A DNA stretch of 64,000 bases from Rhodobacter sp. 24-YEA-8 (lineage in GTDB: Bacteria; Pseudomonadota; Alphaproteobacteria; Rhodobacterales; Rhodobacteraceae): positions 156,086 to 220,085 of the forward strand of contig NZ_FNSK01000006.1 in assembly GCF_900105075.1 (NCBI RefSeq), in the 5' to 3' direction. The position numbers and the translations under genes are program-made. Numbering within the stretch: the stretch's first letter is position 1; each line of letters begins with the position of its first letter. The notes under the pieces are model-generated. The model searched no databases. It was not told the origin of the DNA and saw only the letters and a list, made by a program, of their open reading frames with translations. This document shows positions 1-64,000 of this stretch, one piece after another.

Positions 1-723
1 GCCCTGTTCGACCACCAGACCAAGATACATCACCGCGATGCGCTGACATAAAAGCCGCACGACATTCAGGTCATGGCTGACAAACAGCATCGCAATGCCA
101 CGCTCGCGCCGCAGTTTGTCCAGGAGCTGCAGCACCGTCGCCTGCACCGAGACATCCAGCGCCGAGGTCGGCTCGTCCAGCACGATCAGCCTCGGCTCGA
201 CCACAAGCGCGCGCGCGATACCAACCCGCGCTTTCTGCCCGCCAGACAGCTGATGCGGAAAGCGCTGCAACAAGGTATGCGGCAGGCTGACGGCATCAGC
301 CGCATCCTCTACCCGGCGCCGCAGGGCCCCGGCGCTTTCCTTCGGCAAAAGCGTCCGCGCCGGGTCCGCGATCAGATCAAACACTGTAAAGCGGGGGTTG
401 AGGCTTTCCGTCGGGTCCTGGAACACCATCTGCACCATGCGCCGCGCGGGCGAGCGGCCAAAACGCGCAGCGCTGCCGGCGGTTATATCGTCTCCCTCCA
501 GCTCGATGCGGCCCTCGGTCGGATCAAGCAGGCGGCAGATCAGCCGCGACAGCGTGGATTTGCCGCAACCGGATTCCCCGACGAGGCCAAGCGCCTCGCC
601 GGGTGCGATCTCAAGATCGACGCCGTCTACGGCATGAAGATGCACCTTTGGCGCAAACAGCCTGCCGGAGCGCTGCGGGAAATGCATTTTCAGGCCATGT
701 GCGGCGATCAGCTGGGTGGTCAT
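1..723 (-). CDS. Peptide/nickel-type ABC transporter ATP-binding protein (DppF/OppF-like), 3' end off the window
   Basis: Second ATPase of a Dpp/Opp-type importer; it hydrolyses ATP at the inner face of the membrane to drive uptake of a peptide-like solute. The visible 240 residues contain the Walker A motif GESGCGKS (about residue 50), the Q-loop in MVFQDP, the signature LSGGQ (about 160), Walker B LIVLDEP and the H-loop SHD. The ATG at 721-723 overlaps the stop of the preceding ATPase gene as ATGA, so the two are translationally coupled. The C-terminal oligopeptide-transporter tail lies beyond position 1. It is the last visible gene of the importer set encoded at 1-3549. Family assignment is firm; the substrate is not known. 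Confidence 0.93.
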   Translation of the reverse strand, partial: MTTQLIAAHGLKMHFPQRSGRLFAPKVHLHAVDGVDLEIAPGEALGLVGESGCGKSTLSRLICRLLDPTEGRIELEGDDITAGSAARFGRSPARRMVQMVFQDPTESLNPRFTVFDLIADPARTLLPKESAGALRRRVEDAADAVSLPHTLLQRFPHQLSGGQKARVGIARALVVEPRLIVLDEPTSALDVSVQATVLQLLDKLRRERGIAMLFVSHDLNVVRLLCQRIAVMYLGLVVEQG

Positions 724-1688
724 AGCGGGTTCCTGCAGGCGACAGAATGCGCGGGGCCGCAGGCTTCCAGCCGCAGCCGCCCGGCATCACAGACTGAAAG
801 ACGGCGGTCACACCGCTCGGCCAGCCGGCAGGGCGGCAGATCCTTGCGACGCAGATCGGGCAGCGATCCCTGGATCGGATGCAGCTCGTTCAGATCCTCC
901 ACCATTGAAGGAACCGAGCGCAGCAGCCGGCTGGTATAGGGATGGCGGGGCGCGGTTATGATTTCCGGGGTCGGACCCGTCTCGACAACATGGCCCGCAT
1001 GCATGATCACCAGGCGGTCGCAATATTCTGCTGCCAGCGCCAGATCATGGGTGATCAGCGCGACCGACATGCTCTGGCTCTGCGCCAGATCGCGGATCAG
1101 ATCCATGATCACCGCCTGGGTGGTGACATCAAGCCCGGTGGTCGGCTCATCGGCAATCAGCAGCCGCGGCCGGCAGGCGAGGGCAATCGCAATCCCGATC
1201 CGCTGGCACAGCCCGCCCGAGAGCTCATAGGGCATCGCCTTCATCCGGCGCTCTGGGTCCGGAATGCGTACCTCGCGCAATGCCGCGACAGCGCGGCGAC
1301 GGATCTCGGCGGCGCTGGCGGGGCTGTGGCGTGCGATGACATCGGCGATCTGATCGCCGGTGGCGCGAATGGGGTTCAGCGCCGTGCGCGGGTTCTGGAA
1401 GATGATCGAGGCTTCGGCACCGCGCCAGCTGTCACGCTCCGGCCCGCTCATCCCCAGCACATCGCGCCCGTCAAACGCGATCTCGCCACTGCGGATACGG
1501 GCGGCATGATCCAGAATACCCATGATCGTATAGGCGGTCACCGACTTGCCCGAGCCGGACTCCCCGATGATGCCGATGATCTCGCCGCGGCCGATGTCGA
1601 AACTGACATCATCCAGCACATGCACATCACCATGGCGGGTGGCGAAATCGACGGTCAGGTTCCTGACGGAAAGCAGGGGTGCGCTCAT
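720..1688 (-). CDS. Peptide-type ABC transporter ATP-binding protein (DppD/OppD-like)
   Basis: First ATPase of the importer, 322 residues, normal for the family. Walker A GESGSGKS lies near residue 42, Walker B LLIADEP near 180, and the C-terminal oligopeptide-transporter tail has the Cys-rich segment CRLAERCD. The signature motif reads LSGGL rather than the usual LSGGQ or LSGGM, a mild deviation followed by the normal CQRIGIAIAL context. Start and stop overlap the neighbours by 4 bp, as in the rest of this operon. It should pair with the DppF-like protein at 1-723 and the permeases at 1685-3549. Confidence 0.94.
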   Translation of the reverse strand: MSAPLLSVRNLTVDFATRHGDVHVLDDVSFDIGRGEIIGIIGESGSGKSVTAYTIMGILDHAARIRSGEIAFDGRDVLGMSGPERDSWRGAEASIIFQNPRTALNPIRATGDQIADVIARHSPASAAEIRRRAVAALREVRIPDPERRMKAMPYELSGGLCQRIGIAIALACRPRLLIADEPTTGLDVTTQAVIMDLIRDLAQSQSMSVALITHDLALAAEYCDRLVIMHAGHVVETGPTPEIITAPRHPYTSRLLRSVPSMVEDLNELHPIQGSLPDLRRKDLPPCRLAERCDRRLSVCDAGRLRLEACGPAHSVACRNPL

Positions 1689-2545
1689 GTCCGCATCCTC
1701 GGGTCAAGCAGGTCGCGCAGCGCGTCGCCGGTCAGGTTGAAGGTGAAGACCGTCAGCATCAGTGCAAGCCCCGGGAACAGAGCCACCCACCATTCGCCCG
1801 ACATCATGAAGCGCGCGCCCTCGGCCACCAGGATCCCCCATTCCGGTGTTGGCGGGCTGACGCCGAGGCCGAGGAAGGAAAGCCCCGCCGCGTTCAGCAC
1901 CGCCCAGCCCAGATTGACCGAGGCCTGGATCACAATCGGCGCACCGATATTGGGCAGCAGAAACCGCGTCATAATGCGAATGTCAGACGAACCGCCAACC
2001 TTCGCGGCCTCGATATAGCCAAGGTTGCGGCGCACCCGTACCTCTGTCCTGCACAGGCGGATATAGAAGGGCAGATTGATGATCGCGGTGGCGTAAATGA
2101 TATTGATCACACTATTGCCAAGCGCCGCCACCAGCCCCATCGCCAGCACGAAAAGCGGGAAGGCCATCAGTACATCGACCAGCCGCGACACAACCACATC
2201 GCCAGGCCCGCCCCAATAACCGATCATGGCGCCGATCAGCGAGCCGACCACGCAGGAAAGGATCACCGCCCCGAAGGCGATGGTGAGGTCAAGCCTGGTG
2301 GCGACCAGCACACGGCTGAAAATATCCCGGCCAAGCTGATCGGTCCCGAACCAGTGCAGCGCCGAAGGCGGTTGCAGTGCCTGCGCCGAATTGGTGGCCA
2401 GTGGATCATGCGGCGCCAGCACCGAACCAAACAAAGCTGCCCCAAGGATCACAAGCAAAAGCACCAGCGCCAGAATGTTCAGCGGATTTTCCGCCAGCAC
2501 ATAGCGTGCGTCCCGCAGCCTGATTTTCAGGAGGGAGGCGTTCAT
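1685..2545 (-). CDS. Peptide-type ABC transporter permease (DppC/OppC-like)
   Basis: Inner-membrane permease of 286 residues. The N-terminal segment has a hydrophobic helix (LNILALVLLLVILGAALFG) followed by the DppC hallmark FGTDQLGRDIFSRV. The EAA-loop region that contacts the ATPase reads EAAKVGGSS, and there is a conserved C-terminal GDALRDLLDPRMRT. It overlaps DppB upstream and DppD downstream by 4 bp each, so the importer is expressed as one coupled unit. No solute-binding protein is visible beside it; it may lie beyond the left edge. Confidence 0.94.
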   Translation of the reverse strand: MNASLLKIRLRDARYVLAENPLNILALVLLLVILGAALFGSVLAPHDPLATNSAQALQPPSALHWFGTDQLGRDIFSRVLVATRLDLTIAFGAVILSCVVGSLIGAMIGYWGGPGDVVVSRLVDVLMAFPLFVLAMGLVAALGNSVINIIYATAIINLPFYIRLCRTEVRVRRNLGYIEAAKVGGSSDIRIMTRFLLPNIGAPIVIQASVNLGWAVLNAAGLSFLGLGVSPPTPEWGILVAEGARFMMSGEWWVALFPGLALMLTVFTFNLTGDALRDLLDPRMRT

Positions 2546-3549
2546 TTGCTGGCCCTCGGATCGACGATCCCCGCAAGGATATCGGTGGCGAGATTGATCA
2601 GAATGAAGATCAGCGCCATCATCAGCATGAACCCCTGGAGCGGCGCGTAATCAAGGTTGATGATGCTGTCCATGGCAAAGCTGCCAATGCCGGGCCAGGC
2701 GAACACACGCTCCACAAGCACATTCGCGCCCAGCATATAGGAAAGTGTCATGCCCATGGTGGTGATCAGTGGCAGCATCGCGTTGCGGAAGGCATAGGTC
2801 AGCACGATCTTGCGTTTTGACAGGCCCGAGGCCCGCGCCGTGCGAATGAACTCCGCACCAAGCGCCTCAAGCATTGCCGCCCGCGTCATCCGCGTCAGCG
2901 GTGCAAGCGCAAACAGCGCCATGGTGACCGCCGGCAATACCATCTGCTTCAGCGCGGCAAAGAAGATTTCCGGATCACCGGCAATCAGCGCGTCGATGGT
3001 CAGAAAGCCGGTGACGCGGTCAGGCTCGAACATAAAGGGATCAAGCCGGCCAATCGGCTCCGGCGCGACGCCGAGCAAGAAATAGAACAGATAGATCAGC
3101 AAAAGCCCGGTGACAAAGGTGGGCATCGAGACGCCCAGTGTCGCAATGATCCGTGACAGGTGGTCGACCAGCGACCCCGGCCGCAGCGCGGCAGCAAGCC
3201 CCAACGGAATGGCAACCGCAAGCGCCAGCAGAAAAGCCATCACCGTCAGCTCTGCCGAGGCAGGCAGCCGGTTGATCAGCTCGGTCAGCACCGGCTGCCC
3301 GGTTGAGAAACTCTGCCCCAGATCGCCGCGCGCGATGGCACCGAGATAGGTCAGAAACTGTTGTGGCAGCGGCTGATCCAGCCCGAGGCTCTGGCGGACC
3401 GCCTCGATATCGGCATTGGTCATCGAGGGGTTTGAGGCAAAGAACACCGCCGGATCGCCCGGCAGAACGCGCGTCAGCAGGAAGGTGGCCAGCACAACCC
3501 CGAACAGCGTCGGGATCGCCGAAAGGAGCCGGAGCGGGATCTGATGCAT
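2542..3549 (-). CDS. Peptide-type ABC transporter permease (DppB/OppB-like)
   Basis: Inner-membrane permease of 335 residues with about six transmembrane segments. It opens with the typical DppB N-terminus (LSAIPTLFGVVLATFLLTRVLPGDP), carries the EAA loop in FIRTARASGLS, and ends in the conserved LATDILAGIVDPRASK. Its start overlaps the stop of the MaoC-like gene as TGATG, so the transporter is coupled to the upstream catabolic genes. This suggests the substrate imported is the one degraded by this operon. Confidence 0.94.
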   Translation of the reverse strand: MHQIPLRLLSAIPTLFGVVLATFLLTRVLPGDPAVFFASNPSMTNADIEAVRQSLGLDQPLPQQFLTYLGAIARGDLGQSFSTGQPVLTELINRLPASAELTVMAFLLALAVAIPLGLAAALRPGSLVDHLSRIIATLGVSMPTFVTGLLLIYLFYFLLGVAPEPIGRLDPFMFEPDRVTGFLTIDALIAGDPEIFFAALKQMVLPAVTMALFALAPLTRMTRAAMLEALGAEFIRTARASGLSKRKIVLTYAFRNAMLPLITTMGMTLSYMLGANVLVERVFAWPGIGSFAMDSIINLDYAPLQGFMLMMALIFILINLATDILAGIVDPRASK

Positions 3550-4028
3550 CAGCTGTCACCCTCTGTTCCGCTGACGCCTGCCGGCTGCATCAGCAAAAAG
3601 ATGAGATGATCGCCCCGCACCACTTCGGTGCCATCCGTCTTGACGAGATAACCGCGCTCGGTCGCGAGGCCGCGTCCGGGCTTAGAAGTCTCGCGCCGGC
3701 TGATGAATTCAAGTTTCAGACAGACCTCTTCACCGGGGTAAAGCGGAGCGGAGAATTTTATATCGCTCCAGCCCAGCGATGCAGTGACAGAGCGGTCAAA
3801 ACAGCCCAGCCCGGCCTTCAGCCCCTCGATCAGCGCGAGATTGAACAGGCCATGGGTGATACGGCCCGCGAACCCGGCCTCACGCGCAAAGGCGTCATTC
3901 ATGTGAACCGGATGATCCTCGCCTGTCAGCCGGGCATAATCATCAATATCCTGCACGGTGATCAGCCGCGACGCTGATTGCAGAACCGTGCCGGGGATAA
4001 AGGTCTCATACCAGATCTGTTCGGTCAT
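3549..4028 (-). CDS. MaoC-like (R)-hydratase / hotdog-fold dehydratase
   Basis: Hotdog-fold protein of 159 residues. The hydratase-2 motif is visible as YARLTGEDHPVHMNDAFA with the catalytic Asp/His region, followed by AGRITHGLFNLALIEGL. Proteins of this family hydrate or dehydrate enoyl-CoA thioesters. A longer frame begins at 4052, but ATG at 4028 overlaps the ligase stop as ATGA and gives the normal N-terminus MTEQIWYETF, so 4028 is preferred. Together with the adjacent acyl-CoA ligase it indicates a CoA-thioester pathway. Confidence 0.86.
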   Translation of the reverse strand: MTEQIWYETFIPGTVLQSASRLITVQDIDDYARLTGEDHPVHMNDAFAREAGFAGRITHGLFNLALIEGLKAGLGCFDRSVTASLGWSDIKFSAPLYPGEEVCLKLEFISRRETSKPGRGLATERGYLVKTDGTEVVRGDHLIFLLMQPAGVSGTEGDS

Positions 4029-5758
4029 GTCTTTTTCCAGGCCTCGGTCCACAGGCTGCGCCAGTCGATCTTACGCGATCCCGAGCGCGGCAGAGCATCG
4101 CGGAACTCCACTTCCCTCGGCACTTTATAGGCCGCCATCAGCCCGCGCGCGAAGGTGATAATTTCATCGGCATCCACCTTGCCGCGATATTCGGGCTTCA
4201 GGGCGATCACGGCGCGAACCGTCTCGCCACTGCGGGCATGGGGGGCCGAAATCACCGAGACCTCATGCACCGCAGGATGCCGGTACAGCAGCATCTCACA
4301 TTCCGCCGGCCAGACCTTATAGCCCGAGACATTGATCATGCGCTTGATGCGGTCGACGATGAAGTAATAGCCCTCGGAATCGACATAGCCGAGATCACCG
4401 CTGCGCAACCAGGTCCTGCCGTTCAGCGCAACCAGCGTTTCAGCGCTGGCACCGGGCTGGTTCCAGTAGCCGAGCATGACCTGCGGCCCGGAGATCCACA
4501 CCTCGCCCAACTCCCCCTGCGGCACTGGCAGCAGGGTTTCGGGGTCGACAATAATCGAATGGGTATTCTGTATCGGCAGCCCGAGGCACTGATCCTTTGG
4601 CGCATCCGGCGGGTTGATATGGGTGGCTGAGATGGTCTCGGTCAGGCCATAGCCCTCGCAAAAGCGCAGCCCCCATTTTCTGAACAGGCGCTCGGCCACC
4701 GCGGCCGGCATCGAGGCGCCCCCGCCAGTCAGCACCTGCAGCGAGGCGAAACAATCATCGGTGAAGTTCTCCGACCCCAGCACATCGACGATCATCGTCG
4801 GCGCTGCGGACCACCAGGTCACCTTATGGCGGCGCAGGAGGCCGGGCACCGCATCGGGGTTCCAGCGGGTCAGAAGCACAAGCGCCGCCCCGGCACAGAT
4901 CGCCTCGGCCATCGAGGCGATCATGCCCGCCACATGAAACAGCGGCATGAAGCAGGTCATGACCGAGCTGTGATCGGTGCGATACCAGACCCGCTGTGCC
5001 TCGGCGACAAAACTGGCAGCGCTATGGCTGGTAAAGCAGGCCTTAGGCCGGCCGGTGGTGCCGGATGTATAGGGCAGGATCGCAAGCGTCTCGCCCCCGG
5101 GCGGCATTGGCGGCAGGCTGAGCCCCCGGCCCGCCCGGATTGCGGCCTCGAAATCGACCGAGATCGCAGGAACCTCGGCCGGTGCGGGGCGGAGCATCAC
5201 GTCCGGCAGCGTATCAGATGTGTGCGGCACCCGGTCCAGATAGCGCAGGCGCAGAATCCGGTCGAGCGCACCCGCTCCGCTCAGAACGGCGAAACGCTCC
5301 AGCAATTCATCCGCCACGATCGCCATACGGGCGCCGCTGTCGCTGACGATCCAACCCAGTTCTTCCGCTGTATTCATTGGGTTGACCGGCACAACCACAC
5401 CGCCCGCCCGAAGCACGGCATAGAATCCGATCACGAATTGCGGTGCATTTTGCAGGTCAAGAACAACACGGTCACCCGGGCGCAGCCCGTCGGCGACAAG
5501 CCAGGCTGCCAGCGCGCAGACATCCGCCTGCAATGCGTCATAGCGCAAAACGGTGCCGTAATAGTAAAGCGCCGGCCGCGCCGGCCAGGTCGTGGCGCTG
5601 CGCTCAAGCAAAGCGGCAAGATTCTCGCCGGTCACCGGAAGGTCAGCAGCAAGCCCGGCCGGCCAATGCGGCGATTGCAGCCCGGTCTGGAAGGCCAATG
5701 GCTCCGTACCCGGCGCAGCGGCAGGGGTATCGTCGCTGATTTCGGCCTTCGGCGTCAT
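4025..5758 (-). CDS. AMP-dependent acyl-CoA synthetase/ligase
   Basis: Adenylate-forming enzyme of 577 residues that activates a carboxylic acid to its CoA thioester. The P-loop-like motif LPYTSGTTGRPKAC lies near residue 230, followed by the A5 motif EGYGLTETISATH, the A8 hinge YYFIVDRIKRMINVSG, and the catalytic lysine region GSRKIDWRSL at the C-terminus. The 5' side has a 157-bp gap (5759-5915) to the previous gene, the largest inside this operon, so an internal promoter is possible there. The substrate cannot be read from sequence; medium-chain or aromatic acids are plausible. Confidence 0.9.
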   Translation of the reverse strand: MTPKAEISDDTPAAAPGTEPLAFQTGLQSPHWPAGLAADLPVTGENLAALLERSATTWPARPALYYYGTVLRYDALQADVCALAAWLVADGLRPGDRVVLDLQNAPQFVIGFYAVLRAGGVVVPVNPMNTAEELGWIVSDSGARMAIVADELLERFAVLSGAGALDRILRLRYLDRVPHTSDTLPDVMLRPAPAEVPAISVDFEAAIRAGRGLSLPPMPPGGETLAILPYTSGTTGRPKACFTSHSAASFVAEAQRVWYRTDHSSVMTCFMPLFHVAGMIASMAEAICAGAALVLLTRWNPDAVPGLLRRHKVTWWSAAPTMIVDVLGSENFTDDCFASLQVLTGGGASMPAAVAERLFRKWGLRFCEGYGLTETISATHINPPDAPKDQCLGLPIQNTHSIIVDPETLLPVPQGELGEVWISGPQVMLGYWNQPGASAETLVALNGRTWLRSGDLGYVDSEGYYFIVDRIKRMINVSGYKVWPAECEMLLYRHPAVHEVSVISAPHARSGETVRAVIALKPEYRGKVDADEIITFARGLMAAYKVPREVEFRDALPRSGSRKIDWRSLWTEAWKKT

Positions 5759-5915
5759 TGCTGTTCACGTCCTTTGGGTCTGATATATGAAATCAGGTTC
5801 CTAATAATGAAACAAGCACCTGCTTCACGGGTCAAAAGGGAATAGACAGAAAATCCCCAAACATGCCCGAATTCAGAACGAACATGCTGTTCCTGAAGCC
5901 ATGTCAAAAGACAGT

Positions 5916-7103
5916 TCAGACCTGTCTCAGCATCCGTAACATCACCCGGATCGCCGCTTCGATATGTGCGGGGTCGCTCTCTTCTTCAGGGCAATGGCTG
6001 CGTCCGCCGACCGAGGGCACGAACAGCATCAGCGCGGGCACGATGCGCCCGATGATCCCGGCATCATGATTGGCGCCGGACAGCAGCTCGCAGGTCGCGA
6101 TGCCTTCGGCTTTCGCGGCCGCAGACATCGCTGCGGCAAGGCCCGCATCCATTGGAACCGGCTGATCCGAATAGACCCGGCGGATCCGCAGATCGAGCTT
6201 TTCGTCAGTCGCGACCGCTTCCGCCAATTGCTCAACCGCGCCGCGCAGGGCCAGCAATTGCCCACCATCCGGGCCGCGCAATTCAAGGCCCATGCGCACC
6301 TCCCCCGGCACCACATTTCCCTGATTGGGTGCAACGCTGAAGACGCCGATGGTGCCGCGCAGATCCGGGTCGTTGGCGGCGCGGATCATCGCCCGGAACT
6401 CTGTCGCAAAACGCGCGGCTCCGGCCAGCGCATCACGGCGCAGATCCATAGGGGCCGTCCCGGCGTGATCGGCCTGGCCGGTGAATCGCAGCGCCAGCCG
6501 CTCCTGACCGGCAATCGCGGTGACAAGCCCCAGCGGAATGCCTGCGGCTTCCAGCACCGGGCCCTGCTCGATATGCAGTTCCAGATAGGCCGCCACATCC
6601 GAAAAATCATAGGGCGCATTGGCCGGCCTGAACCCTGCCGCCTGCATCAGCGGCGCAAGATCCGTGCCATCGGCCGCGCGGGCGCGGGCAAGGGCCGCCT
6701 CATCATGCAGCCCTGCCATGGCACGGCTGCCGGTGAAAGGGCCGAACCGCCCTTCTTCGTCGCGAAAGGCGATAACCTCGATGGCGCGGCCCTGCCAGCC
6801 TTCGGCTTTCAGTTGTTTCAGAACCGAAAAGCCTGCAAGCACCCCGATGGCGCCGTCAAACGCGCCGCCCCGCTGCACCGAATCCAGATGCGATCCGATC
6901 AGGAATTTGGGGCCCCTGCCCTCAAGGCGCAAAATGGCATTGCCGAACGCGTCATAACGCGCGCCAAGGCCCGCCGCGCGCGCTTCGGCCAGCAGCCAGT
7001 CATGCGCCTGATTATCTGCCGCGCTGAAGGCAAGCCGGGACCAGCCACCGTCAGGATCTGCCCCAAAGCCCTTCAGCCGCGCGAAATCCGACCGGAAGTC
7101 CAT
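5916..7103 (-). CDS. M20-family N-carbamoyl-L-amino acid hydrolase / allantoate amidohydrolase-like
   Basis: Zinc-dependent amidohydrolase of 395 residues. Metal-binding motifs are in place: GSHLDSVQRGGAFDG (His and Asp), RDEEGRFGPFTGSRAM (Glu-Glu), and ELHIEQGPVLE; the lid domain carries HAGTAPMDLRRDALAG. The family hydrolyses N-carbamoyl amino acids or allantoate to the amine, CO2 and ammonia. The gene starts 3 bp after the hydantoinase-type gene, a classic pairing in which the cyclic ureide is opened first and the carbamoyl group then removed. A bacterial hydantoin pathway is therefore the best inference; a pure allantoin role is less likely because no other purine genes are present. Confidence 0.88.
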   Translation of the reverse strand: MDFRSDFARLKGFGADPDGGWSRLAFSAADNQAHDWLLAEARAAGLGARYDAFGNAILRLEGRGPKFLIGSHLDSVQRGGAFDGAIGVLAGFSVLKQLKAEGWQGRAIEVIAFRDEEGRFGPFTGSRAMAGLHDEAALARARAADGTDLAPLMQAAGFRPANAPYDFSDVAAYLELHIEQGPVLEAAGIPLGLVTAIAGQERLALRFTGQADHAGTAPMDLRRDALAGAARFATEFRAMIRAANDPDLRGTIGVFSVAPNQGNVVPGEVRMGLELRGPDGGQLLALRGAVEQLAEAVATDEKLDLRIRRVYSDQPVPMDAGLAAAMSAAAKAEGIATCELLSGANHDAGIIGRIVPALMLFVPSVGGRSHCPEEESDPAHIEAAIRVMLRMLRQV

Positions 7104-7106
7104 CGC

Positions 7107-8495
7107 TCAACCCGGGCGGCGGGGCGAGGCCCGCATGACAAAACGTCCCTGCCCTTCGTGACCGAGGAAGACCCCATCCTCGACCACGAGCTTCCCCCGA
7201 AGGATTGTGGCGGTGGCAAATCCGGTCAGCTCCTGCCCGCTATAAGGGTTGTAGCCAATGTCGCCATAATCGCTGGCGGGCGTGATGGTGCGACGCGTCA
7301 CCGGGTCGATCAGCACCAGGTCGGCATCATAGCCCGGGGCGATAACACCCTTCTTTTCAAAGCCGAAAATCTGCGCCGGGAGGGTCGAGAACAGCTCGAC
7401 AAACCGCATCAGCGACAACCGGCCCTGATCGACGCCGCGGGTCCAGAGCACCGGCAGCCGGAACTCGATTCCGGTGGTGCCATTGGCGACGGTGGTGAAA
7501 GATGGCAGGCCTTTGCGCTTGGCCTCGGCGCTGTAGCTGACCTCATCCGAGGCCACGAGGCTGAGACCGCCCTGCGCAAGCCCCCGGAACAACGCATCCT
7601 GATTTGCCTGATCGCGCAGCGGCGGCGACAGGATGTAGTTATAGCCATCCTCGCGCTCCAGCGCCTCTTCGGTCAGCGCCAGATAATGCGTGCAGGTCTC
7701 GGCCGTGATCTTTACCCCTTCGGCCCTGGCGCGCACGACCAGATCAATCGCCTCGGCGGCGACCAGATGCAGGATATGAACGCCGCAGCCGGTCGCGCGG
7801 GAGAAGGTGATGGCCCGCGAAACGGCTTCGATCTCGACGATCTTCGGCCGGGTCAGCGCGTGATAGCGCGGATGTTCATGGCCTGCCGCAACCGCCTCGG
7901 ACCGCAGCCGTTCGACAATATCGGCATTCTCCGCATGGAGGACGACCGAGAGGTCATTCTGCGCCGCCGCCTGCATCAGCGCATAAAGCGCGCCGTCAGT
8001 CAGCTTCAGCCCGTCTTCCTCGTAGACAGTATAGACCTTCAGCGTGGTGACCCCCGCCGCGCGCAGCGCGGGCAGTTCGGCAAGCGTCTGCGCATTCACA
8101 TCGGTGACGATCACATGCAGCCCGTAATCCACCGTCACATTGGCATCGGCCTGACCCCGGCGATGGTTCAGCCCCTTCAGGATCGAGCCGCCGCGCCGTT
8201 GCAGCGCGAAATCGACCACCGCCGTGGTGCCGCCGCGCAAGGCCGCAATCCCGCCCGAGCCGAAATCATAGACCGAACGCACGCCCATGAATCCGACCAT
8301 CAGATGCACATGCGGATCGACCCCGCCCGGGATAACGATCCGGCCGGTCGCATCGATCACACTTGCATCCGGTGCAACAAGGCGTCCCTCCCCCTGCGGC
8401 AGCACAGCGCGAATGCTTTCGCCTTCGGTCAGCACATCGGCAAACTGCACGCCATTCGGGGTGACAACGCGGCCCCCGGTGATCAGGATCGACAT
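7107..8495 (-). CDS. Dihydropyrimidinase/hydantoinase-family cyclic amidohydrolase
   Basis: Amidohydrolase of 462 residues. The HxH metal pair appears in GGVDPHVHLMVG (about residue 60), the carboxylated lysine in TTLKVYTVYE (about 150), further metal histidines in VVLHAENA and GVHILHLVAAE, and the final Asp in LVASDEVSYS. Related enzymes often have GTDHAP at the last position, so the Asp is kept but its surroundings differ, suggesting non-pyrimidine specificity. It overlaps the upstream PLP-enzyme gene as TGATG. Expected reaction: hydrolytic opening of a five- or six-membered cyclic diamide. Allantoinase is an alternative. Confidence 0.87.
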   Translation of the reverse strand: MSILITGGRVVTPNGVQFADVLTEGESIRAVLPQGEGRLVAPDASVIDATGRIVIPGGVDPHVHLMVGFMGVRSVYDFGSGGIAALRGGTTAVVDFALQRRGGSILKGLNHRRGQADANVTVDYGLHVIVTDVNAQTLAELPALRAAGVTTLKVYTVYEEDGLKLTDGALYALMQAAAQNDLSVVLHAENADIVERLRSEAVAAGHEHPRYHALTRPKIVEIEAVSRAITFSRATGCGVHILHLVAAEAIDLVVRARAEGVKITAETCTHYLALTEEALEREDGYNYILSPPLRDQANQDALFRGLAQGGLSLVASDEVSYSAEAKRKGLPSFTTVANGTTGIEFRLPVLWTRGVDQGRLSLMRFVELFSTLPAQIFGFEKKGVIAPGYDADLVLIDPVTRRTITPASDYGDIGYNPYSGQELTGFATATILRGKLVVEDGVFLGHEGQGRFVMRASPRRPG

Positions 8496-9676
8496 CAGCA
8501 GCCCTCCAGCGCCTGGGAAAGATCGGCGATCAGGTCTTCCGGATCCTCGATCCCGACAGAGATCCGCACCAGGCTTTCACTGATCCCCATGGCAAGGCGC
8601 TGCGCCTGCGGCACCGAGTAATGCGAGGTATTGCCAGGCTGGGAAATCAGGCTTTCCACACCGCCGAGCGAGGCCCCGATGCCAAAGAGCCGGGTGGCAT
8701 CCACCACATGGCGGGCGGCATCCGGGCTCTGCGCCTCAAAGGACAATAGCGCGCCAAAGCCGTTCATCTGGCTGCGGGCGAGCGCGTGATCGGGATGGGA
8801 GGTGAGGCCAGGGTAATGCACCTTTGCCACTTTGGGATGCGCGGCGAGAAATTCAGCCACTTTCTGGCCGCCGGCATTATGGGCTGCCATGCGCAAAGCA
8901 TAGGTGGTCATGCCGCGCAGCAAAAGCCATGCGGCATGCGGGTCGACAATGGCGCCTGAAGCCTGCTGATTGCTGCGCAGCCTGCGCGTCAGATCCCGGC
9001 TGCCGCAAACCGCCCCCAGCAAGAGATCGCCATGCCCGTTGAGGTATTTCGAGGCGGAATGCACCACCAGCGCCGCCCCAAGATGCAAAGGCCGCTGGTT
9101 CATCGGCCCGCCCAGGGTGCCATCCACCACTACAGGAATGCCGCGCTGTGCCGCCAGCTCTGAGATCGCCCGCAGATCAACCACCCTGAGCAGCGGATTG
9201 GTCGGGGTCTCGACATAGATCGCTTTCGTCCGCTCTGTCACTGCAGCCAGCACATCCGCCACCGCGCCCGAGGCCGCCCAGACCACATTGACGCCCTGGC
9301 GCGGCAGCACATCGCGGAAATAGCGGATGGTGCCGCCATAGATATCGGGCAATGCCACCAGCTCGTCGCCGGCTTCCAGCAATGGTGCCAGCGCCCCCGC
9401 AATCGCCGCCATGCCCGAGGCGTAAAGCACGCAGGACTGCGCCCCTTCCAGCGCCGCAACCCGCTGTTCCGCCGCCAGAACAGTGGGGTTGCGCACCCGG
9501 GAATAGACATAGCCGCGCTTTTCGCCGCTGTTGATCGCCATCAGCTCGGCGGTGTCTTTCGCGACAAAGGTGCCGGTCTGATAGACCGGCGGCGAAACCG
9601 CCCCCATTGCCTCCGCCGGGTCGTGACCGGCGTGAACCGCGATCGTGGCCAGGCGACGTGCGGGGGCTTTTGTCAT
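8495..9676 (-). CDS. Cys/Met-metabolism PLP-dependent enzyme (cystathionine gamma-synthase/lyase or methionine gamma-lyase family)
   Basis: PLP fold-type I protein of 393 residues. The internal-aldimine lysine is seen in VVHSASKYLNGHGD, with YASGMAAIAG and YVETPTNPLLRVVD as the phosphate- and ring-binding segments and SLGGVESLISQPGNTSH near the C-terminus. The family catalyses gamma- or beta-elimination or replacement on sulfur or oxygen amino acids. Start and stop overlap the neighbours by 4 and 1 bp. Its place between acyl-CoA dehydrogenases and the hydantoinase pair suggests it cleaves the amino acid released by those hydrolases. Lyase and synthase activity cannot be told apart by eye. Confidence 0.88.
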   Translation of the reverse strand: MTKAPARRLATIAVHAGHDPAEAMGAVSPPVYQTGTFVAKDTAELMAINSGEKRGYVYSRVRNPTVLAAEQRVAALEGAQSCVLYASGMAAIAGALAPLLEAGDELVALPDIYGGTIRYFRDVLPRQGVNVVWAASGAVADVLAAVTERTKAIYVETPTNPLLRVVDLRAISELAAQRGIPVVVDGTLGGPMNQRPLHLGAALVVHSASKYLNGHGDLLLGAVCGSRDLTRRLRSNQQASGAIVDPHAAWLLLRGMTTYALRMAAHNAGGQKVAEFLAAHPKVAKVHYPGLTSHPDHALARSQMNGFGALLSFEAQSPDAARHVVDATRLFGIGASLGGVESLISQPGNTSHYSVPQAQRLAMGISESLVRISVGIEDPEDLIADLSQALEGC

Positions 9677-10815
9677 TTCGTCAGCTCTTTCGCGATGATG
9701 ATGCGCAGGATCTCGGACGTGCCGCCGCCGATTTCGGCCAGCTTCGAATCGCGGAAATGGCGCTGCATGTCGAATTCCATCAGATAGCCCCAGCCGCCCA
9801 TCATCCGCATCCCGTTCAGCGCGGCGCGGACATACATCTCAGACGAGTAGAGATTGGCCATCGCGGATTCCTTGTTGTTCGGAATGCCGCGATCCACCAG
9901 GTTTGCAGAGCGATAGAGCAGCAGGCGCGCTGCCTCGATCTCCATATCCATATCGGCGAGCTTCGCCTTGGTCAGCTGGAAGCTGTTGATCTTCTGACCG
10001 AACTGCTTGCGCTCATCGGTATATTGCAGGATTTTTTCCAGCACCGACTGCGCGGCACCGACATTGACGCCGGTCAGGCAGCAGCGCTCATAATCCAGCG
10101 TCTTCAGCGCGTTCATCCAGCCGCCATTCACCTCGCCGATCACATTCTCTTTCGGGATGCGGCAGTCGGTCAGGAAGATCTCGTTCAGATCCATCGGCTT
10201 CAGGCCCAGCTTCTTCAGCCGCCGGATTTCCATGCCCTTGGTGCCGGTCGGCACCAGCAGCATGGTGATGCCTTTATGTTTCGGTGCCTCCGGGTCGGTC
10301 CGGGTCATCAGAAGGATGTAATCCGCCACCTGGGCGGCAGAGCAGAACATTTTCTGCCCGTTGATCACCCATTCCTCACCGTCCAGCTCGGCCCGTGTCA
10401 CCAGCGAGGCCGCGTCAGACCCCGAGCCCGGCTCGGAGAGCGAGAGCGCAAAACGGATCTCGCCGCGCGCCAGTTTCGGCAGCAGCTCTTTCTTCTGTTC
10501 TTCGGTCGCGAAATGCGTCAGCGCATCGGTCGCGATGACCACGGTTGTGTAGTAAAGATTGGCACCGGCCTCGAAATGGCGGGCGAATTCTTCCAGAAAC
10601 ACCACCAGATCGGTGCAGCTGCCACCCATGCCACCATATTCGACCGGGATCGGCAGCGAGAGCCAGCCCTCCGCCGCAAGCTTGTCGTAAAGCTCGGTCG
10701 GGAAGCGCTCGGCCTCGTCACATTCGCGCACATATTCAATCGGGCATTCACGCGTCAGGAAGCTGCGCAGATTGTCGCGCATCAGCCGCTGTTCTTCGCT
10801 AATCTCGAAATCCAT
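9673..10815 (-). CDS. Acyl-CoA dehydrogenase (isovaleryl/long-chain type catalytic base)
   Basis: FAD-dependent acyl-CoA dehydrogenase of 380 residues. Start chosen at MDFEISEEQRLMRDN (10815), 2 bp after the upstream stop; the longer frame to 10932 adds a non-homologous tail. FAD/substrate motifs are FALSLSEPGSGSDAAS and WVINGQKMFCSAA; the C-terminus ends with KLAEIGGGTSEILRIIIAKEL. The position of the MCAD-type catalytic Glu is Gly here (IGGGTSE), and an acidic residue in KTLDYERCCL matches where isovaleryl-CoA and long-chain dehydrogenases place their base. That points to branched or long-chain substrates. It overlaps the PLP-enzyme gene by 4 bp. Confidence 0.9.
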   Translation of the reverse strand: MDFEISEEQRLMRDNLRSFLTRECPIEYVRECDEAERFPTELYDKLAAEGWLSLPIPVEYGGMGGSCTDLVVFLEEFARHFEAGANLYYTTVVIATDALTHFATEEQKKELLPKLARGEIRFALSLSEPGSGSDAASLVTRAELDGEEWVINGQKMFCSAAQVADYILLMTRTDPEAPKHKGITMLLVPTGTKGMEIRRLKKLGLKPMDLNEIFLTDCRIPKENVIGEVNGGWMNALKTLDYERCCLTGVNVGAAQSVLEKILQYTDERKQFGQKINSFQLTKAKLADMDMEIEAARLLLYRSANLVDRGIPNNKESAMANLYSSEMYVRAALNGMRMMGGWGYLMEFDMQRHFRDSKLAEIGGGTSEILRIIIAKELTK

Positions 10816-10816
10816 C

Positions 10817-11590
10817 TTACTTCCCCGTCCAGCGTGGTGCGCGTTTCTCTGCAAAGGCCCGCGGACCTTCTTTGTAATCTTCCGAGGCCCGGACGCGGTC
10901 ACGCGCCGGCAGGCCAGAGTAAAGCTTTTCAAAAGCCTCGCGGTCCGAGAGGCCCTCGACCTCCCGCGTCACCTCGAGCAGCGCGGCAACCGCCAGTGGC
11001 GCGGCCGAGACGATCTGCGCAGCCAGCGCGCGGGCCTCATCCATCAGCGCCTCAGAAGTGGTGATCCGGTTCACGAAACCGTATTTATGCCCCTCTGCCG
11101 CCGTCAGACGCCGCCCGGTCAGCAAGAGTTCAGAGGCGATATTCACCGGCAGCCGGCGATGCGCGCGCCACAGCCCGCCCGCCTCGGGGATGAAACCGCG
11201 TTGCAGTTCGGGCAGGCCAAACTCGGTCTTTTCCGTGCAAAGGACCAGTGTCGCGGAAAGCGCGAATTCAAAGCCGCCACCGACCGCAAGCCCGTCAATC
11301 GCCGCGATCACCGGCTTGACCATGTCCTGGCGGTTCAGGCTCATGAACCCGTTCGGGCCGAAATCCTCGCCATCATCGCCCGCGGCGACCGCCTTCAGAT
11401 CCCAGCCCGCCGAAAAAATCTTCCCCCCTGCCGCAGAAACGATCCCCACGCGCAGATCAGGGCTTTCATTCAACAGCGTCAGCGCCGCGTCGAAATCGCG
11501 GCTGGCCTGCTGGTCAAAGGCATTGGCGGGCGGGTGATCAAAGACGATCTCCAGCACCTGACCCCGGATTTCGGTTCTGATGCGGCTCAT
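10817..11590 (-). CDS. Enoyl-CoA hydratase/isomerase family protein
   Basis: Crotonase-fold protein of 257 residues that should act on the enoyl-CoA made by the flanking dehydrogenases. The oxyanion-hole segments are FSAGWDLKAVAAG and AIDGLAVGGGFEFALSA, and the C-terminal helix has the common tail PRAFAEKRAPRWTGK. The catalytic Glu positions of classic hydratases (in AGGG-E-L-A contexts) read GGGFEFALS and ELQRGFIPEAGG, so at least one acidic residue is kept. It is coupled to the upstream dehydrogenase by a 4-bp overlap and followed 1 bp later by the next one. A carnitinyl-CoA dehydratase-like role is an alternative. Confidence 0.9.
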   Translation of the reverse strand: MSRIRTEIRGQVLEIVFDHPPANAFDQQASRDFDAALTLLNESPDLRVGIVSAAGGKIFSAGWDLKAVAAGDDGEDFGPNGFMSLNRQDMVKPVIAAIDGLAVGGGFEFALSATLVLCTEKTEFGLPELQRGFIPEAGGLWRAHRRLPVNIASELLLTGRRLTAAEGHKYGFVNRITTSEALMDEARALAAQIVSAAPLAVAALLEVTREVEGLSDREAFEKLYSGLPARDRVRASEDYKEGPRAFAEKRAPRWTGK

Positions 11591-12747
11591 GCCGGGAACT
11601 CCCGCAGCACGTCTTTCGAGATGATGTCGCGATGGATCTCAGAAGTTCCCTCCCAGATCCGCTCGACGCGGACATCGCGCCACATCCGCTCAATCGGCCA
11701 TTCTTTTGAGACGCCCATGCCGCCCAGCATCTGCAGCGCGTTATCGGTCACGCGCCCCGCCATTTCCGAGCCGTAGAGGTTGACGATCGAGGCCTCCCGC
11801 TGGGTGATCAGCCCATCCTCCATCCTCGCGGCGCCGTTCAGCACCAGAAGGCGGGTCGCCTCGATCTCCATCGCCATATCGGCCAGCTTGAACGAGGTGC
11901 CCTGGAACTGGCCGATGGTCTTGCCAAAAGCGCGGCGCGTATTGGCATATTGCGCGGCGATGCCCATGGCGCGCTCGGCAAGGCCCACCATATTGGCCGA
12001 GAGCATCACCCGGCCCGAAAAGATCCAGCTTTTCGCAATGGCAAATCCGCCGCCCTCTTCGCCGATGATATTGGCGGCCGGCACGCGGACATCCTCCAGC
12101 GCGATAGAGCAGGATTTGAAACCCCGGTTGCCGACCAGCTCCAGCGGGCTGACACTCACGCCAGGCAGGCATTTGTCGACGAGGAAGCAGGTGATCCGCT
12201 TTTGCGGCCCTTTCGGAGTGTCATCGACGCCGGTAACGGCGAAAAGGATGATGAAATCGGCCACCATCGCCATGGTGATGAAAATCTTTTCACCATTGAT
12301 GATGTAATCATCGCCGTCGCGCACCGCCCTGGTTGCGATCTGGCGCGCGTCAGAACCCGCGCCTGGTTCGGTCAGGCCAAAGCATTCCCAGCGTTCGCCG
12401 CGGATCACCGGTTTCAGATAGGTCTCGATCTGATCACCGGTGCAGGCTTTCAGGATCGGCGCCGGGCGGTTGCAGATGATGTTAAGCGCCCTTGTGGTCC
12501 GCCCGAACTCAATCTCCGCCACCGCGCGCAGCCGCTGCCCAAGGCCGCCACCGCCCAGCTCTTCGGGCATGTTCAGCGCGTAATATCCGGCATCTATTGC
12601 CTTCTTTTTCAGCTCGCGGAACAGATCTTCCGGGACCTTATCGGCCTTTTCGATCAGATCCTCATGGGGCATCAGCTCTTTTTCGACAAAGGCACGCACA
12701 CCCTGGGCCACCATACGCTGATCTTCGCTGTAGGCTGCATAGCTCAT
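11587..12747 (-). CDS. Acyl-CoA dehydrogenase (first gene of the 12.7-kb operon)
   Basis: Acyl-CoA dehydrogenase of about 386 residues; start placed at MSYAAYSEDQRMV (12747) because the upstream extension to 12816 is unlike the family. Motifs: CFGLTEPGAGSDARQ, YIINGEKIFITMA, and the C-terminal RVERIWEGTSEIHRDI, which keeps the MCAD-type catalytic Glu. It therefore differs from the paralogue at 9673-10815, so the operon carries two dehydrogenases with different catalytic-base positions. The next upstream sequence is gene-free, so the operon promoter is probably within about 100 bp of 12750, where the DNA is locally AT-rich. Confidence 0.9.
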   Translation of the reverse strand: MSYAAYSEDQRMVAQGVRAFVEKELMPHEDLIEKADKVPEDLFRELKKKAIDAGYYALNMPEELGGGGLGQRLRAVAEIEFGRTTRALNIICNRPAPILKACTGDQIETYLKPVIRGERWECFGLTEPGAGSDARQIATRAVRDGDDYIINGEKIFITMAMVADFIILFAVTGVDDTPKGPQKRITCFLVDKCLPGVSVSPLELVGNRGFKSCSIALEDVRVPAANIIGEEGGGFAIAKSWIFSGRVMLSANMVGLAERAMGIAAQYANTRRAFGKTIGQFQGTSFKLADMAMEIEATRLLVLNGAARMEDGLITQREASIVNLYGSEMAGRVTDNALQMLGGMGVSKEWPIERMWRDVRVERIWEGTSEIHRDIISKDVLREFPA

Positions 12748-13220
12748 CATTGAAACCCGTGTTGCCGATCCGAATGATCGTTTCATTATTTGGCATGACG
12801 TTTTATTAATTCGCAAAACTTGTCAATATAGCAACGCCTGGAATGGCGCGCGCATTGTCGCCCGGCAGGCCGAACATCTGAAGCGCTTATCCAGGCTGCT
12901 CATGGATGAGACGGCAGCCCCGGTGCCGGATCCGGAGCGCGGGACATCAAAGACCGCACCCACTGACCCGGGGCGCCCGCAGCGCCAGGCACAACGCATC
13001 TTCGGTTTCCTGCAGGAGCAGGGCGTCGGGCGCCTGATTAGGGAGATCGGAGAGGCCGGCCTATAGCCGCCACACAGCATCGCCTGGTGCTGCAATGCCC
13101 CATTTCCGAGTCGCATATGAAGATCAGGCTCGATGCACTTCCACTCAACAGCGAGCTGGCCCTGTTCGCATCGAAACTGGGCGATAATGACAGCATGATT
13201 GCGGATTGATCACGCATCGC

Positions 13221-13244
13221 AGGGCCGGTTTAAGAGCCGGCCCT
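13221..13244 (+). terminator. Stem-loop after the degraded plus-strand frame
   Basis: AGGGCCGG, an 8-nt loop, then CCGGCCCT: a perfect 8-bp stem beginning 12 bp after a plus-strand TGA. There is no T-run, so it would be a weak or factor-assisted terminator. Confidence 0.4.
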
Positions 13245-13311
13245 CAAGCCAGGTTCAGGCCTCAGCCTGATCCTGCCCCGCCCTGATGAGCAGGTCTGCA
13301 CCGGAGCCGCT

Positions 13312-13349
13312 GCAGGGGAGTGACCAGGCTTTGGCCTGGCTCCCCCTGC
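13312..13349 (-). terminator. Palindrome downstream of the alcohol dehydrogenase gene
   Basis: Inner stem CCAGGC-TTTG-GCCTGG (13324-13339) flanked by outer arms GCAGGGG and CCCCTGC, about 90 bp past the stop of the minus-strand dehydrogenase. It probably ends that transcript, although no T-run follows. Confidence 0.45.
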
Positions 13350-13434
13350 CCCGACGTCCTTTCCTTTTCCCCGATCCGCCTGATATCCCATTGCCGGGAT
13401 ATACAGGGGCCGCGGTGCCGCGCCAGGGCAGCGT

Positions 13435-14601
13435 TCAATAGGCCCGACGGTAAAGGGCCAGCGCGGCCTCCTCGTCCACCGTGACCGGATTATTCTGCAG
13501 CAAACGTGTCTGCAGCATCGCGTCCCTGGCGAGCATTGGCAGGCTGTCTTCCGGCACGCCGACATCACGCAGGCGGCGTGGTGCGCCGGAGCGATCCATC
13601 ATATCCTCCATAAAGTCGACAAAGGCAGCGGCACGGGCCTGCACGCCCTCCCCGGTGGGACCTGTCACCACATCTGCCAGTTCGGCATAGAGGGGTGCAG
13701 CGGCGGTCATGTTGTAGCGCAGGACCGGACCCAGCATCAGCGCATTGGTCAGGCCATGCGGAAGATGGAAATGACCGCCCAGCGGATAGGCCAGGGCATG
13801 GACCGCACCCACGGGGCTGTTGGAAAACGCCTGACCCGCGAAATTCGCGCCGATCAGCATCCCCTCGCGCGCGGCGCGGTCCTGGCCGTTCCGGCAGGCA
13901 TTGACCAGATGCGCGGACAGAAGGCGCAGCGCTTCGCGCGCGAAAATGTCAGAGAGCAGGTTCTTCTTGTGACGGCTGGTATAGGCCTCGATCGCATGGA
14001 CCATGGCGTCGATGCCGGTCGCGGCCGTCTGCACCGGCGGCAGGCCCGTCGTCAGCGCGGCATCCAGCAGCACCCGGTCCGCGTAAAGCTGTTGCGAGAC
14101 GATGCCCATCTTGGTCGTCTCGCCCGTGGTAAGGATGGTGATATTGGTCACCTCCGACCCGGTCCCGGCGGTGGTGGGGACCTGCACCAGCGGCAGGCGC
14201 TGGCCGGTTACTTTCCCGATGCCGTAAAGCTCGGACAGGGGCTGTTCACTGACCAGCATAACCGCCACCAGCTTTGCGATATCCATCGAAGAGCCGCCGC
14301 CCAGCCCCATCACGATATCCGCGCCGGCAGCCCGTCCCTGCGCGACACAGGCCATCAGCACCGCCTCGGGCGGGTCGGCGACCACATCGTCGAACACCGA
14401 AACCGCGAAGCCATGCGCCAAAAGCGAGTCCTTCGCCGCATCAAGCAGCCCGGCGTCATGCAGGAATTTATCCGTCACGATCAGCAGTTTGCGCGCCGGG
14501 AACCAGCCCGACAGCAATTCACCCATTCGGGCTGCACCGCCCCATTCCACCAGCGTCGAGCCGGGGGTATCAAATGAAAAGGCTTTGATCAGATCCGTCA
14601 T
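13435..14601 (-). CDS. Iron-containing (group III) alcohol dehydrogenase
   Basis: NAD(P)-dependent metal alcohol dehydrogenase of 388 residues. The nucleotide-binding segment VMGLGGGSSMDIAK and the PTTAGTGSEVTN motif sit in the N-terminal half. The metal ligands lie in DAMVHAIEAYTS and GAVHALAYPLGGHFHLPHG. It follows the aldehyde dehydrogenase gene by 60 bp on the same strand. The pair could oxidise an alcohol to the acid, or the ADH could act on a hydroxyacid such as 4-hydroxybutyrate with the semialdehyde passing to the upstream enzyme. The substrate is inferred only from this pairing. Confidence 0.9.
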   Translation of the reverse strand: MTDLIKAFSFDTPGSTLVEWGGAARMGELLSGWFPARKLLIVTDKFLHDAGLLDAAKDSLLAHGFAVSVFDDVVADPPEAVLMACVAQGRAAGADIVMGLGGGSSMDIAKLVAVMLVSEQPLSELYGIGKVTGQRLPLVQVPTTAGTGSEVTNITILTTGETTKMGIVSQQLYADRVLLDAALTTGLPPVQTAATGIDAMVHAIEAYTSRHKKNLLSDIFAREALRLLSAHLVNACRNGQDRAAREGMLIGANFAGQAFSNSPVGAVHALAYPLGGHFHLPHGLTNALMLGPVLRYNMTAAAPLYAELADVVTGPTGEGVQARAAAFVDFMEDMMDRSGAPRRLRDVGVPEDSLPMLARDAMLQTRLLQNNPVTVDEEAALALYRRAY

Positions 14602-14661
14602 CTTTCGTTCCTTCCCTTGAGGAAAGCGGAAGGGGGCACCTGGCCCCCGGGGGCTGGCAGC

Positions 14662-16107
14662 TCAGAACGCGCTGCAGAGATATTTCAGTTCGAGATAGTC
14701 CTCGATCCCGTATTTCGAGCCCTCGCGGCCAAGGCCGGATTGCTTGACCCCGCCAAAGGGCGCGACCTCGTTTGAGATCAGGCCGGTATTATGGCCGACC
14801 ATGCCATATTCAAGAGCCTCCGAGACGCGGATCACCCGGCCATGGTCACGGGTGAAGAAATAGGCGGCAAGGCCGAAAATGGTGTCATTCGCCATGGCGA
14901 TGGCCTCCTCTTCGGTGTCGAAGACAAAGACCGGTGCCATCGGGCCGAACGTCTCTTCGCGGGCGACGGCCATGTCCGGCGTCACGCCGGTCAGCAGCGC
15001 GGGTTGCAGATAAAGCCCGCCGAGGCGCTGGCCGCCGGTGACGAGTTCCGCGCCCTTTTCCACCGCGTCGCGGATATGGCTTTCGACCTTATCGATGGCC
15101 TTTGCCTCGATCATCGGGCCGACATCGGTGTCGGGCAGCATCCCATCGCCCACCTTCAGGCCCGCAATCCGTTCGGACAGACGCGCGACAAAGGCATCAT
15201 GGGTGCCGCGCTGCACCAGGAGGCGGTTCGCACAGACGCAGGTCTGACCGGCATTGCGGAACTTCGAAAGCATCGCCCCTTCCACCGCCGCGTCCAGATC
15301 GGCGTCGTCGAATACGATGAACGGGGCATTGCCGCCCAGTTCCAGGCTCAGCTTCTTGATGGTGGGCGCGCATTGCGCCATCAAAAGCCGGCCCACCTCG
15401 GTCGAACCGGTGAAGGAAAGTTTGCGCACCACATCGCTGTCAGTCAGCACTTTGCCGATTTTCGTGGCCGAACCGGTGACGATCTGGAACACGCCCGCAG
15501 GCACCCCGGCGCGCTGCGCCAGCTCACCAAGCGCCAGCGCCGAAAGCGGCGTCAGATCGGCAGGGCGCAGGATCATCGCGCAACCCGCCGCCAGGGCGGG
15601 GGCCGCCTTGCGGGCGATCATCGCTGCCGGGAAGTTCCAGGGCGTGATGGCCGCCGTCACACCAATGGGCTGGCGCAGCACGGTGATGCGCTGATTTGCC
15701 TTCGGCGCCGGGATCGTATCGCCATAGACCCGCTTCGCCTCTTCGGCGAACCATTCGACAAAACTGGCGGCATAGGCGATCTCGCCTTTGGCTTCGGCCA
15801 GTGGCTTGCCCTGTTCGGCGGTCATGATACGGCCCAGATCGTCCTGGTGCTGCAACATAAGCTCAAACCAGCGGCGCAGGATCCTGCTGCGATCTGCGGC
15901 AGGGCGTGCCGCCCAGGCCTTTTGCGCCACCTCGGCCGCAGCGATCACAGCCGGGATCCCGGCGGGATCCATCTGCGGCACCTGACCGACCTCGCTGCCA
16001 TCGGCAGGGTTGGTGACCACAGTCATCGCGGCAGAGGCCGCACCGACCCATTCCCCATTGATCAGACAGGCGGATTTCAACAGGCCGGGGTCTTGCAGAA
16101 CTGGCAT
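14662..16107 (-). CDS. NAD(P)-dependent succinate-semialdehyde dehydrogenase-like aldehyde dehydrogenase
   Basis: ALDH superfamily enzyme of about 481 residues; start placed at [18 protein letters not shown] (16107). Catalytic and cofactor motifs are [27 protein letters not shown], the general-base Glu in [15 protein letters not shown], the nucleophile Cys in [14 protein letters not shown], and the C-terminal [14 protein letters not shown]. The GabD-like pattern (two cysteines in TCVCANR, and [20 protein letters not shown]) favours succinate or glutarate semialdehyde. It lies 91 bp after the AmiR-like gene on the same strand and may belong to the amide operon. Confidence 0.88.
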
Positions 16108-16198
16108 TTTTCGTCCTTTGGGCAAACAGAGGGACAGCAACGAGCCGCCATTGGCACGTTGCGAAAGAGGTCAGGATCGGGTGGTAAACCGGCTGAAG

Positions 16199-16834
16199 TC
16201 AGTCAGGCGGATCGTGCGGCGGCCCCTGGCCGGATGTCTCTGCCATGATCCCGGCAATCACACGCTCTGCCGCAGCTTCGATTGAGATGCGGCCATCCAT
16301 CGCGGCCTTTTGCAGATAACGATGGGTCTGGCCCATTTCGATGTTGCGGACCCTGCAAAGCAGGGTCTTGGCGATATCGACAACGGAACGCGCGGCCTGG
16401 CGCTGTTCGGCGGCCGCGATCCGTTCCAGGTTCTTCCGGCGACGTTTCCAGATGTCCCGACTGATCATCAGATTGGTCAGTAGACCAAAGGGTTTCACCG
16501 GTCGTTCAATCACCGCAGCCGCACGCAATTCCAGTACCAGTTGCAGAGTCGAGGGATCCTCATAGCCGACAAGTACAATGATCGGCGGGCTCAGTTCGGT
16601 CAGGCTGGTGATCAGAACCCGGACATCGGCGCGCGCATCGGAATCGACAGTGACGATTGCCACATCGATATCCTCGGGCAGCCTCGCAGGGATCGGCCAG
16701 TCAAGACGCGGCAGGCAGCCAATACGGATCAGGTGGGTCATCAGCCCCTCAGCCTCGCGCCCGGGCGGCAGCAGCACCAGAACCCTGGTGCCTTTCAGAT
16801 CGCTGATCTTTGGCTGGCCGCTGGGCTTAGGCAT
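16199..16834 (-). CDS. ANTAR-domain RNA-binding antiterminator (AmiR-like)
   Basis: AmiR-type protein of 211 residues: an N-terminal receiver-like domain without an obvious phosphorylation site (IDVAIVTVDSDARADVRVLI), a helical linker (RDIWKRRRKNLERIAAAEQRQ) and a C-terminal ANTAR three-helix domain around VVDIAKTLLCRVRNIEMGQTH and AAERVIAGIMAE. Proteins of this family bind paired hairpins in leader RNA and prevent termination. The gene overlaps the AmiC-like gene by 8 bp, the arrangement expected for an AmiC/AmiR sensor-effector pair. Its likely target is the leader of this operon upstream of 24015. Confidence 0.86.
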   Translation of the reverse strand: MPKPSGQPKISDLKGTRVLVLLPPGREAEGLMTHLIRIGCLPRLDWPIPARLPEDIDVAIVTVDSDARADVRVLITSLTELSPPIIVLVGYEDPSTLQLVLELRAAAVIERPVKPFGLLTNLMISRDIWKRRRKNLERIAAAEQRQAARSVVDIAKTLLCRVRNIEMGQTHRYLQKAAMDGRISIEAAAERVIAGIMAETSGQGPPHDPPD

Positions 16835-17981
16835 GGCTGATCAGATCACCCCCAAAGCTGTGCTCGACCATATAGGGTTCGGGCTTTACCGGCGCTGCGG
16901 CGTCTTCGATCACTTCAAAGGCATTCCGGGCATTGACCCTGCCGATCCTAGGCCAGAGCCAGCAGTGATGGGTCGCAGCGTCAATGCGAACCTCGCCTTC
17001 GGGTGCAGAAAAACGCACATCTGCCAGCCGGGCCAGCACCGCATCCAGCGCAGGCAGCTCCGCCTGCCGTGCCGCCTGTGCGAAAAGATGAACCTGGAAA
17101 TACGCGGCTTCTGCCCCGGAGGTCAGCGCGATATCCCCGCCAAAACGGGCCTCCATCCCGGCGCGGAAGGCCTGGCTTTCCGGGTTTTGCAAAGTGGAAA
17201 ACCAGGGCGCCGCGGCAAGGAAGCCTTCGGACAGCTCTGCATCCATCTGTGCCAGATCCGCCTCGTTGGTCGCGAGGCTGGCGATCACCGCCCCCTCTGC
17301 CCGGCTGCGGGTGCCGGCAAAAGCCCGGTGAAGCCGGATCGTGTCGCTGCCGACCACGGTCGAATAGATCACATCGGGGCGCAGGGCCTCGATCTTTGCG
17401 ATCACATCCGCCAGGTCGTCATCCGAGGCGCCGAAGGGCAGGTAAACCTCACCCACCACCTGACCCTCGGCCTGTTCGAACAGGTCGCGCATGATGCGGT
17501 TGGATTCATGGGCAAAGACGTAGTTATTGCCGATGAAGAAGACCCGCCTGCCATGATGGCGCAGCAGATGCCGCGCCAGCGGGACCGAGTTCTGGTTCGG
17601 CGCGGCCCCGGTATAGATGCAGTTCTGAGAGAATTCGAACCCCTCATAAAGCGTGGGGTAAAACAGCAGCGCCTCGCGGCTTTCAACGACAGGCAGCACG
17701 GCCTTGCGTGAATGCGACATATGGGTGCCGAACAGCACCCGTACGCCATGCTCATCGGCCAGCTTTTCCGCCGCGAGACGGTAATCATCCGGGTGCGGCC
17801 CGACGGGCAGCCGGCAGGGCTCCAGCGGCAGGCCGTTGATGCCGCCCGCCGCATTCACCTCGTCTATCGCCAGCAAGGTGGCGCAGGCCTGACTGTGTTC
17901 GACTGCCGAAGTCTGGCTCGTCTCTGAAAAGAGCAGTCCGACCGGCCAGCTTTCCCGCCGCGTATTGAGAAGCTGCATCAC
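16827..17981 (-). CDS. AmiC-like amide-binding negative regulator (type 1 periplasmic-binding fold, cytoplasmic)
   Basis: Protein of 384 residues related to urea/amide binding proteins. It opens WPVGLLFSETSQTSAVEHSQ and has IDEVNAAGGINGLPLEP, both standard for AmiC. There is no signal peptide, which fits a cytoplasmic ligand sensor that holds AmiR inactive until amide binds. It overlaps the amidase gene by 4 bp upstream and AmiR by 8 bp downstream. A paralogous exported binding protein is encoded at 22789-24015 in the same operon, so uptake and sensing probably use related ligand pockets. Confidence 0.87.
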   Translation of the reverse strand: MMQLLNTRRESWPVGLLFSETSQTSAVEHSQACATLLAIDEVNAAGGINGLPLEPCRLPVGPHPDDYRLAAEKLADEHGVRVLFGTHMSHSRKAVLPVVESREALLFYPTLYEGFEFSQNCIYTGAAPNQNSVPLARHLLRHHGRRVFFIGNNYVFAHESNRIMRDLFEQAEGQVVGEVYLPFGASDDDLADVIAKIEALRPDVIYSTVVGSDTIRLHRAFAGTRSRAEGAVIASLATNEADLAQMDAELSEGFLAAAPWFSTLQNPESQAFRAGMEARFGGDIALTSGAEAAYFQVHLFAQAARQAELPALDAVLARLADVRFSAPEGEVRIDAATHHCWLWPRIGRVNARNAFEVIEDAAAPVKPEPYMVEHSFGGDLISHA

Positions 17982-19492
17982 AGCGTCTTCCAGTCAAAAC
18001 CCGCTTCATAGGCCGCAGCCGCGCGGTAAAGCAGGGCCTCGGCATGTTCGCGCCCGACCAGCATCATCCCCACCGGCAGGCCTTCGGCCCGACCGCAGGG
18101 CAGACTGATCGCGGGCAGGCCCGTGGCATTGAAGGGCGCGGTATTTGCATTCATCTCCAGCGCGCGTCCGACCCATTCCGCCGGACCGCATCCTGGTTCG
18201 GGCAGTTTCGGGGCCTTGAGGGGAACGGTCGGCATCAGGAGCATATCGTAATCCGCAAGCACCGCCAGATAAGCCGCCTTGAGACGGCGGACCAGGTTCT
18301 GTGCCTTGCCATAGGTCTGCCCATGATACTGACCCCGGAAGTAATGCGCCGCAAGCAGAACCGATTTCACATCATCGGGAAAATCCGCCGCATGATCGCG
18401 CCAGTCGCTTTGCGCCCGCATCAGGCTGGTGACGTAAAGCCCCTTCCAGTTGGAGCCGTAATTCAGCCCTTCCATCTGGGCGACGGTGCCTTCGGTGGCA
18501 ATCGGTGTCCAGATCGCATGGCCCTTGCGGTGCAGCGGAATTGAGACTTCGTCAACAGTGGCACCCAGCGTGGCAAGGCGTTCTGCCCCCGCCCGGACCG
18601 TCGCGTCGATATCGGGTTCGGAATTCGGCCAGCCAAAGCCCTCGGGGATAACTGCGATACGCAGACCTTTGGCCCCCGCCGCAATCCCTTCGCTGTAATC
18701 CGTGGCGGCTGGCAGTGCCTGCTGGCGCGGATCAAGCCCGTCCGCCCCGGCAATCGCGGTCAGAACCCGCGCATTGGTCGCGACATCTCCCGACATCACG
18801 CCCGCATGGTCCAGCGTCATCTCGACAGGCATCACCCCGGTATAGGGCACCAGCCCATGCGTCGGTTTCATGCCGACAAAACCGGCATAGGCCGCCGGGA
18901 TCCGCACGGATCCACCCTGATCGGTACCGATAGCGGCATCGACCAGACCCGCAGCCACCAGCGCCGAACAGCCCGAGGAAGACCCGCCCGCCGAGCGCGT
19001 CTCGTCATGGGGGTTGCGCACCGGGCCCTGCGCGCCGGTATGGCTGCTGCCCGAGACGCAGAAATATTCGCATTGCGCCTTGCCCTCGATCACCGCGCCG
19101 GCATCCAGCAGCCGGGTGACCAGCGTGGCATCCACGTCCGGCACATAGCCGCGCAGGCTGGACGCACCGTTCATCATCGGCACACCTGCCAGCATGACAT
19201 TGTCTTTCAGCGCCATGCGCAGCCCCGAAAGCGGGCCGCCGGGCCGCCCCTCAATCCGGGTTTTCACATACCAGGCGTTATAGGGGTTGTCTTCGGGGGC
19301 GGGGTAATGGCCGGGGGTGCGCGGATAGCGTACCTCGGGCAGTTCCGGGGTCAGCGCATCGACGATGGCGTAATCTTCGGCCACGGCCTCCATCAGGGTG
19401 GTGAAGGTCGTCAGCTCGTCTTCGCTCAGCCCGAGGCCCAGATCCTGATCTGCGGCCAGCATATCGTCGAAATTGGGTTTGCGGATGGTCAC
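17978..19492 (-). CDS. Amidase-signature family amidase
   Basis: Amidase of 504 residues. The Ser-cisSer-Lys triad is visible: Lys in LRMALKDNVMLAG, the cis-Ser in RSAGGSSSGCSALVAAG and the nucleophile Ser in GTDQGGSVRIPAAYAGF. A C-terminal segment ENTAPFNATGLPAISLPCG-like (here NANTAPFNATGLPAISLP) is typical of acetamidase/GatA relatives. It hydrolyses an amide to acid and ammonia. It follows the transporter ATPase by 3 bp and overlaps amiC-like, giving import, hydrolysis and sensing in one transcript. Confidence 0.9.
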   Translation of the reverse strand: MTIRKPNFDDMLAADQDLGLGLSEDELTTFTTLMEAVAEDYAIVDALTPELPEVRYPRTPGHYPAPEDNPYNAWYVKTRIEGRPGGPLSGLRMALKDNVMLAGVPMMNGASSLRGYVPDVDATLVTRLLDAGAVIEGKAQCEYFCVSGSSHTGAQGPVRNPHDETRSAGGSSSGCSALVAAGLVDAAIGTDQGGSVRIPAAYAGFVGMKPTHGLVPYTGVMPVEMTLDHAGVMSGDVATNARVLTAIAGADGLDPRQQALPAATDYSEGIAAGAKGLRIAVIPEGFGWPNSEPDIDATVRAGAERLATLGATVDEVSIPLHRKGHAIWTPIATEGTVAQMEGLNYGSNWKGLYVTSLMRAQSDWRDHAADFPDDVKSVLLAAHYFRGQYHGQTYGKAQNLVRRLKAAYLAVLADYDMLLMPTVPLKAPKLPEPGCGPAEWVGRALEMNANTAPFNATGLPAISLPCGRAEGLPVGMMLVGREHAEALLYRAAAAYEAGFDWKTL

Positions 19493-19495
19493 GTC

Positions 19496-20206
19496 TCAGC
19501 CCTCGATCCCGATAAATGCCTTGGCTTCCTCTTCCGATCCGGCGGCTTTCGGGTCGATGGTCTTCGACACGCTGCCCTTGTCGACCGCCAGAACGCGGTC
19601 ACAGATCGACCAGAGGAAATCGATGTCCTGTTCGACCAGAATGATCGACAGGTCCTTTTCTTTGCGCAGACGGATCAGCACATCGATGATCTCGTCGCAG
19701 ATATTGGGCTGGATGCCCTCGGTCGGCTCATCCAGCAGGATCAGATCCGGCTCGCCGCAAAGGCAGCGGCCAAGCGCCAGAAGCTGCTGCTCGCCGCCCG
19801 AAAGCATGCCCGCAGGGCGTTCGAGCAACGGCACGAGGCGTGGCAGGAGGTCCAACACCTCGGCGATCCTCTCGCGGGCGGCGCTGAATTTCTTCACACA
19901 GCCCATGCGCAGGTTTTCCTCGACGCTGAGCAGTTTGAAAAGCTGTTTGCCCTGCGGCACATAGCCGATCCCGGCGCGGGCGCGGGCCTGCACCGGTTTG
20001 GCCGTCAGCACCTGACCATCCTTGCGGATCTCGCCTGACCAGTTCGGCAATTCGCCCATGATGGCGCGCAAAAGCGTCGTCTTGCCCATGCCGTTGCGAC
20101 CGAGAAGCCCGATGCACTCACCGCGACCAAGCGTCAGATCGACGCCGCGCAGCACCGGCACGCGGCCATAGCCCGATTTCAGCCCGGCTACCTCAAGCAT
20201 CGGCAT
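19496..20206 (-). CDS. Urea/branched-chain-type ABC transporter ATP-binding protein (UrtE/LivF-like)
   Basis: ATPase of about 236 residues. Walker A is GRNGMGKT, the signature LSGGEQQ, Walker B LILLDEP, followed by the UrtE-type TEGIQPNICDEI. Possible starts are 20221, 20206 and 20200; 20206 (MPMLEVAGLKSGYG) overlaps the upstream ATPase stop by 14 bp and keeps the family N-terminus. It belongs to the five-gene importer encoded at 19496-24015. The Urt-type rather than Liv-type C-terminal region fits a urea or short-amide substrate. Confidence 0.9.
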   Translation of the reverse strand: MPMLEVAGLKSGYGRVPVLRGVDLTLGRGECIGLLGRNGMGKTTLLRAIMGELPNWSGEIRKDGQVLTAKPVQARARAGIGYVPQGKQLFKLLSVEENLRMGCVKKFSAARERIAEVLDLLPRLVPLLERPAGMLSGGEQQLLALGRCLCGEPDLILLDEPTEGIQPNICDEIIDVLIRLRKEKDLSIILVEQDIDFLWSICDRVLAVDKGSVSKTIDPKAAGSEEEAKAFIGIEG

Positions 20207-20924
20207 TCTCCTTGCGGCCAAGATAGGCGGCCCGCACCTGCGGATCCTTTGAGATCTCGGTGAAACTTCCCTCGGCGATCACGGCGCCGCGCTCGAATAC
20301 CGTGACGCGCTCGCCGATCAGGCGGATGAAATCCATGTCATGTTCGACCACGATCACCGCGCTGTGCTGCGTGATGTCGCGGATGATTTCGACGGTCTTC
20401 AGACTCTCGCTATGGGTCATGCCCGCCGCCGGTTCATCAAGCAGCGCGACCGCCGGCTTCATCGCCAGCATCTGGCCGAGTTCGACCCATTGGCGCTGAC
20501 CATGGGCCAGTTCGGCACAGGCGCGGTGGCGCAGATCCCCAAGGCCGATATGGTCCAGCACATCGCTGACCACTGGCGCAACAGCGCGGCCGCGCAAACG
20601 CCGGCGCGCCGCCATATCGATGTTTTCCTGAACGCTCAGCCCCTCGAACAGGCTGGGCACCTGGGTCTTGATGCCGATCCCGAGCCGCGCGATCTGCCAG
20701 GGCTTCAGCCCCACCAGCGGCTTGCCCCGGAATGTCACCGCGCCACGCGTCGGCGCATATTGGCCCGAAAGCAGCCGGAAGAAGGTGGTCTTGCCCGCGC
20801 CATTCGGGCCGATCAGGCAGCGCAGCTCGCCCTGGCGCAATTCAAAATCAACCGCCCTGACCGCATCTACACCGCCAAAGCTGATGCCAAGGCCCCGGGC
20901 CTGAAGGATGATCTCGCCGCTCAT
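20193..20924 (-). CDS. Urea/branched-chain-type ABC transporter ATP-binding protein (UrtD/LivG-like)
   Basis: ATPase of 243 residues with Walker A GPNGAGKT, a relaxed signature LAHGQRQWVELG (the UrtD/LivG form), Walker B VALLDEPAAGMT and H-loop VVEHDMDFI. The UrtD-typical AAGMTHSES segment is present. Overlaps the permease gene by 4 bp. Together with the UrtE-like protein it would form the ATPase heterodimer of the importer. Confidence 0.91.
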   Translation of the reverse strand: MSGEIILQARGLGISFGGVDAVRAVDFELRQGELRCLIGPNGAGKTTFFRLLSGQYAPTRGAVTFRGKPLVGLKPWQIARLGIGIKTQVPSLFEGLSVQENIDMAARRRLRGRAVAPVVSDVLDHIGLGDLRHRACAELAHGQRQWVELGQMLAMKPAVALLDEPAAGMTHSESLKTVEIIRDITQHSAVIVVEHDMDFIRLIGERVTVFERGAVIAEGSFTEISKDPQVRAAYLGRKENADA

Positions 20925-21910
20925 GCACTCTGCTCCGCTTCAGCTTTGGGTTTGCGGCGCAAAAGCCCTGTGATCATCGGCACGATCCCCTGCGGCACCA
21001 CGAGGACAAAGAAGGCGAGCACCAGCCCGAGCACCAGATTGACCTGCACCACCTGCTGCGTGCCCAGCTTCATCGTCGCCCATTGAAGCGCGATACAGCC
21101 CAGAATCGGCCCGATCAGCGTGCCGCGCCCGCCCACGATCACCCAGATGATGATCTGTGCCGATTGCACAAGGCTGAAGATCGTCGGGCTGACAAAGGCG
21201 CCCCAATTGGCGAAAAGACAGCCGCCAAGCCCCGCCAGCGCCCCGCCCAGCGTAAAGGTGATCAGCTTCGATTGCGCCACATTATAGCCCAGCAGTTCGG
21301 CCCGGACCTCGTTTTCACGCACGGCGATGGCGGTCTTGCCGGGGGTCGTCTTCAGGTAAAGCGTGATGGCGACGATGGAGGCGACGATCACGATCACCGT
21401 CAGGCGGAAGATCTCTGCCGGATCAAGCGGCATCCCCCCCGGCCAGGCCAGCGTTGGAATGCCGGTCATCCCGTTGAAGCCTCCGAGCAGCGCCGATCCG
21501 ATGCGGTATTGCGGCCCGGAGGTGGAGTTGATCAGGTTGAACAGGATCAGTGTCACCGCCAGTGTGATGACCCCGATATAGATGTCATTGATGCGGCCAT
21601 AGAACATGAAATAGCCAAGCACCGCCGCGAAAGCTGCGGGCACCGCAACCGCGATGGCCAGCGCAGCTATGCCTGGGCCGAAATTAATCGCCCCCACAGC
21701 CCAGGCATAGGCGCCCAGGCCGAAAAAGGCGGCCTGGCCGAGGCACATGATCCCGCCTTTTCCCCAGACAAAGGCGAGGCTCAGTGCCAACACCGCCATG
21801 ATGAGATAGGCGGTGAATTCGTAGATGGTGAACAGCTCGAGCCAGCCCGGGGCCAGAAGCCCCAGCACCAGAGCAGCGAAAAGCAACGCGGGTTGCAGGA
21901 TGCGGGACAT
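20921..21910 (-). CDS. Urea/branched-chain-type ABC transporter permease (UrtC/LivM-like)
   Basis: Membrane protein of 329 residues with about nine hydrophobic segments. The family signature WGKGGIMCLGQAAFFGLGAY lies near residue 50 and the cytoplasmic coupling loop AVRENEVRAELLGYNVA near 205. It shares its boundary base with the UrtB-like gene upstream and overlaps UrtD-like by 4 bp. It should form the translocation pore with the UrtB-like protein. Confidence 0.91.
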   Translation of the reverse strand: MSRILQPALLFAALVLGLLAPGWLELFTIYEFTAYLIMAVLALSLAFVWGKGGIMCLGQAAFFGLGAYAWAVGAINFGPGIAALAIAVAVPAAFAAVLGYFMFYGRINDIYIGVITLAVTLILFNLINSTSGPQYRIGSALLGGFNGMTGIPTLAWPGGMPLDPAEIFRLTVIVIVASIVAITLYLKTTPGKTAIAVRENEVRAELLGYNVAQSKLITFTLGGALAGLGGCLFANWGAFVSPTIFSLVQSAQIIIWVIVGGRGTLIGPILGCIALQWATMKLGTQQVVQVNLVLGLVLAFFVLVVPQGIVPMITGLLRRKPKAEAEQSA

Positions 21911-22779
21911 CAGATCGACCTCTTGAAGAAGCGGCCGGTGATGCCCTGCGGCAAGATGCGGATCAGCACGATCGCGGTCAGCAAAAGCGTAACCTCGCCG
22001 ATCACCGGGGTATAGATATAGGTGAAGATCTGCCCGACCGACCCAAAGAGGACCGAGGCGGAGAGGTTGCCGGCGATCACCGCCGCGCCGCCGGAAATCA
22101 CCGTGATGAAGGCCTTAGCGATATAAGAAGCCCCAATCGTCGGGATCACCCCGGTCAGCGGCGCAAGGGCCGCACCGCCAAGACCTGCAAGGGCTGCGCC
22201 CAGCCCGAAGGTCAGCGCATAGATCCGGCGCGGTTTGCCGCCAAGAGCCGCAACCATATCGGCATTTTGCGTGGTTGCCCGCGCCTGCAGCCCGAAGGTG
22301 GTCAGCTTGAAGAGACAGAACAGCCCGGCGAACACCGCCAGCGCCAGCATGATCAGAAAGATCACATAGCCGCTGACGGAGTATTCGCCGATGCTGACGC
22401 TTGGAAGCGGCGTCGGAATCCCCGTGGTCGTATTGCCAACCAGCATGGTCATGCCACCGATCAGCGCAAGGCTGATGCCCCAGGTTGCCAGCATGGTATC
22501 GATCATCCGCCCGTAAAGGTGGCGGATGACCAGCCATTCCAGCGCCAGACCGACAAGCCCCACCACCAGGGGCGCAAGGATCAGCGCGCTGATCCAGAAG
22601 TTCAGACCGGCATGGTTGGTGCCATAGATTGCCACATAGCCGCCGAGCATGAGAAACTCGCCATGGGCCATGTTGATGACTTTCATCATCCCGAAAACCA
22701 CTGCCAGACCGATGCTGATCAGCACCAGAATGGCAATGGACCCCAGGATTTCGATCACGAGGACGGACGCGAAATCCAT
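21910..22779 (-). CDS. Urea/branched-chain-type ABC transporter permease (UrtB/LivH-like)
   Basis: Membrane protein of 289 residues beginning with the family pattern AIGLAVVFGMMKVINMAHG-like (here IGLAVVFGMMKVINMAHGEF) and carrying the coupling-loop sequence GLQARATTQNADMVAALGG. It is shorter than full UrtB proteins, which carry an extra N-terminal domain, and matches the LivH core. Starts 9 bp after the binding-protein stop. Confidence 0.91.
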   Translation of the reverse strand: MDFASVLVIEILGSIAILVLISIGLAVVFGMMKVINMAHGEFLMLGGYVAIYGTNHAGLNFWISALILAPLVVGLVGLALEWLVIRHLYGRMIDTMLATWGISLALIGGMTMLVGNTTTGIPTPLPSVSIGEYSVSGYVIFLIMLALAVFAGLFCLFKLTTFGLQARATTQNADMVAALGGKPRRIYALTFGLGAALAGLGGAALAPLTGVIPTIGASYIAKAFITVISGGAAVIAGNLSASVLFGSVGQIFTYIYTPVIGEVTLLLTAIVLIRILPQGITGRFFKRSI

Positions 22780-22788
22780 GCTTTTTCC

Positions 22789-24015
22789 TTAGAAATCGAT
22801 GACGTATTGCTGGTTGTCATCCGGGTTTGCGACCAGATCGCAGACCAGCGCGGTATCAGCCGGGGGCTGCTGCTCGAAGGTCTCGACCGGAATCAGGCCG
22901 CCGTTTTCGACCCGCGCGATATGCACATCCATTGTGGTGTGATGGGTTTTCGGATCGATGGTGACGCGACCGCTGGGCGCATCCAGCGAGATGCCGGTTT
23001 CCAGCGCCTCGATCACCGGCAGACGGTCGATGGTGCCGGCCTTTTCAACGCCCGCCGCCCAAAGACGGAAGCCCTGATAGGCGCCCATGCCCAACTCGGT
23101 GATATAAGGGTAATCCGCGCCGAATTTCGCGTGGAAATCAGCCACGAACTGCTGGTTCAGCGGATTGTCCAGCTCTTGCAGATAGTTCTGGCAGACCATG
23201 ATACCATCGGATTCCTCGGGCGTCAGGATCACATGTTCATTGCCGCCCGCGAAGGTGGTCGAGGACATCGGGATCTTGCCCAGCATCCCCGCGGCCTTCC
23301 ACTGACGATAGAAAGAGATATGCGCGCCGCCGACAAGCGCCGACCAGACATAGTCCGGCTTTGCCGCCTGGATCTTCGAGATCGAGGTCTTGAAATCGGT
23401 CACATCCATCGGGAAGAACTCGACGCCCAGCACCTCGCCGCCGTGGTCGGCGGTGTATTTCTTCACCCAATCGGCGATGATCTGGCCATAGTTGTAATCG
23501 GCCGCGACGATATAAACCTTGCCGCCGTTGTTCTTGACCGAATAATCGACCAGCTTTTCAACGGTCTGGCCCGGGGTCACGCCGGTTGCGAACATATTGC
23601 GGTCGCAGACGCCGCCCTCATACTGGTTCGCGTAAAAGTAAAGCGTGTTGAACTGACGCATGATCGGGCGCACGACTTCGCGCGAGGCCGAGGTGATCCC
23701 GGCAAAGACCACCGCCGGCTTGTCCGACAGCGCCGCCTGACGGGCGAATTGCGCGTAAAGCTGCATATTCGTCTGCGGATCATAGACGTTGAGCTTCACC
23801 TCACGCCCAAGCAGCCCGCCTTTCGCGTTCTGCTCATCCACGGCAAATCGCAACGCGTCGACGATGGGCTGGCCATAGGACTCAAGCCCCCCCGACTGGT
23901 CGTAAAGGGCGGATACTGTGATCGGCCCCTCCTGCGCAAAGGCACGGGCCGAGGTGAGGCTGAGGGCAGTTGCAGCGCCAAAGGCACCCAACGCCTGACG
24001 GCGGTTCATGGACAT
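22789..24015 (-). CDS. Amide/urea-type ABC transporter substrate-binding protein (UrtA-like)
   Basis: Periplasmic binding protein of about 408 residues and first gene of the amide operon. The start at 24015 (MSMNRRQALGAFGAATALSL) follows GGAGC by 6 nt and gives a Tat-type signal peptide with a twin Arg and the cleavage region ARAFAQE. The mature part has the UrtA/AmiC-like features YDQSGGLESYGQPIVDALR and DEQNAKGGLLGREV. It is paralogous to the AmiC-like regulator in the same operon. Tat export suggests folding before secretion. Its ligand is probably a short amide or urea derivative, judged from context only. Confidence 0.9.
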   Translation of the reverse strand: MSMNRRQALGAFGAATALSLTSARAFAQEGPITVSALYDQSGGLESYGQPIVDALRFAVDEQNAKGGLLGREVKLNVYDPQTNMQLYAQFARQAALSDKPAVVFAGITSASREVVRPIMRQFNTLYFYANQYEGGVCDRNMFATGVTPGQTVEKLVDYSVKNNGGKVYIVAADYNYGQIIADWVKKYTADHGGEVLGVEFFPMDVTDFKTSISKIQAAKPDYVWSALVGGAHISFYRQWKAAGMLGKIPMSSTTFAGGNEHVILTPEESDGIMVCQNYLQELDNPLNQQFVADFHAKFGADYPYITELGMGAYQGFRLWAAGVEKAGTIDRLPVIEALETGISLDAPSGRVTIDPKTHHTTMDVHIARVENGGLIPVETFEQQPPADTALVCDLVANPDDNQQYVIDF

Positions 24016-24284
24016 GGAAGCTCCGATGTTGGGGGGAAGGGCCGGCAACGGGCCGGGTGCTGCGCAAGCAACAGACGGCAACGCAAATGGTGCCTAACGC
24101 CCTGATCAATGTGGTACTTTTGATTTTGAAGCCAGATTTACGGACCCGTTTGTCCTGATCCTGGCTCAATTGAACGGTGCGACGCAGTTGTCGCGGCAGA
24201 AACAGGATTCTGCCTTGTTCGCCGCGCATCCTAGTTATCTTGCTGTCAGCTGTAAAGATACCGACAGAAAATTTCCTCAGCCAG
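24016..24284 (-). promoter_or_regulatory. Leader/promoter region of the amide operon with candidate hairpins
   Basis: About 270 bp without a gene in front of the UrtA-like start. Read on the minus strand it can form several stem-loops: a 7-bp stem GGCAGAA/TTCTGCC with a 6-nt loop (24195-24214), an AGCCAG/CTGGCT stem enclosing GGAC/GTCC with loop AAACGG, and CCGGC/GCCGG close to the start codon. Since an AmiR-like ANTAR protein is encoded in the operon, these are candidate antitermination elements. The minus-strand loops do not show the usual A1/G4 hexaloop pattern cleanly, so this is tentative. Confidence 0.35.
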
Positions 24285-24710
24285 GCTCAGGACCCTTTGA
24301 TGAGCAACCTGTTCTTACTGACTGACGCGCGAATGGGGCGGCTTTCGCCGTTCTTCCCAAAAGCCATGGCAATCCGCGCGTCGATGATCGTCGTGTTCTA
24401 AGTGACATAATCTTTGTGAATCGCAATAGTTTGCGGTGGCGGGGTACCCCGGGGAAGTATGGCCCCACGAAGACCCTCTACACCGCTGGCAGCGGTGGAG
24501 TATCACGGGCAAAGCGTCACTGGTTCGAGCGCGCCTGTGATGCGCCGGGTTTTTGCCCGGATGATGTACGGGCTTGCTTCCGGGGCAGCCGTTCCGAAGA
24601 CGGTGATGATCGATGTGAGCAGGCGAACGCCATGCGTTCGGGTGAGCCTGCACAAGTGTCTCAAGGCGCACCGCACGGCTTCGAATCTGCGGTCAAAAAA
24701 GGGGACCCGA
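24285..24710 (+). mobile_element. IS5-family transposase relic, multiply frameshifted
   Basis: The N-terminus is clear from ATG 24300: MSNLFLLTDARMGRLSPFFP. The frame then shifts and continues as FVNRNSLRWRGTPGKYGPTK, shifts again to HRWQRWSITGK, and again to RVFARMMYGLASGAAVPKTV followed by LKAHRTASNLRSKKG. These are consecutive blocks of one IS5-type transposase, so at least three frameshifts and a small insertion (near 24615-24650) have accumulated and the C-terminal half is missing. No intact inverted repeats were found. It borders the amide operon leader on the left. Confidence 0.8.
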
Positions 24711-24838
24711 AGCCGATCCGGACAGGCAGGCCGTAGTCCCGCAAGATCGCGATGAGCCGCATGAAGTCATCAGCGCTGTTGGCAATCGTCAGGCGCCGGC
24801 GGCGCGTCTTGCCCGGCACCTGAACACCATCTCCTCCC
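24711..24838 (-). mobile_element. IS110-family transposase fragment
   Basis: About 40 residues on the minus strand, TRRRRLTIANSADDFMRLIA followed by ILRDYGLPVRIGF, match the N-terminal RuvC-like region of IS110 transposases (where GFEPT usually follows). The frame breaks right after IGF at the border with the IS5 relic. Too short for subfamily assignment. Confidence 0.55.
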
Positions 24839-24840
24839 GG

Positions 24841-25158
24841 CCGATGCGCTTTGACACGATTTGCGAAGCCAACGCCATCAAGCACCATCTGACGAGGCCC
24901 AAGCATTCCTGGACCAACGGCCAGGTCGAACGGACGAACCGTACCATCAGGAACACCACCGTAAGACGCGTTCATTACGACAGCCATGACCAGATGCGAG
25001 AACATCTGACGGACGTCATGGCGGCCTGCAACTTCGCTCGACCGCTCAAGACCCTCGGAGATCTCACCCCTTACGACTACACCTGCCAGAGTTGGACATC
25101 AGAGCCAGACAGATTCATCCTGAACCCGATCCACCAGATGCCTGGGCGGAACGTCTAG
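24841..25158 (+). mobile_element. IS481-family transposase C-terminal fragment
   Basis: Last about 105 residues of an IS481 transposase: the final catalytic Glu region KHSWTNGQVERTNRTIR, then ACNFARPLKTLGDLTPYDY and the C-terminal TSEPDRFILNPIHQMPG. Everything upstream of the RPMRFDTICE segment is gone. Its TAG stop overlaps the TAG stop of the minus-strand monooxygenase gene (shared CTAG), so the IS end abuts the last codon of the sulfur operon. Confidence 0.85.
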
Positions 25159-26117
25159 AAGAACAGACCGGCGGGCAGCGCCCGGCCATTGACCAGATGA
25201 TCGCCGAGGATGCGGGCCTTGTAGATCGCTGGGTTGTGCACCGAGATTGCGCGCGCATTGCGCCAGTGGCTATCAAGCGCCGCCTCGGCGCGGATGCCGC
25301 GACCGCTCAGCACCTCGAAGATGCGCGCAATCACCGCCTGCGACAGCCGGTCGACGAAGACCTTGGTTTGCACTGCCTCGCGGATGCCATAGACATCGGC
25401 CGAGATCTCACCCAGCACCAGCTGGATCTCGACCTCGTCGGCAGGGCGATCGTTCAGCCCATGGTAGTAATTGCTTTTACGGGCAGACACTTGCGCTGTG
25501 GCCTCCTGCAGCGCGGACGTCGCCACCCCCGCCACCACTGTGGTCAGGTAAAGCTGGGTGAAGGAACTGGCATAGGGCGGCGGCGGCGGTGCCCCCGGCT
25601 GCCGGTCGATGATGTCTTCAGGCCTGATGGCCACATCGACAAACTCGGTCGTGCCCGAGCCAGTGCCACGCTGGCCAAAACCGTCCCAATCGTCGGGAAT
25701 ACTGACACCTGCGCGTGTGACCGGAACCACCAGCTGGACGACATTGTTGCCTTCGTCCGAGGCGGTGACCTGCAGATGGTCGGCATAGAGGTTTCCGGTG
25801 CTGTAATGCGTCACCCCGTCGAGGCGCAGCCCCGCCGCCGTTATCCGCAGCCGGGGGGAATCGCGCCGCCCCTCGCCGCGATGGATGGTCAGGCCAAGGG
25901 CCGGATCGCCCGCTGTCTCTCCCAGCGACCAGCCGAAGATCTCGCCCGCCGCCACCTTCGGCAGCACCTTGCGCGCGAGCGCGCTGCCCGGGCCAAGCCG
26001 CAGCACGGTTTCGACCAGCGCGAAATGGTTGCGGCGGGCGGCACCTGCGCGCAGCTCGTCCAGCACCGGGGCAAGGCCCAGCTCGATGATGATCGCCGAA
26101 AAGGTCTGGCTCGTCAT
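25155..26117 (-). CDS. DszC/SfnB-like flavin-dependent monooxygenase (acyl-CoA dehydrogenase fold), N-terminally shortened
   Basis: Acyl-CoA dehydrogenase-fold protein of 320 residues of the SfnB/DszC group, which use reduced flavin to oxygenate sulfur compounds. Core motifs are GEIFGWSLGET, HYSTGNLYADH, DDWDGFGQRGTGSGTT and the C-terminal HWRNARAISVHNPAIYKAR. The intact relative at 38671-39882 is 403 residues; here about 60-80 N-terminal residues of the first helical domain are missing, and the protein restarts at MTSQTFSAI (26117), 2 bp before the flavin-reductase stop. It may be functional only if that domain is dispensable. Last gene of the operon, next to the IS481 fragment. Confidence 0.75.
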   Translation of the reverse strand: MTSQTFSAIIIELGLAPVLDELRAGAARRNHFALVETVLRLGPGSALARKVLPKVAAGEIFGWSLGETAGDPALGLTIHRGEGRRDSPRLRITAAGLRLDGVTHYSTGNLYADHLQVTASDEGNNVVQLVVPVTRAGVSIPDDWDGFGQRGTGSGTTEFVDVAIRPEDIIDRQPGAPPPPPYASSFTQLYLTTVVAGVATSALQEATAQVSARKSNYYHGLNDRPADEVEIQLVLGEISADVYGIREAVQTKVFVDRLSQAVIARIFEVLSGRGIRAEAALDSHWRNARAISVHNPAIYKARILGDHLVNGRALPAGLFF

Positions 26118-26118
26118 G

Positions 26119-26775
26119 TCAGGTAACCGTCGTTGTGTGGGGGAAAGGGGGAAGCGGCGTGGCGGGATCGCGGGCGCGCAGGTCGAACAGCCGCTCGGTC
26201 GCGATGTAATCGCCGGCATAGCCGCAGCGGGCGACGGGCCGGGTGCGTGACAGGTCATAGATGCCGTCCACGAGATGCTCCTGACGGATATGGATGCGCA
26301 GCACCTGGCCGATCACAATGCGGCTCTCCAGCTCATGGCCGGACAGGTCCCGCAGGCGCTGCGAGTCCACCACCCTGCATTCAAGCGCGACCGGCGCATC
26401 GCGCAGGCGCGGCGCTGCCACCAGGTCGCTGGCCTGTTTGGCCAGCCCAAGCGCCTCGAATTCATCAACCTCCGGCGGATAGGGCCAGGCGCTTTGCGCC
26501 ATCGCAGGTGCCAGCGCGAGCGAGGCGATGTTGCAGACGAATTCGCCGCTGGCGATCGCGTTGCGGAACGTGTCCTTCTCGCCAATGCTGCCGAAGATCA
26601 GGATCGGCGGATCATAAGAGAAGATGTTGAAAAAGCTGTAGGGAGCAAGATTGGCCCGCCCATCCGTCCCAAGCGTCGGGATCCAGCCGACGGGCCGGGG
26701 GGCCACGATCGCGCGCAACGGGTCATGCGGCAGGCCATGGCCCTTGTCCGGGTCATAGCTGTGATAAGGCGACAT
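26119..26775 (-). CDS. Flavin reductase-like FMN-binding split-barrel protein (DszD/FRP role)
   Basis: Flavoprotein of about 218 residues: HDPLRAIVAPRPVGWIPTLG, YSFFNIFSYDPPILIFG and NIASLALAPAMAQSAWPYP are typical of the flavin reductase-like domain. It should supply reduced FMN or FAD to the monooxygenases of this operon. The start MSPYHSYDP at 26775 follows AGGAGG by 7 nt, which decides it over the upstream ATG at 26829; it overlaps the upstream gene by 23 bp. Confidence 0.85.
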   Translation of the reverse strand: MSPYHSYDPDKGHGLPHDPLRAIVAPRPVGWIPTLGTDGRANLAPYSFFNIFSYDPPILIFGSIGEKDTFRNAIASGEFVCNIASLALAPAMAQSAWPYPPEVDEFEALGLAKQASDLVAAPRLRDAPVALECRVVDSQRLRDLSGHELESRIVIGQVLRIHIRQEHLVDGIYDLSRTRPVARCGYAGDYIATERLFDLRARDPATPLPPFPHTTTVT

Positions 26776-28120
26776 CGCTGTCCTCCTGATGGCGGTTCTC
26801 TCGCGGTCCGGGGTCGGCAGGCCCCGCACCAGGCCAGGGCGCGGCGTAGCGGTCGCGCAGGGTTTCGTCCCGGTATGCGGTGCGGAACAATCCGCGTCTC
26901 TGCAGGATCGGAATCACACCATCCACAATTGCGGTCAGTCCCGAAGGATAGACATCGCCTGAGATGTTGAATCCGTCGACGATGCCGCGTTCGAACCAGT
27001 CGGCTATCTGATCCGCCACCTGCTCGGGCGTACCGACCAGCCGTTTATGGGCGGTATATCCTCCGGCGCTGATCTGACGCACCGTCAGCCTGTCCTTGCG
27101 GAGCAGATCCCGCACGCCATGCTCCAGCGGGCTTGCAACGGTTTCAAGCCCATCAAGCAGATGCCCGGGCACTGGCTGGTCCAGGTGCAGCGCCGCCGGA
27201 TCAAGGCCAAGCGCCCTGGCCACGCTGGCGATCCGCGCCGCGGCGAGGATCAGCTCCTCCAGCGCGTTCAGCCGGTCCCAGGCCTCCCTTTCGGTGTCGC
27301 CCAGGGTGATGTGCAGCCCCGGCAGGATCGCGACCGCCCGCTCGGCCCGCCCGGCGGCGCGGCTTCGGTTGCGGATATCGGCATGGAACAGGGTCGCTGC
27401 CTCGAGGCTGTGCTGGCCGGTGAAGATCGGATCGGCATGGGCAGAGGCGAAGGCACGCCCACCCTCGGAAGGACCGGCCTGCACGATCAGCGGCCGCACC
27501 TGGGGCGAGCGCGGCAGTTGCAGCGGCCCAGTCACCGCGAAATGAGGGCCGCGATGGTTGATGGCTCGTATCCGCGTGGTATCGGCAAAGGTGCCGCCCG
27601 CACGGTCGGCCTGCAAGGCTCCCTCGTCCCAGCTTTCCCATAGCGCACCCGCCACCGCCAGAAACTCATGCGCGCGCGCCCAGCGGGTTGCAGAATCCGG
27701 ATGCCGGTCCAGTCCGAAATTCCCCGAGGTATGGGCATGCATCGAGGTCACGACGTTCCAGCCGATCCGCCCGCGCCCGGCGTGATCTAGGCTCGACAGC
27801 GCGCGGGCCAGCGCATAGGGCTGGTGATAGGTGGTCGAGGCGGTGACGATCACCCCGATCCGCGACGTCCGTGCCAGGATCGACGCCGCGACCACCACCG
27901 GGTCAAGGGCAAGGCTGTCCTCGGTCTCCATCGCCTCGCCGATCGCCATGTAATCGGCCAGGAACACCGCATCGAACAGACCCTTTTCGGCCAGAGCCGC
28001 CGCCTGAAGGTAATGGTCAATCTCGACAAAGCCAAAGCGGTGACCGTCCGGTGCGCGCCAGGCAGCGCGATGAAAGCCGGTTGTGTTGAGGTTCAGGTTG
28101 AGATGCATCTGTCTGGACAT
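26753..28120 (-). CDS. NtaA/SnaA/DszA-family FMN-dependent monooxygenase (LLM class)
   Basis: Luciferase-like monooxygenase of 455 residues. The NtaA/DszA subgroup is clear from ALAEKGLFDAVFLADYMAI, STTYHQPYALARALSSLDH, RIGWNVVTSMHAHTSGNFG and PLIVQAGPSEGGRAFAS. Members cleave C-S or C-N bonds with reduced flavin and O2; DszA opens the sulfone ring in the 4S pathway. The C-terminal about 30 residues (PGPRENRHQEDSDVALSQL) look non-conserved. It is followed by a flavin reductase and flanked by DszC-like proteins, so a sulfone or sulfonate substrate is likely. Confidence 0.87.
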   Translation of the reverse strand: MSRQMHLNLNLNTTGFHRAAWRAPDGHRFGFVEIDHYLQAAALAEKGLFDAVFLADYMAIGEAMETEDSLALDPVVVAASILARTSRIGVIVTASTTYHQPYALARALSSLDHAGRGRIGWNVVTSMHAHTSGNFGLDRHPDSATRWARAHEFLAVAGALWESWDEGALQADRAGGTFADTTRIRAINHRGPHFAVTGPLQLPRSPQVRPLIVQAGPSEGGRAFASAHADPIFTGQHSLEAATLFHADIRNRSRAAGRAERAVAILPGLHITLGDTEREAWDRLNALEELILAAARIASVARALGLDPAALHLDQPVPGHLLDGLETVASPLEHGVRDLLRKDRLTVRQISAGGYTAHKRLVGTPEQVADQIADWFERGIVDGFNISGDVYPSGLTAIVDGVIPILQRRGLFRTAYRDETLRDRYAAPWPGAGPADPGPRENRHQEDSDVALSQL

Positions 28121-28139
28121 GGCTGAGCACCGTCAGATT

Positions 28140-29112
28140 GCGAGGGGGGCGGCACGCGCCCGTTCAGCCACCAATCACCGACAAAGGCCTGCCGCCAGCG
28201 CACCGGGTCATGCAGCGAATGGGTGCGGGCTCGCGCCAATAGCGGTCGGCGGCCAGCGCCTCGTCCCCGGACCCCAGCAGAGCGGCCAAAGTCTGACTGC
28301 GCGCCGGGCCATATTCATAGGCGATGGATTTTGCCTCATCGACGGCCAGGGCCGCGGCGGTCTCGTCGACCGGGCTGTCCGCCAGCGCCGCATCCACTGC
28401 CAGATCGAGCGCGCCATCGCCGATGCCGGCCTGCAACGCCGCATGTGCCAGCTGGTTCTGCGCAAACAGCACCGCACCCCCGCAGTGGATCGGGGGTAAA
28501 GCTGCCGTCATCCACCCAGGCAGCAGGCACCACCACATCGCGGAATCGGACCGAGACACTGAAGGTTGAACGTTGCCCCACCACATCCCAGTCGCCGCCA
28601 AATTCCATCCCGGTAATTCCGGCCGGCAGGATCGCGGCGGCATAGGCCCCATCCGCATGTCGCGCCGGAACCAGCGTCCAATGCGAGGTCAGCGCGCCGG
28701 CGCAGAAATGCTTTTCGCCATTCAGCAGGTAATGTCCGCCCTCGGGCACCAGCTGAGTGGCATTGCCCCAGCGGGCACCCGCAAGCGCTTCGGCGGCAAA
28801 AAAGGCGGCCTCGGGCGCGGGCATCTCGCCGATGAACTGGCCCTTGATCAAATCGACATAGTAAAGCTGGGCAAGCGAGGGATCGGCCCCGCCCAACCGG
28901 GCAGGCAGCCGGATCGCCGCCAGACCCGAAGCCGAAAGGTATTGCAGCGCCTGCCAGGGCACCTCGCCCCCCAGGTCACGATCACGGGCACCGGGGACGA
29001 GCCAGGCGGCCACCTCATCGGCGATCCGCAGCGCTTCGACTTCATCCACAATGATGCGGGCGGGTCCGAAAGGGTTGTCAGTCAGTGCTTCGGGTCCGGT
29101 GGCGACAGTCAT
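28140..29112 (-). pseudogene. DszC/SfnB-like monooxygenase gene with two frameshifts
   Basis: Starts with ATGA overlap at 29112 (MTVATGPEALTDNPFGP). It runs intact through LNGEKHFCAGALTSHW, GMEFGGDWDVVGQRSTFSVS and VVPAAWVDDGSFTPDP; the frame is then lost at a G5 run near 28490. The next frame continues GAVLFAQNQLAHAALQAGIG and ADRYWREPA. A second shift near 28230 moves the expected C-terminus ARTHSLHDPVRWRQAFVGDW into another frame. Both shifts are needed to rebuild a full-length protein of about 320 residues. Either it is a pseudogene or two base-call errors are present; the neighbourhood favours decay. Confidence 0.8.
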
Positions 29113-30164
29113 TCCTCGGCGCTCCATATCCAGGCGGGTTGTGCCGGGCGGGCAGCCCATCCGCGCCAATGTCGGTCAAGTTCGCGGTCACGACGCATGG
29201 CGCTCGCCCCGGTCAGCTCGAAAACCTCGTTGAAAAGCCGGCTGCCAAGGCGCGCGACATGGGTCTCGGCTAGGGTCAGAACCGGGGTTGCGGCCCGCAG
29301 GGCGGCATCGTCGGACAGGCCTGCGACCAGGTTCGAGAACAGCTCGTCGGCCGCGCGCAAGCCGACCCACCAGCGACCGAACTCACGCAGAACCAGCGGA
29401 TCCTCGCGCACCGGGCCGGGCCAGGCGTCATACCAGCGGCTGGCACGCAGCCGGATATGGCTGTGCGCTTTCCAGAGGGCCGCCTTCAGCCCGCCAAGCG
29501 CCACTGCCAGAGACAGAAGCCGCGCCAGGGCCACCTGCGCCGCGGCAAACCCCTCCAGCGTCGGCGATTCCGGCCAGAGCGCGCGCACGGCCAGCGCCGC
29601 CTGATCGGCCACTACGATCCGGCCTGGCAGCAGGCGACGCTCGCCAAAAGCCTGCGGATCGAGCTGAAACCCCGTGTCTGGTGTGAAGCCCGCCGCCAGC
29701 CGAGGCGCAGCAAACTGACCGGCCGGGTCCCGGCCCAGCACAATGACCCGCGCGGGCGGCTCGATCAGCGGCGCAGGGCGCAGGCTGTCGGTGACCCGCC
29801 AGACCCCGGATCTGCCGGGCTGCAAGGACACCTGCGGACCGGCGAGTACCGTCGGCCCGAGCGCGGGCTGATCAAACAGGATGGTCCAGGCCCGCGCGCC
29901 TTGCCAGCGATGCGCCGCATCACGGCCGGCGGAGAGGTCCAGCACCGCAAGCCGCAGCACCTGCTGCGCCGCCTCGGCCGGCATCAGGGTTGAAGCGAGC
30001 GGAGGCAGGGCATGGCGCGGGTTCGGATCGCGTCCAACCTCGCGATCCGCATCGCGAAAGCTGTCGAAATCATCGGCGCTCCAGCCGGCCAGCAGCAGTT
30101 CTGCGGCAGCGGTGTCGGCGGCGGCGACCCCGGCGTGGCTTTGGGATCGGTCCAGCATTGTCAT
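29109..30164 (-). CDS. Acyl-CoA dehydrogenase-fold protein, likely partner of the adjacent monooxygenase
   Basis: Intact protein of 351 residues with a divergent acyl-CoA dehydrogenase fold: FDQPALGPTVLAGPQ in the middle domain and the C-terminal helical bundle with FGRWWVGLRAADELFSN, ETHVARLGSRLFNEVFELTG and RELDRHWRGWAARPAQ. FAD-binding motifs are weak and there is no clear catalytic base. It is coupled by 4-bp overlaps on both sides. A plausible role is the second subunit of a two-component oxygenase with the frameshifted gene at 28140-29112; this pairing is inferred from context. Confidence 0.7.
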   Translation of the reverse strand: MTMLDRSQSHAGVAAADTAAAELLLAGWSADDFDSFRDADREVGRDPNPRHALPPLASTLMPAEAAQQVLRLAVLDLSAGRDAAHRWQGARAWTILFDQPALGPTVLAGPQVSLQPGRSGVWRVTDSLRPAPLIEPPARVIVLGRDPAGQFAAPRLAAGFTPDTGFQLDPQAFGERRLLPGRIVVADQAALAVRALWPESPTLEGFAAAQVALARLLSLAVALGGLKAALWKAHSHIRLRASRWYDAWPGPVREDPLVLREFGRWWVGLRAADELFSNLVAGLSDDAALRAATPVLTLAETHVARLGSRLFNEVFELTGASAMRRDRELDRHWRGWAARPAQPAWIWSAEE

Positions 30165-31414
30165 TCCTCAAGCTCTGGCAACAGGGGGTGGCGCGGATCT
30201 GACACTGCGGCTGACAGGCCCTGGCCCGGGATCGCCGCCAGAAGATCACGGGTATGACCCTGCCGGGGACGGTCGAAGACGTTATGGGTCGGGCCTGCTT
30301 CAACCAGCTGGCCCGCGCGCATCACCAGCACCCGGTCCGCAATGCGGCGCACCACCGCCAGATCGTGCGATACAAACAGATAGCCGATGCCATGCCGCGC
30401 CCGCAGCTCGGCCAGCAGCCCGAGCGTGGTTTTTCCCGAACCGGATTCGCCGACCAGCGCCACCGTTTCACCGGCGTGCACCGACAGCGAAATGCCATCC
30501 ACCGCGCGCAACTGCCCCGCGCCCTGGGCGAAATCCTTCACCACCGCTTCGACCTGCAGGATCGGCGCCGCGCCGGCCTGTACAGAGGACGGCACGGTGG
30601 CAGACACCGGCCCGTGTTGTGGCGCGCTGTCGATCAGCAGCCGCGTATAGGCGGCGCGGGGATGGCGCAGCACCTGCGCCACCGGCCCTTGTTCGACACG
30701 ACGCCCGTCCTTCAGCACGATGACCCGGTCCGCCCGATCCGCCGCCACCGCCAGATCATGGGTGACCAGCAGCACCGAGAGTCCCTCGGCCCGGAGCAAT
30801 GCGCCCAGATCATCGAGAATGCGCTTCTGCACCGTTACATCCAGTGCTGTGGTCGGCTCATCCGCCAGAAGCAGCGCAGGCCCAGAGGATAGCGCCGAGG
30901 CGATCAGTACCCGTTGGCGCATGCCGCCCGACAGCGCACCGGGATACTGGCGCACCCGCGCCTCGGGCTGGCCAATGCCGACGCGGGCCAGCAGCTCGAC
31001 GGCGCGGGCAGACAAGGCACGCGGCTCGCGCAGCAGGCCATGGATGCGCAGCGGCTCGACCGTCTGGCGACCGATCCGCTGTAACGGGTTCAGCGTCATG
31101 GTCGGATCCTGCGGGATCTGCGCCACCTTGCGGCCATGCAGGCGGCGGCGCGCCGCCTCGTCCAGATCCGTGACATCCACGCCGTCCAGCAACATGCGCC
31201 TGGCCGAGATCTCCGCCGTCTCGGACAAAAGCCCCAGCAGCGCATGGGCCAGCGTGCTTTTTCCCGACCCGCTTTCGCCGACCAGCGCCACGACCTCGCC
31301 CCGGCCCACCGAGAAGGAAATGTCATGCAGCACCGCCACCAGCCCCTGACGGGTGCGATAGCCAAGCGTCAGGCCGCGGATCTCTGCGGCGGGCGGCAAC
31401 GACGTATCGGTCAT
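30161..31414 (-). CDS. Tandem peptide-type ABC ATPase with an internally deleted second domain
   Basis: Single ORF of 417 residues that should encode two ATPases (DppD-DppF fusion, normally about 540). Domain 1 (residues 1-250) is complete: Walker A GESGSGKS, signature LSGGMRQRV, Walker B LLLADEP, H-loop THD. Domain 2 starts normally (DGISLSVHAGETVALVGESG, then SGKTTLG) but jumps directly to LLAELRARHGIGYLFVSHDL. Roughly 95 residues holding the Q-loop, signature and Walker B are missing in frame. The importer can therefore have at most one competent ATPase unit from this gene. Overlaps both neighbours by 4 bp. Confidence 0.85.
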   Translation of the reverse strand: MTDTSLPPAAEIRGLTLGYRTRQGLVAVLHDISFSVGRGEVVALVGESGSGKSTLAHALLGLLSETAEISARRMLLDGVDVTDLDEAARRRLHGRKVAQIPQDPTMTLNPLQRIGRQTVEPLRIHGLLREPRALSARAVELLARVGIGQPEARVRQYPGALSGGMRQRVLIASALSSGPALLLADEPTTALDVTVQKRILDDLGALLRAEGLSVLLVTHDLAVAADRADRVIVLKDGRRVEQGPVAQVLRHPRAAYTRLLIDSAPQHGPVSATVPSSVQAGAAPILQVEAVVKDFAQGAGQLRAVDGISLSVHAGETVALVGESGSGKTTLGLLAELRARHGIGYLFVSHDLAVVRRIADRVLVMRAGQLVEAGPTHNVFDRPRQGHTRDLLAAIPGQGLSAAVSDPRHPLLPELEE

Positions 31415-32283
31415 TCCGCCCCCCGTTCAGCGATGGAGCCGCGATGGTGTTGAGCGCGATTACGCTGATTGCCACTGCCAGCCCCAGAATGATCGCGACC
31501 CACCAGACCGTGCCGAGGTAGTCGCGCCCCGTGGCGATCAGCAGGCCCCATTCGGGTGCCGGGACGGGCGCGCCAAAACCCAGAAAGCTGAGCGCCGAAA
31601 TCGAAAGGATCGACCAGCCTGCCTCGATCGTGGCCAGAACCGCGATGGGACCGAAGGCATTGGGCAGGAGCTCTATCAGCACCAGACGCCACTGCGCAGA
31701 AAGCGCTGGCCTCGATCCAGTCGGCGGCGCGCCGCCGCAGGATTTCGCCTCGCATCACCCGCGCGAAAGAGGCGACGCTGCCGATGCCCACTGCAATCGC
31801 CAGATTAACCGTGCCGAACCCCAGTACTGCGATGATCGCCAGCGCGATCATCAGCGTCGGCACCGACAGCAGCACATCGACCAGCTGCATGATCGCATCA
31901 TCGGCCAGACCGCCATACCAGCCGGCCACCAGCCCGAGGGTCGAGCCGAGCAGCAGCCCGACCAGCACCGCAATGATCACCGCCTTGACGGTTTCCTGCG
32001 CGCCAAAGACGACACGGGCAAAGAGATCACGGCCGAAATTATCTGTGCCAAACAAATGGTCGCCGACAGGGGGCAACAGGCGGTCGAGTTCGCCGAACAG
32101 CGGGTCATTAACCGTGATCCGGCCGGGGACGAAGGCCGCCAGCAGCAGAAGGGCGGCAATCGCCCAGGACAGCTGCAGGAAGGGCCTGGTCAGCGCCCGG
32201 CGCGCCAGTCCGGTGGCCCTGGTCAGCCCGGGCCGTGCCAAGGAGGCGGGGCTGTCTTGCGAGGTGAAATCGTGATGGGTCAT
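31411..32283 (-). pseudogene. DppC-like permease gene with two compensating frameshifts
   Basis: Start MTHHDFTSQDSPASL at 32283, immediately after the DppB-like remnant. The first two thirds are a normal DppC (FGTDNFGRDLFARVVFG, GLVAGWYGGLADDAIMQLVD, RRRAADWIEAS). Near 31690 the frame shifts and continues as LIELLPNAFGPIAVLATIEA and SFLGFGAPVPAPEWGLLIA. Within a G6 run at about 31433 a second shift would restore a normal end, LNGAE plus TGA overlapping the next ATG as ATGA. As read, no functional full-length permease is made. Confidence 0.82.
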
Positions 32284-32284
32284 C

Positions 32285-34074
32285 TTATGCCTCTTGCCCG
32301 CGCCGCCGCCCCGAAGCCGCCAGATCGACGCGCGGATCAATCAGCGGATAGGCCAGATCCACCAGCAGGTTGATCAGAACAAAGACGCCGGCGGTGAACA
32401 GCACGACGGCCAAGACGACGGGGTGTCCTGATAGCTGACCGCCCGCATGATCACTGCGCCGATGCCAAGCCGTGAGAACACTGTCTCGAGCACCACTGTG
32501 CCGCCGATCAGCGTGCCCGCCGTCACGCCAAGCGCCGTGACAACCGGAAAGACTGAGCCGCGCAGCTCATGGATATAAAGCACGTAACGCCGGCTGCCAC
32601 CCTTGGCGCGGGCCATGGCGATGAACGGCTCGTCCAGCGTGGAGCGCAGACTGGCAACCAAAAGCTGCACCGTGGTTGCCGCCGTCGGCACTGCCAGAAC
32701 CAGCGCGGGCAGCACCAGGCTGCTTGCGCCCCGGTTGCCGCGCGGCGACAGCATCCGCGGCGGCCAGAATTCCGAACTCCAGCGGTGCAGTTCATAGGCC
32801 TTGCTGTTCACCACATTGGCGAAATCCGCACCGGTTCGCGGACGCAGGGTGATCTGGATGCCGATCTGGGCCAGCTGCTGCTGCACCGCCTCGGTGGTCA
32901 CCAGATTGTAGGCATTCTCGCGGAAAGTCAGCTCGATCTCGAGTGACTTGCCGTCCTTCTCACGGATCTTGGCACCTTCTGGCAGGGTCCAGCCAGCGGC
33001 ATCGAGGATCTCACGCGCCTTCGCCTGATCCTGCACCAGAAGATCGCCCAGATCGTTGTAAATCGGCGAGCCCGAGGCCACGAGATTGCGCGCCGGAACA
33101 CCGATCCCGTCGAAAGCGTAATCGATGACCTTCTGCCGGTCGATACCCAGCTGGATCGCCCGGCGCACCGCCGGATCGACCAGATTGCCACGCGTCGTAT
33201 TGGCAAAGAAGCCGACGCTCAGGGCATTCACCGTATCTGTATGGACCGTGAAACCTTCCCGATTGAATGACGGCACATCCTTGGTCGAGGCCTGGAAGAT
33301 CAGATCCACCTGACCCGAGCGCAAGGCACCGCTGCGCACCGTGCCTTCGGGAATGACCGTCCATTCGATTGTCTCGACATGGTCCAGGCCTTTGGGAGCC
33401 CAGTTGTAACCCTCGCGGCGCTTGAAAGTGACTGTGCTGTTAAAGTTGACCGCGCCATCCTGGACGAAGGGGCCGGAGCCTATGATCCCATCGACGCAGC
33501 GCTGTTCGGCAGTTTTCTGCAGCGTCTGCGGGGCCACGATACCAGGTATGCCGCTCCAGCTGCGGAACAGGAAATCGGCACGCGGGTGGTCGAAGGTGAT
33601 CACCACTGTTCTTGCATCGGAGGCCACCGCCTGCGCGATCAGCTTCTCTTCATTGCTGAATGTGACATCGTCACGCAGGGTGAAGTTGAAGACCTGCGCC
33701 GCCTCATCCACCGTCCAGGCGGTGGCAAGCCAGGGCTCTGGCGCACCGCCACTGGCCACCGAGGCAAAGGTCAGCGTGTCGATCAGCTGCCGCCCCGGCC
33801 CGAGCCCGAAGCCGTAGCCATAGATGTCTTGCTGCGGATCGACGCATTCGGGCAGGAGTGCAATCGCTGCGCGCAAGGTGCCGCCTGCCTGAGGTGTTTC
33901 CGCATACAGCAGCGCGGGTGATACGGGGGCCGTAGCCGCCACAAAGGCAAGCACGGCCGACCCGCCGGAACGGCGGGGACTGCGAGAAGTTTCAGCCTGT
34001 AGCTTCGGCCTCGACGATGGCACGCGCCCGGTCGAGCGGGCCATGTGCGACCCAATCGGCGACCTCGAAATCAT
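32285..34074 (-). pseudogene. In-frame fusion of a truncated solute-binding protein to the C-terminal part of a DppB-like permease, then frameshifted
   Basis: The first about 440 residues are a family-5 (peptide/nickel) binding protein: signal-like RRSGGSAVLAFVAATAPVSP, GGTLRAAIALLPECVDPQ, DPAVRRAIQLGIDRQKVIDY. It lacks its C-terminus. Near 32730 the frame passes without a stop into a DppB C-terminal half (LVLPALVLAVPTAATTVQLL, FIAMARAKGGSRRYVLYIHE). A shift at a C4 run near 32430 ends it early; in the other frame it would continue LAVVLFTAGVFVLINLLVDL and DPRVDLAASGRRRGQEA, stopping at 32285. About 200 residues of DppB and 100 of the binding protein are deleted. The apparent ATG at 34074 lies inside the upstream gene, so the true start may also be lost. 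Confidence 0.82.
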
Positions 34075-35050
34075 TGGAGATGATCCCGAATCGCAGCAAC
34101 AGATCCTTCTGGCGCGACAGCCGTTCGATCAGGTCCGGCGCAAGCGATGCTTCCAGCGTCTCGGCGATCTGCGGGTTGAAGGCCAGCGGCACGGTCTCTT
34201 CGGGCATGCCGGTGTCACGACCGATCCTGCGGCGGGCCTCACCTGGGTTTGCCTTTGCCCAGCGGGCGGTGCGGATCACCTGTGCCACATAGTCGTCGAC
34301 CAGATCGGGATGGTCGCGCAGCAACTCGCCTCGTACCGTCAGCACCATTGGATTCGAGCCCTGCACCCGGTCGCTTGCGGGCAGGCTCTCCCGCAGGTCG
34401 AACAATGTGCGGGTACCGAGGAGCCAATGCGCCTCTATATCCCAGGCCGAAATATGGATCGCGTCGACCTCGCCCGCCAGCAGGGCGCGGAATTTCTGCC
34501 CCTTGGCCCGCAGTTGCTTGGCCACATCGAAGGAGGACCCGCTAAGCGAACTGGCCAGCGGTTCGGTGATCGGCACCTCTACGATTTCCACCTCGGAAAG
34601 CGCGGCCCCGATGCTGCGCAGCGCCTGATGGAAAGCCCCAAGATCATCCGCCTTCACATAGTCGATCTTGTCATTAGGACGGGTGGCAATGCCGATGCGG
34701 CGCCCCGCCAGCCCGGCCAGATCGCGGATATCAGAATTCGGACCAACAGCGATCTGGTCAACCCGCTCGACCGGCAGGATGCCCAGTACCCGGACATCCT
34801 CGCCCTCAGAGCGCGCCCACATCAGGGGCACATTGCCGCCCTCACGGAAGCCGTTGCGCTGGCTGTGGTTGTAATTCGTTTCGCGCACTGCCCTGTCGGC
34901 ATGGGTGCGGATGTTGTTCAGCTTCACCGGCCGGTCGGCAAAGGCAGCAGCGAAATCGCCGCGCCCGAGGCCAATGCTGTACCCTGCAGGCACCGGGCAG
35001 ACCGTGTACCAGATATCGACCTGGTGCGTGGATTGCTGGTCTTTCGGCAT
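33992..35050 (-). CDS. DszB/SsuA-fold protein without signal peptide, sulfinate desulfinase-like
   Basis: Intact protein of 352 residues and first gene of the sulfur operon. It has a periplasmic-binding (SsuA-like) fold, but no signal peptide (it begins MPKDQQSTHQVDIWYT). It carries the DszB-type active-site segment VCPVPAGYSIGLGRGDF with a Cys at about residue 18, followed by NHSQRNGFREGGNVPLMWAR, where the Arg before x-Gly-Gly matches the DszB Arg. In DszB the Cys, a His and this Arg catalyse C-S cleavage of a sulfinate. The His is offset by three positions relative to DszB as I remember it. A cytoplasmic desulfinase is the best reading; a transporter binding protein is the alternative. Confidence 0.72.
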   Translation of the reverse strand: MPKDQQSTHQVDIWYTVCPVPAGYSIGLGRGDFAAAFADRPVKLNNIRTHADRAVRETNYNHSQRNGFREGGNVPLMWARSEGEDVRVLGILPVERVDQIAVGPNSDIRDLAGLAGRRIGIATRPNDKIDYVKADDLGAFHQALRSIGAALSEVEIVEVPITEPLASSLSGSSFDVAKQLRAKGQKFRALLAGEVDAIHISAWDIEAHWLLGTRTLFDLRESLPASDRVQGSNPMVLTVRGELLRDHPDLVDDYVAQVIRTARWAKANPGEARRRIGRDTGMPEETVPLAFNPQIAETLEASLAPDLIERLSRQKDLLLRFGIISNDFEVADWVAHGPLDRARAIVEAEATG

Positions 35051-35100
35051 GACACGCTCGTGCCCGTGACGCGCAAAAGTCGATGCGTGAAAGGTGGTAA

Positions 35101-35140
35101 ATTTATATTAATTATCTTTGTAGACATATAAGACGATATG
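35101..35140 (-). promoter_or_regulatory. AT-rich promoter/operator candidate of the sulfur operon
   Basis: About 50-90 bp upstream of the DszB-like start. The AT-rich stretch contains TTTGTAGACATATAAGACGA on the plus strand. A very similar string precedes the Rrf2 gene (TGTAGATATTAAAGACGA) and a looser one lies at 43541-43560. The shared core may be an Rrf2 operator or a common promoter. Confidence 0.45.
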
Positions 35141-35518
35141 GAAGGGAACCTGCATCCAAATTCACATCCCTGCAGAACGGTTTCTTCGCTCTTCCCGCCC
35201 GTCACCGATATACAAGACGCAATGTACACAGGAGATATCGGAACCGGGAGGTACGTTTCAGCCTGAACGGCAGAAGGGGCCCGGAGCACAGCGCAGCCCT
35301 GAGTCTTTCGCTGTGCGGACAAGTAAAAGCTGGACCATATACGCCGGGCAGCCGCCGTTCAGTGGCAAAGCTGGATCTGCCCCCCGGCGCAGCCTGCGCG
35401 CCGAAAGCGATCCCCGCGCTGAGCACCACGGACGGTTCGATCCGCGCCCCCGCCGCCACCGATGATCGCCACGCTGTTCATCGCCGCGCCTCCACCGCAG
35501 CGTGGCCGGGCGCGGGGG
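35141..35518. other. Gene-poor spacer with a short dinucleotide-binding-like N-terminus
   Basis: No intact gene. On the minus strand ATG about 35478 opens MNSVAIIGGGGGAD, which resembles the Gly-rich start of an FAD- or NAD-binding protein. The frame stops after about 40 residues, and a neighbouring frame (PSVVLSAGIAFGAQAAPGG) continues past it. It could be the 5' remnant of a flavoprotein gene; a flavoprotein C-terminal remnant exists at 39910-40340. The rest shows nothing recognisable. Confidence 0.3.
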
Positions 35519-35995
35519 TTACCCCGCCAGAAGCGCCGAGATGCCGTAGCCCTCGTCCTCAGTTTCGGGAATCTTGCCATCCGCCACGTCGCGCAGCTGC
35601 GCCAGGCTGCGGGTGTCGAGTACCGAAACGATGGCCTCGCGCACCTCCAGCATCAGAAGCCGCACCGCGCAGCGGTTCTCGTCCGCGCAATCCTGACAGG
35701 GTGCATAGCCGGTGCGGCGCGCACAGGGGATCGGTGCCAGCGGGCCATCGAGCGCGCGGATGAGGTGGCCGACCATGATATCCTCGGCCGGCCGGATCAG
35801 GGCATAGCCGCCGTGACGGCCCTTGCGCGTCATCACGAATCCGGCCACCCGCATATCCGCCAGAATGGCATCCAGAAACTTCTTGGAAATGCCGCAGGTC
35901 TCGGAAATGTCGGATGACTGGGCCACCTCGCCCGGCGCGATACCGGCAAGATGAATCGCGGCCTTGAGGCCGTATTTGCCCTTCATCGTCAACAT
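35519..35995 (-). CDS. Rrf2-family transcriptional regulator with a cysteine cluster
   Basis: Winged-helix regulator of 158 residues starting MLTMKGKYGLKAAIHLAG, the standard Rrf2 N-terminus. The recognition region is CGISKKFLDAILADMRVAGF followed by GRHGGYALIRPAEDI. The C-terminal part holds four cysteines (CARRTGYAPCQDCADENRC), compatible with an Fe-S cluster or thiol sensing. Rrf2 proteins include sulfur-status regulators such as CymR and IscR. It sits in the middle of the sulfur island, 468 bp from the DszB-like start on the same strand, and is intact although neighbours are broken. It probably controls this island and itself. Confidence 0.85.
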   Translation of the reverse strand: MLTMKGKYGLKAAIHLAGIAPGEVAQSSDISETCGISKKFLDAILADMRVAGFVMTRKGRHGGYALIRPAEDIMVGHLIRALDGPLAPIPCARRTGYAPCQDCADENRCAVRLLMLEVREAIVSVLDTRSLAQLRDVADGKIPETEDEGYGISALLAG

Positions 35996-36033
35996 ATCTC
36001 GGTCCTTCCCGGCGCCTGGTCACCTGAACTCCA

Positions 36034-36060
36034 GTATATATGTAGATATTAAAGACGAAC
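36034..36060 (-). promoter_or_regulatory. AT-rich motif upstream of the Rrf2 gene
   Basis: GTATATATGTAGATATTAAA followed by GACGA, about 40-65 bp before the Rrf2 start. It shares TGTAGA(T/C)AT and AAGACGA with the region upstream of the DszB-like gene, which suggests autoregulation. No experimental support can be drawn from sequence. Confidence 0.4.
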
Positions 36061-36077
36061 AATGACCGTCGGTGCCG

Positions 36078-36853
36078 TCACCCGGGCGGGTGCCGGCTTG
36101 CGGCCGGATCAGTAAGGTTGGCCCCCCCGTCGACATAAAGCCGGGTGCCATTCACAAAGGCCGCCTCGCCCGACAGCAGATAGGCTACGGCGTCCGCCAC
36201 ATCGCGCGGCCTTCCGGGACCGGGCAACGCCGTGCGCCGACTGCGCGTCAGTTCCTCGGTGACACTGCTCAGGCTGTTCAGCCGGGGCGATTCAATCGGG
36301 CCGGGATCGACCGCATTGCTACGCAACCCCTGCGGCCCGTAGCGACGGCCAAGCCCCTGCACCAGCAGGTCGAGCGCGGCATTGACGCTGGCACCGGGGA
36401 AATGGTTGGGCGGCGGCTCGATCCCGCCACGGCCGCTGATCAGCACAATGGCCCCGACTGCTGCGCAAGGAGCGCAGGCAGGGCCGCCCGAACGGGCCGC
36501 ACCGAGCCAAGCAGCTTGGCCTGGATCACCGTCAGCCAGTCGTCATCGCTCAGGTCGATGAACTCGCCGAAGGTCGATACATTGGTGCTGGTGACCACAG
36601 CATCGATGCGGCCATGCCGCGCGAACAGCGTATCGAAACCCCTGCGGACATCCCCGTCATCGGTGACATCGACCGGCAGCCTGTCCACCGAGAGGCCGGG
36701 AAATTCCGACTTCTCGATGCTGCGTGCCGAGGCCACCACCGTCGCTCCGCGCTGCGCGAGCAGCGTCGCAGTCGCATGGCCAAGCGCCCCGGATGCCCCG
36801 GTCACCCAGATCACCTTGCCCTCAAAATCGCGCCTCGTCGTCACATCCGACAT
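36078..36853 (-). pseudogene. Short-chain dehydrogenase/reductase gene, frameshifted and with an atypical active site
   Basis: The 5' part (start 36853) has the Rossmann motif VTGASGALGHATATLLAQRG and NV-type helix region, ending prematurely after ALPALLAQQSG at a G4 run near 36460. The next frame continues IVLISGRGGIEPPPNHFPGA, then ASVNAALDLLVQGLGRRYG, RSNAVDPGPIESPRL and the SDR C-terminus FVNGTRLYVDGGANL. Rebuilt, it would be about 258 residues. The usual YxxxK is replaced: the Lys aligns with Asn in SVNAAL and the Tyr with a non-Tyr residue, so even the ancestral protein was probably not a classical dehydrogenase. Confidence 0.78.
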
Positions 36854-36893
36854 TGCCGGTACCTTTCGTCGGTTTTTGGGACCCTGGCCGGTC

Positions 36894-38097
36894 CTAGAAG
36901 AACGCCGCCGAGGGCAGCGGCGTATTGTTGAGGATCAGATCGCCCAGAGCCCGCGCCTTATAGGCCACCGGGTTGTGCGACGAGATCGTGCGGATGTTGC
37001 GCCAATGCCGGTCAAGCCGGGCGCGCTGCGTCGCAGCCGAAGCCCCACCCACATCGAAAAGCCGGGTAGCGGCCTCAAGCGCCAGCCCGTCCACCACCAC
37101 CTTGGCCTTGGCGGCGCGCAACGAGGCCTCGCGGAACAGGCCCGCCTCGGCGCTGGCCTGGGCTTCCGCCAGAGCCTCTGCCGCGCGCAGCACGCTGGCC
37201 TCGGCCACATAGGCCGTACTGGCCAGTCTGCCGATAATTTCCTGCAGCAGCGGATCCTCGGCAGGCCGGGCGGCCACGGCATGGTAATAGTTGCGCCCCC
37301 GGCCCAGCACCAGTTCCGCCGCATCGCGCACCACTGCGCGCAGGATGCCGGCGATGATTGCCGAAAGGTAAAGCTGCGGGAAGGTCGCCTCGACGGGCGC
37401 ACGCCGGTCCTCACCCTCAAGGAAAACAACATCCTGCGCCGCGATCCGCACATTGGTGAAGACCGTGGTGCCGCTGGCGGTCTGCCGCTGACCGATGCCA
37501 TCCCAATCCTCGGCAATCACCACACCCGGGTCGCGCACAGGCACCAAAGCAGTGGCGAACTGCCCGTCGAGGGTCACCGCACTGACCAGAATATGGTCGG
37601 TATAGAGATTGCCGGTGCTGTAGTATTTCTCACCGTTCAGCACAAAACCGTCCCCTTCCGGGGTGAGAGTGGTGTTGAACGAGGGGCCGCCGATGCCATG
37701 GACGCCCAGCTCACTCGCCCCGGTGCCAAGCAGATCGCCGCGCTCAACCAGCTCCAGCCAGCGGCGGTATCGGACTGTATTTTGAGCGCAGCAACCGGTC
37801 GGCGTTGAAGAAATGGTTGCGCAGGATATGGGCGATGTTCGAGTCCGCTTCGGCCAGATCGATCACGAATTCGAACAACTGCGGCAGGCTGGCAGCTGCA
37901 CCCACCGGCTGCGGCAAACGAAAGGTGCCGATGCGCGGCTGGCGCAGAAGGTCGATCGCCTGGCGGGGCGAAGTCTCGCCCCGGTCCCGCGCCTCGGCCC
38001 CAGCGGCGACGGCGGCGACGGCGGCGACCAGCGCGCGCAGCTCCGGCGATCCCGGCAAGGGCACGCCGGCCTGCAGCGGCTTGCATTCAAAGGTCAT
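36894..38097 (-). pseudogene. SfnB/DszC-like monooxygenase gene with one frameshift
   Basis: N-terminal part from 38097 (MTFECKPLQAGVPLPGSPEL) through IDLAEADSNIAHILRNHFFN and RLLRSKYSPIP; the frame then ends at TGA near 37744. In the adjacent frame the protein continues RWLELVERGDLLGTGASELG, LNGEKYYSTGNLYTDH, EDWDGIGQRQTASGTT and ends HWRNIRTISSHNPVAYKAR plus LPSAAFF. One single-base change near 37760 would restore about 400 residues. It is close in sequence to the intact paralogue at 38671-39882 and to the shortened one at 25155-26117. Confidence 0.83.
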
Positions 38098-38285
38098 TTC
38101 TGCCTGTCCCGTCCCTGCATGCCGGGACTGTTGATCGTTGCGGACGAAATCGGTAGCGCACCAGTCGCGCCGGGGCAGGCCCGCATACCCGACAGGCGCC
38201 CGGCCCTACCCCGGCCCGGGATCCGACGCGACCCCGGCTGCAGCCCGCCCGCCGCCAAAGTACAGTAGAAGACAGAAAGACGCCC

Positions 38286-38674
38286 ATGACGGAATATCGG
38301 CAGCTTGGCAGGACGGACCTGCGCATCTCTTCCCTCATGACATGGCGGTGGTCGAACGGATCAGCCACCGCGTCGCGGTGATGTATCTGGGCGAAATCGT
38401 CGAGATCGGACCGCGGGCCGAGATCTTCGCCAATCCGCAGCATCCCTATACCCGCAGGCTTCTGGAAGCCGTGGCGATCCCTGATCCGGCCCGCCGCAGC
38501 CTGCGCCGACCTGTGCTTTCGGGCGAGCCGCGCAGCCCGGTCTTCCCGCCTGGCCACCGCCCGATTGCAGCGCGCTGGCGCGAGGTCTCTCCCGGGCATC
38601 GCGTGCAAATCCATGACGGGCAAAACAGCGATCCGGGGCAGAGCGCCGCATCGGAAAACCAGGGGGCAGCATGA
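38286..38674 (+). pseudogene. Chimeric remnant: aldo/keto reductase start joined to the C-terminus of a DppF-like ATPase
   Basis: ATG 38286 encodes MTEYRQLGRTDLRISSL, the exact style of an aldo/keto reductase N-terminus, then the frame becomes meaningless. From about 38336 another frame gives HDMAVVERISHRVAVMYLGE and ANPQHPYTRRLLEAVAIPDP with the oligopeptide-transporter tail, ending at TGA 38674 and overlapping the next ATG. The junction is around CTCATGACATGG. Everything between the reductase N-terminus and the ATPase H-loop has been deleted, probably several kilobases of an ancestral operon. Confidence 0.8.
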
Positions 38675-39882
38675 CGGCAGCACAGAATTTCAACACCCGG
38701 CCGCGCTGGAGCGAGCCGGCCTTCACTTCTCTGCTGGCACGGATCGCCGAAGAAGCGCCCGCCCGCGACCGGGACCGCGACCTGCCGCATGAGCCGGTTC
38801 TGGCGCTGCGGCGCGCGGGCTTTGGCCTGTTGCGCCTGCCGGTCAGCGCCGGGGGCCTCGGGCTTTCACTGCGCGAGACCCTGTCGCGCGTGATCCGGCT
38901 GGCCGAGGCCGATGCCAATATCGCGCATATCTTCCGCACCCATTATGTCTTTGTCGAAACCTATGCCCGCAGCCCGATCGGGCCGGCGGAGACCCGGCTG
39001 CGCGATGCGATCCTTGGTGGCGCGCTGGTGGGTTTTGGCTCTGGCGAGCTGGGAATGGTGGTCAGAACGCGGGATTTCGCGACCACCGCGACGCCCGATG
39101 GCAGCGGCTTCCGGCTCAGCGGTCAGAAGTTCTACTCAACCGGCACGCTTTATGCCGATCTGGTCATGGTGCGGCTGCGCACCGCCGATGGCGATGAAGG
39201 CGTGGCGGTGTTGCCCACAGACCGGCCCGGCATCCGGCGCATCGATGACTGGGACGGGATGGGTCAGCGTCTGACCGGCAGCGGCACCACCTTGCTCGAC
39301 AATGTCCGGGTCGAGGCGGATGAGATCCTGTTGCACAAGACCCGCCCCGAGGCGGCGCAAGCCTATCCCACGACCATCGCGCAGCTTTATCTGACGGCAG
39401 CGGTGGCCGGTATCCTCGCCGCCATCGCGGCGGATGCCGCCCGCTTGCTGGTGACACGCGGGCGCAGCTTCACCCATGCCTCGGCCGACCTGCCGCGCGA
39501 GGATCCGCTGCTGCTGGCCAGCCTCGGCCAATTGTCGGCGCTGGCCTTCTCGGCCGAGGCGACAGTGCTGGCCGCTGCCGATGCACTGGATAGCGCCACC
39601 GACAGCACGGATGAGGCGGGCCTGCGAGACCGTGCACTTGCCCATGCGGCGGCACTGGCGGCCGCGCAGGCCAAGATTGTCGTGGACGAGGACGCCGCCC
39701 GTGCCGGATCACTGATCTTCGAGGTGGGCGGTGCATCCGCCACGCGCGAAGGGGTGAACCTTGGCCGCCACTGGCGCAACGCCCGCACATTGGCCACCCA
39801 TAACCCCGGCCTCTACAAGGCGCGCGCCATCGGCAGCCATCTGATCGATGGCACGCCGCTGCCGGAAAACGGATTCTTCTGA
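38671..39882 (+). CDS. SfnB/DszC-like flavin-dependent monooxygenase (intact)
   Basis: Full-length acyl-CoA dehydrogenase-fold protein of 403 residues. Visible blocks: RRAGFGLLRLPVSAGGLGLS and RLAEADANIAHIFRTHYVF in the N-terminal domain, GFGSGELGMVVRTRDF, LSGQKFYSTGTLYADLV, DDWDGMGQRLTGSGTTL, and the C-terminal FEVGGASATREGVNLGRHWR and PGLYKARAIG. It lacks the acyl-CoA dehydrogenase catalytic Glu pattern, as expected for reduced-flavin monooxygenases acting on sulfones, sulfoxides or thiophenes. It overlaps the chimeric remnant upstream by 4 bp. The only complete gene among the DszC-like copies here. Confidence 0.86.
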   Translation: MTAAQNFNTRPRWSEPAFTSLLARIAEEAPARDRDRDLPHEPVLALRRAGFGLLRLPVSAGGLGLSLRETLSRVIRLAEADANIAHIFRTHYVFVETYARSPIGPAETRLRDAILGGALVGFGSGELGMVVRTRDFATTATPDGSGFRLSGQKFYSTGTLYADLVMVRLRTADGDEGVAVLPTDRPGIRRIDDWDGMGQRLTGSGTTLLDNVRVEADEILLHKTRPEAAQAYPTTIAQLYLTAAVAGILAAIAADAARLLVTRGRSFTHASADLPREDPLLLASLGQLSALAFSAEATVLAAADALDSATDSTDEAGLRDRALAHAAALAAAQAKIVVDEDAARAGSLIFEVGGASATREGVNLGRHWRNARTLATHNPGLYKARAIGSHLIDGTPLPENGFF

Positions 39883-39909
39883 ACCGACAGGGGGCGACAC
39901 TCCCTGTCG

Positions 39910-40340
39910 CACCGGCTTGCTTCAGCCCAGGCCGCCGTCTGACCCGCCAGCCGCCCGAACAGCAGGCTTCGGCCCAGACCATGCCGGGAAAGCCACCCTG
40001 GCTTTCACCCGCGCAGTAAAGCCCCGGGATCGGCTGCTGGTCGAGGCCGATCACCCGTCCCCTGGTATCGGTGCGCAACCCTGACAGGCTGTCATGGATG
40101 ATCGGTGTCGCCCAGGCGGTATGGAACGGCCCGCGCGCGATGGCATGGCGCAGGTCGGGGCGGTGGAAATCCGCGTCCTGGCCGGCTGCGACAAAGCCAT
40201 TGTAATGCGCCACTGTCGCAGCGAGCCGCGCCCCGTGGACTGGCCACCGGTCGCGCGGGGTCGTTCGATTGTGGCTGGTGTCGTCGGCGGTCTGCTCGGG
40301 CGTCCCCAAGATTTGGCGCGCCGCCCGGCCCGGGCCCGCG
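39910..40340 (-). pseudogene. C-terminal remnant of an FAD-dependent oxidoreductase (fumarate reductase/FCSD-like)
   Basis: The frame contains LAATVAHYNGFVAAGQDADF, SLSGLRTDTRGRVIGLDQQP and IPGLYCAGESQGGFPGMVWA, the FAD-binding C-terminal signature of the FAD_binding_2 group. Near 39965 the frame is lost after VWAEA; the next frame reads LLFGRLAGQTAAWAEA, the expected end. Upstream of about 40310 homology stops, so the N-terminal 80-90 percent of the gene is absent. It is convergent with the intact monooxygenase gene. Confidence 0.7.
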
Positions 40341-40399
40341 CGAGGGTCGGGCACAGGAAGCCAGCAACTGTCTGCACGATGACCCGACGACCGTCTGTG

Positions 40400-41536
40400 C
40401 TACGCGGCACAAGCACGCACTCCCAACGCCATGGATATAGCCTGTCGCGCTGAATTTTCGGCAACAATGGCGTCGAACGCCGGGTTATAGGCCCTGGTGA
40501 CATCGCGCTGGTGTTTCAGCGTGCCGTTCTTGACCGCAAGATCGACGATACGCTGTTTCTTGGCGATGAACGCGGGATTGCCGACCGGATAGAGCCGCAT
40601 CACCGCATAATTGGCATAATTGATCGCCGCGACCCGGGGCCTCTGCTTGTTCATTGTCTGCTGGATCTGCAGATAGGCTGCCTCATGCGCGGGCACCCAT
40701 TCGGCGTGGAACTTCTTCAGCCGGGCATAGAAATCCTGCAGGGCCGCCAGCTTGCCCGGATCGGCCAGCACATCCGGGCGCGAGATGAAACCATGTCCCC
40801 CCGGCACGCCCAGATCGGTGTAGCTGGCGATCAGCTTGACCTCCCCGCTGTCGACCAGATCCTGGACGAAATTCGCGCCGGTCACCGCAACCTCGACATT
40901 GCCGTCCTTGAAAGCCTGAGCCACCAGTGGATTGCTTTCAAACAGGATCGGCTGGACCTCGGCCTCAGTTACCCCGGCCCCGGCCAGCGCCGAAACATAG
41001 GCGGAATAGATATTGCCGCCGAAATTGTAACCCACGGTATGGCCTTTCAGATCGGCGAGCGAGGTCACCCCCGACGAAGTCCAGGCATAGACCCCGTTGG
41101 GAAAGGGTTGTTGGTCGCTGGTCGCACCGGCGATGTTGTAGATCGCCGGGACCGCGCCCTCGGCCGACCAGTCGGTATAGGCATTGGCCCATTCAAAGCC
41201 TGCGGTGTTGTCGCCGACATGACCCACGTCGAGATTATGGGCATAAAGGGCGGCGATCTGTGCTTGCGGCCCCGAGATAATCGGGATGTCCAGCTTGTAG
41301 TCGATGTCGTCGAACAGGCCGGATTCCTTCAGAAGATAGGGATATTCCGGGGTCTGGTAGCCGTGGATGATGCTGACGGCGGCATCTGCATTCTTCGGAT
41401 TGTCGAAGCTGACCTGCGCCGTCAGATCGGTCTTCAGCCCCTCGGCAAGGCCTGCGGTCGCAAACAGCGCCGAAGCCAGAAAGGTTGCCGAAAGGGCAGA
41501 GACGCGCAGGGGGCGGGGAACAAGAGGAAGGGTCAT
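40400..41536 (-). CDS. Sulfonate/taurine-type ABC transporter substrate-binding protein (SsuA/TauA-like)
   Basis: Exported binding protein of 378 residues. Signal peptide VSALSATFLASALFATAGLA-EG, then the NMT1/SsuA-like body: SIIHGYQTPEYPYLLKESGL, VGHVGDNTAGFEW, DLKGHTVGYNFGGNIYSAYV, FISRPDVLADPGK. It is the third gene of an ssuC-ssuB-ssuA order, 56 bp after ssuB-like. The last residues (ALGVRACAA) look foreign, and the stop lies close to the flavoprotein remnant, so the C-terminus may be slightly altered. Its ligand is probably a sulfonate or sulfone. Confidence 0.82.
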   Translation of the reverse strand: MTLPLVPRPLRVSALSATFLASALFATAGLAEGLKTDLTAQVSFDNPKNADAAVSIIHGYQTPEYPYLLKESGLFDDIDYKLDIPIISGPQAQIAALYAHNLDVGHVGDNTAGFEWANAYTDWSAEGAVPAIYNIAGATSDQQPFPNGVYAWTSSGVTSLADLKGHTVGYNFGGNIYSAYVSALAGAGVTEAEVQPILFESNPLVAQAFKDGNVEVAVTGANFVQDLVDSGEVKLIASYTDLGVPGGHGFISRPDVLADPGKLAALQDFYARLKKFHAEWVPAHEAAYLQIQQTMNKQRPRVAAINYANYAVMRLYPVGNPAFIAKKQRIVDLAVKNGTLKHQRDVTRAYNPAFDAIVAENSARQAISMALGVRACAA

Positions 41537-41592
41537 CGGAAGAATGGCTCCGTTGCTGTTTGGTTCAAAAGGGGAAAGCGAGTTACCGCGGC

Positions 41593-42362
41593 TCAGGGCG
41601 GTACCACCTCGAACGTCTCGGACCGGACACCAAGCTGTTCCAGAAGCCGCCTGCGCAGGGCGAGAAAGCGCGGGTCATGCTTGCCGCGCGGCTTTTCAAT
41701 ATCGATCTGCAGGTCGAGCCCAACCTTGCCATCCGCCAGCACCAGCACCCTGTCTGACAGAAGGATCGCCTCGTCCACATCATGGGTGACCAGAAGCACG
41801 GCGGGCCGATGTCGGTTGACCAGCCGCACCACCAGATCATGCATGCGGATCCGGGTCAGCGCGTCCAGCGCCGCGAAAGGCTCGTCCAGCAGCAAAAGCC
41901 CCGGCTCGGAAACCAGCGCGCGGGCCAGTGCCACACGCTGTGCCTCGCCACCCGACAGGGTAACGGCCAGGCCCCGGCATGGCTTGCCAGCCCGACTTCG
42001 GCCAGGGCCGCAATGGCCTTCTCGCGGGCCGCGCGCATCGCAGGTGCGCCGATGACCACATTGCGCCAGACCCAGCGGCTGGGGACGAGGCGTGGTTCCT
42101 AGAACACCACCGAGCGGGCCCTGGGTACGGTCACACGGCCGCTGGTCGCCTTGTCGAGCCCGGCAAGAATGCGCAGCAGCGTGGTCTTGCCTGTGCCCGA
42201 TGGCCCGAGCAGGGCCACGAAATCCCCCCGGCGCAGGTGCAGATCGACGCCGTCGAGCACGGTGCGCCCGCCAAAGACCCGGCGGATATCGCGCGCAGCG
42301 ACCACCGCCCCGTTCACGCTCCCGTCGGAGACAAAGGCCTCGATATCGTCAGAGCTGGACAT
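41593..42362 (-). pseudogene. SsuB-like ABC ATPase gene with a nonsense codon and a frameshift
   Basis: Start at 42362. Walker [19 protein letters not shown] is intact. At about 42099 the Q-loop glutamine codon is TAG (SVVF-stop-EPRLVPSRWVWRN), a CAG-to-TAG change that cannot be a homopolymer artefact. Downstream the frame carries on through NVVIGAPAMRAAREKA, shifts near 41965 inside PLTLSGG, and finishes with GGEAQRVALARALVSEPGLL, LLDEPFAALDALTR and VLLVTHDVDEAILLS. Two independent lesions make this a true pseudogene unless the stop is suppressed. Confidence 0.88.
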
Positions 42363-43280
42363 GCGGCCTCCAGGGCAGGGCGATCGTTTCGATGAGCCGC
42401 ATCACGATGTCGACGACCACCCCGAACAATGCGTAGACAATGATGCCCGCGATCACGATGTCGGTGCGCTGGTTCAGGTTCGCGACCATCAGAATGCTGC
42501 CGATCCCGTCGCGGGCGTTGATCTGTTCGGCCAGCACCAGCGCCAGCAGCGAAACCCCGAGCGCGTAGCGCAACCCTGTCAGGATCTGCGGCATGGCCGT
42601 GGGCAGAATGACCCTCAGCGTCAGCCTCAGGCCGCTGAGGCCGAAGGTCCGCGCCGCCTCGATCAGCCTGGCATCAACGCCGCGCACCCCGTGATAGGTG
42701 TTCAGATAGACCGGAAAGATGGTCGAAGCGGCGATCAGGATGATCTTGGGCTGTTCATAAATGCCGAACCAGCTGACCAGCAGCGGCATCACCGCGATGA
42801 AGGGAATGGTGCGCAAAATCTGCAAAGGAGCATCGAAGATCTCTTCGCCAAGCCGCCACAGCCCGGCCCAATGACCAATGACCAATGACCAATGACCAAT
42901 GACCAATGACCAATGACCAGCCCAAGCGTGGCGCCGATCAGCAATCCAGTGCCCGATCGTTGCAAAGAGACCGGCAGCGCCCGTTGCAGATCGCCATTGC
43001 GGATCAGCTCAACGAAGGCGGTGGCCACTGTGGCCGGCGAGGGGAGTGTGCGCGCGCTGACCCAGCCGGTGGTGCTCGCGAATTGCCAAAGCGCAACCAT
43101 GGCCAACGGAACCGCAATCCGCAGAAACCTGCCGCGCCAGAGGGCGAGCTGTTGGCCCAAGCGTTCGCCCGTATTTGCGTGAGGGGTAAGGTCTTCGAGC
43201 AAGGTGGCGCCCTGTCCGAGAAGGTTATGGCGCGAAACCTCCTCAGCCCGCCCGCCAGAATGGATGTCCGAGGCGGTCAC
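42349..43280 (-). pseudogene. SsuC-like ABC permease gene disrupted by a heptanucleotide repeat
   Basis: The N-terminal part (start 43280) reads normally through RIAVPLAMVALWQFASTTGW and GTGLLIGATLGL. It then enters a seven-copy GTCATTG tract that throws the frame off. In the correct frame after the tract the protein continues HWAGLWRLGEEIFDAPLQIL, IPFIAVMPLLVSWFGIYEQP and ends [14 protein letters not shown] at 42349, overlapping ssuB. With two copies the sequence would read LGLVIGHWAGLWRLGEE, a normal SsuC. No other lesion is visible, so restoring copy number alone would restore the gene. Confidence 0.88.
42869..42917 (-). repeat. Seven perfect tandem copies of a 7-bp unit (GTCATTG) inside ssuC
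   Basis: Plus strand CAATGAC x7, 49 bp, no interruptions. Because 7 mod 3 is 1, each copy gained or lost shifts the frame by one. The gene is in frame when the copy number is 2, 5, 8 and so on; the present 7 is out of frame. Confidence 0.97.
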
Positions 43281-43299
43281 GACAGACCCTTGCGTTCAG

Positions 43300-43480
43300 A
43301 TCAGCCGTGGGCCGCCTGCCCCTCGCGCGTGATCGTGAGGCCGAAGCCTGGTCGCATGGGCGCAGCGGTGCTGCATATTCGCAGCCCTGTATCCTGCCCC
43401 GGACCAATCCCTGCAATCAGGTGATCGCGCAGGGCATCGGAGGGTGTCCACGAAGAGACAGCGAAAATGGCATCTTGCGA
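43300..43480 (-). pseudogene. Unidentified coding remnant upstream of ssuC
   Basis: An open minus-strand frame without a start reads SQDAIFAVSSWTPSDALRDH, then LIAGIGPGQDTGLRICSTAA and ends GFGLTITREGQAAHG at TGA 43300-43302, 20 bp before the ssuC start. The composition is protein-like and position and strand fit the operon's first gene, but the family is not recognised and the 5' end is missing. Confidence 0.4.
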
Positions 43481-43530
43481 TCCGGAACATGGGAAGGTTG
43501 GTTCCGGCGGAGGCTAGGCCCAAAACACAG

Positions 43531-43560
43531 ATTTATCTATTTTGTATATAGACATTAATT
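43531..43560 (-). promoter_or_regulatory. AT-rich motif upstream of the ssu-like locus
   Basis: Contains TTTGTATATAGACATTAATT, resembling the TTTGTAGACATATAAG string before the DszB-like gene. It marks the probable promoter of the leftward ssu-like operon and the right edge of the sulfur island. Confidence 0.4.
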
Positions 43561-43965
43561 GAAAAGATTATTCCCATCGCCCCTGACGCCGAGGGATTGC
43601 GCTTATCAAACAATGCGGATCCCCCCGCCTGTGGCGCAAAACGTGCAGCGGCCGCACTGGACGGCAGTTTGGCACGATCCGCGTATCGCGGGCCCGGTCC
43701 TGGAACCCATCATAGTCCGGCCGGGGCAGGCGACGCGGCGCACAGCAAGACCTGCGCAGATCAAGCCGGACATTCAAAAGGTAAGGCCGCGTTAACCGGC
43801 AATCAAAACGCTCGCGGCTCAGGCCCGCCACTGTCTTCCGGATATCAATAAATTATTATATTTCAATATGATCACTGTTATGCCCGCACAGAAGTCATAA
43901 GCGGCAATGAGGGTGAGTTTCAGGACAGCTTCACTGCAGTTGAATGGCGGCAGGTGAAAGAAATT

Positions 43966-44002
43966 CGGCGGATTATTTCATAAAATATGCAATAATCCGC
44001 CG
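43966..44002. repeat. Perfect 11-bp inverted repeat
   Basis: CGGCGGATTAT, a 15-bp AT-rich spacer, then ATAATCCGCCG. It could form a strong stem-loop. No gene ends next to it and no T-run follows on either strand, so terminator, IS end or protein-binding site all remain possible. Confidence 0.7.
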
Positions 44003-44430
44003 CTATCTGTTGTTTGTAAATATATCCAATAAGGTTTCATTATCGGACTTATGTACATTTCCCATGAAACCCTGAAGAACAACGGCATAGCAAAGCCCCG
44101 ACCGGAGCTGTTCCAGCGGATTTGCGCTTTCAGGCTAACCGGCTGCCCCAGAACCGCCGGGACGCCAGGGCCTTCTCCCGGCTTTGGATGTGGCTGCGCG
44201 TGATCCGGACAATCCACTCCGGTAACGTTATTGCGCCGGATCATTGTAGGATTCGCATTCCACCTCAGGCCGCGACAAGAATCGTCCGGGGGTTTTCCGG
44301 AACACGCCCTGGGTGGAAAACGGCCTGCCTTGCGTTACCGGGCCTGCGGGGCTCACTCAGGGAGCGAGAGGTCAGAACAGAGCCCCTTCCCCCCATCCTG
44401 TGCATAACTAAATATTTTAAAAACAATGCA

Positions 44431-44448
44431 TTGAGTAAATTTACTCAA
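44431..44448. promoter_or_regulatory. Perfect 18-bp palindrome upstream of repA, candidate parS or Rep operator
   Basis: TTGAGTAAATTTACTCAA reads the same on both strands. It lies about 210-225 bp before the repA start in an AT-rich patch. repABC plasmids carry palindromic centromere sites bound by RepB and an operator bound by RepA near this position; this is the only long perfect palindrome found in the module. Confidence 0.6.
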
Positions 44449-44656
44449 CAGTCCCCTGAGGAAGAAAGCAAAATCTGGTAGGATTGGTCACGATCAACGC
44501 AAAATGCCCATGAACGATTTTTCTTGAGAACTGAGGACCGCGCAGGCATACGTGTAACGACAAAAGTAAGAAATGATCGCAAACTGCGTTTCTGAGGCAG
44601 GATAAAGCACCGGCTTCACCGAGTAACGCAAACCTGCGACAGATCACGAGCGGACC

Positions 44657-45862
44657 ATGACCCTACCTGTTCTTCACGACAAACTGAAGGCAGATGCCCA
44701 CCGCCTTTCCGAGGCCCTGGAGCGTATGTCGAAGCTGTTCCTGGCGCCAAAAGAGGAAAAAGCCCTCCGCAGCTTTACCTCTTCAGAGGTCGCAGAGCTT
44801 TTGCGGGTCAGCGATGGCTATCTGCGCAAGGCCCATTTCGACGGCAAGATCCCCGAGGTCGAGCAGGGTCTGAGCGGGAAGCGCCAGTATACGGCCGCCT
44901 CGATCATCGATATCCGCCGCATTCTGGCCCAGACCGCCAAAGACCCGTTTCAGTTCCTGCCCGGTCGCCGCCAGGGCGACAAGCTGCAGATCTGGTCCAC
45001 CGTGAACTTCAAGGGCGGGTCATCGAAAACCACGACGACCGTCACCCTTGCCATGCGGCTTGCGCTCCGCGGCTATCGGGTGCTGGTGGTGGATGCCGAT
45101 CCACAGGCCTCGCTGACGACATTCTTCGGCTATCAGCCAGAAATCGACTTCCGCCAGGGCGGCACGCTTTATGATGCGATCCGCTACAATGATGGCGATA
45201 TAACGCGTGCGTCGATCACCACTGTCTTGCGAAGCACCTATTTCCCGGGGCTGGATCTGGTTCCGGCCGGGATCCTGCTCTCCGAGTTCGAAACCGAGAC
45301 GCCAACGGCGCTCAGCCGGGGCGAACAGCCTGTCTTCTTCAACCGTATCCGGGATGCTCTGCGGCAGGTCGAAGATGATTACGACATCGTTCTGATCGAC
45401 TGCCCGCCGCAGCTCGGATACCTGACAATGTCAGCGGTTTGCGCCTCCACCTCTCTCCTGATGACGATCACCCCCGAGCGGGTGGACCTGGCTTCGGCCA
45501 GCCAGTTCCTCATGATGGCCTCCGGTGTCATGGAGGTGCTGCACACCAACGGCGCCGCCGGCGCCTTTGACAATTTCGCCTATCTGCTTACCCGGTTCGA
45601 CACTTCGATCAGCACCCAACAGGATCTTGCAGAGTGGATACGCGAACTCCTCGGGACAAGCGTGATACCGACCCCCTTCGTAAAGTCATCGGCCGTCAGC
45701 GAGGCGGGATTGTCGCAGCGCACTATCTTTGAGGTCGATCTGTCTTCGGTCAAAAACCGTAAGACCTTCGAACGGGCGCTGGATTCTGCGACCGGGTTTT
45801 CCAACGATATCGAGAAACTCATTCAGGCGGCCTGGGGCCGGGAGGTGTCCGATGCGAAATAA
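44657..45862 (+). CDS. repA: RepA, ParA-family partition ATPase of the repABC module
   Basis: Partition ATPase of 401 residues, normal for RepA. An N-terminal helix-turn-helix region (SFTSSEVAELLRVSDGYLRK) precedes the deviant Walker A KGGSSKTTT (about residue 120), Walker A' VVDADPQASLT, and Walker B IVLIDCPPQLGYLTM. It segregates the plasmid with RepB and represses its own operon. ATG 44657 follows a purine-rich stretch GAGCGGACC. repB starts inside its last codons (11-bp overlap), which ties their expression together. Confidence 0.96.
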   Translation: MTLPVLHDKLKADAHRLSEALERMSKLFLAPKEEKALRSFTSSEVAELLRVSDGYLRKAHFDGKIPEVEQGLSGKRQYTAASIIDIRRILAQTAKDPFQFLPGRRQGDKLQIWSTVNFKGGSSKTTTTVTLAMRLALRGYRVLVVDADPQASLTTFFGYQPEIDFRQGGTLYDAIRYNDGDITRASITTVLRSTYFPGLDLVPAGILLSEFETETPTALSRGEQPVFFNRIRDALRQVEDDYDIVLIDCPPQLGYLTMSAVCASTSLLMTITPERVDLASASQFLMMASGVMEVLHTNGAAGAFDNFAYLLTRFDTSISTQQDLAEWIRELLGTSVIPTPFVKSSAVSEAGLSQRTIFEVDLSSVKNRKTFERALDSATGFSNDIEKLIQAAWGREVSDAK

Positions 45863-46838
45863 CATCCTGGCTCAAAGCCTCCGGAAAAGTCTTGAAGGCA
45901 GCGATAAGACAGCAGAGGTCGCAGCGCCCTCCCCTGCCCCCAATGCGGACGGCCCGAAATCCCTGAAATCGATGGCAGATGTGCTGTCGAGTGTTTCCGC
46001 GCAGGCCCCCCAGGATGTCGATCCCGCAGAGATCGCCAATTCCGAAATCGCAGACCGGTTCGACGTACAGGACGGGCTGAGCGATCTGGTCGAGTCAATT
46101 CGCTCCTCAGGCCAGCAACTTCCGGTCATGCTGCGCCATCGCCGGGGCGCGGGACCCAGATACGAAGTGGTCTATGGCCGGCGCAGGATTGCCGCCTGCC
46201 GTGCCCTAGGCATCAGGGTCACCGCCTATATCAGAGAGATGAGCCTCGATGAGGCCCTCATGTCCCAGGCGCTTGAAAACTCCGCAAGGCTCGAACGAAG
46301 CTTCATTGAACAGGCTGTTTTCGCCGCCAAGCTGGAGGAGGCAGGGTTCACCGCCGAGCGCATCTGCCAGGCGCTTGCCATCGATTCCAGCACCCTCAGC
46401 CGGTTGCGGACCGTCGTGCGCGACATCCCTGATCAGCTCATTCAGCGCATCGGAGCGGCCCAGGGCATCGGGCGCCGTCCCTGGATGGAGCTACGCGACC
46501 TGATCAAGGGCGCCAGCGACAAGGTCGTCAAAAAAGCGGTCAGCATCGTCCCGGAAAGCGGATCAGCGGCAGAACGGCTGGAAGCGGTCATCAGCGCCCT
46601 GTCTTCGGGCACAATCAATGACGAGCCCAAAGCCCAGCGGCCCCGCCCGGTGTCACAGCGGACCGTCATTGCGGGTTCTGTCAGCTGCCATCTTGCGACC
46701 GGAAATCTGGTTCTGCGCGCAGATCGAAAGCAGGATCGCGCCTTCCTCCGCTATGTAGAGGAGCAACTGGCCCAGCTTTATTCTGATTGGTCCAGCGCGC
46801 AGGCGGAAACAACTAACCCATTGATTTATAAAGATTGA
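45852..46838 (+). CDS. repB: RepB, ParB-family centromere-binding protein
   Basis: Protein of 328 residues; start at 45852 (MRNNILAQSLRKSLEG) after GGAGG at 45841, inside the end of repA. ParB/Srx-like domain: DLVESIRSSGQQLPVMLRHR, YEVVYGRRRIAACRALG and the arginine patch, then LMSQALENSARLERSFIEQA and the KorB-like HTH GFTAERICQALAIDSSTLSR. A C-terminal dimerisation part ends at 46838. It binds parS sites for plasmid partition. Confidence 0.95.
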   Translation: MRNNILAQSLRKSLEGSDKTAEVAAPSPAPNADGPKSLKSMADVLSSVSAQAPQDVDPAEIANSEIADRFDVQDGLSDLVESIRSSGQQLPVMLRHRRGAGPRYEVVYGRRRIAACRALGIRVTAYIREMSLDEALMSQALENSARLERSFIEQAVFAAKLEEAGFTAERICQALAIDSSTLSRLRTVVRDIPDQLIQRIGAAQGIGRRPWMELRDLIKGASDKVVKKAVSIVPESGSAAERLEAVISALSSGTINDEPKAQRPRPVSQRTVIAGSVSCHLATGNLVLRADRKQDRAFLRYVEEQLAQLYSDWSSAQAETTNPLIYKD

Positions 46839-46901
46839 CCATGGTCAATCGGTGAAATCACCCCCTCAGGCAAACCACGAGAAAAGGAGCAGACTTCAGG
46901 C

Positions 46902-46990
46902 AAAAAGAAACCCCCCGAAAGCGGTGAGCTAACGAAGGGTCCCTGTAACTTCAGCACTTACTAGGTACCCCCAAAATCGAATCAGCGCAA
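46902..46990 (-). ncRNA. Predicted repABC antisense RNA (ctRNA/incA) between repB and repC
   Basis: On the minus strand TTGCGC (46985-46990) and TACCTA (46962-46967) are separated by 17 bp, a good -35/-10 pair. Transcription from about 46955 would run through a structured stretch and end in TTTCTTTTTG near 46902, about 50 nt. repABC plasmids encode such a counter-transcribed RNA here to limit RepC synthesis and set incompatibility. The promoter and U-run are seen; the transcript itself is inferred. Confidence 0.6.
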
Positions 46991-47004
46991 CACCGATTTC
47001 GGTG
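46991..47004 (+). promoter_or_regulatory. Stem-loop in the repC leader
   Basis: CACCGA-TT-TCGGTG, 30 bp before the repC start. In repABC plasmids a leader hairpin of this kind sequesters repC translation signals when the antisense RNA is bound. Confidence 0.5.
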
Positions 47005-47033
47005 AACGGACCTTATTTGCCGTCTGAAATCGC

Positions 47034-48245
47034 ATGAAGCACATCACATCCACGGCCCTTGCGGCCGGGGCACAGGAAACTTGTGCCAAATCCGCGGAGC
47101 ATTCGCTTCCCGGGATGGGAACGATCACCCTGCAGCCGGCGTTCCGCCCGATCTCGCGGCGTGAGATCATGGCCGCGGTCAATACCTGCGGCCGCGATCT
47201 CGGCATTCGGCAAGGCGCAGTTGTTGTCCTGGACGCTCTGCTGAGCTGCCTGCCCTGCCAGGGCGCGGATGGGCGCGAGACTCTCGTGTCCCCTGCCACC
47301 CTCCTCACCATCTATGCCAGCAACGACACCCTGTGCTTTCGCGCCAGGGGGCTTACCGACCGTCAGCTGCGCCGGCATCTCGAAACACTGGAAACCGCCG
47401 GCCTGATCCGCCGCCGCGACAGCGCCAATGGCAAACGCTTCCCCGTGATGCAGCAGGGCAAACCGATCGGTGCCTTTGGGCTCGACCTCTCCCCCCTCTT
47501 CGCGCAATCCGACACATTGCTCGCGCTTGCCCGGCGGCGCCGCGAAGAAGCGGATGAGCTGCGCGGGCTGCGGGCGCAGATCCTCAGGCTCCGTGCGGCC
47601 TGCGCCGAACTGCATCTGGATGAGACGCTCACCGCCTTCCTCGACGGATTGCGCAACCTGGTGCGCCGCACAACGCTTACCCTTTGTGAGGCCCGCGCAG
47701 CGCTCGCCCGGCTGACCACGGTCTTTTCATCTGATAGCCCGCCTCAGTCAGCACAGGATCCTCAGGCAGGTCGGGATGAGACCCGCCTGCCCCCGGATGC
47801 CGGTCGCACGCACCCTGCCTGCCCCTCGGAAAATGCTGTCGACCACGACGGAGCTATGGCTGTAGAGGAGGCCCCTGCCCCTACCACACAAGACGCCCGC
47901 TTCGCCGCGCTGACCAATCAAACGCCCGCCTCTGACGGACAGATTGTCCGCCACATAGAGCATGAGTCAGATACAAAAAAAAGAAAACGGGAACCTGGAC
48001 AGCTTGCCAGCTGGACAGCCTTGACCGAGGTCAGCACCTTTTACCCCGAACCAGCCACGTCCAGAGACGCCACCCGCATCGCCTTTGAATTCGGAAAGAT
48101 TCTGAGAATAAGTCAGGACATTCTGGCAAGTGCTGCGAACCGGCTCGGGCTATGGGGGCTTCTGAAGCTCGAAGACCGCATGGCAAAACAGATCGGATCC
48201 ATCCTCAACCCTGATGCCTATGTCAGGTCCGTCCTGCAGGCCTGA
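47034..48245 (+). CDS. repC: RepC, replication initiator of the repABC module
   Basis: Initiator of 403 residues. The start MKHITSTALAAGAQ matches the short RepC N-terminal pattern. The conserved winged-helix region is LDALLSCLPCQG, CFRARGLTDRQLRRHLETLE and AGLIRRRDSANGKRF; the variable middle (about residues 225-310, Pro/Asp-rich) is followed by the C-terminal block ILRISQDILASAANRLGLWG. The origin of replication usually lies within the gene itself in this family. The 195-bp gap from repB holds the antisense RNA. Its presence shows the window is an extrachromosomal replicon. Confidence 0.95.
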   Translation: MKHITSTALAAGAQETCAKSAEHSLPGMGTITLQPAFRPISRREIMAAVNTCGRDLGIRQGAVVVLDALLSCLPCQGADGRETLVSPATLLTIYASNDTLCFRARGLTDRQLRRHLETLETAGLIRRRDSANGKRFPVMQQGKPIGAFGLDLSPLFAQSDTLLALARRRREEADELRGLRAQILRLRAACAELHLDETLTAFLDGLRNLVRRTTLTLCEARAALARLTTVFSSDSPPQSAQDPQAGRDETRLPPDAGRTHPACPSENAVDHDGAMAVEEAPAPTTQDARFAALTNQTPASDGQIVRHIEHESDTKKRKREPGQLASWTALTEVSTFYPEPATSRDATRIAFEFGKILRISQDILASAANRLGLWGLLKLEDRMAKQIGSILNPDAYVRSVLQA

Positions 48246-48309
48246 ACCCCGCACCCGGATCAGATCGGACAGATAGACCACCCGAAAGGAATCAGATAGG
48301 TTCTTTGAT

Positions 48310-48327
48310 TGTTCTCATGCGGGAACA
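48310..48327 (+). promoter_or_regulatory. TGTTC-N8-GAACA palindrome before the mutagenesis cassette, possible LexA-type site
   Basis: Lies 16 bp before the SRAP start codon. SRAP and imu genes are commonly SOS-controlled. The usual alphaproteobacterial LexA box is a direct repeat (GTTC-N7-GTTC), so this inverted form is atypical and the assignment is tentative. Confidence 0.35.
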
Positions 48328-48342
48328 TTGCGAGGTGAAATC

Positions 48343-49023
48343 ATGTGCAACCTTTACGCCCAGACCAAAAGCCAGGACGCGATGCGCCAGGTCTTTCGTC
48401 ACGTGCTGGACGAAGACGAGGAGCTTATCGATACCACGGGCAATCTCGCGCAAGCTCCCGGTCTATTTCCCGACTATCCGGCACCGATCATTCGCCACGG
48501 TAATGGCCGCAACTGGACCCTGACCACGGCCCGATGGGGCATGCCGACCCCATCAGTCTATCTGACCGGCAAGCGCACGGATCCGGGCGTCACGAATATC
48601 CGCAATATCGGATCGCCCCATTGGCGCCGCTGGCTCGGAGCAGAACATCGCTGCCTCGTTCCCTTCACCAGCTTCTCCGAACCTGATGGCCGACCGGGAG
48701 CACCTCGCAACAGCCCGGTCTGGTTTGCCCTCGGCCAGGACCGGCCGCTCGCTTTCTTCGCCGGCATCCGTACCGAATGGACTTCGGTCAGGAAACTGAA
48801 AGAGGGCGAAGTGACCGCGGACCTTTTCGGTTTCCTGACCTGCGAGCCCAATGCCGAGGTTCGGCCCGTGCATCCCAAAGCCATGCCGGTAATCCTGACG
48901 CGCCCCGAGGACTGGCGCCGCTGGCTGACCGCGGACACGAATACGGCGCTGAAACTGCAGCGCCCGCTCCCCGACGGACAGCTTCAGATCGTGGCGGAGG
49001 GGCACCATGCAGACCCTGCGTAA
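48343..49023 (+). CDS. SOS response-associated peptidase (SRAP, YedK/HMCES family)
   Basis: Protein of 226 residues starting at 48343 as MCNLYAQTKS; the catalytic Cys2 next to the start decides this over the ATG at 48328. Further family residues are in TTARWGMPTP, NIRNIGSPHWRRWLGAEHRC-LVPFTSFSEP (Asn, Arg and Glu of the active site) and VHPKAMPVILT (His). SRAP proteins form a thiazolidine crosslink with abasic sites in single-stranded DNA and so protect damaged templates. It is the first gene of the cassette and overlaps imuA by 17 bp. Confidence 0.92.
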   Translation: MCNLYAQTKSQDAMRQVFRHVLDEDEELIDTTGNLAQAPGLFPDYPAPIIRHGNGRNWTLTTARWGMPTPSVYLTGKRTDPGVTNIRNIGSPHWRRWLGAEHRCLVPFTSFSEPDGRPGAPRNSPVWFALGQDRPLAFFAGIRTEWTSVRKLKEGEVTADLFGFLTCEPNAEVRPVHPKAMPVILTRPEDWRRWLTADTNTALKLQRPLPDGQLQIVAEGHHADPA

Positions 49024-49609
49024 CCGGCTTACATATGAGAGCCATGCGGACCCGCTGCACCTTCTGAACAGCCGCGTTCATGAAGTCGAAGGGCGCGGCC
49101 GGATCGGCTTCGCTCTCTTTCAGGCCGCCCGGCTGGCGGGGCCAGTCTTCTGGATCATGCTTGCGCATGACCGGGACAGGCTGTTGCCGGGATCCCTGCC
49201 GGAAGGCGTTGCCGGGCGGCTGCATTTCATCGAGGCCCCGGGTGAGACGGATCTGCTCTGGGCCGTTGAAGAGGCTTTGCGGGCGCGGCCGGTGTCTCTG
49301 GTCATCGCGGCGCCGGAAAAGCCCATCACGCTGACCGCGGGCAGGCGGCTCCAGCTTGCCGCCGAGGCCGGGCACACCACGGGCCTCATGCTGATCCAGG
49401 AAGGCAAAGGCAGCAATGCCGCCGAGACGCGCTGGAAATGTGATCCGCTGCCTTCACCTCTGGACTCGACTCGCCATCGCTGGATCCTTAATAAGAACAA
49501 AAAGGGAACAACCGTATTCTGTGATGTGAGCTGGAATGGCGCGACGGCTGCTGTCCATCTGGTTCCCCAGGCTCGCGAGCGATGTCAGCCTGAGGATCCG
49601 CCCGCTTGA
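49007..49609 (+). CDS. imuA: ImuA-like component of the translesion mutasome
   Basis: RecA/SulA-like protein of 200 residues: GRGRIGFALFQAARLAGPVF, WIMLAHDRDRLLPGSLP, LLWAVEEALRARPVSLVIAA and RRLQLAAEAGHTTGLMLIQE. It lacks a Walker A motif, as do ImuA proteins. It overlaps SRAP upstream and ImuB downstream (74 bp), which indicates co-translation. ImuA works with ImuB and DnaE2 in damage-induced mutagenesis. Confidence 0.88.
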   Translation: MQTLRNRLTYESHADPLHLLNSRVHEVEGRGRIGFALFQAARLAGPVFWIMLAHDRDRLLPGSLPEGVAGRLHFIEAPGETDLLWAVEEALRARPVSLVIAAPEKPITLTAGRRLQLAAEAGHTTGLMLIQEGKGSNAAETRWKCDPLPSPLDSTRHRWILNKNKKGTTVFCDVSWNGATAAVHLVPQARERCQPEDPPA

Positions 49610-51011
49610 CGGGCCTTTTGCGTTGACGCTCAGGGCGTCGAACGCGGAACATCTGCATTGTCTGAACAAGGCCGCCACGGCGGCAGGCCTCCATCCCGGC
49701 ATGCCGCTCGCCGATGCGCGCGCGGTTTGCCCTGCGCTTTCCACCCGTCCGGCCGATCCGATCCGCGAGGGCAGGGCGCTTGAGGGCCTGCGACGGTGGG
49801 CGAGCCGTTACGGACCACATGCAGCGAAAGACGGAACGGATGGCCTGGTCGTCGATGTCTCGGGCGTGCCGCATCTTTTTGGCGGCGAGGCAGAGCTGCT
49901 TGCCGATCTCGAGGCGCGGTGTGAGCGGACAGGCGTTTGTGCAAAGAGCGCCATAGCGGAAACCCGTGGCGGAGCCTGGGCCCTTGCCCGCCATGGCGGC
50001 GGTGTGATCCCGGAAGGCGGGCTCCTGGCCCGGCTCGGGCCGATGCCGGTCAGCGCGCTTCGGATCGAACCTGCAGTTGCCGAAGCTCTGATCCGCCTTG
50101 GGCTGCACAGGATCGCTGATCTGACCACCGTTCCCCGGCCGCCCTTGGCGCGGCGGTTCGGCGCGGATCTTCTGCGCCGCCTTGATCAGGCACTCGGGGC
50201 ACAGTCTGAGCCGGTGGCGGCCGGGGCGGAGGCCCCGCATTTCGGGGTGCGGATGACCCTGCCCGATCCGATCGGGCTGACGGCGGATGTCATGGGCGTG
50301 CTCGACCGGCTGCTCATCCGGCTTTGCGACAAGCTGGCATTGGCCCGGATGGGCGCGCGCGCGGTCCGGCTGGAGCTGCAGCGCGTGGACCGCTCGGCGG
50401 CGGTGGTCGATGTGGGGCTTGCCCGCGCAATGCGCGACCCGGCCCGGATCTCGGCTTTGTTCCTCAAAGGGGTCGATGAGGTCGATTCCGGTTTCGGGAT
50501 CGACGGGTTGCGTCTCACCGCCACAATGACCGAGCCGCTGGCCCCCGAGCAGATCGGCAATACAGAAGCGCGGGCCGGGGATGAGCTCTCAGATCTGATC
50601 TCCCGGATCGGCAACCGGCTCGGGTTTGATGCCGTGCAGCGCTTCCTGCCCGCCAGCAGCCGCATTCCCGAGCGGAGTTTCGTGACCGTTCCGGCCGCCT
50701 CTGCGCCGCCGGTGCCGTTCCCGCAGGGGCGGCGCCCCCGCCGGCCCGTCACCCTCTTTCCGGCAGAACTCCTGACCCAGGTCTCGGGCAACCCGCCCGC
50801 GCGGTTCAGCTGGCGCAGGATGGGTTTCACCACATTGCGGGCCCATGGCCCGGAGCGGATCACGCCGGAATGGTGGTGCGACGACCCCGCCTGGCGTTCC
50901 GGCGTGCGGGATTACTGGCGGGTAGAAACCAGTGAGGGGCCACGGCTCTGGCTCTTCCGCACGCCGCAATCGGGATCACCGGACTGGTATGCCCAGGGAG
51001 TTTTCCTGTGA
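49536..51011 (+). CDS. imuB: ImuB, catalytically inactive Y-family polymerase-like protein
   Basis: Protein of 491 residues. It begins MARRLLSIWFPRLASD, where active Y-family polymerases have a catalytic Asp, and keeps the fold through PGMPLADARAVCPALSTRPA and GLVVDVSGVPHLFGGEAELL. The HhH-like region is LIRLGLHRIADLTTVPRPPL, with a long C-terminal tail. ImuB acts as an adaptor between DnaE2 and the sliding clamp. It starts inside imuA and its stop overlaps the GTG of dnaE2. Confidence 0.92.
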   Translation: MARRLLSIWFPRLASDVSLRIRPLDGPFALTLRASNAEHLHCLNKAATAAGLHPGMPLADARAVCPALSTRPADPIREGRALEGLRRWASRYGPHAAKDGTDGLVVDVSGVPHLFGGEAELLADLEARCERTGVCAKSAIAETRGGAWALARHGGGVIPEGGLLARLGPMPVSALRIEPAVAEALIRLGLHRIADLTTVPRPPLARRFGADLLRRLDQALGAQSEPVAAGAEAPHFGVRMTLPDPIGLTADVMGVLDRLLIRLCDKLALARMGARAVRLELQRVDRSAAVVDVGLARAMRDPARISALFLKGVDEVDSGFGIDGLRLTATMTEPLAPEQIGNTEARAGDELSDLISRIGNRLGFDAVQRFLPASSRIPERSFVTVPAASAPPVPFPQGRRPRRPVTLFPAELLTQVSGNPPARFSWRRMGFTTLRAHGPERITPEWWCDDPAWRSGVRDYWRVETSEGPRLWLFRTPQSGSPDWYAQGVFL

Positions 51012-54000
51012 CCGCTTATGCCGAACTTTGCGTGACCTCGAATTTCACCTTCCTGCGCGGGGCGTCTCACCCCGAGGAACTGGTGAAACGCGCGGCCGAT
51101 CTTGGCCTCACGGCCATCGCCATCACCGACCGCAACTCGGTCGCGGGGGTGGTCCGGGCTTTTTCTGCTCTGAAGGAACTCGCGCGGGTTGCGCAGGAGG
51201 CGGGCCAAAGCCAGGCAGGGCAGGAGGCTTCTCTGCCCCGCCTGATCCCCGGAGCACGCCTCGTGCTGACCGACAGTCCTGTGGAATGGCTCGCGCTGCC
51301 AACCGATCTGGCCGCCTGGTCGCGGCTCACACGGCTGTTATCGCTCGGGAAAAGGCGCGCTGAAAAGGGCAGCTGCCATATTGGCCTGGCCGATCTCGAG
51401 GAATGGGGCAGGGGGATGATCCTGATTGCCCTGCCGCCCGATCCGCTGGAAGAGAGCGGCTTCGAGCGGGATCTGCTCCGGGTTTCCGCCCGCTTTTCCG
51501 GTCAGTGCTTCCTTGGTGCGGCCCCCGTCTATGACGGGCAGGATCAGGAAAGGCTTGATTGTCTGGCCGGGATTTCGCAGGCGACCGGCCTGCCCAAAGT
51601 CGCGGTCGGCGATGTGCTGATGCACCGATCAAGCCGGCGCCCTGTCGCTGATGTGCTGACCTGTATCCGCGAGGGCTGCACCATCGACAATATCGGTGAC
51701 CGGCGCCTTGCCAATGGAGAACATCGCCTGAAATCCGGCGAGGAACTGTCCCGTATCTTCCAGCGCTATCCGGCGGCGCTGCGCCGCACGGTCGAAATTG
51801 CCGACCGCTGTACCTTCCGCATGGACCAGCTGCGCTACCGCTATCCTGATGAGACAAAAAACGGCGAGCCCGCCCAGGCCCGTCTTGAGCGGCTGACCCG
51901 CGAGGGGCTGGCCTGGCGCTATCCGGACGGCGCGCCCGAAAAAGTCATGTCCGGCATCGAAAAGGAGCTGCGCCTGATCGCCGAGGTGGAATATGCGCCC
52001 TATTTCCTGACGGTCTATGATATCGTCAGCTTTGCGCGTTCGAAGGGGATCCTTTGCCAGGGCCGGGGGTCTGCCGCCAATTCCGTGATCTGCTACCTGC
52101 TCGGCATCACCGAAGTGCCTCCCGAGAGCATCACCCTGATTTTTGAACGCTTCATTTCGAAAGAACGCGGCGAGCCGCCGGATATCGATGTCGATTTCGA
52201 ACATGAGCGCCGCGAAGAGGTGATTCAGTGGATCTATAAGCGCTACACCCGCGAATGCGCCGGGCTGACCGCTGTGGTGATCCATTTCCGGGCCCGTGCC
52301 GCGATCCGTGAGGTCGGCAAGGTCATGGGGCTGAGCCAGGACGTGATCGCCCGGCTTTCCGGCCAGATCTGGGGCTGGTCGTCAGAAGCCCCCGGCGAGG
52401 ACCGGCTGCGCGACGCGGGCCTCAGCCCCGAGGACAACCGCGTGGCTCTTGCGGTGAAGCTGATCGCCGAGATCATCGGCTTCCCCCGGCATCTCTCGCA
52501 GCATGTCGGGGGCTTCGTCATCACACAAGGAAGACTGGACGAACTCTGCCCGATCGAGAATGCCGCGATGGAAAACCGCACCGTCATCGAATGGGACAAG
52601 GATGATATCGACGCGCTCGGGCTGTTAAAGGTCGATGTGCTGGCGCTCGGGATGCTGACCGCTATCCGCAAGGCCTTCGGCCTGATCAGTCATCACCGGC
52701 AAGAGCAGCTGACGCTCGCGAATATCCCACCCGATGATCCTTCGGTCTATGACATGCTCTGCCGCGCGGATGCGATCGGGGTGTTCCAGGTCGAAAGCCG
52801 GGCGCAGCTGAATTTCCTCCCCCGGATGAAGCCGCAGAAATTCTATGACCTCGTCTGCGAGGTGGCCATCGTCCGGCCAGGCCCGATTCAGGGCGGCATG
52901 GTCCATCCCTTCATCAACCGCCGCCAGGGCCGTGAGAAGGTTGAAGATCTTTGCCCGGCCATGATGGAGGTGCTGGGCCGCACATATGGCGTGCCACTGT
53001 TTCAGGAACAGGCGATGCAGATTGCCGTTGTGGCGGCGGGTTTCACCCCGGCCGAGGCCGACAGGCTGCGCCGCTCGCTTGCCACCTTCAGACGAATGGG
53101 CACCATCGGCGGCTTCCGCGACCGTTTTATCAACGGCATGGTCGGGCGTGATTATGGCGCGGATTTCGCGGCCCGCTGCTTTGCCCAGATCGAGGGCTTC
53201 GGTTCTTACGGCTTCCCCGAAAGCCATGCGGCCAGCTTTGCGCGGCTGGTCTATATTTCGGCCTGGCTCAAGCGCCACCATCAGGCGATCTTCACCTGCG
53301 CGCTGCTGAATGCCCAGCCGATGGGATTCTACGCACCGGCCCAGCTGGTGCGCGATGCGCGCGACCACGGTGTCGAGGTGCGCCCCGTTTCGGTGAACGA
53401 GTCCATCTGGGAGTGCACCATCGAGCCCCGGGCCGATGGGTCGCACGCATTGCGGCTTGGATTTTGTCAGGTGAAGGGGATGCGCGAAGAGGATGCGGAA
53501 TGGATCAAGGCCGCGCGTGGCAATGGCTATCCCGATGTCGAAAGCGTCTGGCGGCGTGCGGGGCTCAGGCCCGACGTGCTGGACCGGCTGGCAGAGGCCG
53601 ATGGTTTCGCAGGACTTGGTCTCTCGCGGCGCGATGCCCTCTGGCAGACGAAAGCGCTGAAGGCGCCAAAGCCGCTGCCGCTGTTCGGCCCCGATGGGGA
53701 AGGCGGGCAGGAGCCGGTGGCGCATCTGCCCCGGATGACGCTCGGCCAGGAGGTGATCGAGGATTACCTGTCCCTGCGCCTCAGCCTGCGGGCGCATCCT
53801 CTGGAACTCCTGCGACCCAATCTGCCCGAAAGCCTGCCGGCGGCTTCGCTCCTGCACGCGACAGGCCGCATCCGGCTCACAGGGCTGGTCATCACCCGCC
53901 AGCGCCCGGGCACCGCCTCGGGCGTGGTCTTTCTTACCCTTGAGGACGAGACCGGCACTGCGAATGTCGTGGTCTGGAAGAAGATCTATGACACCTTCCG

Positions 54001-54250
54001 CCCCGCCGTGGTGGCAGGGCGGCTGTTGCGGGTGACGGGGCGGATCGAGCGCGACGGGCAGGTCACCCATCTGATCGCGGAAGCAATCGAGGACCTGTCA
54101 GCGCGGCTTTCAACCATCGGGCATCAGCTGCGGATCGGGGCTGAAACCGAGAGGGCAGGGGAGACCGTCAGACCGACGCGGACAGCGGGCAGGGCGCGGC
54201 ACCCCAGAGAGCAGGCGAAGAAGCTGTTCCCGAGCCGGGATTTTCACTGA
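51008..54250 (+). CDS. dnaE2: Error-prone DNA polymerase DnaE2
   Basis: C-family polymerase of 1080 residues. It starts with GTG at 51008 overlapping the imuB TGA, so it is translationally coupled. Order of domains: PHP (AELCVTSNFTFLRGASHPEE), palm with the catalytic Asp motif PPDIDVDFEHERREEV, a fingers segment HVGGFVITQGRLDELCPIEN, HhH region (YPDVESVWRRAGLRPDVLDR), and an OB fold (IRLTGLVITRQRPGTASGVV). Length and the missing C-terminal tau-binding region distinguish it from replicative DnaE1. It carries out translesion synthesis with ImuA and ImuB. Confidence 0.95.
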   Translation: MTAYAELCVTSNFTFLRGASHPEELVKRAADLGLTAIAITDRNSVAGVVRAFSALKELARVAQEAGQSQAGQEASLPRLIPGARLVLTDSPVEWLALPTDLAAWSRLTRLLSLGKRRAEKGSCHIGLADLEEWGRGMILIALPPDPLEESGFERDLLRVSARFSGQCFLGAAPVYDGQDQERLDCLAGISQATGLPKVAVGDVLMHRSSRRPVADVLTCIREGCTIDNIGDRRLANGEHRLKSGEELSRIFQRYPAALRRTVEIADRCTFRMDQLRYRYPDETKNGEPAQARLERLTREGLAWRYPDGAPEKVMSGIEKELRLIAEVEYAPYFLTVYDIVSFARSKGILCQGRGSAANSVICYLLGITEVPPESITLIFERFISKERGEPPDIDVDFEHERREEVIQWIYKRYTRECAGLTAVVIHFRARAAIREVGKVMGLSQDVIARLSGQIWGWSSEAPGEDRLRDAGLSPEDNRVALAVKLIAEIIGFPRHLSQHVGGFVITQGRLDELCPIENAAMENRTVIEWDKDDIDALGLLKVDVLALGMLTAIRKAFGLISHHRQEQLTLANIPPDDPSVYDMLCRADAIGVFQVESRAQLNFLPRMKPQKFYDLVCEVAIVRPGPIQGGMVHPFINRRQGREKVEDLCPAMMEVLGRTYGVPLFQEQAMQIAVVAAGFTPAEADRLRRSLATFRRMGTIGGFRDRFINGMVGRDYGADFAARCFAQIEGFGSYGFPESHAASFARLVYISAWLKRHHQAIFTCALLNAQPMGFYAPAQLVRDARDHGVEVRPVSVNESIWECTIEPRADGSHALRLGFCQVKGMREEDAEWIKAARGNGYPDVESVWRRAGLRPDVLDRLAEADGFAGLGLSRRDALWQTKALKAPKPLPLFGPDGEGGQEPVAHLPRMTLGQEVIEDYLSLRLSLRAHPLELLRPNLPESLPAASLLHATGRIRLTGLVITRQRPGTASGVVFLTLEDETGTANVVVWKKIYDTFRPAVVAGRLLRVTGRIERDGQVTHLIAEAIEDLSARLSTIGHQLRIGAETERAGETVRPTRTAGRARHPREQAKKLFPSRDFH

Positions 54251-54403
54251 GGGACGTGGCTGATATTCGCCCCTTTTGAACCGGGGTTTCGCAGCCCATA
54301 TCGCAAACCGGCCTGTAGTGCCTTTTGCACCAGGCTGTCTTCCGTCGATGCGGGCGGATCGGATATGGAACATGCGGCGAGCCACCGGGGTCCGGAAGAG
54401 CCG

Positions 54404-54435
54404 GATCCCGGCTGCGATGAGCTGATCGCGGGATC
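54404..54435 (-). terminator. Stem-loop between the convergent dnaE2 and dctR genes
   Basis: GATCCCG and CGGGATC arms around an 18-nt loop, just past the dctR stop. The 190-bp convergent gap also has CCCC-TTTTGAA-CCGGGG-like pairing at about 54271. Neither has a strong T-run. Confidence 0.35.
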
Positions 54436-54440
54436 TGCCT

Positions 54441-55049
54441 TCAGGGATCAGGGCTCAGCGCCCGCCCCCGTGCGGCGAGTTCGAGGGCATTGCGTACCCC
54501 CATCTTGCTCAGCACCTTTTCGCGATGCGCCTCGACCGTGCGGATCGCTATCCCAAGCTGATCGGCAATCTGCTTGTTCATCGCGCCGGTCAGCATCAGG
54601 TCCATCACCTCGGCCTCGCGCTGCGACAGCGAGGCGCGGCGATGGTCGAAATCGCGCCGATGCGCCGCCTGGGTCTGCGCGGCCAGGCCGGCGGCAATCG
54701 CGCGCAAAGCGAGATCGACGATGTGATTGTCATTGAAGGGTTTTTCAACAAAATCAAAGGCCCCGGCCTTCAGGGTCCGCACCGCGATCGGTACATCGGC
54801 ATGGCCGGTCAGAAAGATCACCGGCACCACCGAGCCCATGGAACGCAGCCGTTCATAGACCTCAGGCCCCGACAGGCCCCCCATGCGGACATCCATGATG
54901 ATGCAGGTCATATCCTCCAGCGGCTGCGCGGCGAGAAAATCCTCGCCCGAGGCCCAGAGCCGGGTTTCGATATCGCGCGAGGCCAGCAAAAAGGCCAGCG
55001 CGTCGCGGATCGCCTCTTCATCGTCAACGATGTCAACCAGTCCGGTCAT
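54441..55049 (-). CDS. dctR: DctR, FixJ/LuxR-type response regulator
   Basis: Response regulator of 202 residues. The receiver domain has VDIVDDEEAIRDAL (acidic pair), the phospho-acceptor in TCIIMDVRMGGLSGPE, VIFLTGHADVPIAV and the Lys in FDFVEKPFN. The C-terminal LuxR-type HTH is SLSQREAEVMDLMLTGAMNK and IRTVEAHREKVLSKMGVRNA. The gene overlaps the kinase gene by 4 bp. By analogy with Rhodobacter, it activates the divergent dctPQM genes when C4-dicarboxylates are sensed. Confidence 0.9.
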   Translation of the reverse strand: MTGLVDIVDDEEAIRDALAFLLASRDIETRLWASGEDFLAAQPLEDMTCIIMDVRMGGLSGPEVYERLRSMGSVVPVIFLTGHADVPIAVRTLKAGAFDFVEKPFNDNHIVDLALRAIAAGLAAQTQAAHRRDFDHRRASLSQREAEVMDLMLTGAMNKQIADQLGIAIRTVEAHREKVLSKMGVRNALELAARGRALSPDP

Positions 55050-57097
55050 GCATCCCCCCTGCTCCCCTCAGCTTTTCCCTCGTCTTCCCCGGATCTCATG
55101 GCCGGCAAGGCGACCGTGAACACCGTTCCTCCGTCCCGCGCTTCGCGCCAGGTCAGGCTGCCGCCATGCAGTTCTATGATCGAGCGGCAGATTTTCAGAC
55201 CCATTCCCATACCCTGCGGTTTGGTGGTGGCAAAGGCTTCGAAAATGCTTTCGCGCAGATCGGCAGAGATGCCGGCGCCGCAATCGTCGACCTCAAGCAC
55301 CACTTTGCCTGGCTCTTCCGACAGCCGGACGGTGACCGTATCGCCATGGCGGGTCTCGGCCATGGCTTCCATACCGTTGCGGATCAGATTGATCAGCACC
55401 TGTTCCAGCAGGATACGGTCAGCGGCCACCGCATGTCTGGCCGCGCCGTCGCGCAGAAGCCTGACCCGGTGTTCGCGCGCATCGGCCTGCAAAAAGCCCA
55501 GCGTTTCATCGACCACTGCGCTCAGATCAAGCGGCTGGAAATGCGGCTCGCGCTTTTTCACCAGATCCTGGATCCGCCGGATGATCTGACCGGCGCGGTC
55601 GGCCTGACGGGCCAGTTTTTCCGTGGCGGTTCTGAGCACCTGAGGATCGGCCTTCTGGCGTTCCATCAGGTTCAGCATCCCCGCCGCATATGAGGCGATG
55701 GCGGCCAGCGGCTGGTTCAGCTCATGCGCCAGCGTCGAGGCCATTTCGCCCAAAGTCACCAGCCGGCCGGTTCGCGCCAGGGTCTCATCCTGCAGCCGGG
55801 TGCGACGGGCCGCGCGGCGGGCTTCGGTAATATCGATCACCGAGCCCATCCAGCCGCGATGCGCGCCCATCGCGTCGATCAGCGGTGCCTCATAGACTTC
55901 GATGTCAATCTCGCGCCCGTCGCGTGCGACAAAACGGGTTTCGAAGCGCTGGCTGACCGCGCCACCGGCGGCAAGCTGGCTATGGCGCTCCTGCGTTTCG
56001 GTCAGGATCGAGGGGTCCCAATAGGGCATTGGCGGCTGATGCCCTATCAGCTCCTCCGCCTCCCAGCCGACCAGATTGCAAAAGGCCGGATTGACGAACA
56101 GGATCCGGCCCTCATGGTCCTTGGCGCGCAGACCCACGGTCAGGCTTTCCTCCATCGACCGGCGAAAGGCGGTTTCACTCCAGAGCCGCATCTCGGTCTC
56201 GCGGCGCCGTTTCGACGAACGGTAGAGCACGCCAAGCGCCAGCACCGCAAAGGCCGCAAGGGCGGCAATGGCGCCGAAAAGCGCGGTGGCGCGAAAGGCT
56301 CCGGGCGCGGTATAGGCGCTGATATGCAGCCAGGTTCCCCGCAGCGGAGGGTCGAAGCTGATGATATGTTTCGGATTTTGAGGGTCTGTTTCAATGCGCT
56401 GGCGGCTGGCCAGAACATTGCCGGACAGATCGACCAGTATGACGCCATATTGTTCGGCGATCCACCAGGGCAGATGGCGCTCGAGCACACGGGGCAGGGA
56501 AAGCGTCGCGGTCACCACGCCCTGGCGCTCGGCCAGCGGCACGCCGATGGTCACCAGACCGTCGCGCCCGACCGCGCCGTAAACCGGGCGGATCACCCCT
56601 GCGGGGCTGGCAAGGATCCGCCCGACCAGCGCGCCATCCGCCTCCGAGCCGATGGGGGGCACTGCCGATCCGGGCGCGCCTTCGGCATCATACCACAGGA
56701 TCGAAACCACTTCGGGATTTGACATGATATGGCTGCGCGCCCTTGCGGCGATCACCTGATCCGACACGCCGCCGGCATGATCCAGCGCCAGCCGGACCAG
56801 CATATCCTCATCCACACCCAGCTGGAATCGCAGGGTCTGCTCGACCCAGAGCGCATCGGTCGCCAGTTTGTCGCGGGCTTTCCCGACATCGTCGCGGGCC
56901 ACCAGCCAGACCAGCGCCCAGACCATACCAACCAGCGCGATGATCGCCAGCAGCGGCACGAGAGACAAAAGATCCACACGCCTGCGCGGCGGATGCGCGA
57001 TCTCCAGCGCCCAGGAGCCGCCACGCGGGGCCGCCCGCCCGGCCTGATCGGTAGAACCGGGCCGGGCGCGGGCATTCAAAGGCGCGGCCTCAGTCAT
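55046..57097 (-). CDS. dctS: DctS, membrane sensor histidine kinase
   Basis: Kinase of 683 residues. TM1 (LLSLVPLLAIIALVGMVWAL) and TM2 (ALFGAIAALAAFAVLALGVL) enclose a periplasmic sensor of about 210 residues. A PAS domain follows (VGLRAKDHEGRILFVNPAFC), then the HisKA box GEMASTLAHELNQPLAAIAS with the phosphorylated His, and the HATPase boxes NGMEAMAET, DDCGAGIS and TKPQGMGMGLKICRSIIELH. Upstream partner of DctR in one operon, divergent from dctP across about 200 bp. Confidence 0.9.
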   Translation of the reverse strand: MTEAAPLNARARPGSTDQAGRAAPRGGSWALEIAHPPRRRVDLLSLVPLLAIIALVGMVWALVWLVARDDVGKARDKLATDALWVEQTLRFQLGVDEDMLVRLALDHAGGVSDQVIAARARSHIMSNPEVVSILWYDAEGAPGSAVPPIGSEADGALVGRILASPAGVIRPVYGAVGRDGLVTIGVPLAERQGVVTATLSLPRVLERHLPWWIAEQYGVILVDLSGNVLASRQRIETDPQNPKHIISFDPPLRGTWLHISAYTAPGAFRATALFGAIAALAAFAVLALGVLYRSSKRRRETEMRLWSETAFRRSMEESLTVGLRAKDHEGRILFVNPAFCNLVGWEAEELIGHQPPMPYWDPSILTETQERHSQLAAGGAVSQRFETRFVARDGREIDIEVYEAPLIDAMGAHRGWMGSVIDITEARRAARRTRLQDETLARTGRLVTLGEMASTLAHELNQPLAAIASYAAGMLNLMERQKADPQVLRTATEKLARQADRAGQIIRRIQDLVKKREPHFQPLDLSAVVDETLGFLQADAREHRVRLLRDGAARHAVAADRILLEQVLINLIRNGMEAMAETRHGDTVTVRLSEEPGKVVLEVDDCGAGISADLRESIFEAFATTKPQGMGMGLKICRSIIELHGGSLTWREARDGGTVFTVALPAMRSGEDEGKAEGSRGDA

Positions 57098-57200
57098 TGA
57101 CGGGTCCGTGACCGCATCGCCTCACCCTTTGCTCCTGTTGCCGGGATCCTGTGTTGCCATATCTGTTTGCCCCCGCGCCCCATACGCAACTTTCTTGCCT

Positions 57201-57220
57201 TATTGCGGGAATCCACAATA
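57201..57220. promoter_or_regulatory. Inverted repeat in the dctS-dctP divergent promoter, possible DctR site
   Basis: TATTG-N10-CAATA at the centre of the 201-bp divergent spacer, about 80-100 bp before dctP. Position and symmetry suit an activator dimer; the arms are short. Confidence 0.35.
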
Positions 57221-57298
57221 GCGAAACCGTGATCACGCTGGCAAGGAAGCAAACGGAAATCCCACGGCAGGAGGGCGGTGGGATCTGAGGAGGATATC

Positions 57299-58303
57299 AT
57301 GATCACTCGTCGTTCACTTGCCACTCTGGCCGGCGCTGCTGCTCTCGCCCTGTCCGCGGCCTTCCCGGCCCTGGCCCAATCTGTCACCATCAAATTCAGC
57401 CATGTGGTTGCCCCCGACACGCCCAAGGGCAAAGGGGCCCAGAAATTCAAAGAACTGGCCGAGAAATACACCGAAGGCGCGGTGCTGGTCGAAGTCTACC
57501 CCAACAGCCAGCTTTACAAAGACAAGGAAGAGCTGGAGGCGCTGCAGCTTGGCGCCGTACAGATGCTCGCGCCCTCGCTTGCGAAATTCGGCCCATTGGG
57601 CGTGCAGCAGTTCGAGCTGTTCGATCTGCCCTATCTGATGGCGGATTACGACGATCTGCGGAAGATCACCGATGGCGAGATCGGCCAGGAGCTTCTGGGC
57701 CTCCTCGATCCCAAGGGCATCAAAGGACTGGCCTATTGGGACAATGGTTTCAAGATCATGTCCGCCAATTCGCGGATCGAAAGCACCGATGATTTCCTCG
57801 GTCTGAAGATGCGCATTCAGTCTTCGAAGATCCTTGAGGCGCAGATGCTGGCGCTGGATGCGGTGCCGCAGGTGCTGCCTTTCTCCGAGGTCTATCAGGC
57901 GTTGCAGACCGGTGTGGTCGACGGCACTGAAAACCCGCCCTCGAATATGTTCACCCAGAAAATGCATGAAGTGCAAAAGCATGCAACGCTCTCGAACCAT
58001 GGCTATCTCGGCTATGCGGTCATCGTGAACAAGGCCTTCTGGGACGGTCTGGATCCTGCGATCCGCGAGCAGCTGGACCGCGCGATGGAGGAATCGACCA
58101 TCTATGCCAATTCCATCGCCCGCGAAGAGAATGAATGGGCGATGGCCGAAATGGTGAAGGCCGGCTACACCACCTTTCATGAGCTGACCGAAGACGAGCG
58201 CGCCGAATGGATCGCGCGGTTGCGTCCGGTTCATGATGAAATGGCGTCTCGGATCGGCGCCGATCTGATTGCCAAAGCGCATGGCGTTCTCGGCATCGAA
58301 TAA
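57299..58303 (+). CDS. dctP: DctP, TRAP-type C4-dicarboxylate-binding protein
   Basis: Periplasmic binding protein of 334 residues. The ATG at 57299 follows AGGAGG by 5 nt, which decides it over the in-frame ATG at 57278. Signal peptide SLATLAGAAALALSAAFPAL-AQ. The body carries KFSHVVAPDTPKGKGAQKFK, the substrate-carboxylate Arg in LKMRIQSSKILEAQM and the typical VVDGTENPPSNMFTQKMHEV. It binds malate, succinate or fumarate for the DctQM permease. Confidence 0.94.
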   Translation: MITRRSLATLAGAAALALSAAFPALAQSVTIKFSHVVAPDTPKGKGAQKFKELAEKYTEGAVLVEVYPNSQLYKDKEELEALQLGAVQMLAPSLAKFGPLGVQQFELFDLPYLMADYDDLRKITDGEIGQELLGLLDPKGIKGLAYWDNGFKIMSANSRIESTDDFLGLKMRIQSSKILEAQMLALDAVPQVLPFSEVYQALQTGVVDGTENPPSNMFTQKMHEVQKHATLSNHGYLGYAVIVNKAFWDGLDPAIREQLDRAMEESTIYANSIAREENEWAMAEMVKAGYTTFHELTEDERAEWIARLRPVHDEMASRIGADLIAKAHGVLGIE

Positions 58304-58335
58304 TCCCGTCTGACAGATTTCCCTGCATGAACCCG

Positions 58336-58364
58336 GGGGCGCGGTCTCTTCGCGCCCCTTTTTT
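58336..58364 (+). terminator. Rho-independent terminator/attenuator between dctP and dctQ
   Basis: GGGGCGCG, loop GTCTCTT, CGCGCCCC, then six T. It sits 32 bp past the dctP stop and 25 bp before dctQ, so it probably makes dctP transcript more abundant than the permease part. Confidence 0.85.
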
Positions 58365-58388
58365 GGTCCCCTGACACGAGGTTTTGCC

Positions 58389-59021
58389 ATGTTTCTGCGC
58401 ATCCTCGACCGTTTCGAGGAGGTTCTGATCTCGGTGCTGATGGCAGCCGCCGTGATCCTGATCTTTGTTGCGGTCTTCCATCGCTTTTCGATCGGCTATG
58501 CCGCCGATCTGGTGCGCTATGCGCGTGCCAATGATATGCCCGAACTGCAAGCCTGGGCGCGTTCGGTCTATTCCTCGATCAACTCGATCAAGCTGACCTG
58601 GGCCCAGGAAGCCTGTATCTATCTCTTTGTCTGGATGGCGAAATTCGGGGCCGCCTATGGCGTGCGGATCGGCATCCATGTCGGCGTCGATATGGTTGTG
58701 CTGAAGCTTGATGCCAAATGGCAGCGGATCGTGACGATCATTGCCATGTCGGGCGGCATCCTGTTCACCGCGATCCTTGTCTGGATCGGCTCGACCTTTG
58801 TCTACCATGTGGGTGTCGGCGGCCAGATCTCGGCCGACCTCGAAATGCCGATGTGGATCGTCTATCTCGCGGTGCCGCTCGGCTCGGCGCTGATGTGTTT
58901 CCGCTTCATCCAGGCGCTGCATCTCTATGTCACCACCGGCCAGATCGTGCATCACGAGCATGGTCATGTCGACGGCATGGATGACGCGCCGGCACCCGCA
59001 AATGGAGGTGCCGCGAAATGA
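58389..59021 (+). CDS. dctQ: DctQ, TRAP transporter small membrane subunit
   Basis: Protein of 210 residues with four hydrophobic segments (LISVLMAAAVILIFVAVFHR near the N-terminus; YLFVWMAKFGAAYGVRIGIH; IVTIIAMSGGILFTAILVWI; WIVYLAVPLGSALMCFRFI). The family core is WAQEACIYLFVWMAKFGAAY. The His-rich tail (VHHEHGHVDGMDD) is unusual and may bind metal or simply be a linker. Overlaps dctM by 4 bp. Confidence 0.92.
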   Translation: MFLRILDRFEEVLISVLMAAAVILIFVAVFHRFSIGYAADLVRYARANDMPELQAWARSVYSSINSIKLTWAQEACIYLFVWMAKFGAAYGVRIGIHVGVDMVVLKLDAKWQRIVTIIAMSGGILFTAILVWIGSTFVYHVGVGGQISADLEMPMWIVYLAVPLGSALMCFRFIQALHLYVTTGQIVHHEHGHVDGMDDAPAPANGGAAK

Positions 59022-60340
59022 CCGCACTTATCATCTTTGCCATTCTGACCGTGCTGCTGGCGACCTCGATGCCGGTGTCTATCGCGCTTGGTCTGACGGT
59101 GTTCAGCTTCCTCTATTTCTTCACCTCGATCCCGATGGACAGCATCGCGCTGAAGCTGTTCACCGGCATTGAGAAATTCGAGATCATGGCGATCCCCTTC
59201 TTCATCCTGGCGGGGAACTTCCTGACCCATGGCGGGGTCGCGAAGCGAATGATCGCCTTTGCCACCTCGATGGTCGGGCACTGGCATGGCGGCATGGGTC
59301 TTGCGGCCGTGGTGGCCTGCGCACTTTTCGCGGCAATTTCGGGGTCAAGCCCGGCGACCGTGATGGCAGTGGGTTCGATCATGATCCCGGCCATGGTGAA
59401 AATGGGCTATCCGCCGCAATTCGCGGTCGGCCCGGTGGCGGCGGCCGGGGGGCTTGGCATCCTGATCCCGCCGTCCATCGTCATGGTGATGTATGCGGTG
59501 GCCACATCGGGGATGATGGCGACCGGGCCGGATGGAGAGGTCGTCTTCTCGCCCTCGATCGGGCAGATCTTCATCGCGGGCGTGGTGCCCGGGCTGATCC
59601 TGGCTGCGATGTATGCGGCCACCACCGTCTGGCGCGCCTGGAAGAACGGCTATCCGCGGCTGCCGCGTGCCGGCTGGGGAGAGCGCTTTGCCGCGTTTCG
59701 CAAGTCGATCTGGGGTCTTTTGCTGATCGTCATCATCATGGGCGGCATCTATGGAGGTATCTTCACCCCCACCGAAGCCGCAGCGGTCTCGGCCGTCTAT
59801 GCCTTCGTCATCGCGGTCTTTGTCTATAAGGATATCCGGATGCGCGATGTGCCGAAGGTGCTGCTGACCTCGGCAGCGATGTCGGCAATGCTGCTTTACA
59901 TCATCACCAATGCCGTGATGTTCGCCTTCATCCTGACTTCCGAGCAGATCCCGCAGCATATGTCGGACTGGATCGTCAGCCTGGGCTTTGGCAAGATCGG
60001 CTTCCTGCTGATGGTCAATATCATGCTGCTGGTGATCGGCATGGTGATGGAGCCCTCGGCGATCATCCTGATCATGGCGCCGATCCTCTATCCGATTGCG
60101 GTAAAGCTGGGGATCGATCCGGTCCATTTCGGCATCATCCTGATCGTCAATATGGAGATCGGTCTGGCGACACCGCCTGTCGGGCTGAACCTTTATGTCG
60201 GATCGGCGATCTCGAAACTGGGCCTGACCGAGGTTTCGAAATCGGTGGTGCCCTGGCTGCTGACCGCGCTCGTTTTCCTGATGATGATCACTTACATCCC
60301 GGAAATAACGCTGTTCCTGCCACGTCTGATGGGGATGTAG
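59018..60340 (+). CDS. dctM: DctM, TRAP transporter large membrane subunit
   Basis: Permease of 440 residues with about 12 transmembrane helices. Family motifs: AIPFFILAGNFLTHGGVAKR, ACALFAAISGSSPATVMAVG, AAGGLGILIPPSIVMVMYAV and TPPVGLNLYVGSAISKLG. It is an ion-motive-force driven symporter for C4-dicarboxylates with DctP and DctQ. Followed 31 bp later by a terminator. Confidence 0.94.
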   Translation: MTALIIFAILTVLLATSMPVSIALGLTVFSFLYFFTSIPMDSIALKLFTGIEKFEIMAIPFFILAGNFLTHGGVAKRMIAFATSMVGHWHGGMGLAAVVACALFAAISGSSPATVMAVGSIMIPAMVKMGYPPQFAVGPVAAAGGLGILIPPSIVMVMYAVATSGMMATGPDGEVVFSPSIGQIFIAGVVPGLILAAMYAATTVWRAWKNGYPRLPRAGWGERFAAFRKSIWGLLLIVIIMGGIYGGIFTPTEAAAVSAVYAFVIAVFVYKDIRMRDVPKVLLTSAAMSAMLLYIITNAVMFAFILTSEQIPQHMSDWIVSLGFGKIGFLLMVNIMLLVIGMVMEPSAIILIMAPILYPIAVKLGIDPVHFGIILIVNMEIGLATPPVGLNLYVGSAISKLGLTEVSKSVVPWLLTALVFLMMITYIPEITLFLPRLMGM

Positions 60341-60371
60341 CGACGATCTCCGGCAGATTCTGTCTGTGACC

Positions 60372-60408
60372 TGAAATCCCGCGGCCTGCCCTGAGCAGGT
60401 CGCGGGAT
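60372..60408 (+). terminator. Terminator after dctM
   Basis: AAATCCCGCG... CGCGGGATTT with inner CCTG/CAGG pairing and a short loop; the T-rich arm end resembles a bidirectional terminator, also serving the remnant on the minus strand. Confidence 0.75.
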
Positions 60409-60417
60409 TTGCATATC

Positions 60418-60795
60418 TACCCCGGCGCATCGCCCTCATATGAAGCCAGCGATGTTTCCGCAATCATCATGCCACGACGCGCCGAGATCATCATCGCCCG
60501 CGTCAGATGCGGCCGCAGCTGATCAAGCAGCACGACATGTTCGGGCTGATGCGGTCAATTGTCATCACGGCAAGCTCCTGCGTCAGCAAAGGCGCCACGG
60601 TGCCGACCTGCCAGCCCAGCCCGAAGCTGCGACCTTGTCGGATGCAACAAAGCGGGGCGGGGCCGCAGGCGCGCCGGCAAAGATGACGCCGCCCTCGGAT
60701 CCCGTCAGCAGCACCAGCTGCTCCAGAACATCTGTCCAGACCGAAGGGACGAAAGCGGCTTCATAAATGCGGTCAATCAGACGCGATAAAGGCAT
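60418..60795 (-). pseudogene. LuxR-type transcriptional regulator remnant
   Basis: The start at 60795 gives MPLSRLIDRIYEAAFVPSVW followed by DVLEQLVLLTGSEGGVIFAG, typical of an N-terminal ligand domain of LuxR-family regulators. After about 65 residues the frame breaks; the next frames contain RISPN and EHVVLLDQLRPHLTRAMMIS, the middle of the same family, ending at a TAG near 60418. The central part and the whole DNA-binding domain are gone. It may once have controlled the neighbouring oxygenase. Confidence 0.75.
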
Positions 60796-60932
60796 GTCCT
60801 TTCCCCGGACTTCTGCGCTTTTCGCAGTGAACAGAACTCGCTCAGATGTGTCAAATTCGTTCTGACAGGGCCGTCTTTACCCGGCTGGCAGCCAAGCCTG
60901 TCGAGATCCGCAGATCGCAGCTACCGGCGAGA

Positions 60933-62177
60933 TCAGTCTGCCGCCCGGCCCATCCCGGCCAGATACCATTCGACAAAGCGGCGCTGGCGCCCCTCCATCA
61001 CAGCCAGCGGGCCGGGCTGGTAATAGCGCGAATTGACGCCTTTCTGGTTGTCCTCGGTGATGCGCTTATCTGCCTCGGAGGTCACGACCCACATCCAGGA
61101 CAGCGCTTCGGGATCGTAGTCGCGCCCGGCCTCGGCCTCGCCATGCACCAGCCAGAGGATCTCCATCTCGCATTCGTTCACGCCATGGGGGATGAACCGG
61201 TAGATCACCGTATGATCGGGATAGGACAGGCTGTAGCTGACCGGCCCCATATTCAGATACGTGGTGCCGCCGTCATAGCGCGTGAACTGGCCCATCAGCG
61301 GCGCGACCGGCTCTCCGCCCGCACTGCCGCTGCGCGCGCCGTCAAGCAGGGCAAAGCGCTTGCACCAGACCGGTTCGCGGCCCTCACCGGCTGCAATGCC
61401 CCAAAGATCCGTCTCGGGCAGATCAAGGCCCTGGGCCGCTGCCTCGGCCTGCATCGCGGCAAAAAGATCGGCGACCTTTTCGGGCGACTGATCATTGGAA
61501 TGGATCTCGCTGAATTCGGGATGCGAGGGGCCGCAATGATAGCATTCCAGATAATTCTCGACCGCGAGCTTCCAGTTTGCCGCGATGCGCCAGCTTTTGC
61601 GCAGAGCCACTTTCGCGGTCTCCCAGCCATAGGCGCGGGCGACGGTGGCGATCACCTCCTGCGCCGCAGAAAAATCCGGCGGCTGATCGGCGAAGGTGAA
61701 GAAAATCAGCCCGCCCGCGATCCTGACCTGCAATTGCCGCAGCCCATGATCCTCGCGTCCGAATTCCGGGCCCATGTCACGCGCCGCCCGGAGCGAGCCG
61801 TCCAGATGATAGGCCCAGGCGTGATAGGGACAGATGAACAGCCGCGTATTGCCAGAACGTTCCAGACAGACGCGCGATCCGCGATGACGGCAGACATTGG
61901 CCAGCGCGCGGATCTCATTGTCGCGGCCCCTGACCAGGATCACCGACTCCCCCGCGAATTCAACGGTGAAGAAATCGCCGGGTGCGGCCAGGCTGCTGAC
62001 ATGGCCGGCGCAAATCCAGTGGCGGAACAGGAAGCGTTCCAGATCCTCGGCATAGATCGCGGGATCGGTGTAAAACGGCTGCAAAGGCGAGCGCCCCGGC
62101 GGCTGCAGTGCCAGGAGCTTTTCGATCCGGGAACCGATGGTGGTGGCAAGCGGGCTGATTTCGGTCATCGCGGTCAT
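60933..62177 (-). CDS. Rieske non-heme iron oxygenase, large subunit (choline/betaine/carnitine monooxygenase-like)
   Basis: Oxygenase of about 414 residues; start at MTAMTEISPLATTIG (62177), since the upstream extension is non-homologous. The Rieske [2Fe-2S] site is CRHRGSRVC and CPYHAWAYH. The mononuclear iron site is WKLAVENYLECYHCGPSHPE. The N-K-L-x-V-E-N-Y-x-E-C-Y-H-C pattern is that of the GbcA/CMO/CntA subgroup acting on quaternary amines, rather than aromatic dioxygenases. No reductase gene is visible nearby. It is divergent from the MocR-type regulator (212-bp gap), its probable controller. Confidence 0.88.
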   Translation of the reverse strand: MTAMTEISPLATTIGSRIEKLLALQPPGRSPLQPFYTDPAIYAEDLERFLFRHWICAGHVSSLAAPGDFFTVEFAGESVILVRGRDNEIRALANVCRHRGSRVCLERSGNTRLFICPYHAWAYHLDGSLRAARDMGPEFGREDHGLRQLQVRIAGGLIFFTFADQPPDFSAAQEVIATVARAYGWETAKVALRKSWRIAANWKLAVENYLECYHCGPSHPEFSEIHSNDQSPEKVADLFAAMQAEAAAQGLDLPETDLWGIAAGEGREPVWCKRFALLDGARSGSAGGEPVAPLMGQFTRYDGGTTYLNMGPVSYSLSYPDHTVIYRFIPHGVNECEMEILWLVHGEAEAGRDYDPEALSWMWVVTSEADKRITEDNQKGVNSRYYQPGPLAVMEGRQRRFVEWYLAGMGRAAD

Positions 62178-62389
62178 TCCTCGCGAAGAGGGTGAAGGGG
62201 GATGCTGGCGGGTGGGACAATCAGAACAGACGGAACTTTTTATCCTTCGCGACGGTGTCTGTTCCGGCGCATCGGGCCGCGCCTCGCGCAAATAATGGCT
62301 GTTACGTATCAGATTAACGCGCTGCGCCATTGTTTCCTATCAGCAGATCCGCGCATTCTCGATCAGTACAGATTGAAAGATCCCAGCTG

Positions 62390-63799
62390 ATGACCAGGTA
62401 TGAGAAAGTGGCCGGGATGATCACCGCGCGCATCGGTTCGGGCGCTTTGCGGCCGGGGGATCGCCTGCCTTCGGTGCGGCAGATGAGCCGGATCACCGGC
62501 TTCAGCGCGGTCACAGTGCTGCATGGCTATGAGCTTCTGGAAAGCCGCGGCCTGTGCCGGGCGCAGCCGCGCTCGGGCTATTTCGTCACAGCCGTTCCGC
62601 CTGCGCCTGTTACCACGCCCGATCCGCCCCCTGACGACAGGGCAGAGGATCTGCACAGCCAGCTCCTGCGTCCGCAGCAGGATCGCCGGTTCGAGACCTT
62701 CGGCGCCATGTGGATCTGTGACGATCTCATCCCGCGCGCTCAGGCCGACCGCATCATGCGCCAGTCACTGCGCACCGGCAGCCGCCGCCTTGCCGAGGGG
62801 CTGGAACCCGATGGCGATCTGCGGATGCGCGAGGAGATCTGCCGTCATATCGCCAGGCGCGGCACCTTTGCCCAGCCGGGCGAGATCCTTATCACCGGCT
62901 CGGCGATCCAGGCCTGCAACCTCTGTCTCGACAGCTTTACCCGGCCGGGTGATACCGTGCTGGTCGAAAGCCCCGGCTATTTCCCACTGCTGGCCACGCT
63001 GCGGCGGCGCGATCTGAAGGTGATCGAAATCACCCCCGATCCGCTGCGCGGCCTTGACCCGGAGGAGTTTGCCCGGCTGCTGGCGGCGCATCCGGTGCGC
63101 GCAGCGATCCTGACAGTGACCAACCACTTTCCGACCGGTGTCACCTGTCCGCCAGAGGTGATGGAGCGGCTTGTCGCCATCGCCGCGCGGCATGGCACCG
63201 TGATCATCGAGAATGATATGTTCGGCGACCTTGGCTACCGGCCGGGCCCGCGCGTCACGCTGCGGCATTTCGATCAGGGCGCCACGGTGGTGCAGATCGG
63301 CAGTTTCGAATTCACTCTGCCGCCGGAATATGGCTATGGCTGGGTGGTGGGGGGGCTGCACAAGCGCGACCTGCTGGTGACCCATTACATGAACGGGCAC
63401 CGCCTGCGCGATGGTTTCGTGCAATGGGGCATCGCGCGCTATCTCTCGGGGCGCAGCTATGACCGCCAGCTGCGCAACCTCAACCGCACGCTCGCGCGCC
63501 GGATGCAGGAGGGCCGTGCGATCCTGACTGAAGCCCTGGGCGGGCGGGGCGCGCTTTCCGATCCGGCGGGGGGCTTCACCTGCTGGCTGAGCCTGCCCGC
63601 GCCGCTGGACCAGGGCGTGCTGTTGCGCGAAGCGGGGATGGCCCGGACCAGTTTTCTGCCCGGTACGATCTTCGCGCCCGCAATGCCCGATGCCGGGGGC
63701 AATTTCGCTGCGGCGCTGGCGCTGAATTTCTCATTCCGCTGGACCCAGGAGACCAGCGCCAGGCTGCGCCATCTCGCGTCGCTTTTATCTGCCCGCTGA
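62390..63799 (+). CDS. MocR-type regulator (GntR HTH fused to aminotransferase-like domain) lacking the PLP lysine
   Basis: Protein of 469 residues; start MTRYEKVAGMITARIG at 62390. GntR winged helix: GALRPGDRLPSVRQMSRITG and TVLHGYELLESRGLCRAQPR. The aminotransferase-like domain follows from about residue 110: ILITGSAIQACNLCLDSFTR, NHFPTGVTCPPEVMERL, IIENDMFGDLGYRPGP. Where MocR proteins have S-F-S-K-T, this one reads GSFEFTLPPEYGYGWVV, so the lysine that binds PLP is Phe. The fold is otherwise complete. It may sense a ligand without a Schiff base. Divergent from the Rieske oxygenase gene. Confidence 0.86.
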   Translation: MTRYEKVAGMITARIGSGALRPGDRLPSVRQMSRITGFSAVTVLHGYELLESRGLCRAQPRSGYFVTAVPPAPVTTPDPPPDDRAEDLHSQLLRPQQDRRFETFGAMWICDDLIPRAQADRIMRQSLRTGSRRLAEGLEPDGDLRMREEICRHIARRGTFAQPGEILITGSAIQACNLCLDSFTRPGDTVLVESPGYFPLLATLRRRDLKVIEITPDPLRGLDPEEFARLLAAHPVRAAILTVTNHFPTGVTCPPEVMERLVAIAARHGTVIIENDMFGDLGYRPGPRVTLRHFDQGATVVQIGSFEFTLPPEYGYGWVVGGLHKRDLLVTHYMNGHRLRDGFVQWGIARYLSGRSYDRQLRNLNRTLARRMQEGRAILTEALGGRGALSDPAGGFTCWLSLPAPLDQGVLLREAGMARTSFLPGTIFAPAMPDAGGNFAAALALNFSFRWTQETSARLRHLASLLSAR

Positions 63800-63883
63800 C
63801 ACTGCCTGTTTTCGGTGTCGCGGATCCTGTCTTCAGGGGCGCCGCGAAGCGCAACCGCCTCGCGGCAAGGCATGGTCATCCTT

Positions 63884-64000
63884 TCAGCCGGCCATTTCGC
63901 CCCGTCCCGGGCGGCCATTGTACCGTGCCTGCGCCAGAAGGAGCAGACGCATCAGCCCCATGGCAGCCAGCACGGTCAGCATGATCAGCACCGAGAAGGC
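63884..64000 (-). CDS. C-terminal end of a membrane protein, probably an ABC permease (5' part beyond the window)
   Basis: The last 38 residues are visible: AFSVLIMLTVLAAMGLMRLL, then LLAQARYNGRPGRGEMAG and TGA. One transmembrane helix followed by a short basic tail is typical of the end of binding-protein-dependent permeases. Position 84 bp from the MocR stop, convergent with it. Too little is visible for a firm family. Confidence 0.5.
   Translation of the reverse strand, partial: AFSVLIMLTVLAAMGLMRLLLLAQARYNGRPGRGEMAG

Follow-up and report, generated by a model that had tools for sequence, protein, structure and literature searches.

The window, i.e., the whole 64,000-nucleotide stretch of Rhodobacter sp. 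24-YEA-8 DNA analyzed here, carries on its minus strand, read from 35050 down to 25155, genes for a DszB-like protein, a family-5 binding protein, DppB, DppC, a DppD-DppF ATPase, two ACAD-fold proteins (ACAD1 and ACAD2), an LLM monooxygenase, a flavin reductase (Flavin_Reduct) and a third ACAD-fold protein, ACAD3. An earlier note on this DNA had claimed this gene content and order on one strand, and both are borne out by the open reading frames and by profile matches that are far beyond chance (e.g., E 5.7e-136 for LLM and E 1.7e-53 for SBP_bac_5). The 4-bp overlaps claimed along with them stand at three junctions, where ATGA lies between open frames (the DppC ORF 31411-32340/DppDF, DppDF/ACAD1 and ACAD1/ACAD2). 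The operon and its flanks contain the following features:

24835..25152, plus strand: IS481-type transposase fragment at the operon 3' end (DNA search)
25155..26258, minus strand: ACAD3, DszC/SfnB-like; without most of its N-terminal domain, and with an internal deletion
26119..26829, minus strand: flavin reductase (PF01613) with an open frame; among solved proteins, nearest to nitrilotriacetate monooxygenase component B
26753..28120, minus strand: LLM flavin monooxygenase of the NtaA/DmoA family; above the TIGR03860 cut-off; whole
28164..29169, minus strand: ACAD2, DszC/SfnB-like; keeps DWDVVGQRST; broken
29109..30164, minus strand: ACAD1, divergent ACAD-fold protein, 351 aa (profile matches)
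30161..31414, minus strand: DppD-DppF ATPase fusion; intact D half, middle of the F half missing
31323..32340, minus strand: DppC-type permease (ORFs 31411-32340 and 31323-31682)
32374..34074, minus strand: remnant of a family-5 (peptide-type) binding protein and the later half of DppB, fused in frame (profiles, comparison with relatives)
33992..35050, minus strand: DszB-like sulfinate desulfinase homologue, 352 aa; frame full (profile, fold, tree, alignment)
35519..35995, minus strand: Rrf2-type regulator, whole, located upstream of the operon
36078..36853, minus strand: short-chain dehydrogenase, split in two frames
36894..38097, minus strand: ACAD4, DszC/SfnB-like (profiles); frame shift near 37770
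38671..39882, plus strand: ACAD5, DszC/MsuC/SfnB-like; frame whole, 403 aa
40400..41536, minus strand: SsuA-type binding protein of a damaged Ssu-type importer (profile)
41722-41961: ATPase fragment of the same importer
42349-42906: permease of the same importer

The transposase fragment is 79.5% identical over 318 bases to one annotated IS481 transposase (Sagittula), the other matching records being unannotated there. Paracoccus and Rahnella matches to an ATPase fragment at 38.3 kb sit in operons with gamma-glutamyltransferase or nucleoside hydrolases. A plasmid DNA search returned short pieces only and no near relative of the island.

Lesions and open frames

The proposal that the operon is a complete analogue of the logic of the 4S pathway fails, because six of the ten genes are broken: those of the binding protein, DppB, DppC, the DppF half, ACAD2 and ACAD3. 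The Dpp-type importer is present as homologous pieces (SBP_bac_5, two BPD_transp_1 permeases and an ABC ATPase with oligo_HPY), and not every subunit is whole. The binding protein is without roughly its last 105-140 residues and continues in frame into DppB, which has lost about its first half (the profile match starts from position 158 of 300) and has a frame shift near 32425. DppC is shifted near 31695, and the DppF half misses ~130 middle residues. The homology of ACAD2 stops near 28510, with no C-terminal domain recognized in any frame, and the match of ACAD3 to its relatives starts only at their residues 96-122, with another 20-30 internal residues gone. The genome contains, elsewhere, four SfnB genes above the cut-off and nine further LLM genes with full-length or nearly full-length open matches, and the breaks in the window are therefore not due to general sequencing error.

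LLM keeps 76 of 77 invariant columns in a count that used 32 of 120 listed LLM entries, as expected of a protein that is under normal constraint. The DszB-like protein departs from 5 of 70 invariant columns and is second, not first, in departures among 17 sequences (16 of 25 DszB-like homologues were used for the count). Together, these values mean that the operon may in part still work. One reading is that LLM and the flavin reductase, possibly together with ACAD1 or the DszB-like protein, are retained for reduced sulfur scavenging, with importers supplied from elsewhere in a genome whose matches at E 1e-20 number ten of SfnB type (three within the window) and ten of LLM type (one within the window), and the whole frames of LLM and the flavin reductase agree with this. 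However, their operon partners are broken and recent decay could spare some genes by chance, and we regard such retention as unlikely.

The DszB-like protein

DszB is the sole solved sequence relative of the window protein at E 0.01 and also its best fold match, by a margin, at 22% identity to DszB. In a tree of 72 of 134 sequences, the window protein stands apart from four binding proteins, and against the SsuA-type profile TIGR01728 it scores 67.7 bits, below the cut-off of 163.5. The family alignment consisted of 130 rows (the window protein, 25 P proteins, 102 locus ORFs above 150 bits, one Mycobacterium DszB and one Paracoccus relative) and of four outgroups, after removal of L001 and L088-L091, which are duplicates, and of weaker ORFs. 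Equivalents of DszB Cys27, His60 and Arg70 are found in 127, 126 and 130 of the 130 rows, respectively, the Cys and Arg counts being biased by the locus-scan pattern, which held Cys and Arg. The window protein has Cys at C18 and the Arg in R69-E-G-G, both Gly of which are also present in 130 of 130 rows, a count subject to the same bias. At the position of His60, it has Asn59, and it is without six residues that are present in its nearest kin. The DszB H60Q substitution is reported to lower activity ~17-fold (PMC6100217); by analogy, Asn at this position would lower rather than exclude activity of the window protein, the expected product of which is sulfite.

Could the members of this family be binding proteins or sensors and not enzymes? 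The fold class is common to SsuA and NMT1, the Pfam label of the window protein is NMT1, and its relatives are filed in databases as 'ABC transporter substrate-binding protein'. Against this, DszB is the nearest fold, the Cys, His and Arg positions are kept almost throughout the family, none of the three residues is found at the equivalent positions of E. coli SsuA and TauA in the alignment, the translation of the window gene reads without a hydrophobic leader, and separate binding proteins are present in the same loci. We consider a non-enzymatic family improbable. For the window protein itself, an ordinary SsuA-type binding protein is rejected on the TIGR01728 score, the active-site residues, the fold and the tree, and the identity proposed in the earlier note has thus withstood this check.

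Oxygenases and gene neighbourhoods

The nearest solved relatives of ACAD2, ACAD3 and P0148, a homologue of ACAD1, are of the DszC/TdsC/MsuC type; ACAD5 is nearest, by a hair, to the probable monooxygenase 8cda and then to the same group. The suggestion that the ACAD-fold proteins are DszC-like is supported for these four, with none of the five reaching the curated SfnB and DszC cut-offs (the best, ACAD5, has 252.6 of 430.9 bits for SfnB; the other four, partly fragments, score lower). ACAD1 conserves the C-terminal domain and does not have the W-D-x-x-G-Q-R motif. Two homologues of it were found, P0148 and P0149; a PADLOC-DB scan and a plasmid protein search gave no match, and structure prediction with three sequences (mean pLDDT 51.4) gave no usable model.

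LLM scores 453.7 bits against TIGR03860 (cut-off 279.7), which confirms the broad family assigned to it. DszA proper is rejected on profile scores, in which, among solved members of the family, YtnJ/MoxC (419 bits) and the nitrilotriacetate enzyme (378 bits) both exceed DszA (376 bits). It could be argued that LLM and the flavin reductase are an NtaA/NtaB-like pair in an operon for a sulfur-free substrate of the chelator or amine type, given that LLM is as near to the nitrilotriacetate enzyme as to DszA, that the flavin reductase is nearest to component B, and that the importer is Dpp-type. The DszB-like and DszC-type partners, as well as a sulfite oxidase that adjoins a Sinorhizobium DszB-like cluster, speak against such a substrate, which we find quite improbable, and the neighbourhood search detected no known non-sulfur pathway.

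One scan for DszB-like genes gave 377 confirmed stretches, of which 80 loci, selected by DszB-likeness alone, were kept. Rhizobium and Agrobacterium are heavily represented among them, and the loci are not independent, since some share their contig or genome with others and some are truncated. DppB and DppC are present in 63 of the 80 loci, and DppBC, ACAD and LLM occur together in 53. The chance expectation is ~0.05 DppB per 21 kb (183 matches in 74.5 Mb of 12 genomes, hand-picked among loci having the importer). In 11 of these 12 genomes, the DszB-like locus itself contains the top-scoring DppB match; in the Pseudomonas genome (L076), it contains the second-ranking one. An aldo/keto reductase, which is not one of the window's ten genes, accompanies DppBC in 61 of the 63 loci. 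None of the 80 contains a sulfite oxidase, no searched locus has a flavin reductase of the type in the window, and no readable one carries an intact copy of the ten-gene set. For the rhizobial ACAD next to DszB1, the scores against SfnB/DszC do not exceed those against other acyl-CoA dehydrogenases, and the resemblance of the window's Dpp genes to their rhizobial counterparts is distant. Apparently whole sets of similar plan are found in numerous bacteria of soil and root nodules.

In the window's own DszB-like clade, the readable loci (L008-L012 and L019, of which three are truncated) lie close to Ssu- or Tct-type genes or to no importer at all, and the Dpp-kind matches in them are limited to weak ATPase ones (77 and 85 bits). 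Other readable loci of this clade thus have no clear Dpp genes, and its link to Dpp comes from the window itself. Relatives rarely carry a DszB-like gene: one was found in 4 of 145 other genomes (E 1e-10), in 3 of 393 other family members (E 1e-30) and in 1 of 384 other class members (E 1e-50). Of four such relatives, read over 20 kb, one (G011) has adjoining SsuB/SsuC-type genes, two have weaker ATPase or permease matches 6-9 kb off and one has nothing; none of the four has a Dpp permease in that stretch. A less decayed form seems to exist on one metagenome contig, as judged only from the equal longest-contig value of 20008 bases listed for three homologues from the same source, P0002 (71%), P0029 (73%) and P0148 (41%).

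Interpretation and known systems

We propose, with a probability of about two in three, that the region is a decaying remnant of a plasmid-borne sulfur-scavenging operon. The proposal draws on homology, gene order, fold, the active-site positions conserved in the family, the lesions and the occurrence of comparable gene sets in other bacteria. In the working form, the family-5 binding protein and DppBCDF would have imported a small organosulfur compound, ACAD2 and ACAD3 (DszC/SfnB type) and LLM (NtaA/DszA type) would have oxidized its sulfur and cut one C-S bond to give a sulfinate, the flavin reductase would have fed the flavin monooxygenases, and the cytoplasmic DszB-like enzyme would have freed sulfite from the sulfinate. 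Regulation was probably by the Rrf2-type regulator. Both the chemistry and its direction are predicted, and the full pathway presumably no longer runs in this genome. A complete, working desulfurization operon with its own importer, which the presence of every gene kind, the operon order and the ATGA overlaps might suggest, is rejected as most improbable on the lesions in the importer genes, ACAD2 and ACAD3 and on the loss of the His60 equivalent.

More tentatively, the decaying remnant may be what is left of a class of operons, so far undescribed, that couple a sulfinate desulfinase to an importer, with an ACAD1/ACAD2 two-protein oxygenase in its own lineage, a combination that we find possible rather than probable. 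Hundreds of DszB-like enzymes, usually called transporter binding proteins where annotated, would then exist, many of them served by their own Dpp-, Ssu- or Tct-type importer; soil and plant-associated bacteria would thus mine natural sulfones, thioethers or sulfinates, and the flavin-less ACAD-fold partner ACAD1 would support catalytic ACAD2.

DszB, known from fuel desulfurization, is singled out in PMC6100217 as a cofactor-independent desulfinating enzyme. A wide family with DszB active-site positions, often near a dedicated importer and once near a known sulfite oxidase, suggests a role in ordinary soil sulfur nutrition that is open to test in a model symbiont, and genes named 'substrate-binding protein' may be enzymes. 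The message of the window itself, an operon in decay, is modest.

Compared with the 4S pathway (dszABC, Rhodococcus), the window shares the DszB fold and active-site plan, a DszC-type oxygenase, an NtaA/DszA-class LLM and the flavin reductase logic, whereas it has an importer in the operon, several ACAD-fold proteins, a desulfinase homologue of 22% identity, an LLM that is not nearest to DszA, and broken genes. The SfnG/MsuC/SsuD pathway of Pseudomonas and Acinetobacter similarly uses an ACAD-fold MsuC and LLM two-component monooxygenases and ends in sulfite but, as outlined in PMC13352529, has no desulfinase: the sulfinate is oxidized to a sulfonate, which SsuD cleaves. The earlier note knew of no described system with this exact gene set. 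This is true in the sense that our literature search found no published account of a Dpp-coupled desulfinase operon, and it needs qualification for bdsABC of Gordonia terrae C-6 (benzothiophene), where genes for a desulfinase, a DszC-like and an SsuD-like protein are reported in one operon, with ABC importer genes adjoining (PMC3868597). According to the same report, the adjacent locus tags are co-induced ABC genes of the sulfonate/taurine kind, in contrast to the peptide-type importer of the window, and peptide-type ABC genes with distant locus tags are likewise induced. The Sinorhizobium cluster lies at pSymA 1169459-1187319 in strain 1021, where the ACAD gene that separates its two DszB-like genes shifts frame near residue 114; in Sinorhizobium meliloti M162 the cluster is whole. 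It differs from the window in its divergent operons, two DszB-like genes, an aldo/keto reductase, the sulfite oxidase, separate DppD and DppF and an importer that is not closely related, and resembles it in combining DszB-like proteins with DppBCDF, a family-5 binding protein, ACAD-fold proteins and an LLM of the NtaA/DmoA family.

A probable operon remnant and its setting

The earlier note had described a complete Dsz-like organosulfur operon with its own Dpp-type importer. The minus strand does hold, between 35050 and 25155, all gene kinds that it named, in the same order, and of the overlaps that it reported, ATGA lies between open frames at three junctions. The claim of completeness fell, however: judged by comparison with whole homologues and family profiles, most genes are broken. 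The family-5 binding protein stops roughly 105-140 residues short and then joins DppB, which lacks its first half and changes frame near 32425; DppC changes frame near 31695, and the DppF half of the ATPase lacks about 130 middle residues. Among the acyl-CoA dehydrogenase-fold proteins (ACADs), ACAD2 loses homology near 28510 and its C-terminal domain is not recognised, and ACAD3 matches its relatives only from their residues 96-122 onward, with an internal piece missing as well. Frames are still whole for the DszB-like protein, ACAD1, the LLM monooxygenase, the flavin reductase and the Rrf2-type regulator immediately upstream of the operon. The DszB-like protein lacks 6 residues that its nearest kin have and has changed 5 of the 70 columns invariant in 16 relatives, the second highest count among 17; in LLM, 1 of 77 invariant columns is changed.

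An IS481-type fragment abuts the downstream end. Upstream, a second damaged sulfur-type set continues to about 43.3 kb, with ACAD4 (split over two frames), ACAD5 (whole) and SsuA-, SsuB- and SsuC-type genes or gene fragments. With the window, a 220,085-base contig (G000:C6) comes to its end; it is one of 7 contigs in a genome of 5.0 Mb and is probably a plasmid, since it carries RepA-, RepB- and RepC-type genes.

Features of the window around the operon
21910-24081: Periplasmic_BP_6 binding protein and BPD_transp_2 permease, apparently whole; an importer of urea or branched-chain amino acid type
39470-40354, minus strand: remnant, C-terminal part of an FAD_binding_2 domain
42349-42906: SsuC-type permease ORF, overlapping ORF 42789-43280 of another frame; where they meet, both contain VIGHWSL as a short repeated peptide in tandem
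44657-48245: RepA-, RepB- and RepC-type genes
48328-51011: SRAP peptidase and impB/mucB-family (IMS) polymerase, adjoining the repABC-type genes; they may form a mutagenesis cassette of ImuA/ImuB type on the plasmid; no Pfam match for 49007-49609

Outside the window, the host has four SfnB genes above the curated cut-off, each of them on contig C2, as well as nine LLM genes. Their open matches cover the full length or nearly so, which speaks against sequencing error as the source of the breaks and means that the host owns other genes for the same chemistry. Two C2 clusters (388107-391801 and 237403-248218) combine SfnB genes over the cut-off with NtaA/DmoA-family LLM genes and are probably the sulfone or sulfonate genes that work in this genome. 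The operon itself is most likely a remnant, and we give about two chances in three to the reading as a whole, a decaying remnant of a plasmid-borne sulfur-scavenging operon.

Oxygenases and flavin reductase

The nearest solved relatives of ACAD2, ACAD3, ACAD5 and P0148, a metagenome homologue of ACAD1, are DszC, TdsC, MsuC or the probable monooxygenase 8cda; all five ACADs miss the SfnB cut-off. ACAD1 is unusual. It has 2 homologues among the 7998 proteins scored, those sharing most words out of about 5.8 billion. It is identical to P0148 in 83 of 144 columns of the C-terminal domain and in 15/46, 20/47 and 27/90 columns of the three stretches preceding it. The W-D-x-x-G-Q-R-x-T motif is absent from ACAD1, P0148 and the second homologue, P0149, and present in the window's four other ACADs; taken by itself, this absence is weak evidence, because only 52 of 113 ACAD ORFs of the fetched loci have even a loose form. 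P0149 is nearly without the middle domain in the alignment. We infer from these sequences that ACAD1 may be a partner subunit without flavin.

The supposed DszA-family monooxygenase, LLM, does fall inside the NtaA/DmoA family by cut-off, but by profile YtnJ/MoxC, not DszA, is nearest to it. The nearest relative of the flavin reductase is component B of nitrilotriacetate monooxygenase.

Neighbourhoods of DszB-like genes

Among the genome contigs scanned, 377 stretches were confirmed to encode DszB-like relatives, and 80 of these were kept. DppB and DppC lie inside 63 of these 80 loci, together with a family-5 binding protein in 58/63 and an aldo/keto reductase in 61/63; DppBC, ACAD and LLM occur together in 53/80. 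Since only about 0.05 DppB genes are expected per 21 kb (183 matches in 74.5 Mb of 12 genomes, hand-picked among kept loci that have the importer), the Dpp link to DszB-like genes, found mainly in Rhizobiales, is not due to chance. Neither sulfite oxidase (0/80) nor the window's kind of flavin reductase turned up in the kept loci, which slightly weakens the reading as a decaying sulfur-scavenging remnant.

The window's own clade differs: at its six readable loci (L008-L012, L019), the importer genes close by are of Tct or Ssu type or are absent, the Tct type being assigned from N-terminal sequence rather than from a profile. In L008 and L010, an LLM of about 350 bits is close to the DszB-like gene. 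The metagenome homologues of the DszB-like protein (P0002), LLM (P0029) and ACAD1 (P0148) are each listed on a 20008-base contig from one source, and we read this as a single contig holding a less decayed version of the operon. In two further DszB-like/LLM pairs, the contigs of the two partners are equal in length, 107176 bases in one pair and 29729 in the other. Two DszB-like paralogues forming one clade in the tree (L081, near 1828; L029, near 19156) lack both the active-site Cys and His; an enzyme may have given rise to them as binding proteins or sensors.

On plasmid pSymA of Sinorhizobium meliloti, two DszB-like genes occur together with ACADs, DppBCDF, a family-5 binding protein and an NtaA/DmoA LLM; a gene for sulfite oxidase is there too.

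Features of strain 1021 pSymA
1179416-1180644 (L113 13417-14645): ACAD gene between the two DszB-like genes, in two frames with the change near residue 114; one annotated CDS in M162
1185928-1187319: sulfite-oxidase gene

The latter contains the fragment assigned to SMa2103 in PMC3687685. PMC3511301 lists SMa2103 as one of the additional enzymes that oxidise sulfite in S. meliloti; according to that paper, as data not shown, it is up-regulated with taurine. This supports sulfite release near the cluster and does not bear on the substrate.

Comparison with known systems

Among the open-licence PMC papers listed, none dealt with a Dpp-type importer coupled to an enzyme like DszB, none spoke of DszB-like proteins, DszB homologs or desulfinase homologs, and no assay of the DszB-like/Dpp plan was found. 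The earlier observation is partly confirmed and its interpretation supported in part. As a gene plan, the operon varies on the known Dsz/Bds kind, and this variant is met again in many species. Closest to it among described sets is bdsABC of Gordonia terrae, where, according to PMC3868597, the neighbouring locus tags are sulfonate-type ABC genes and peptide-type ABC genes elsewhere are also induced.
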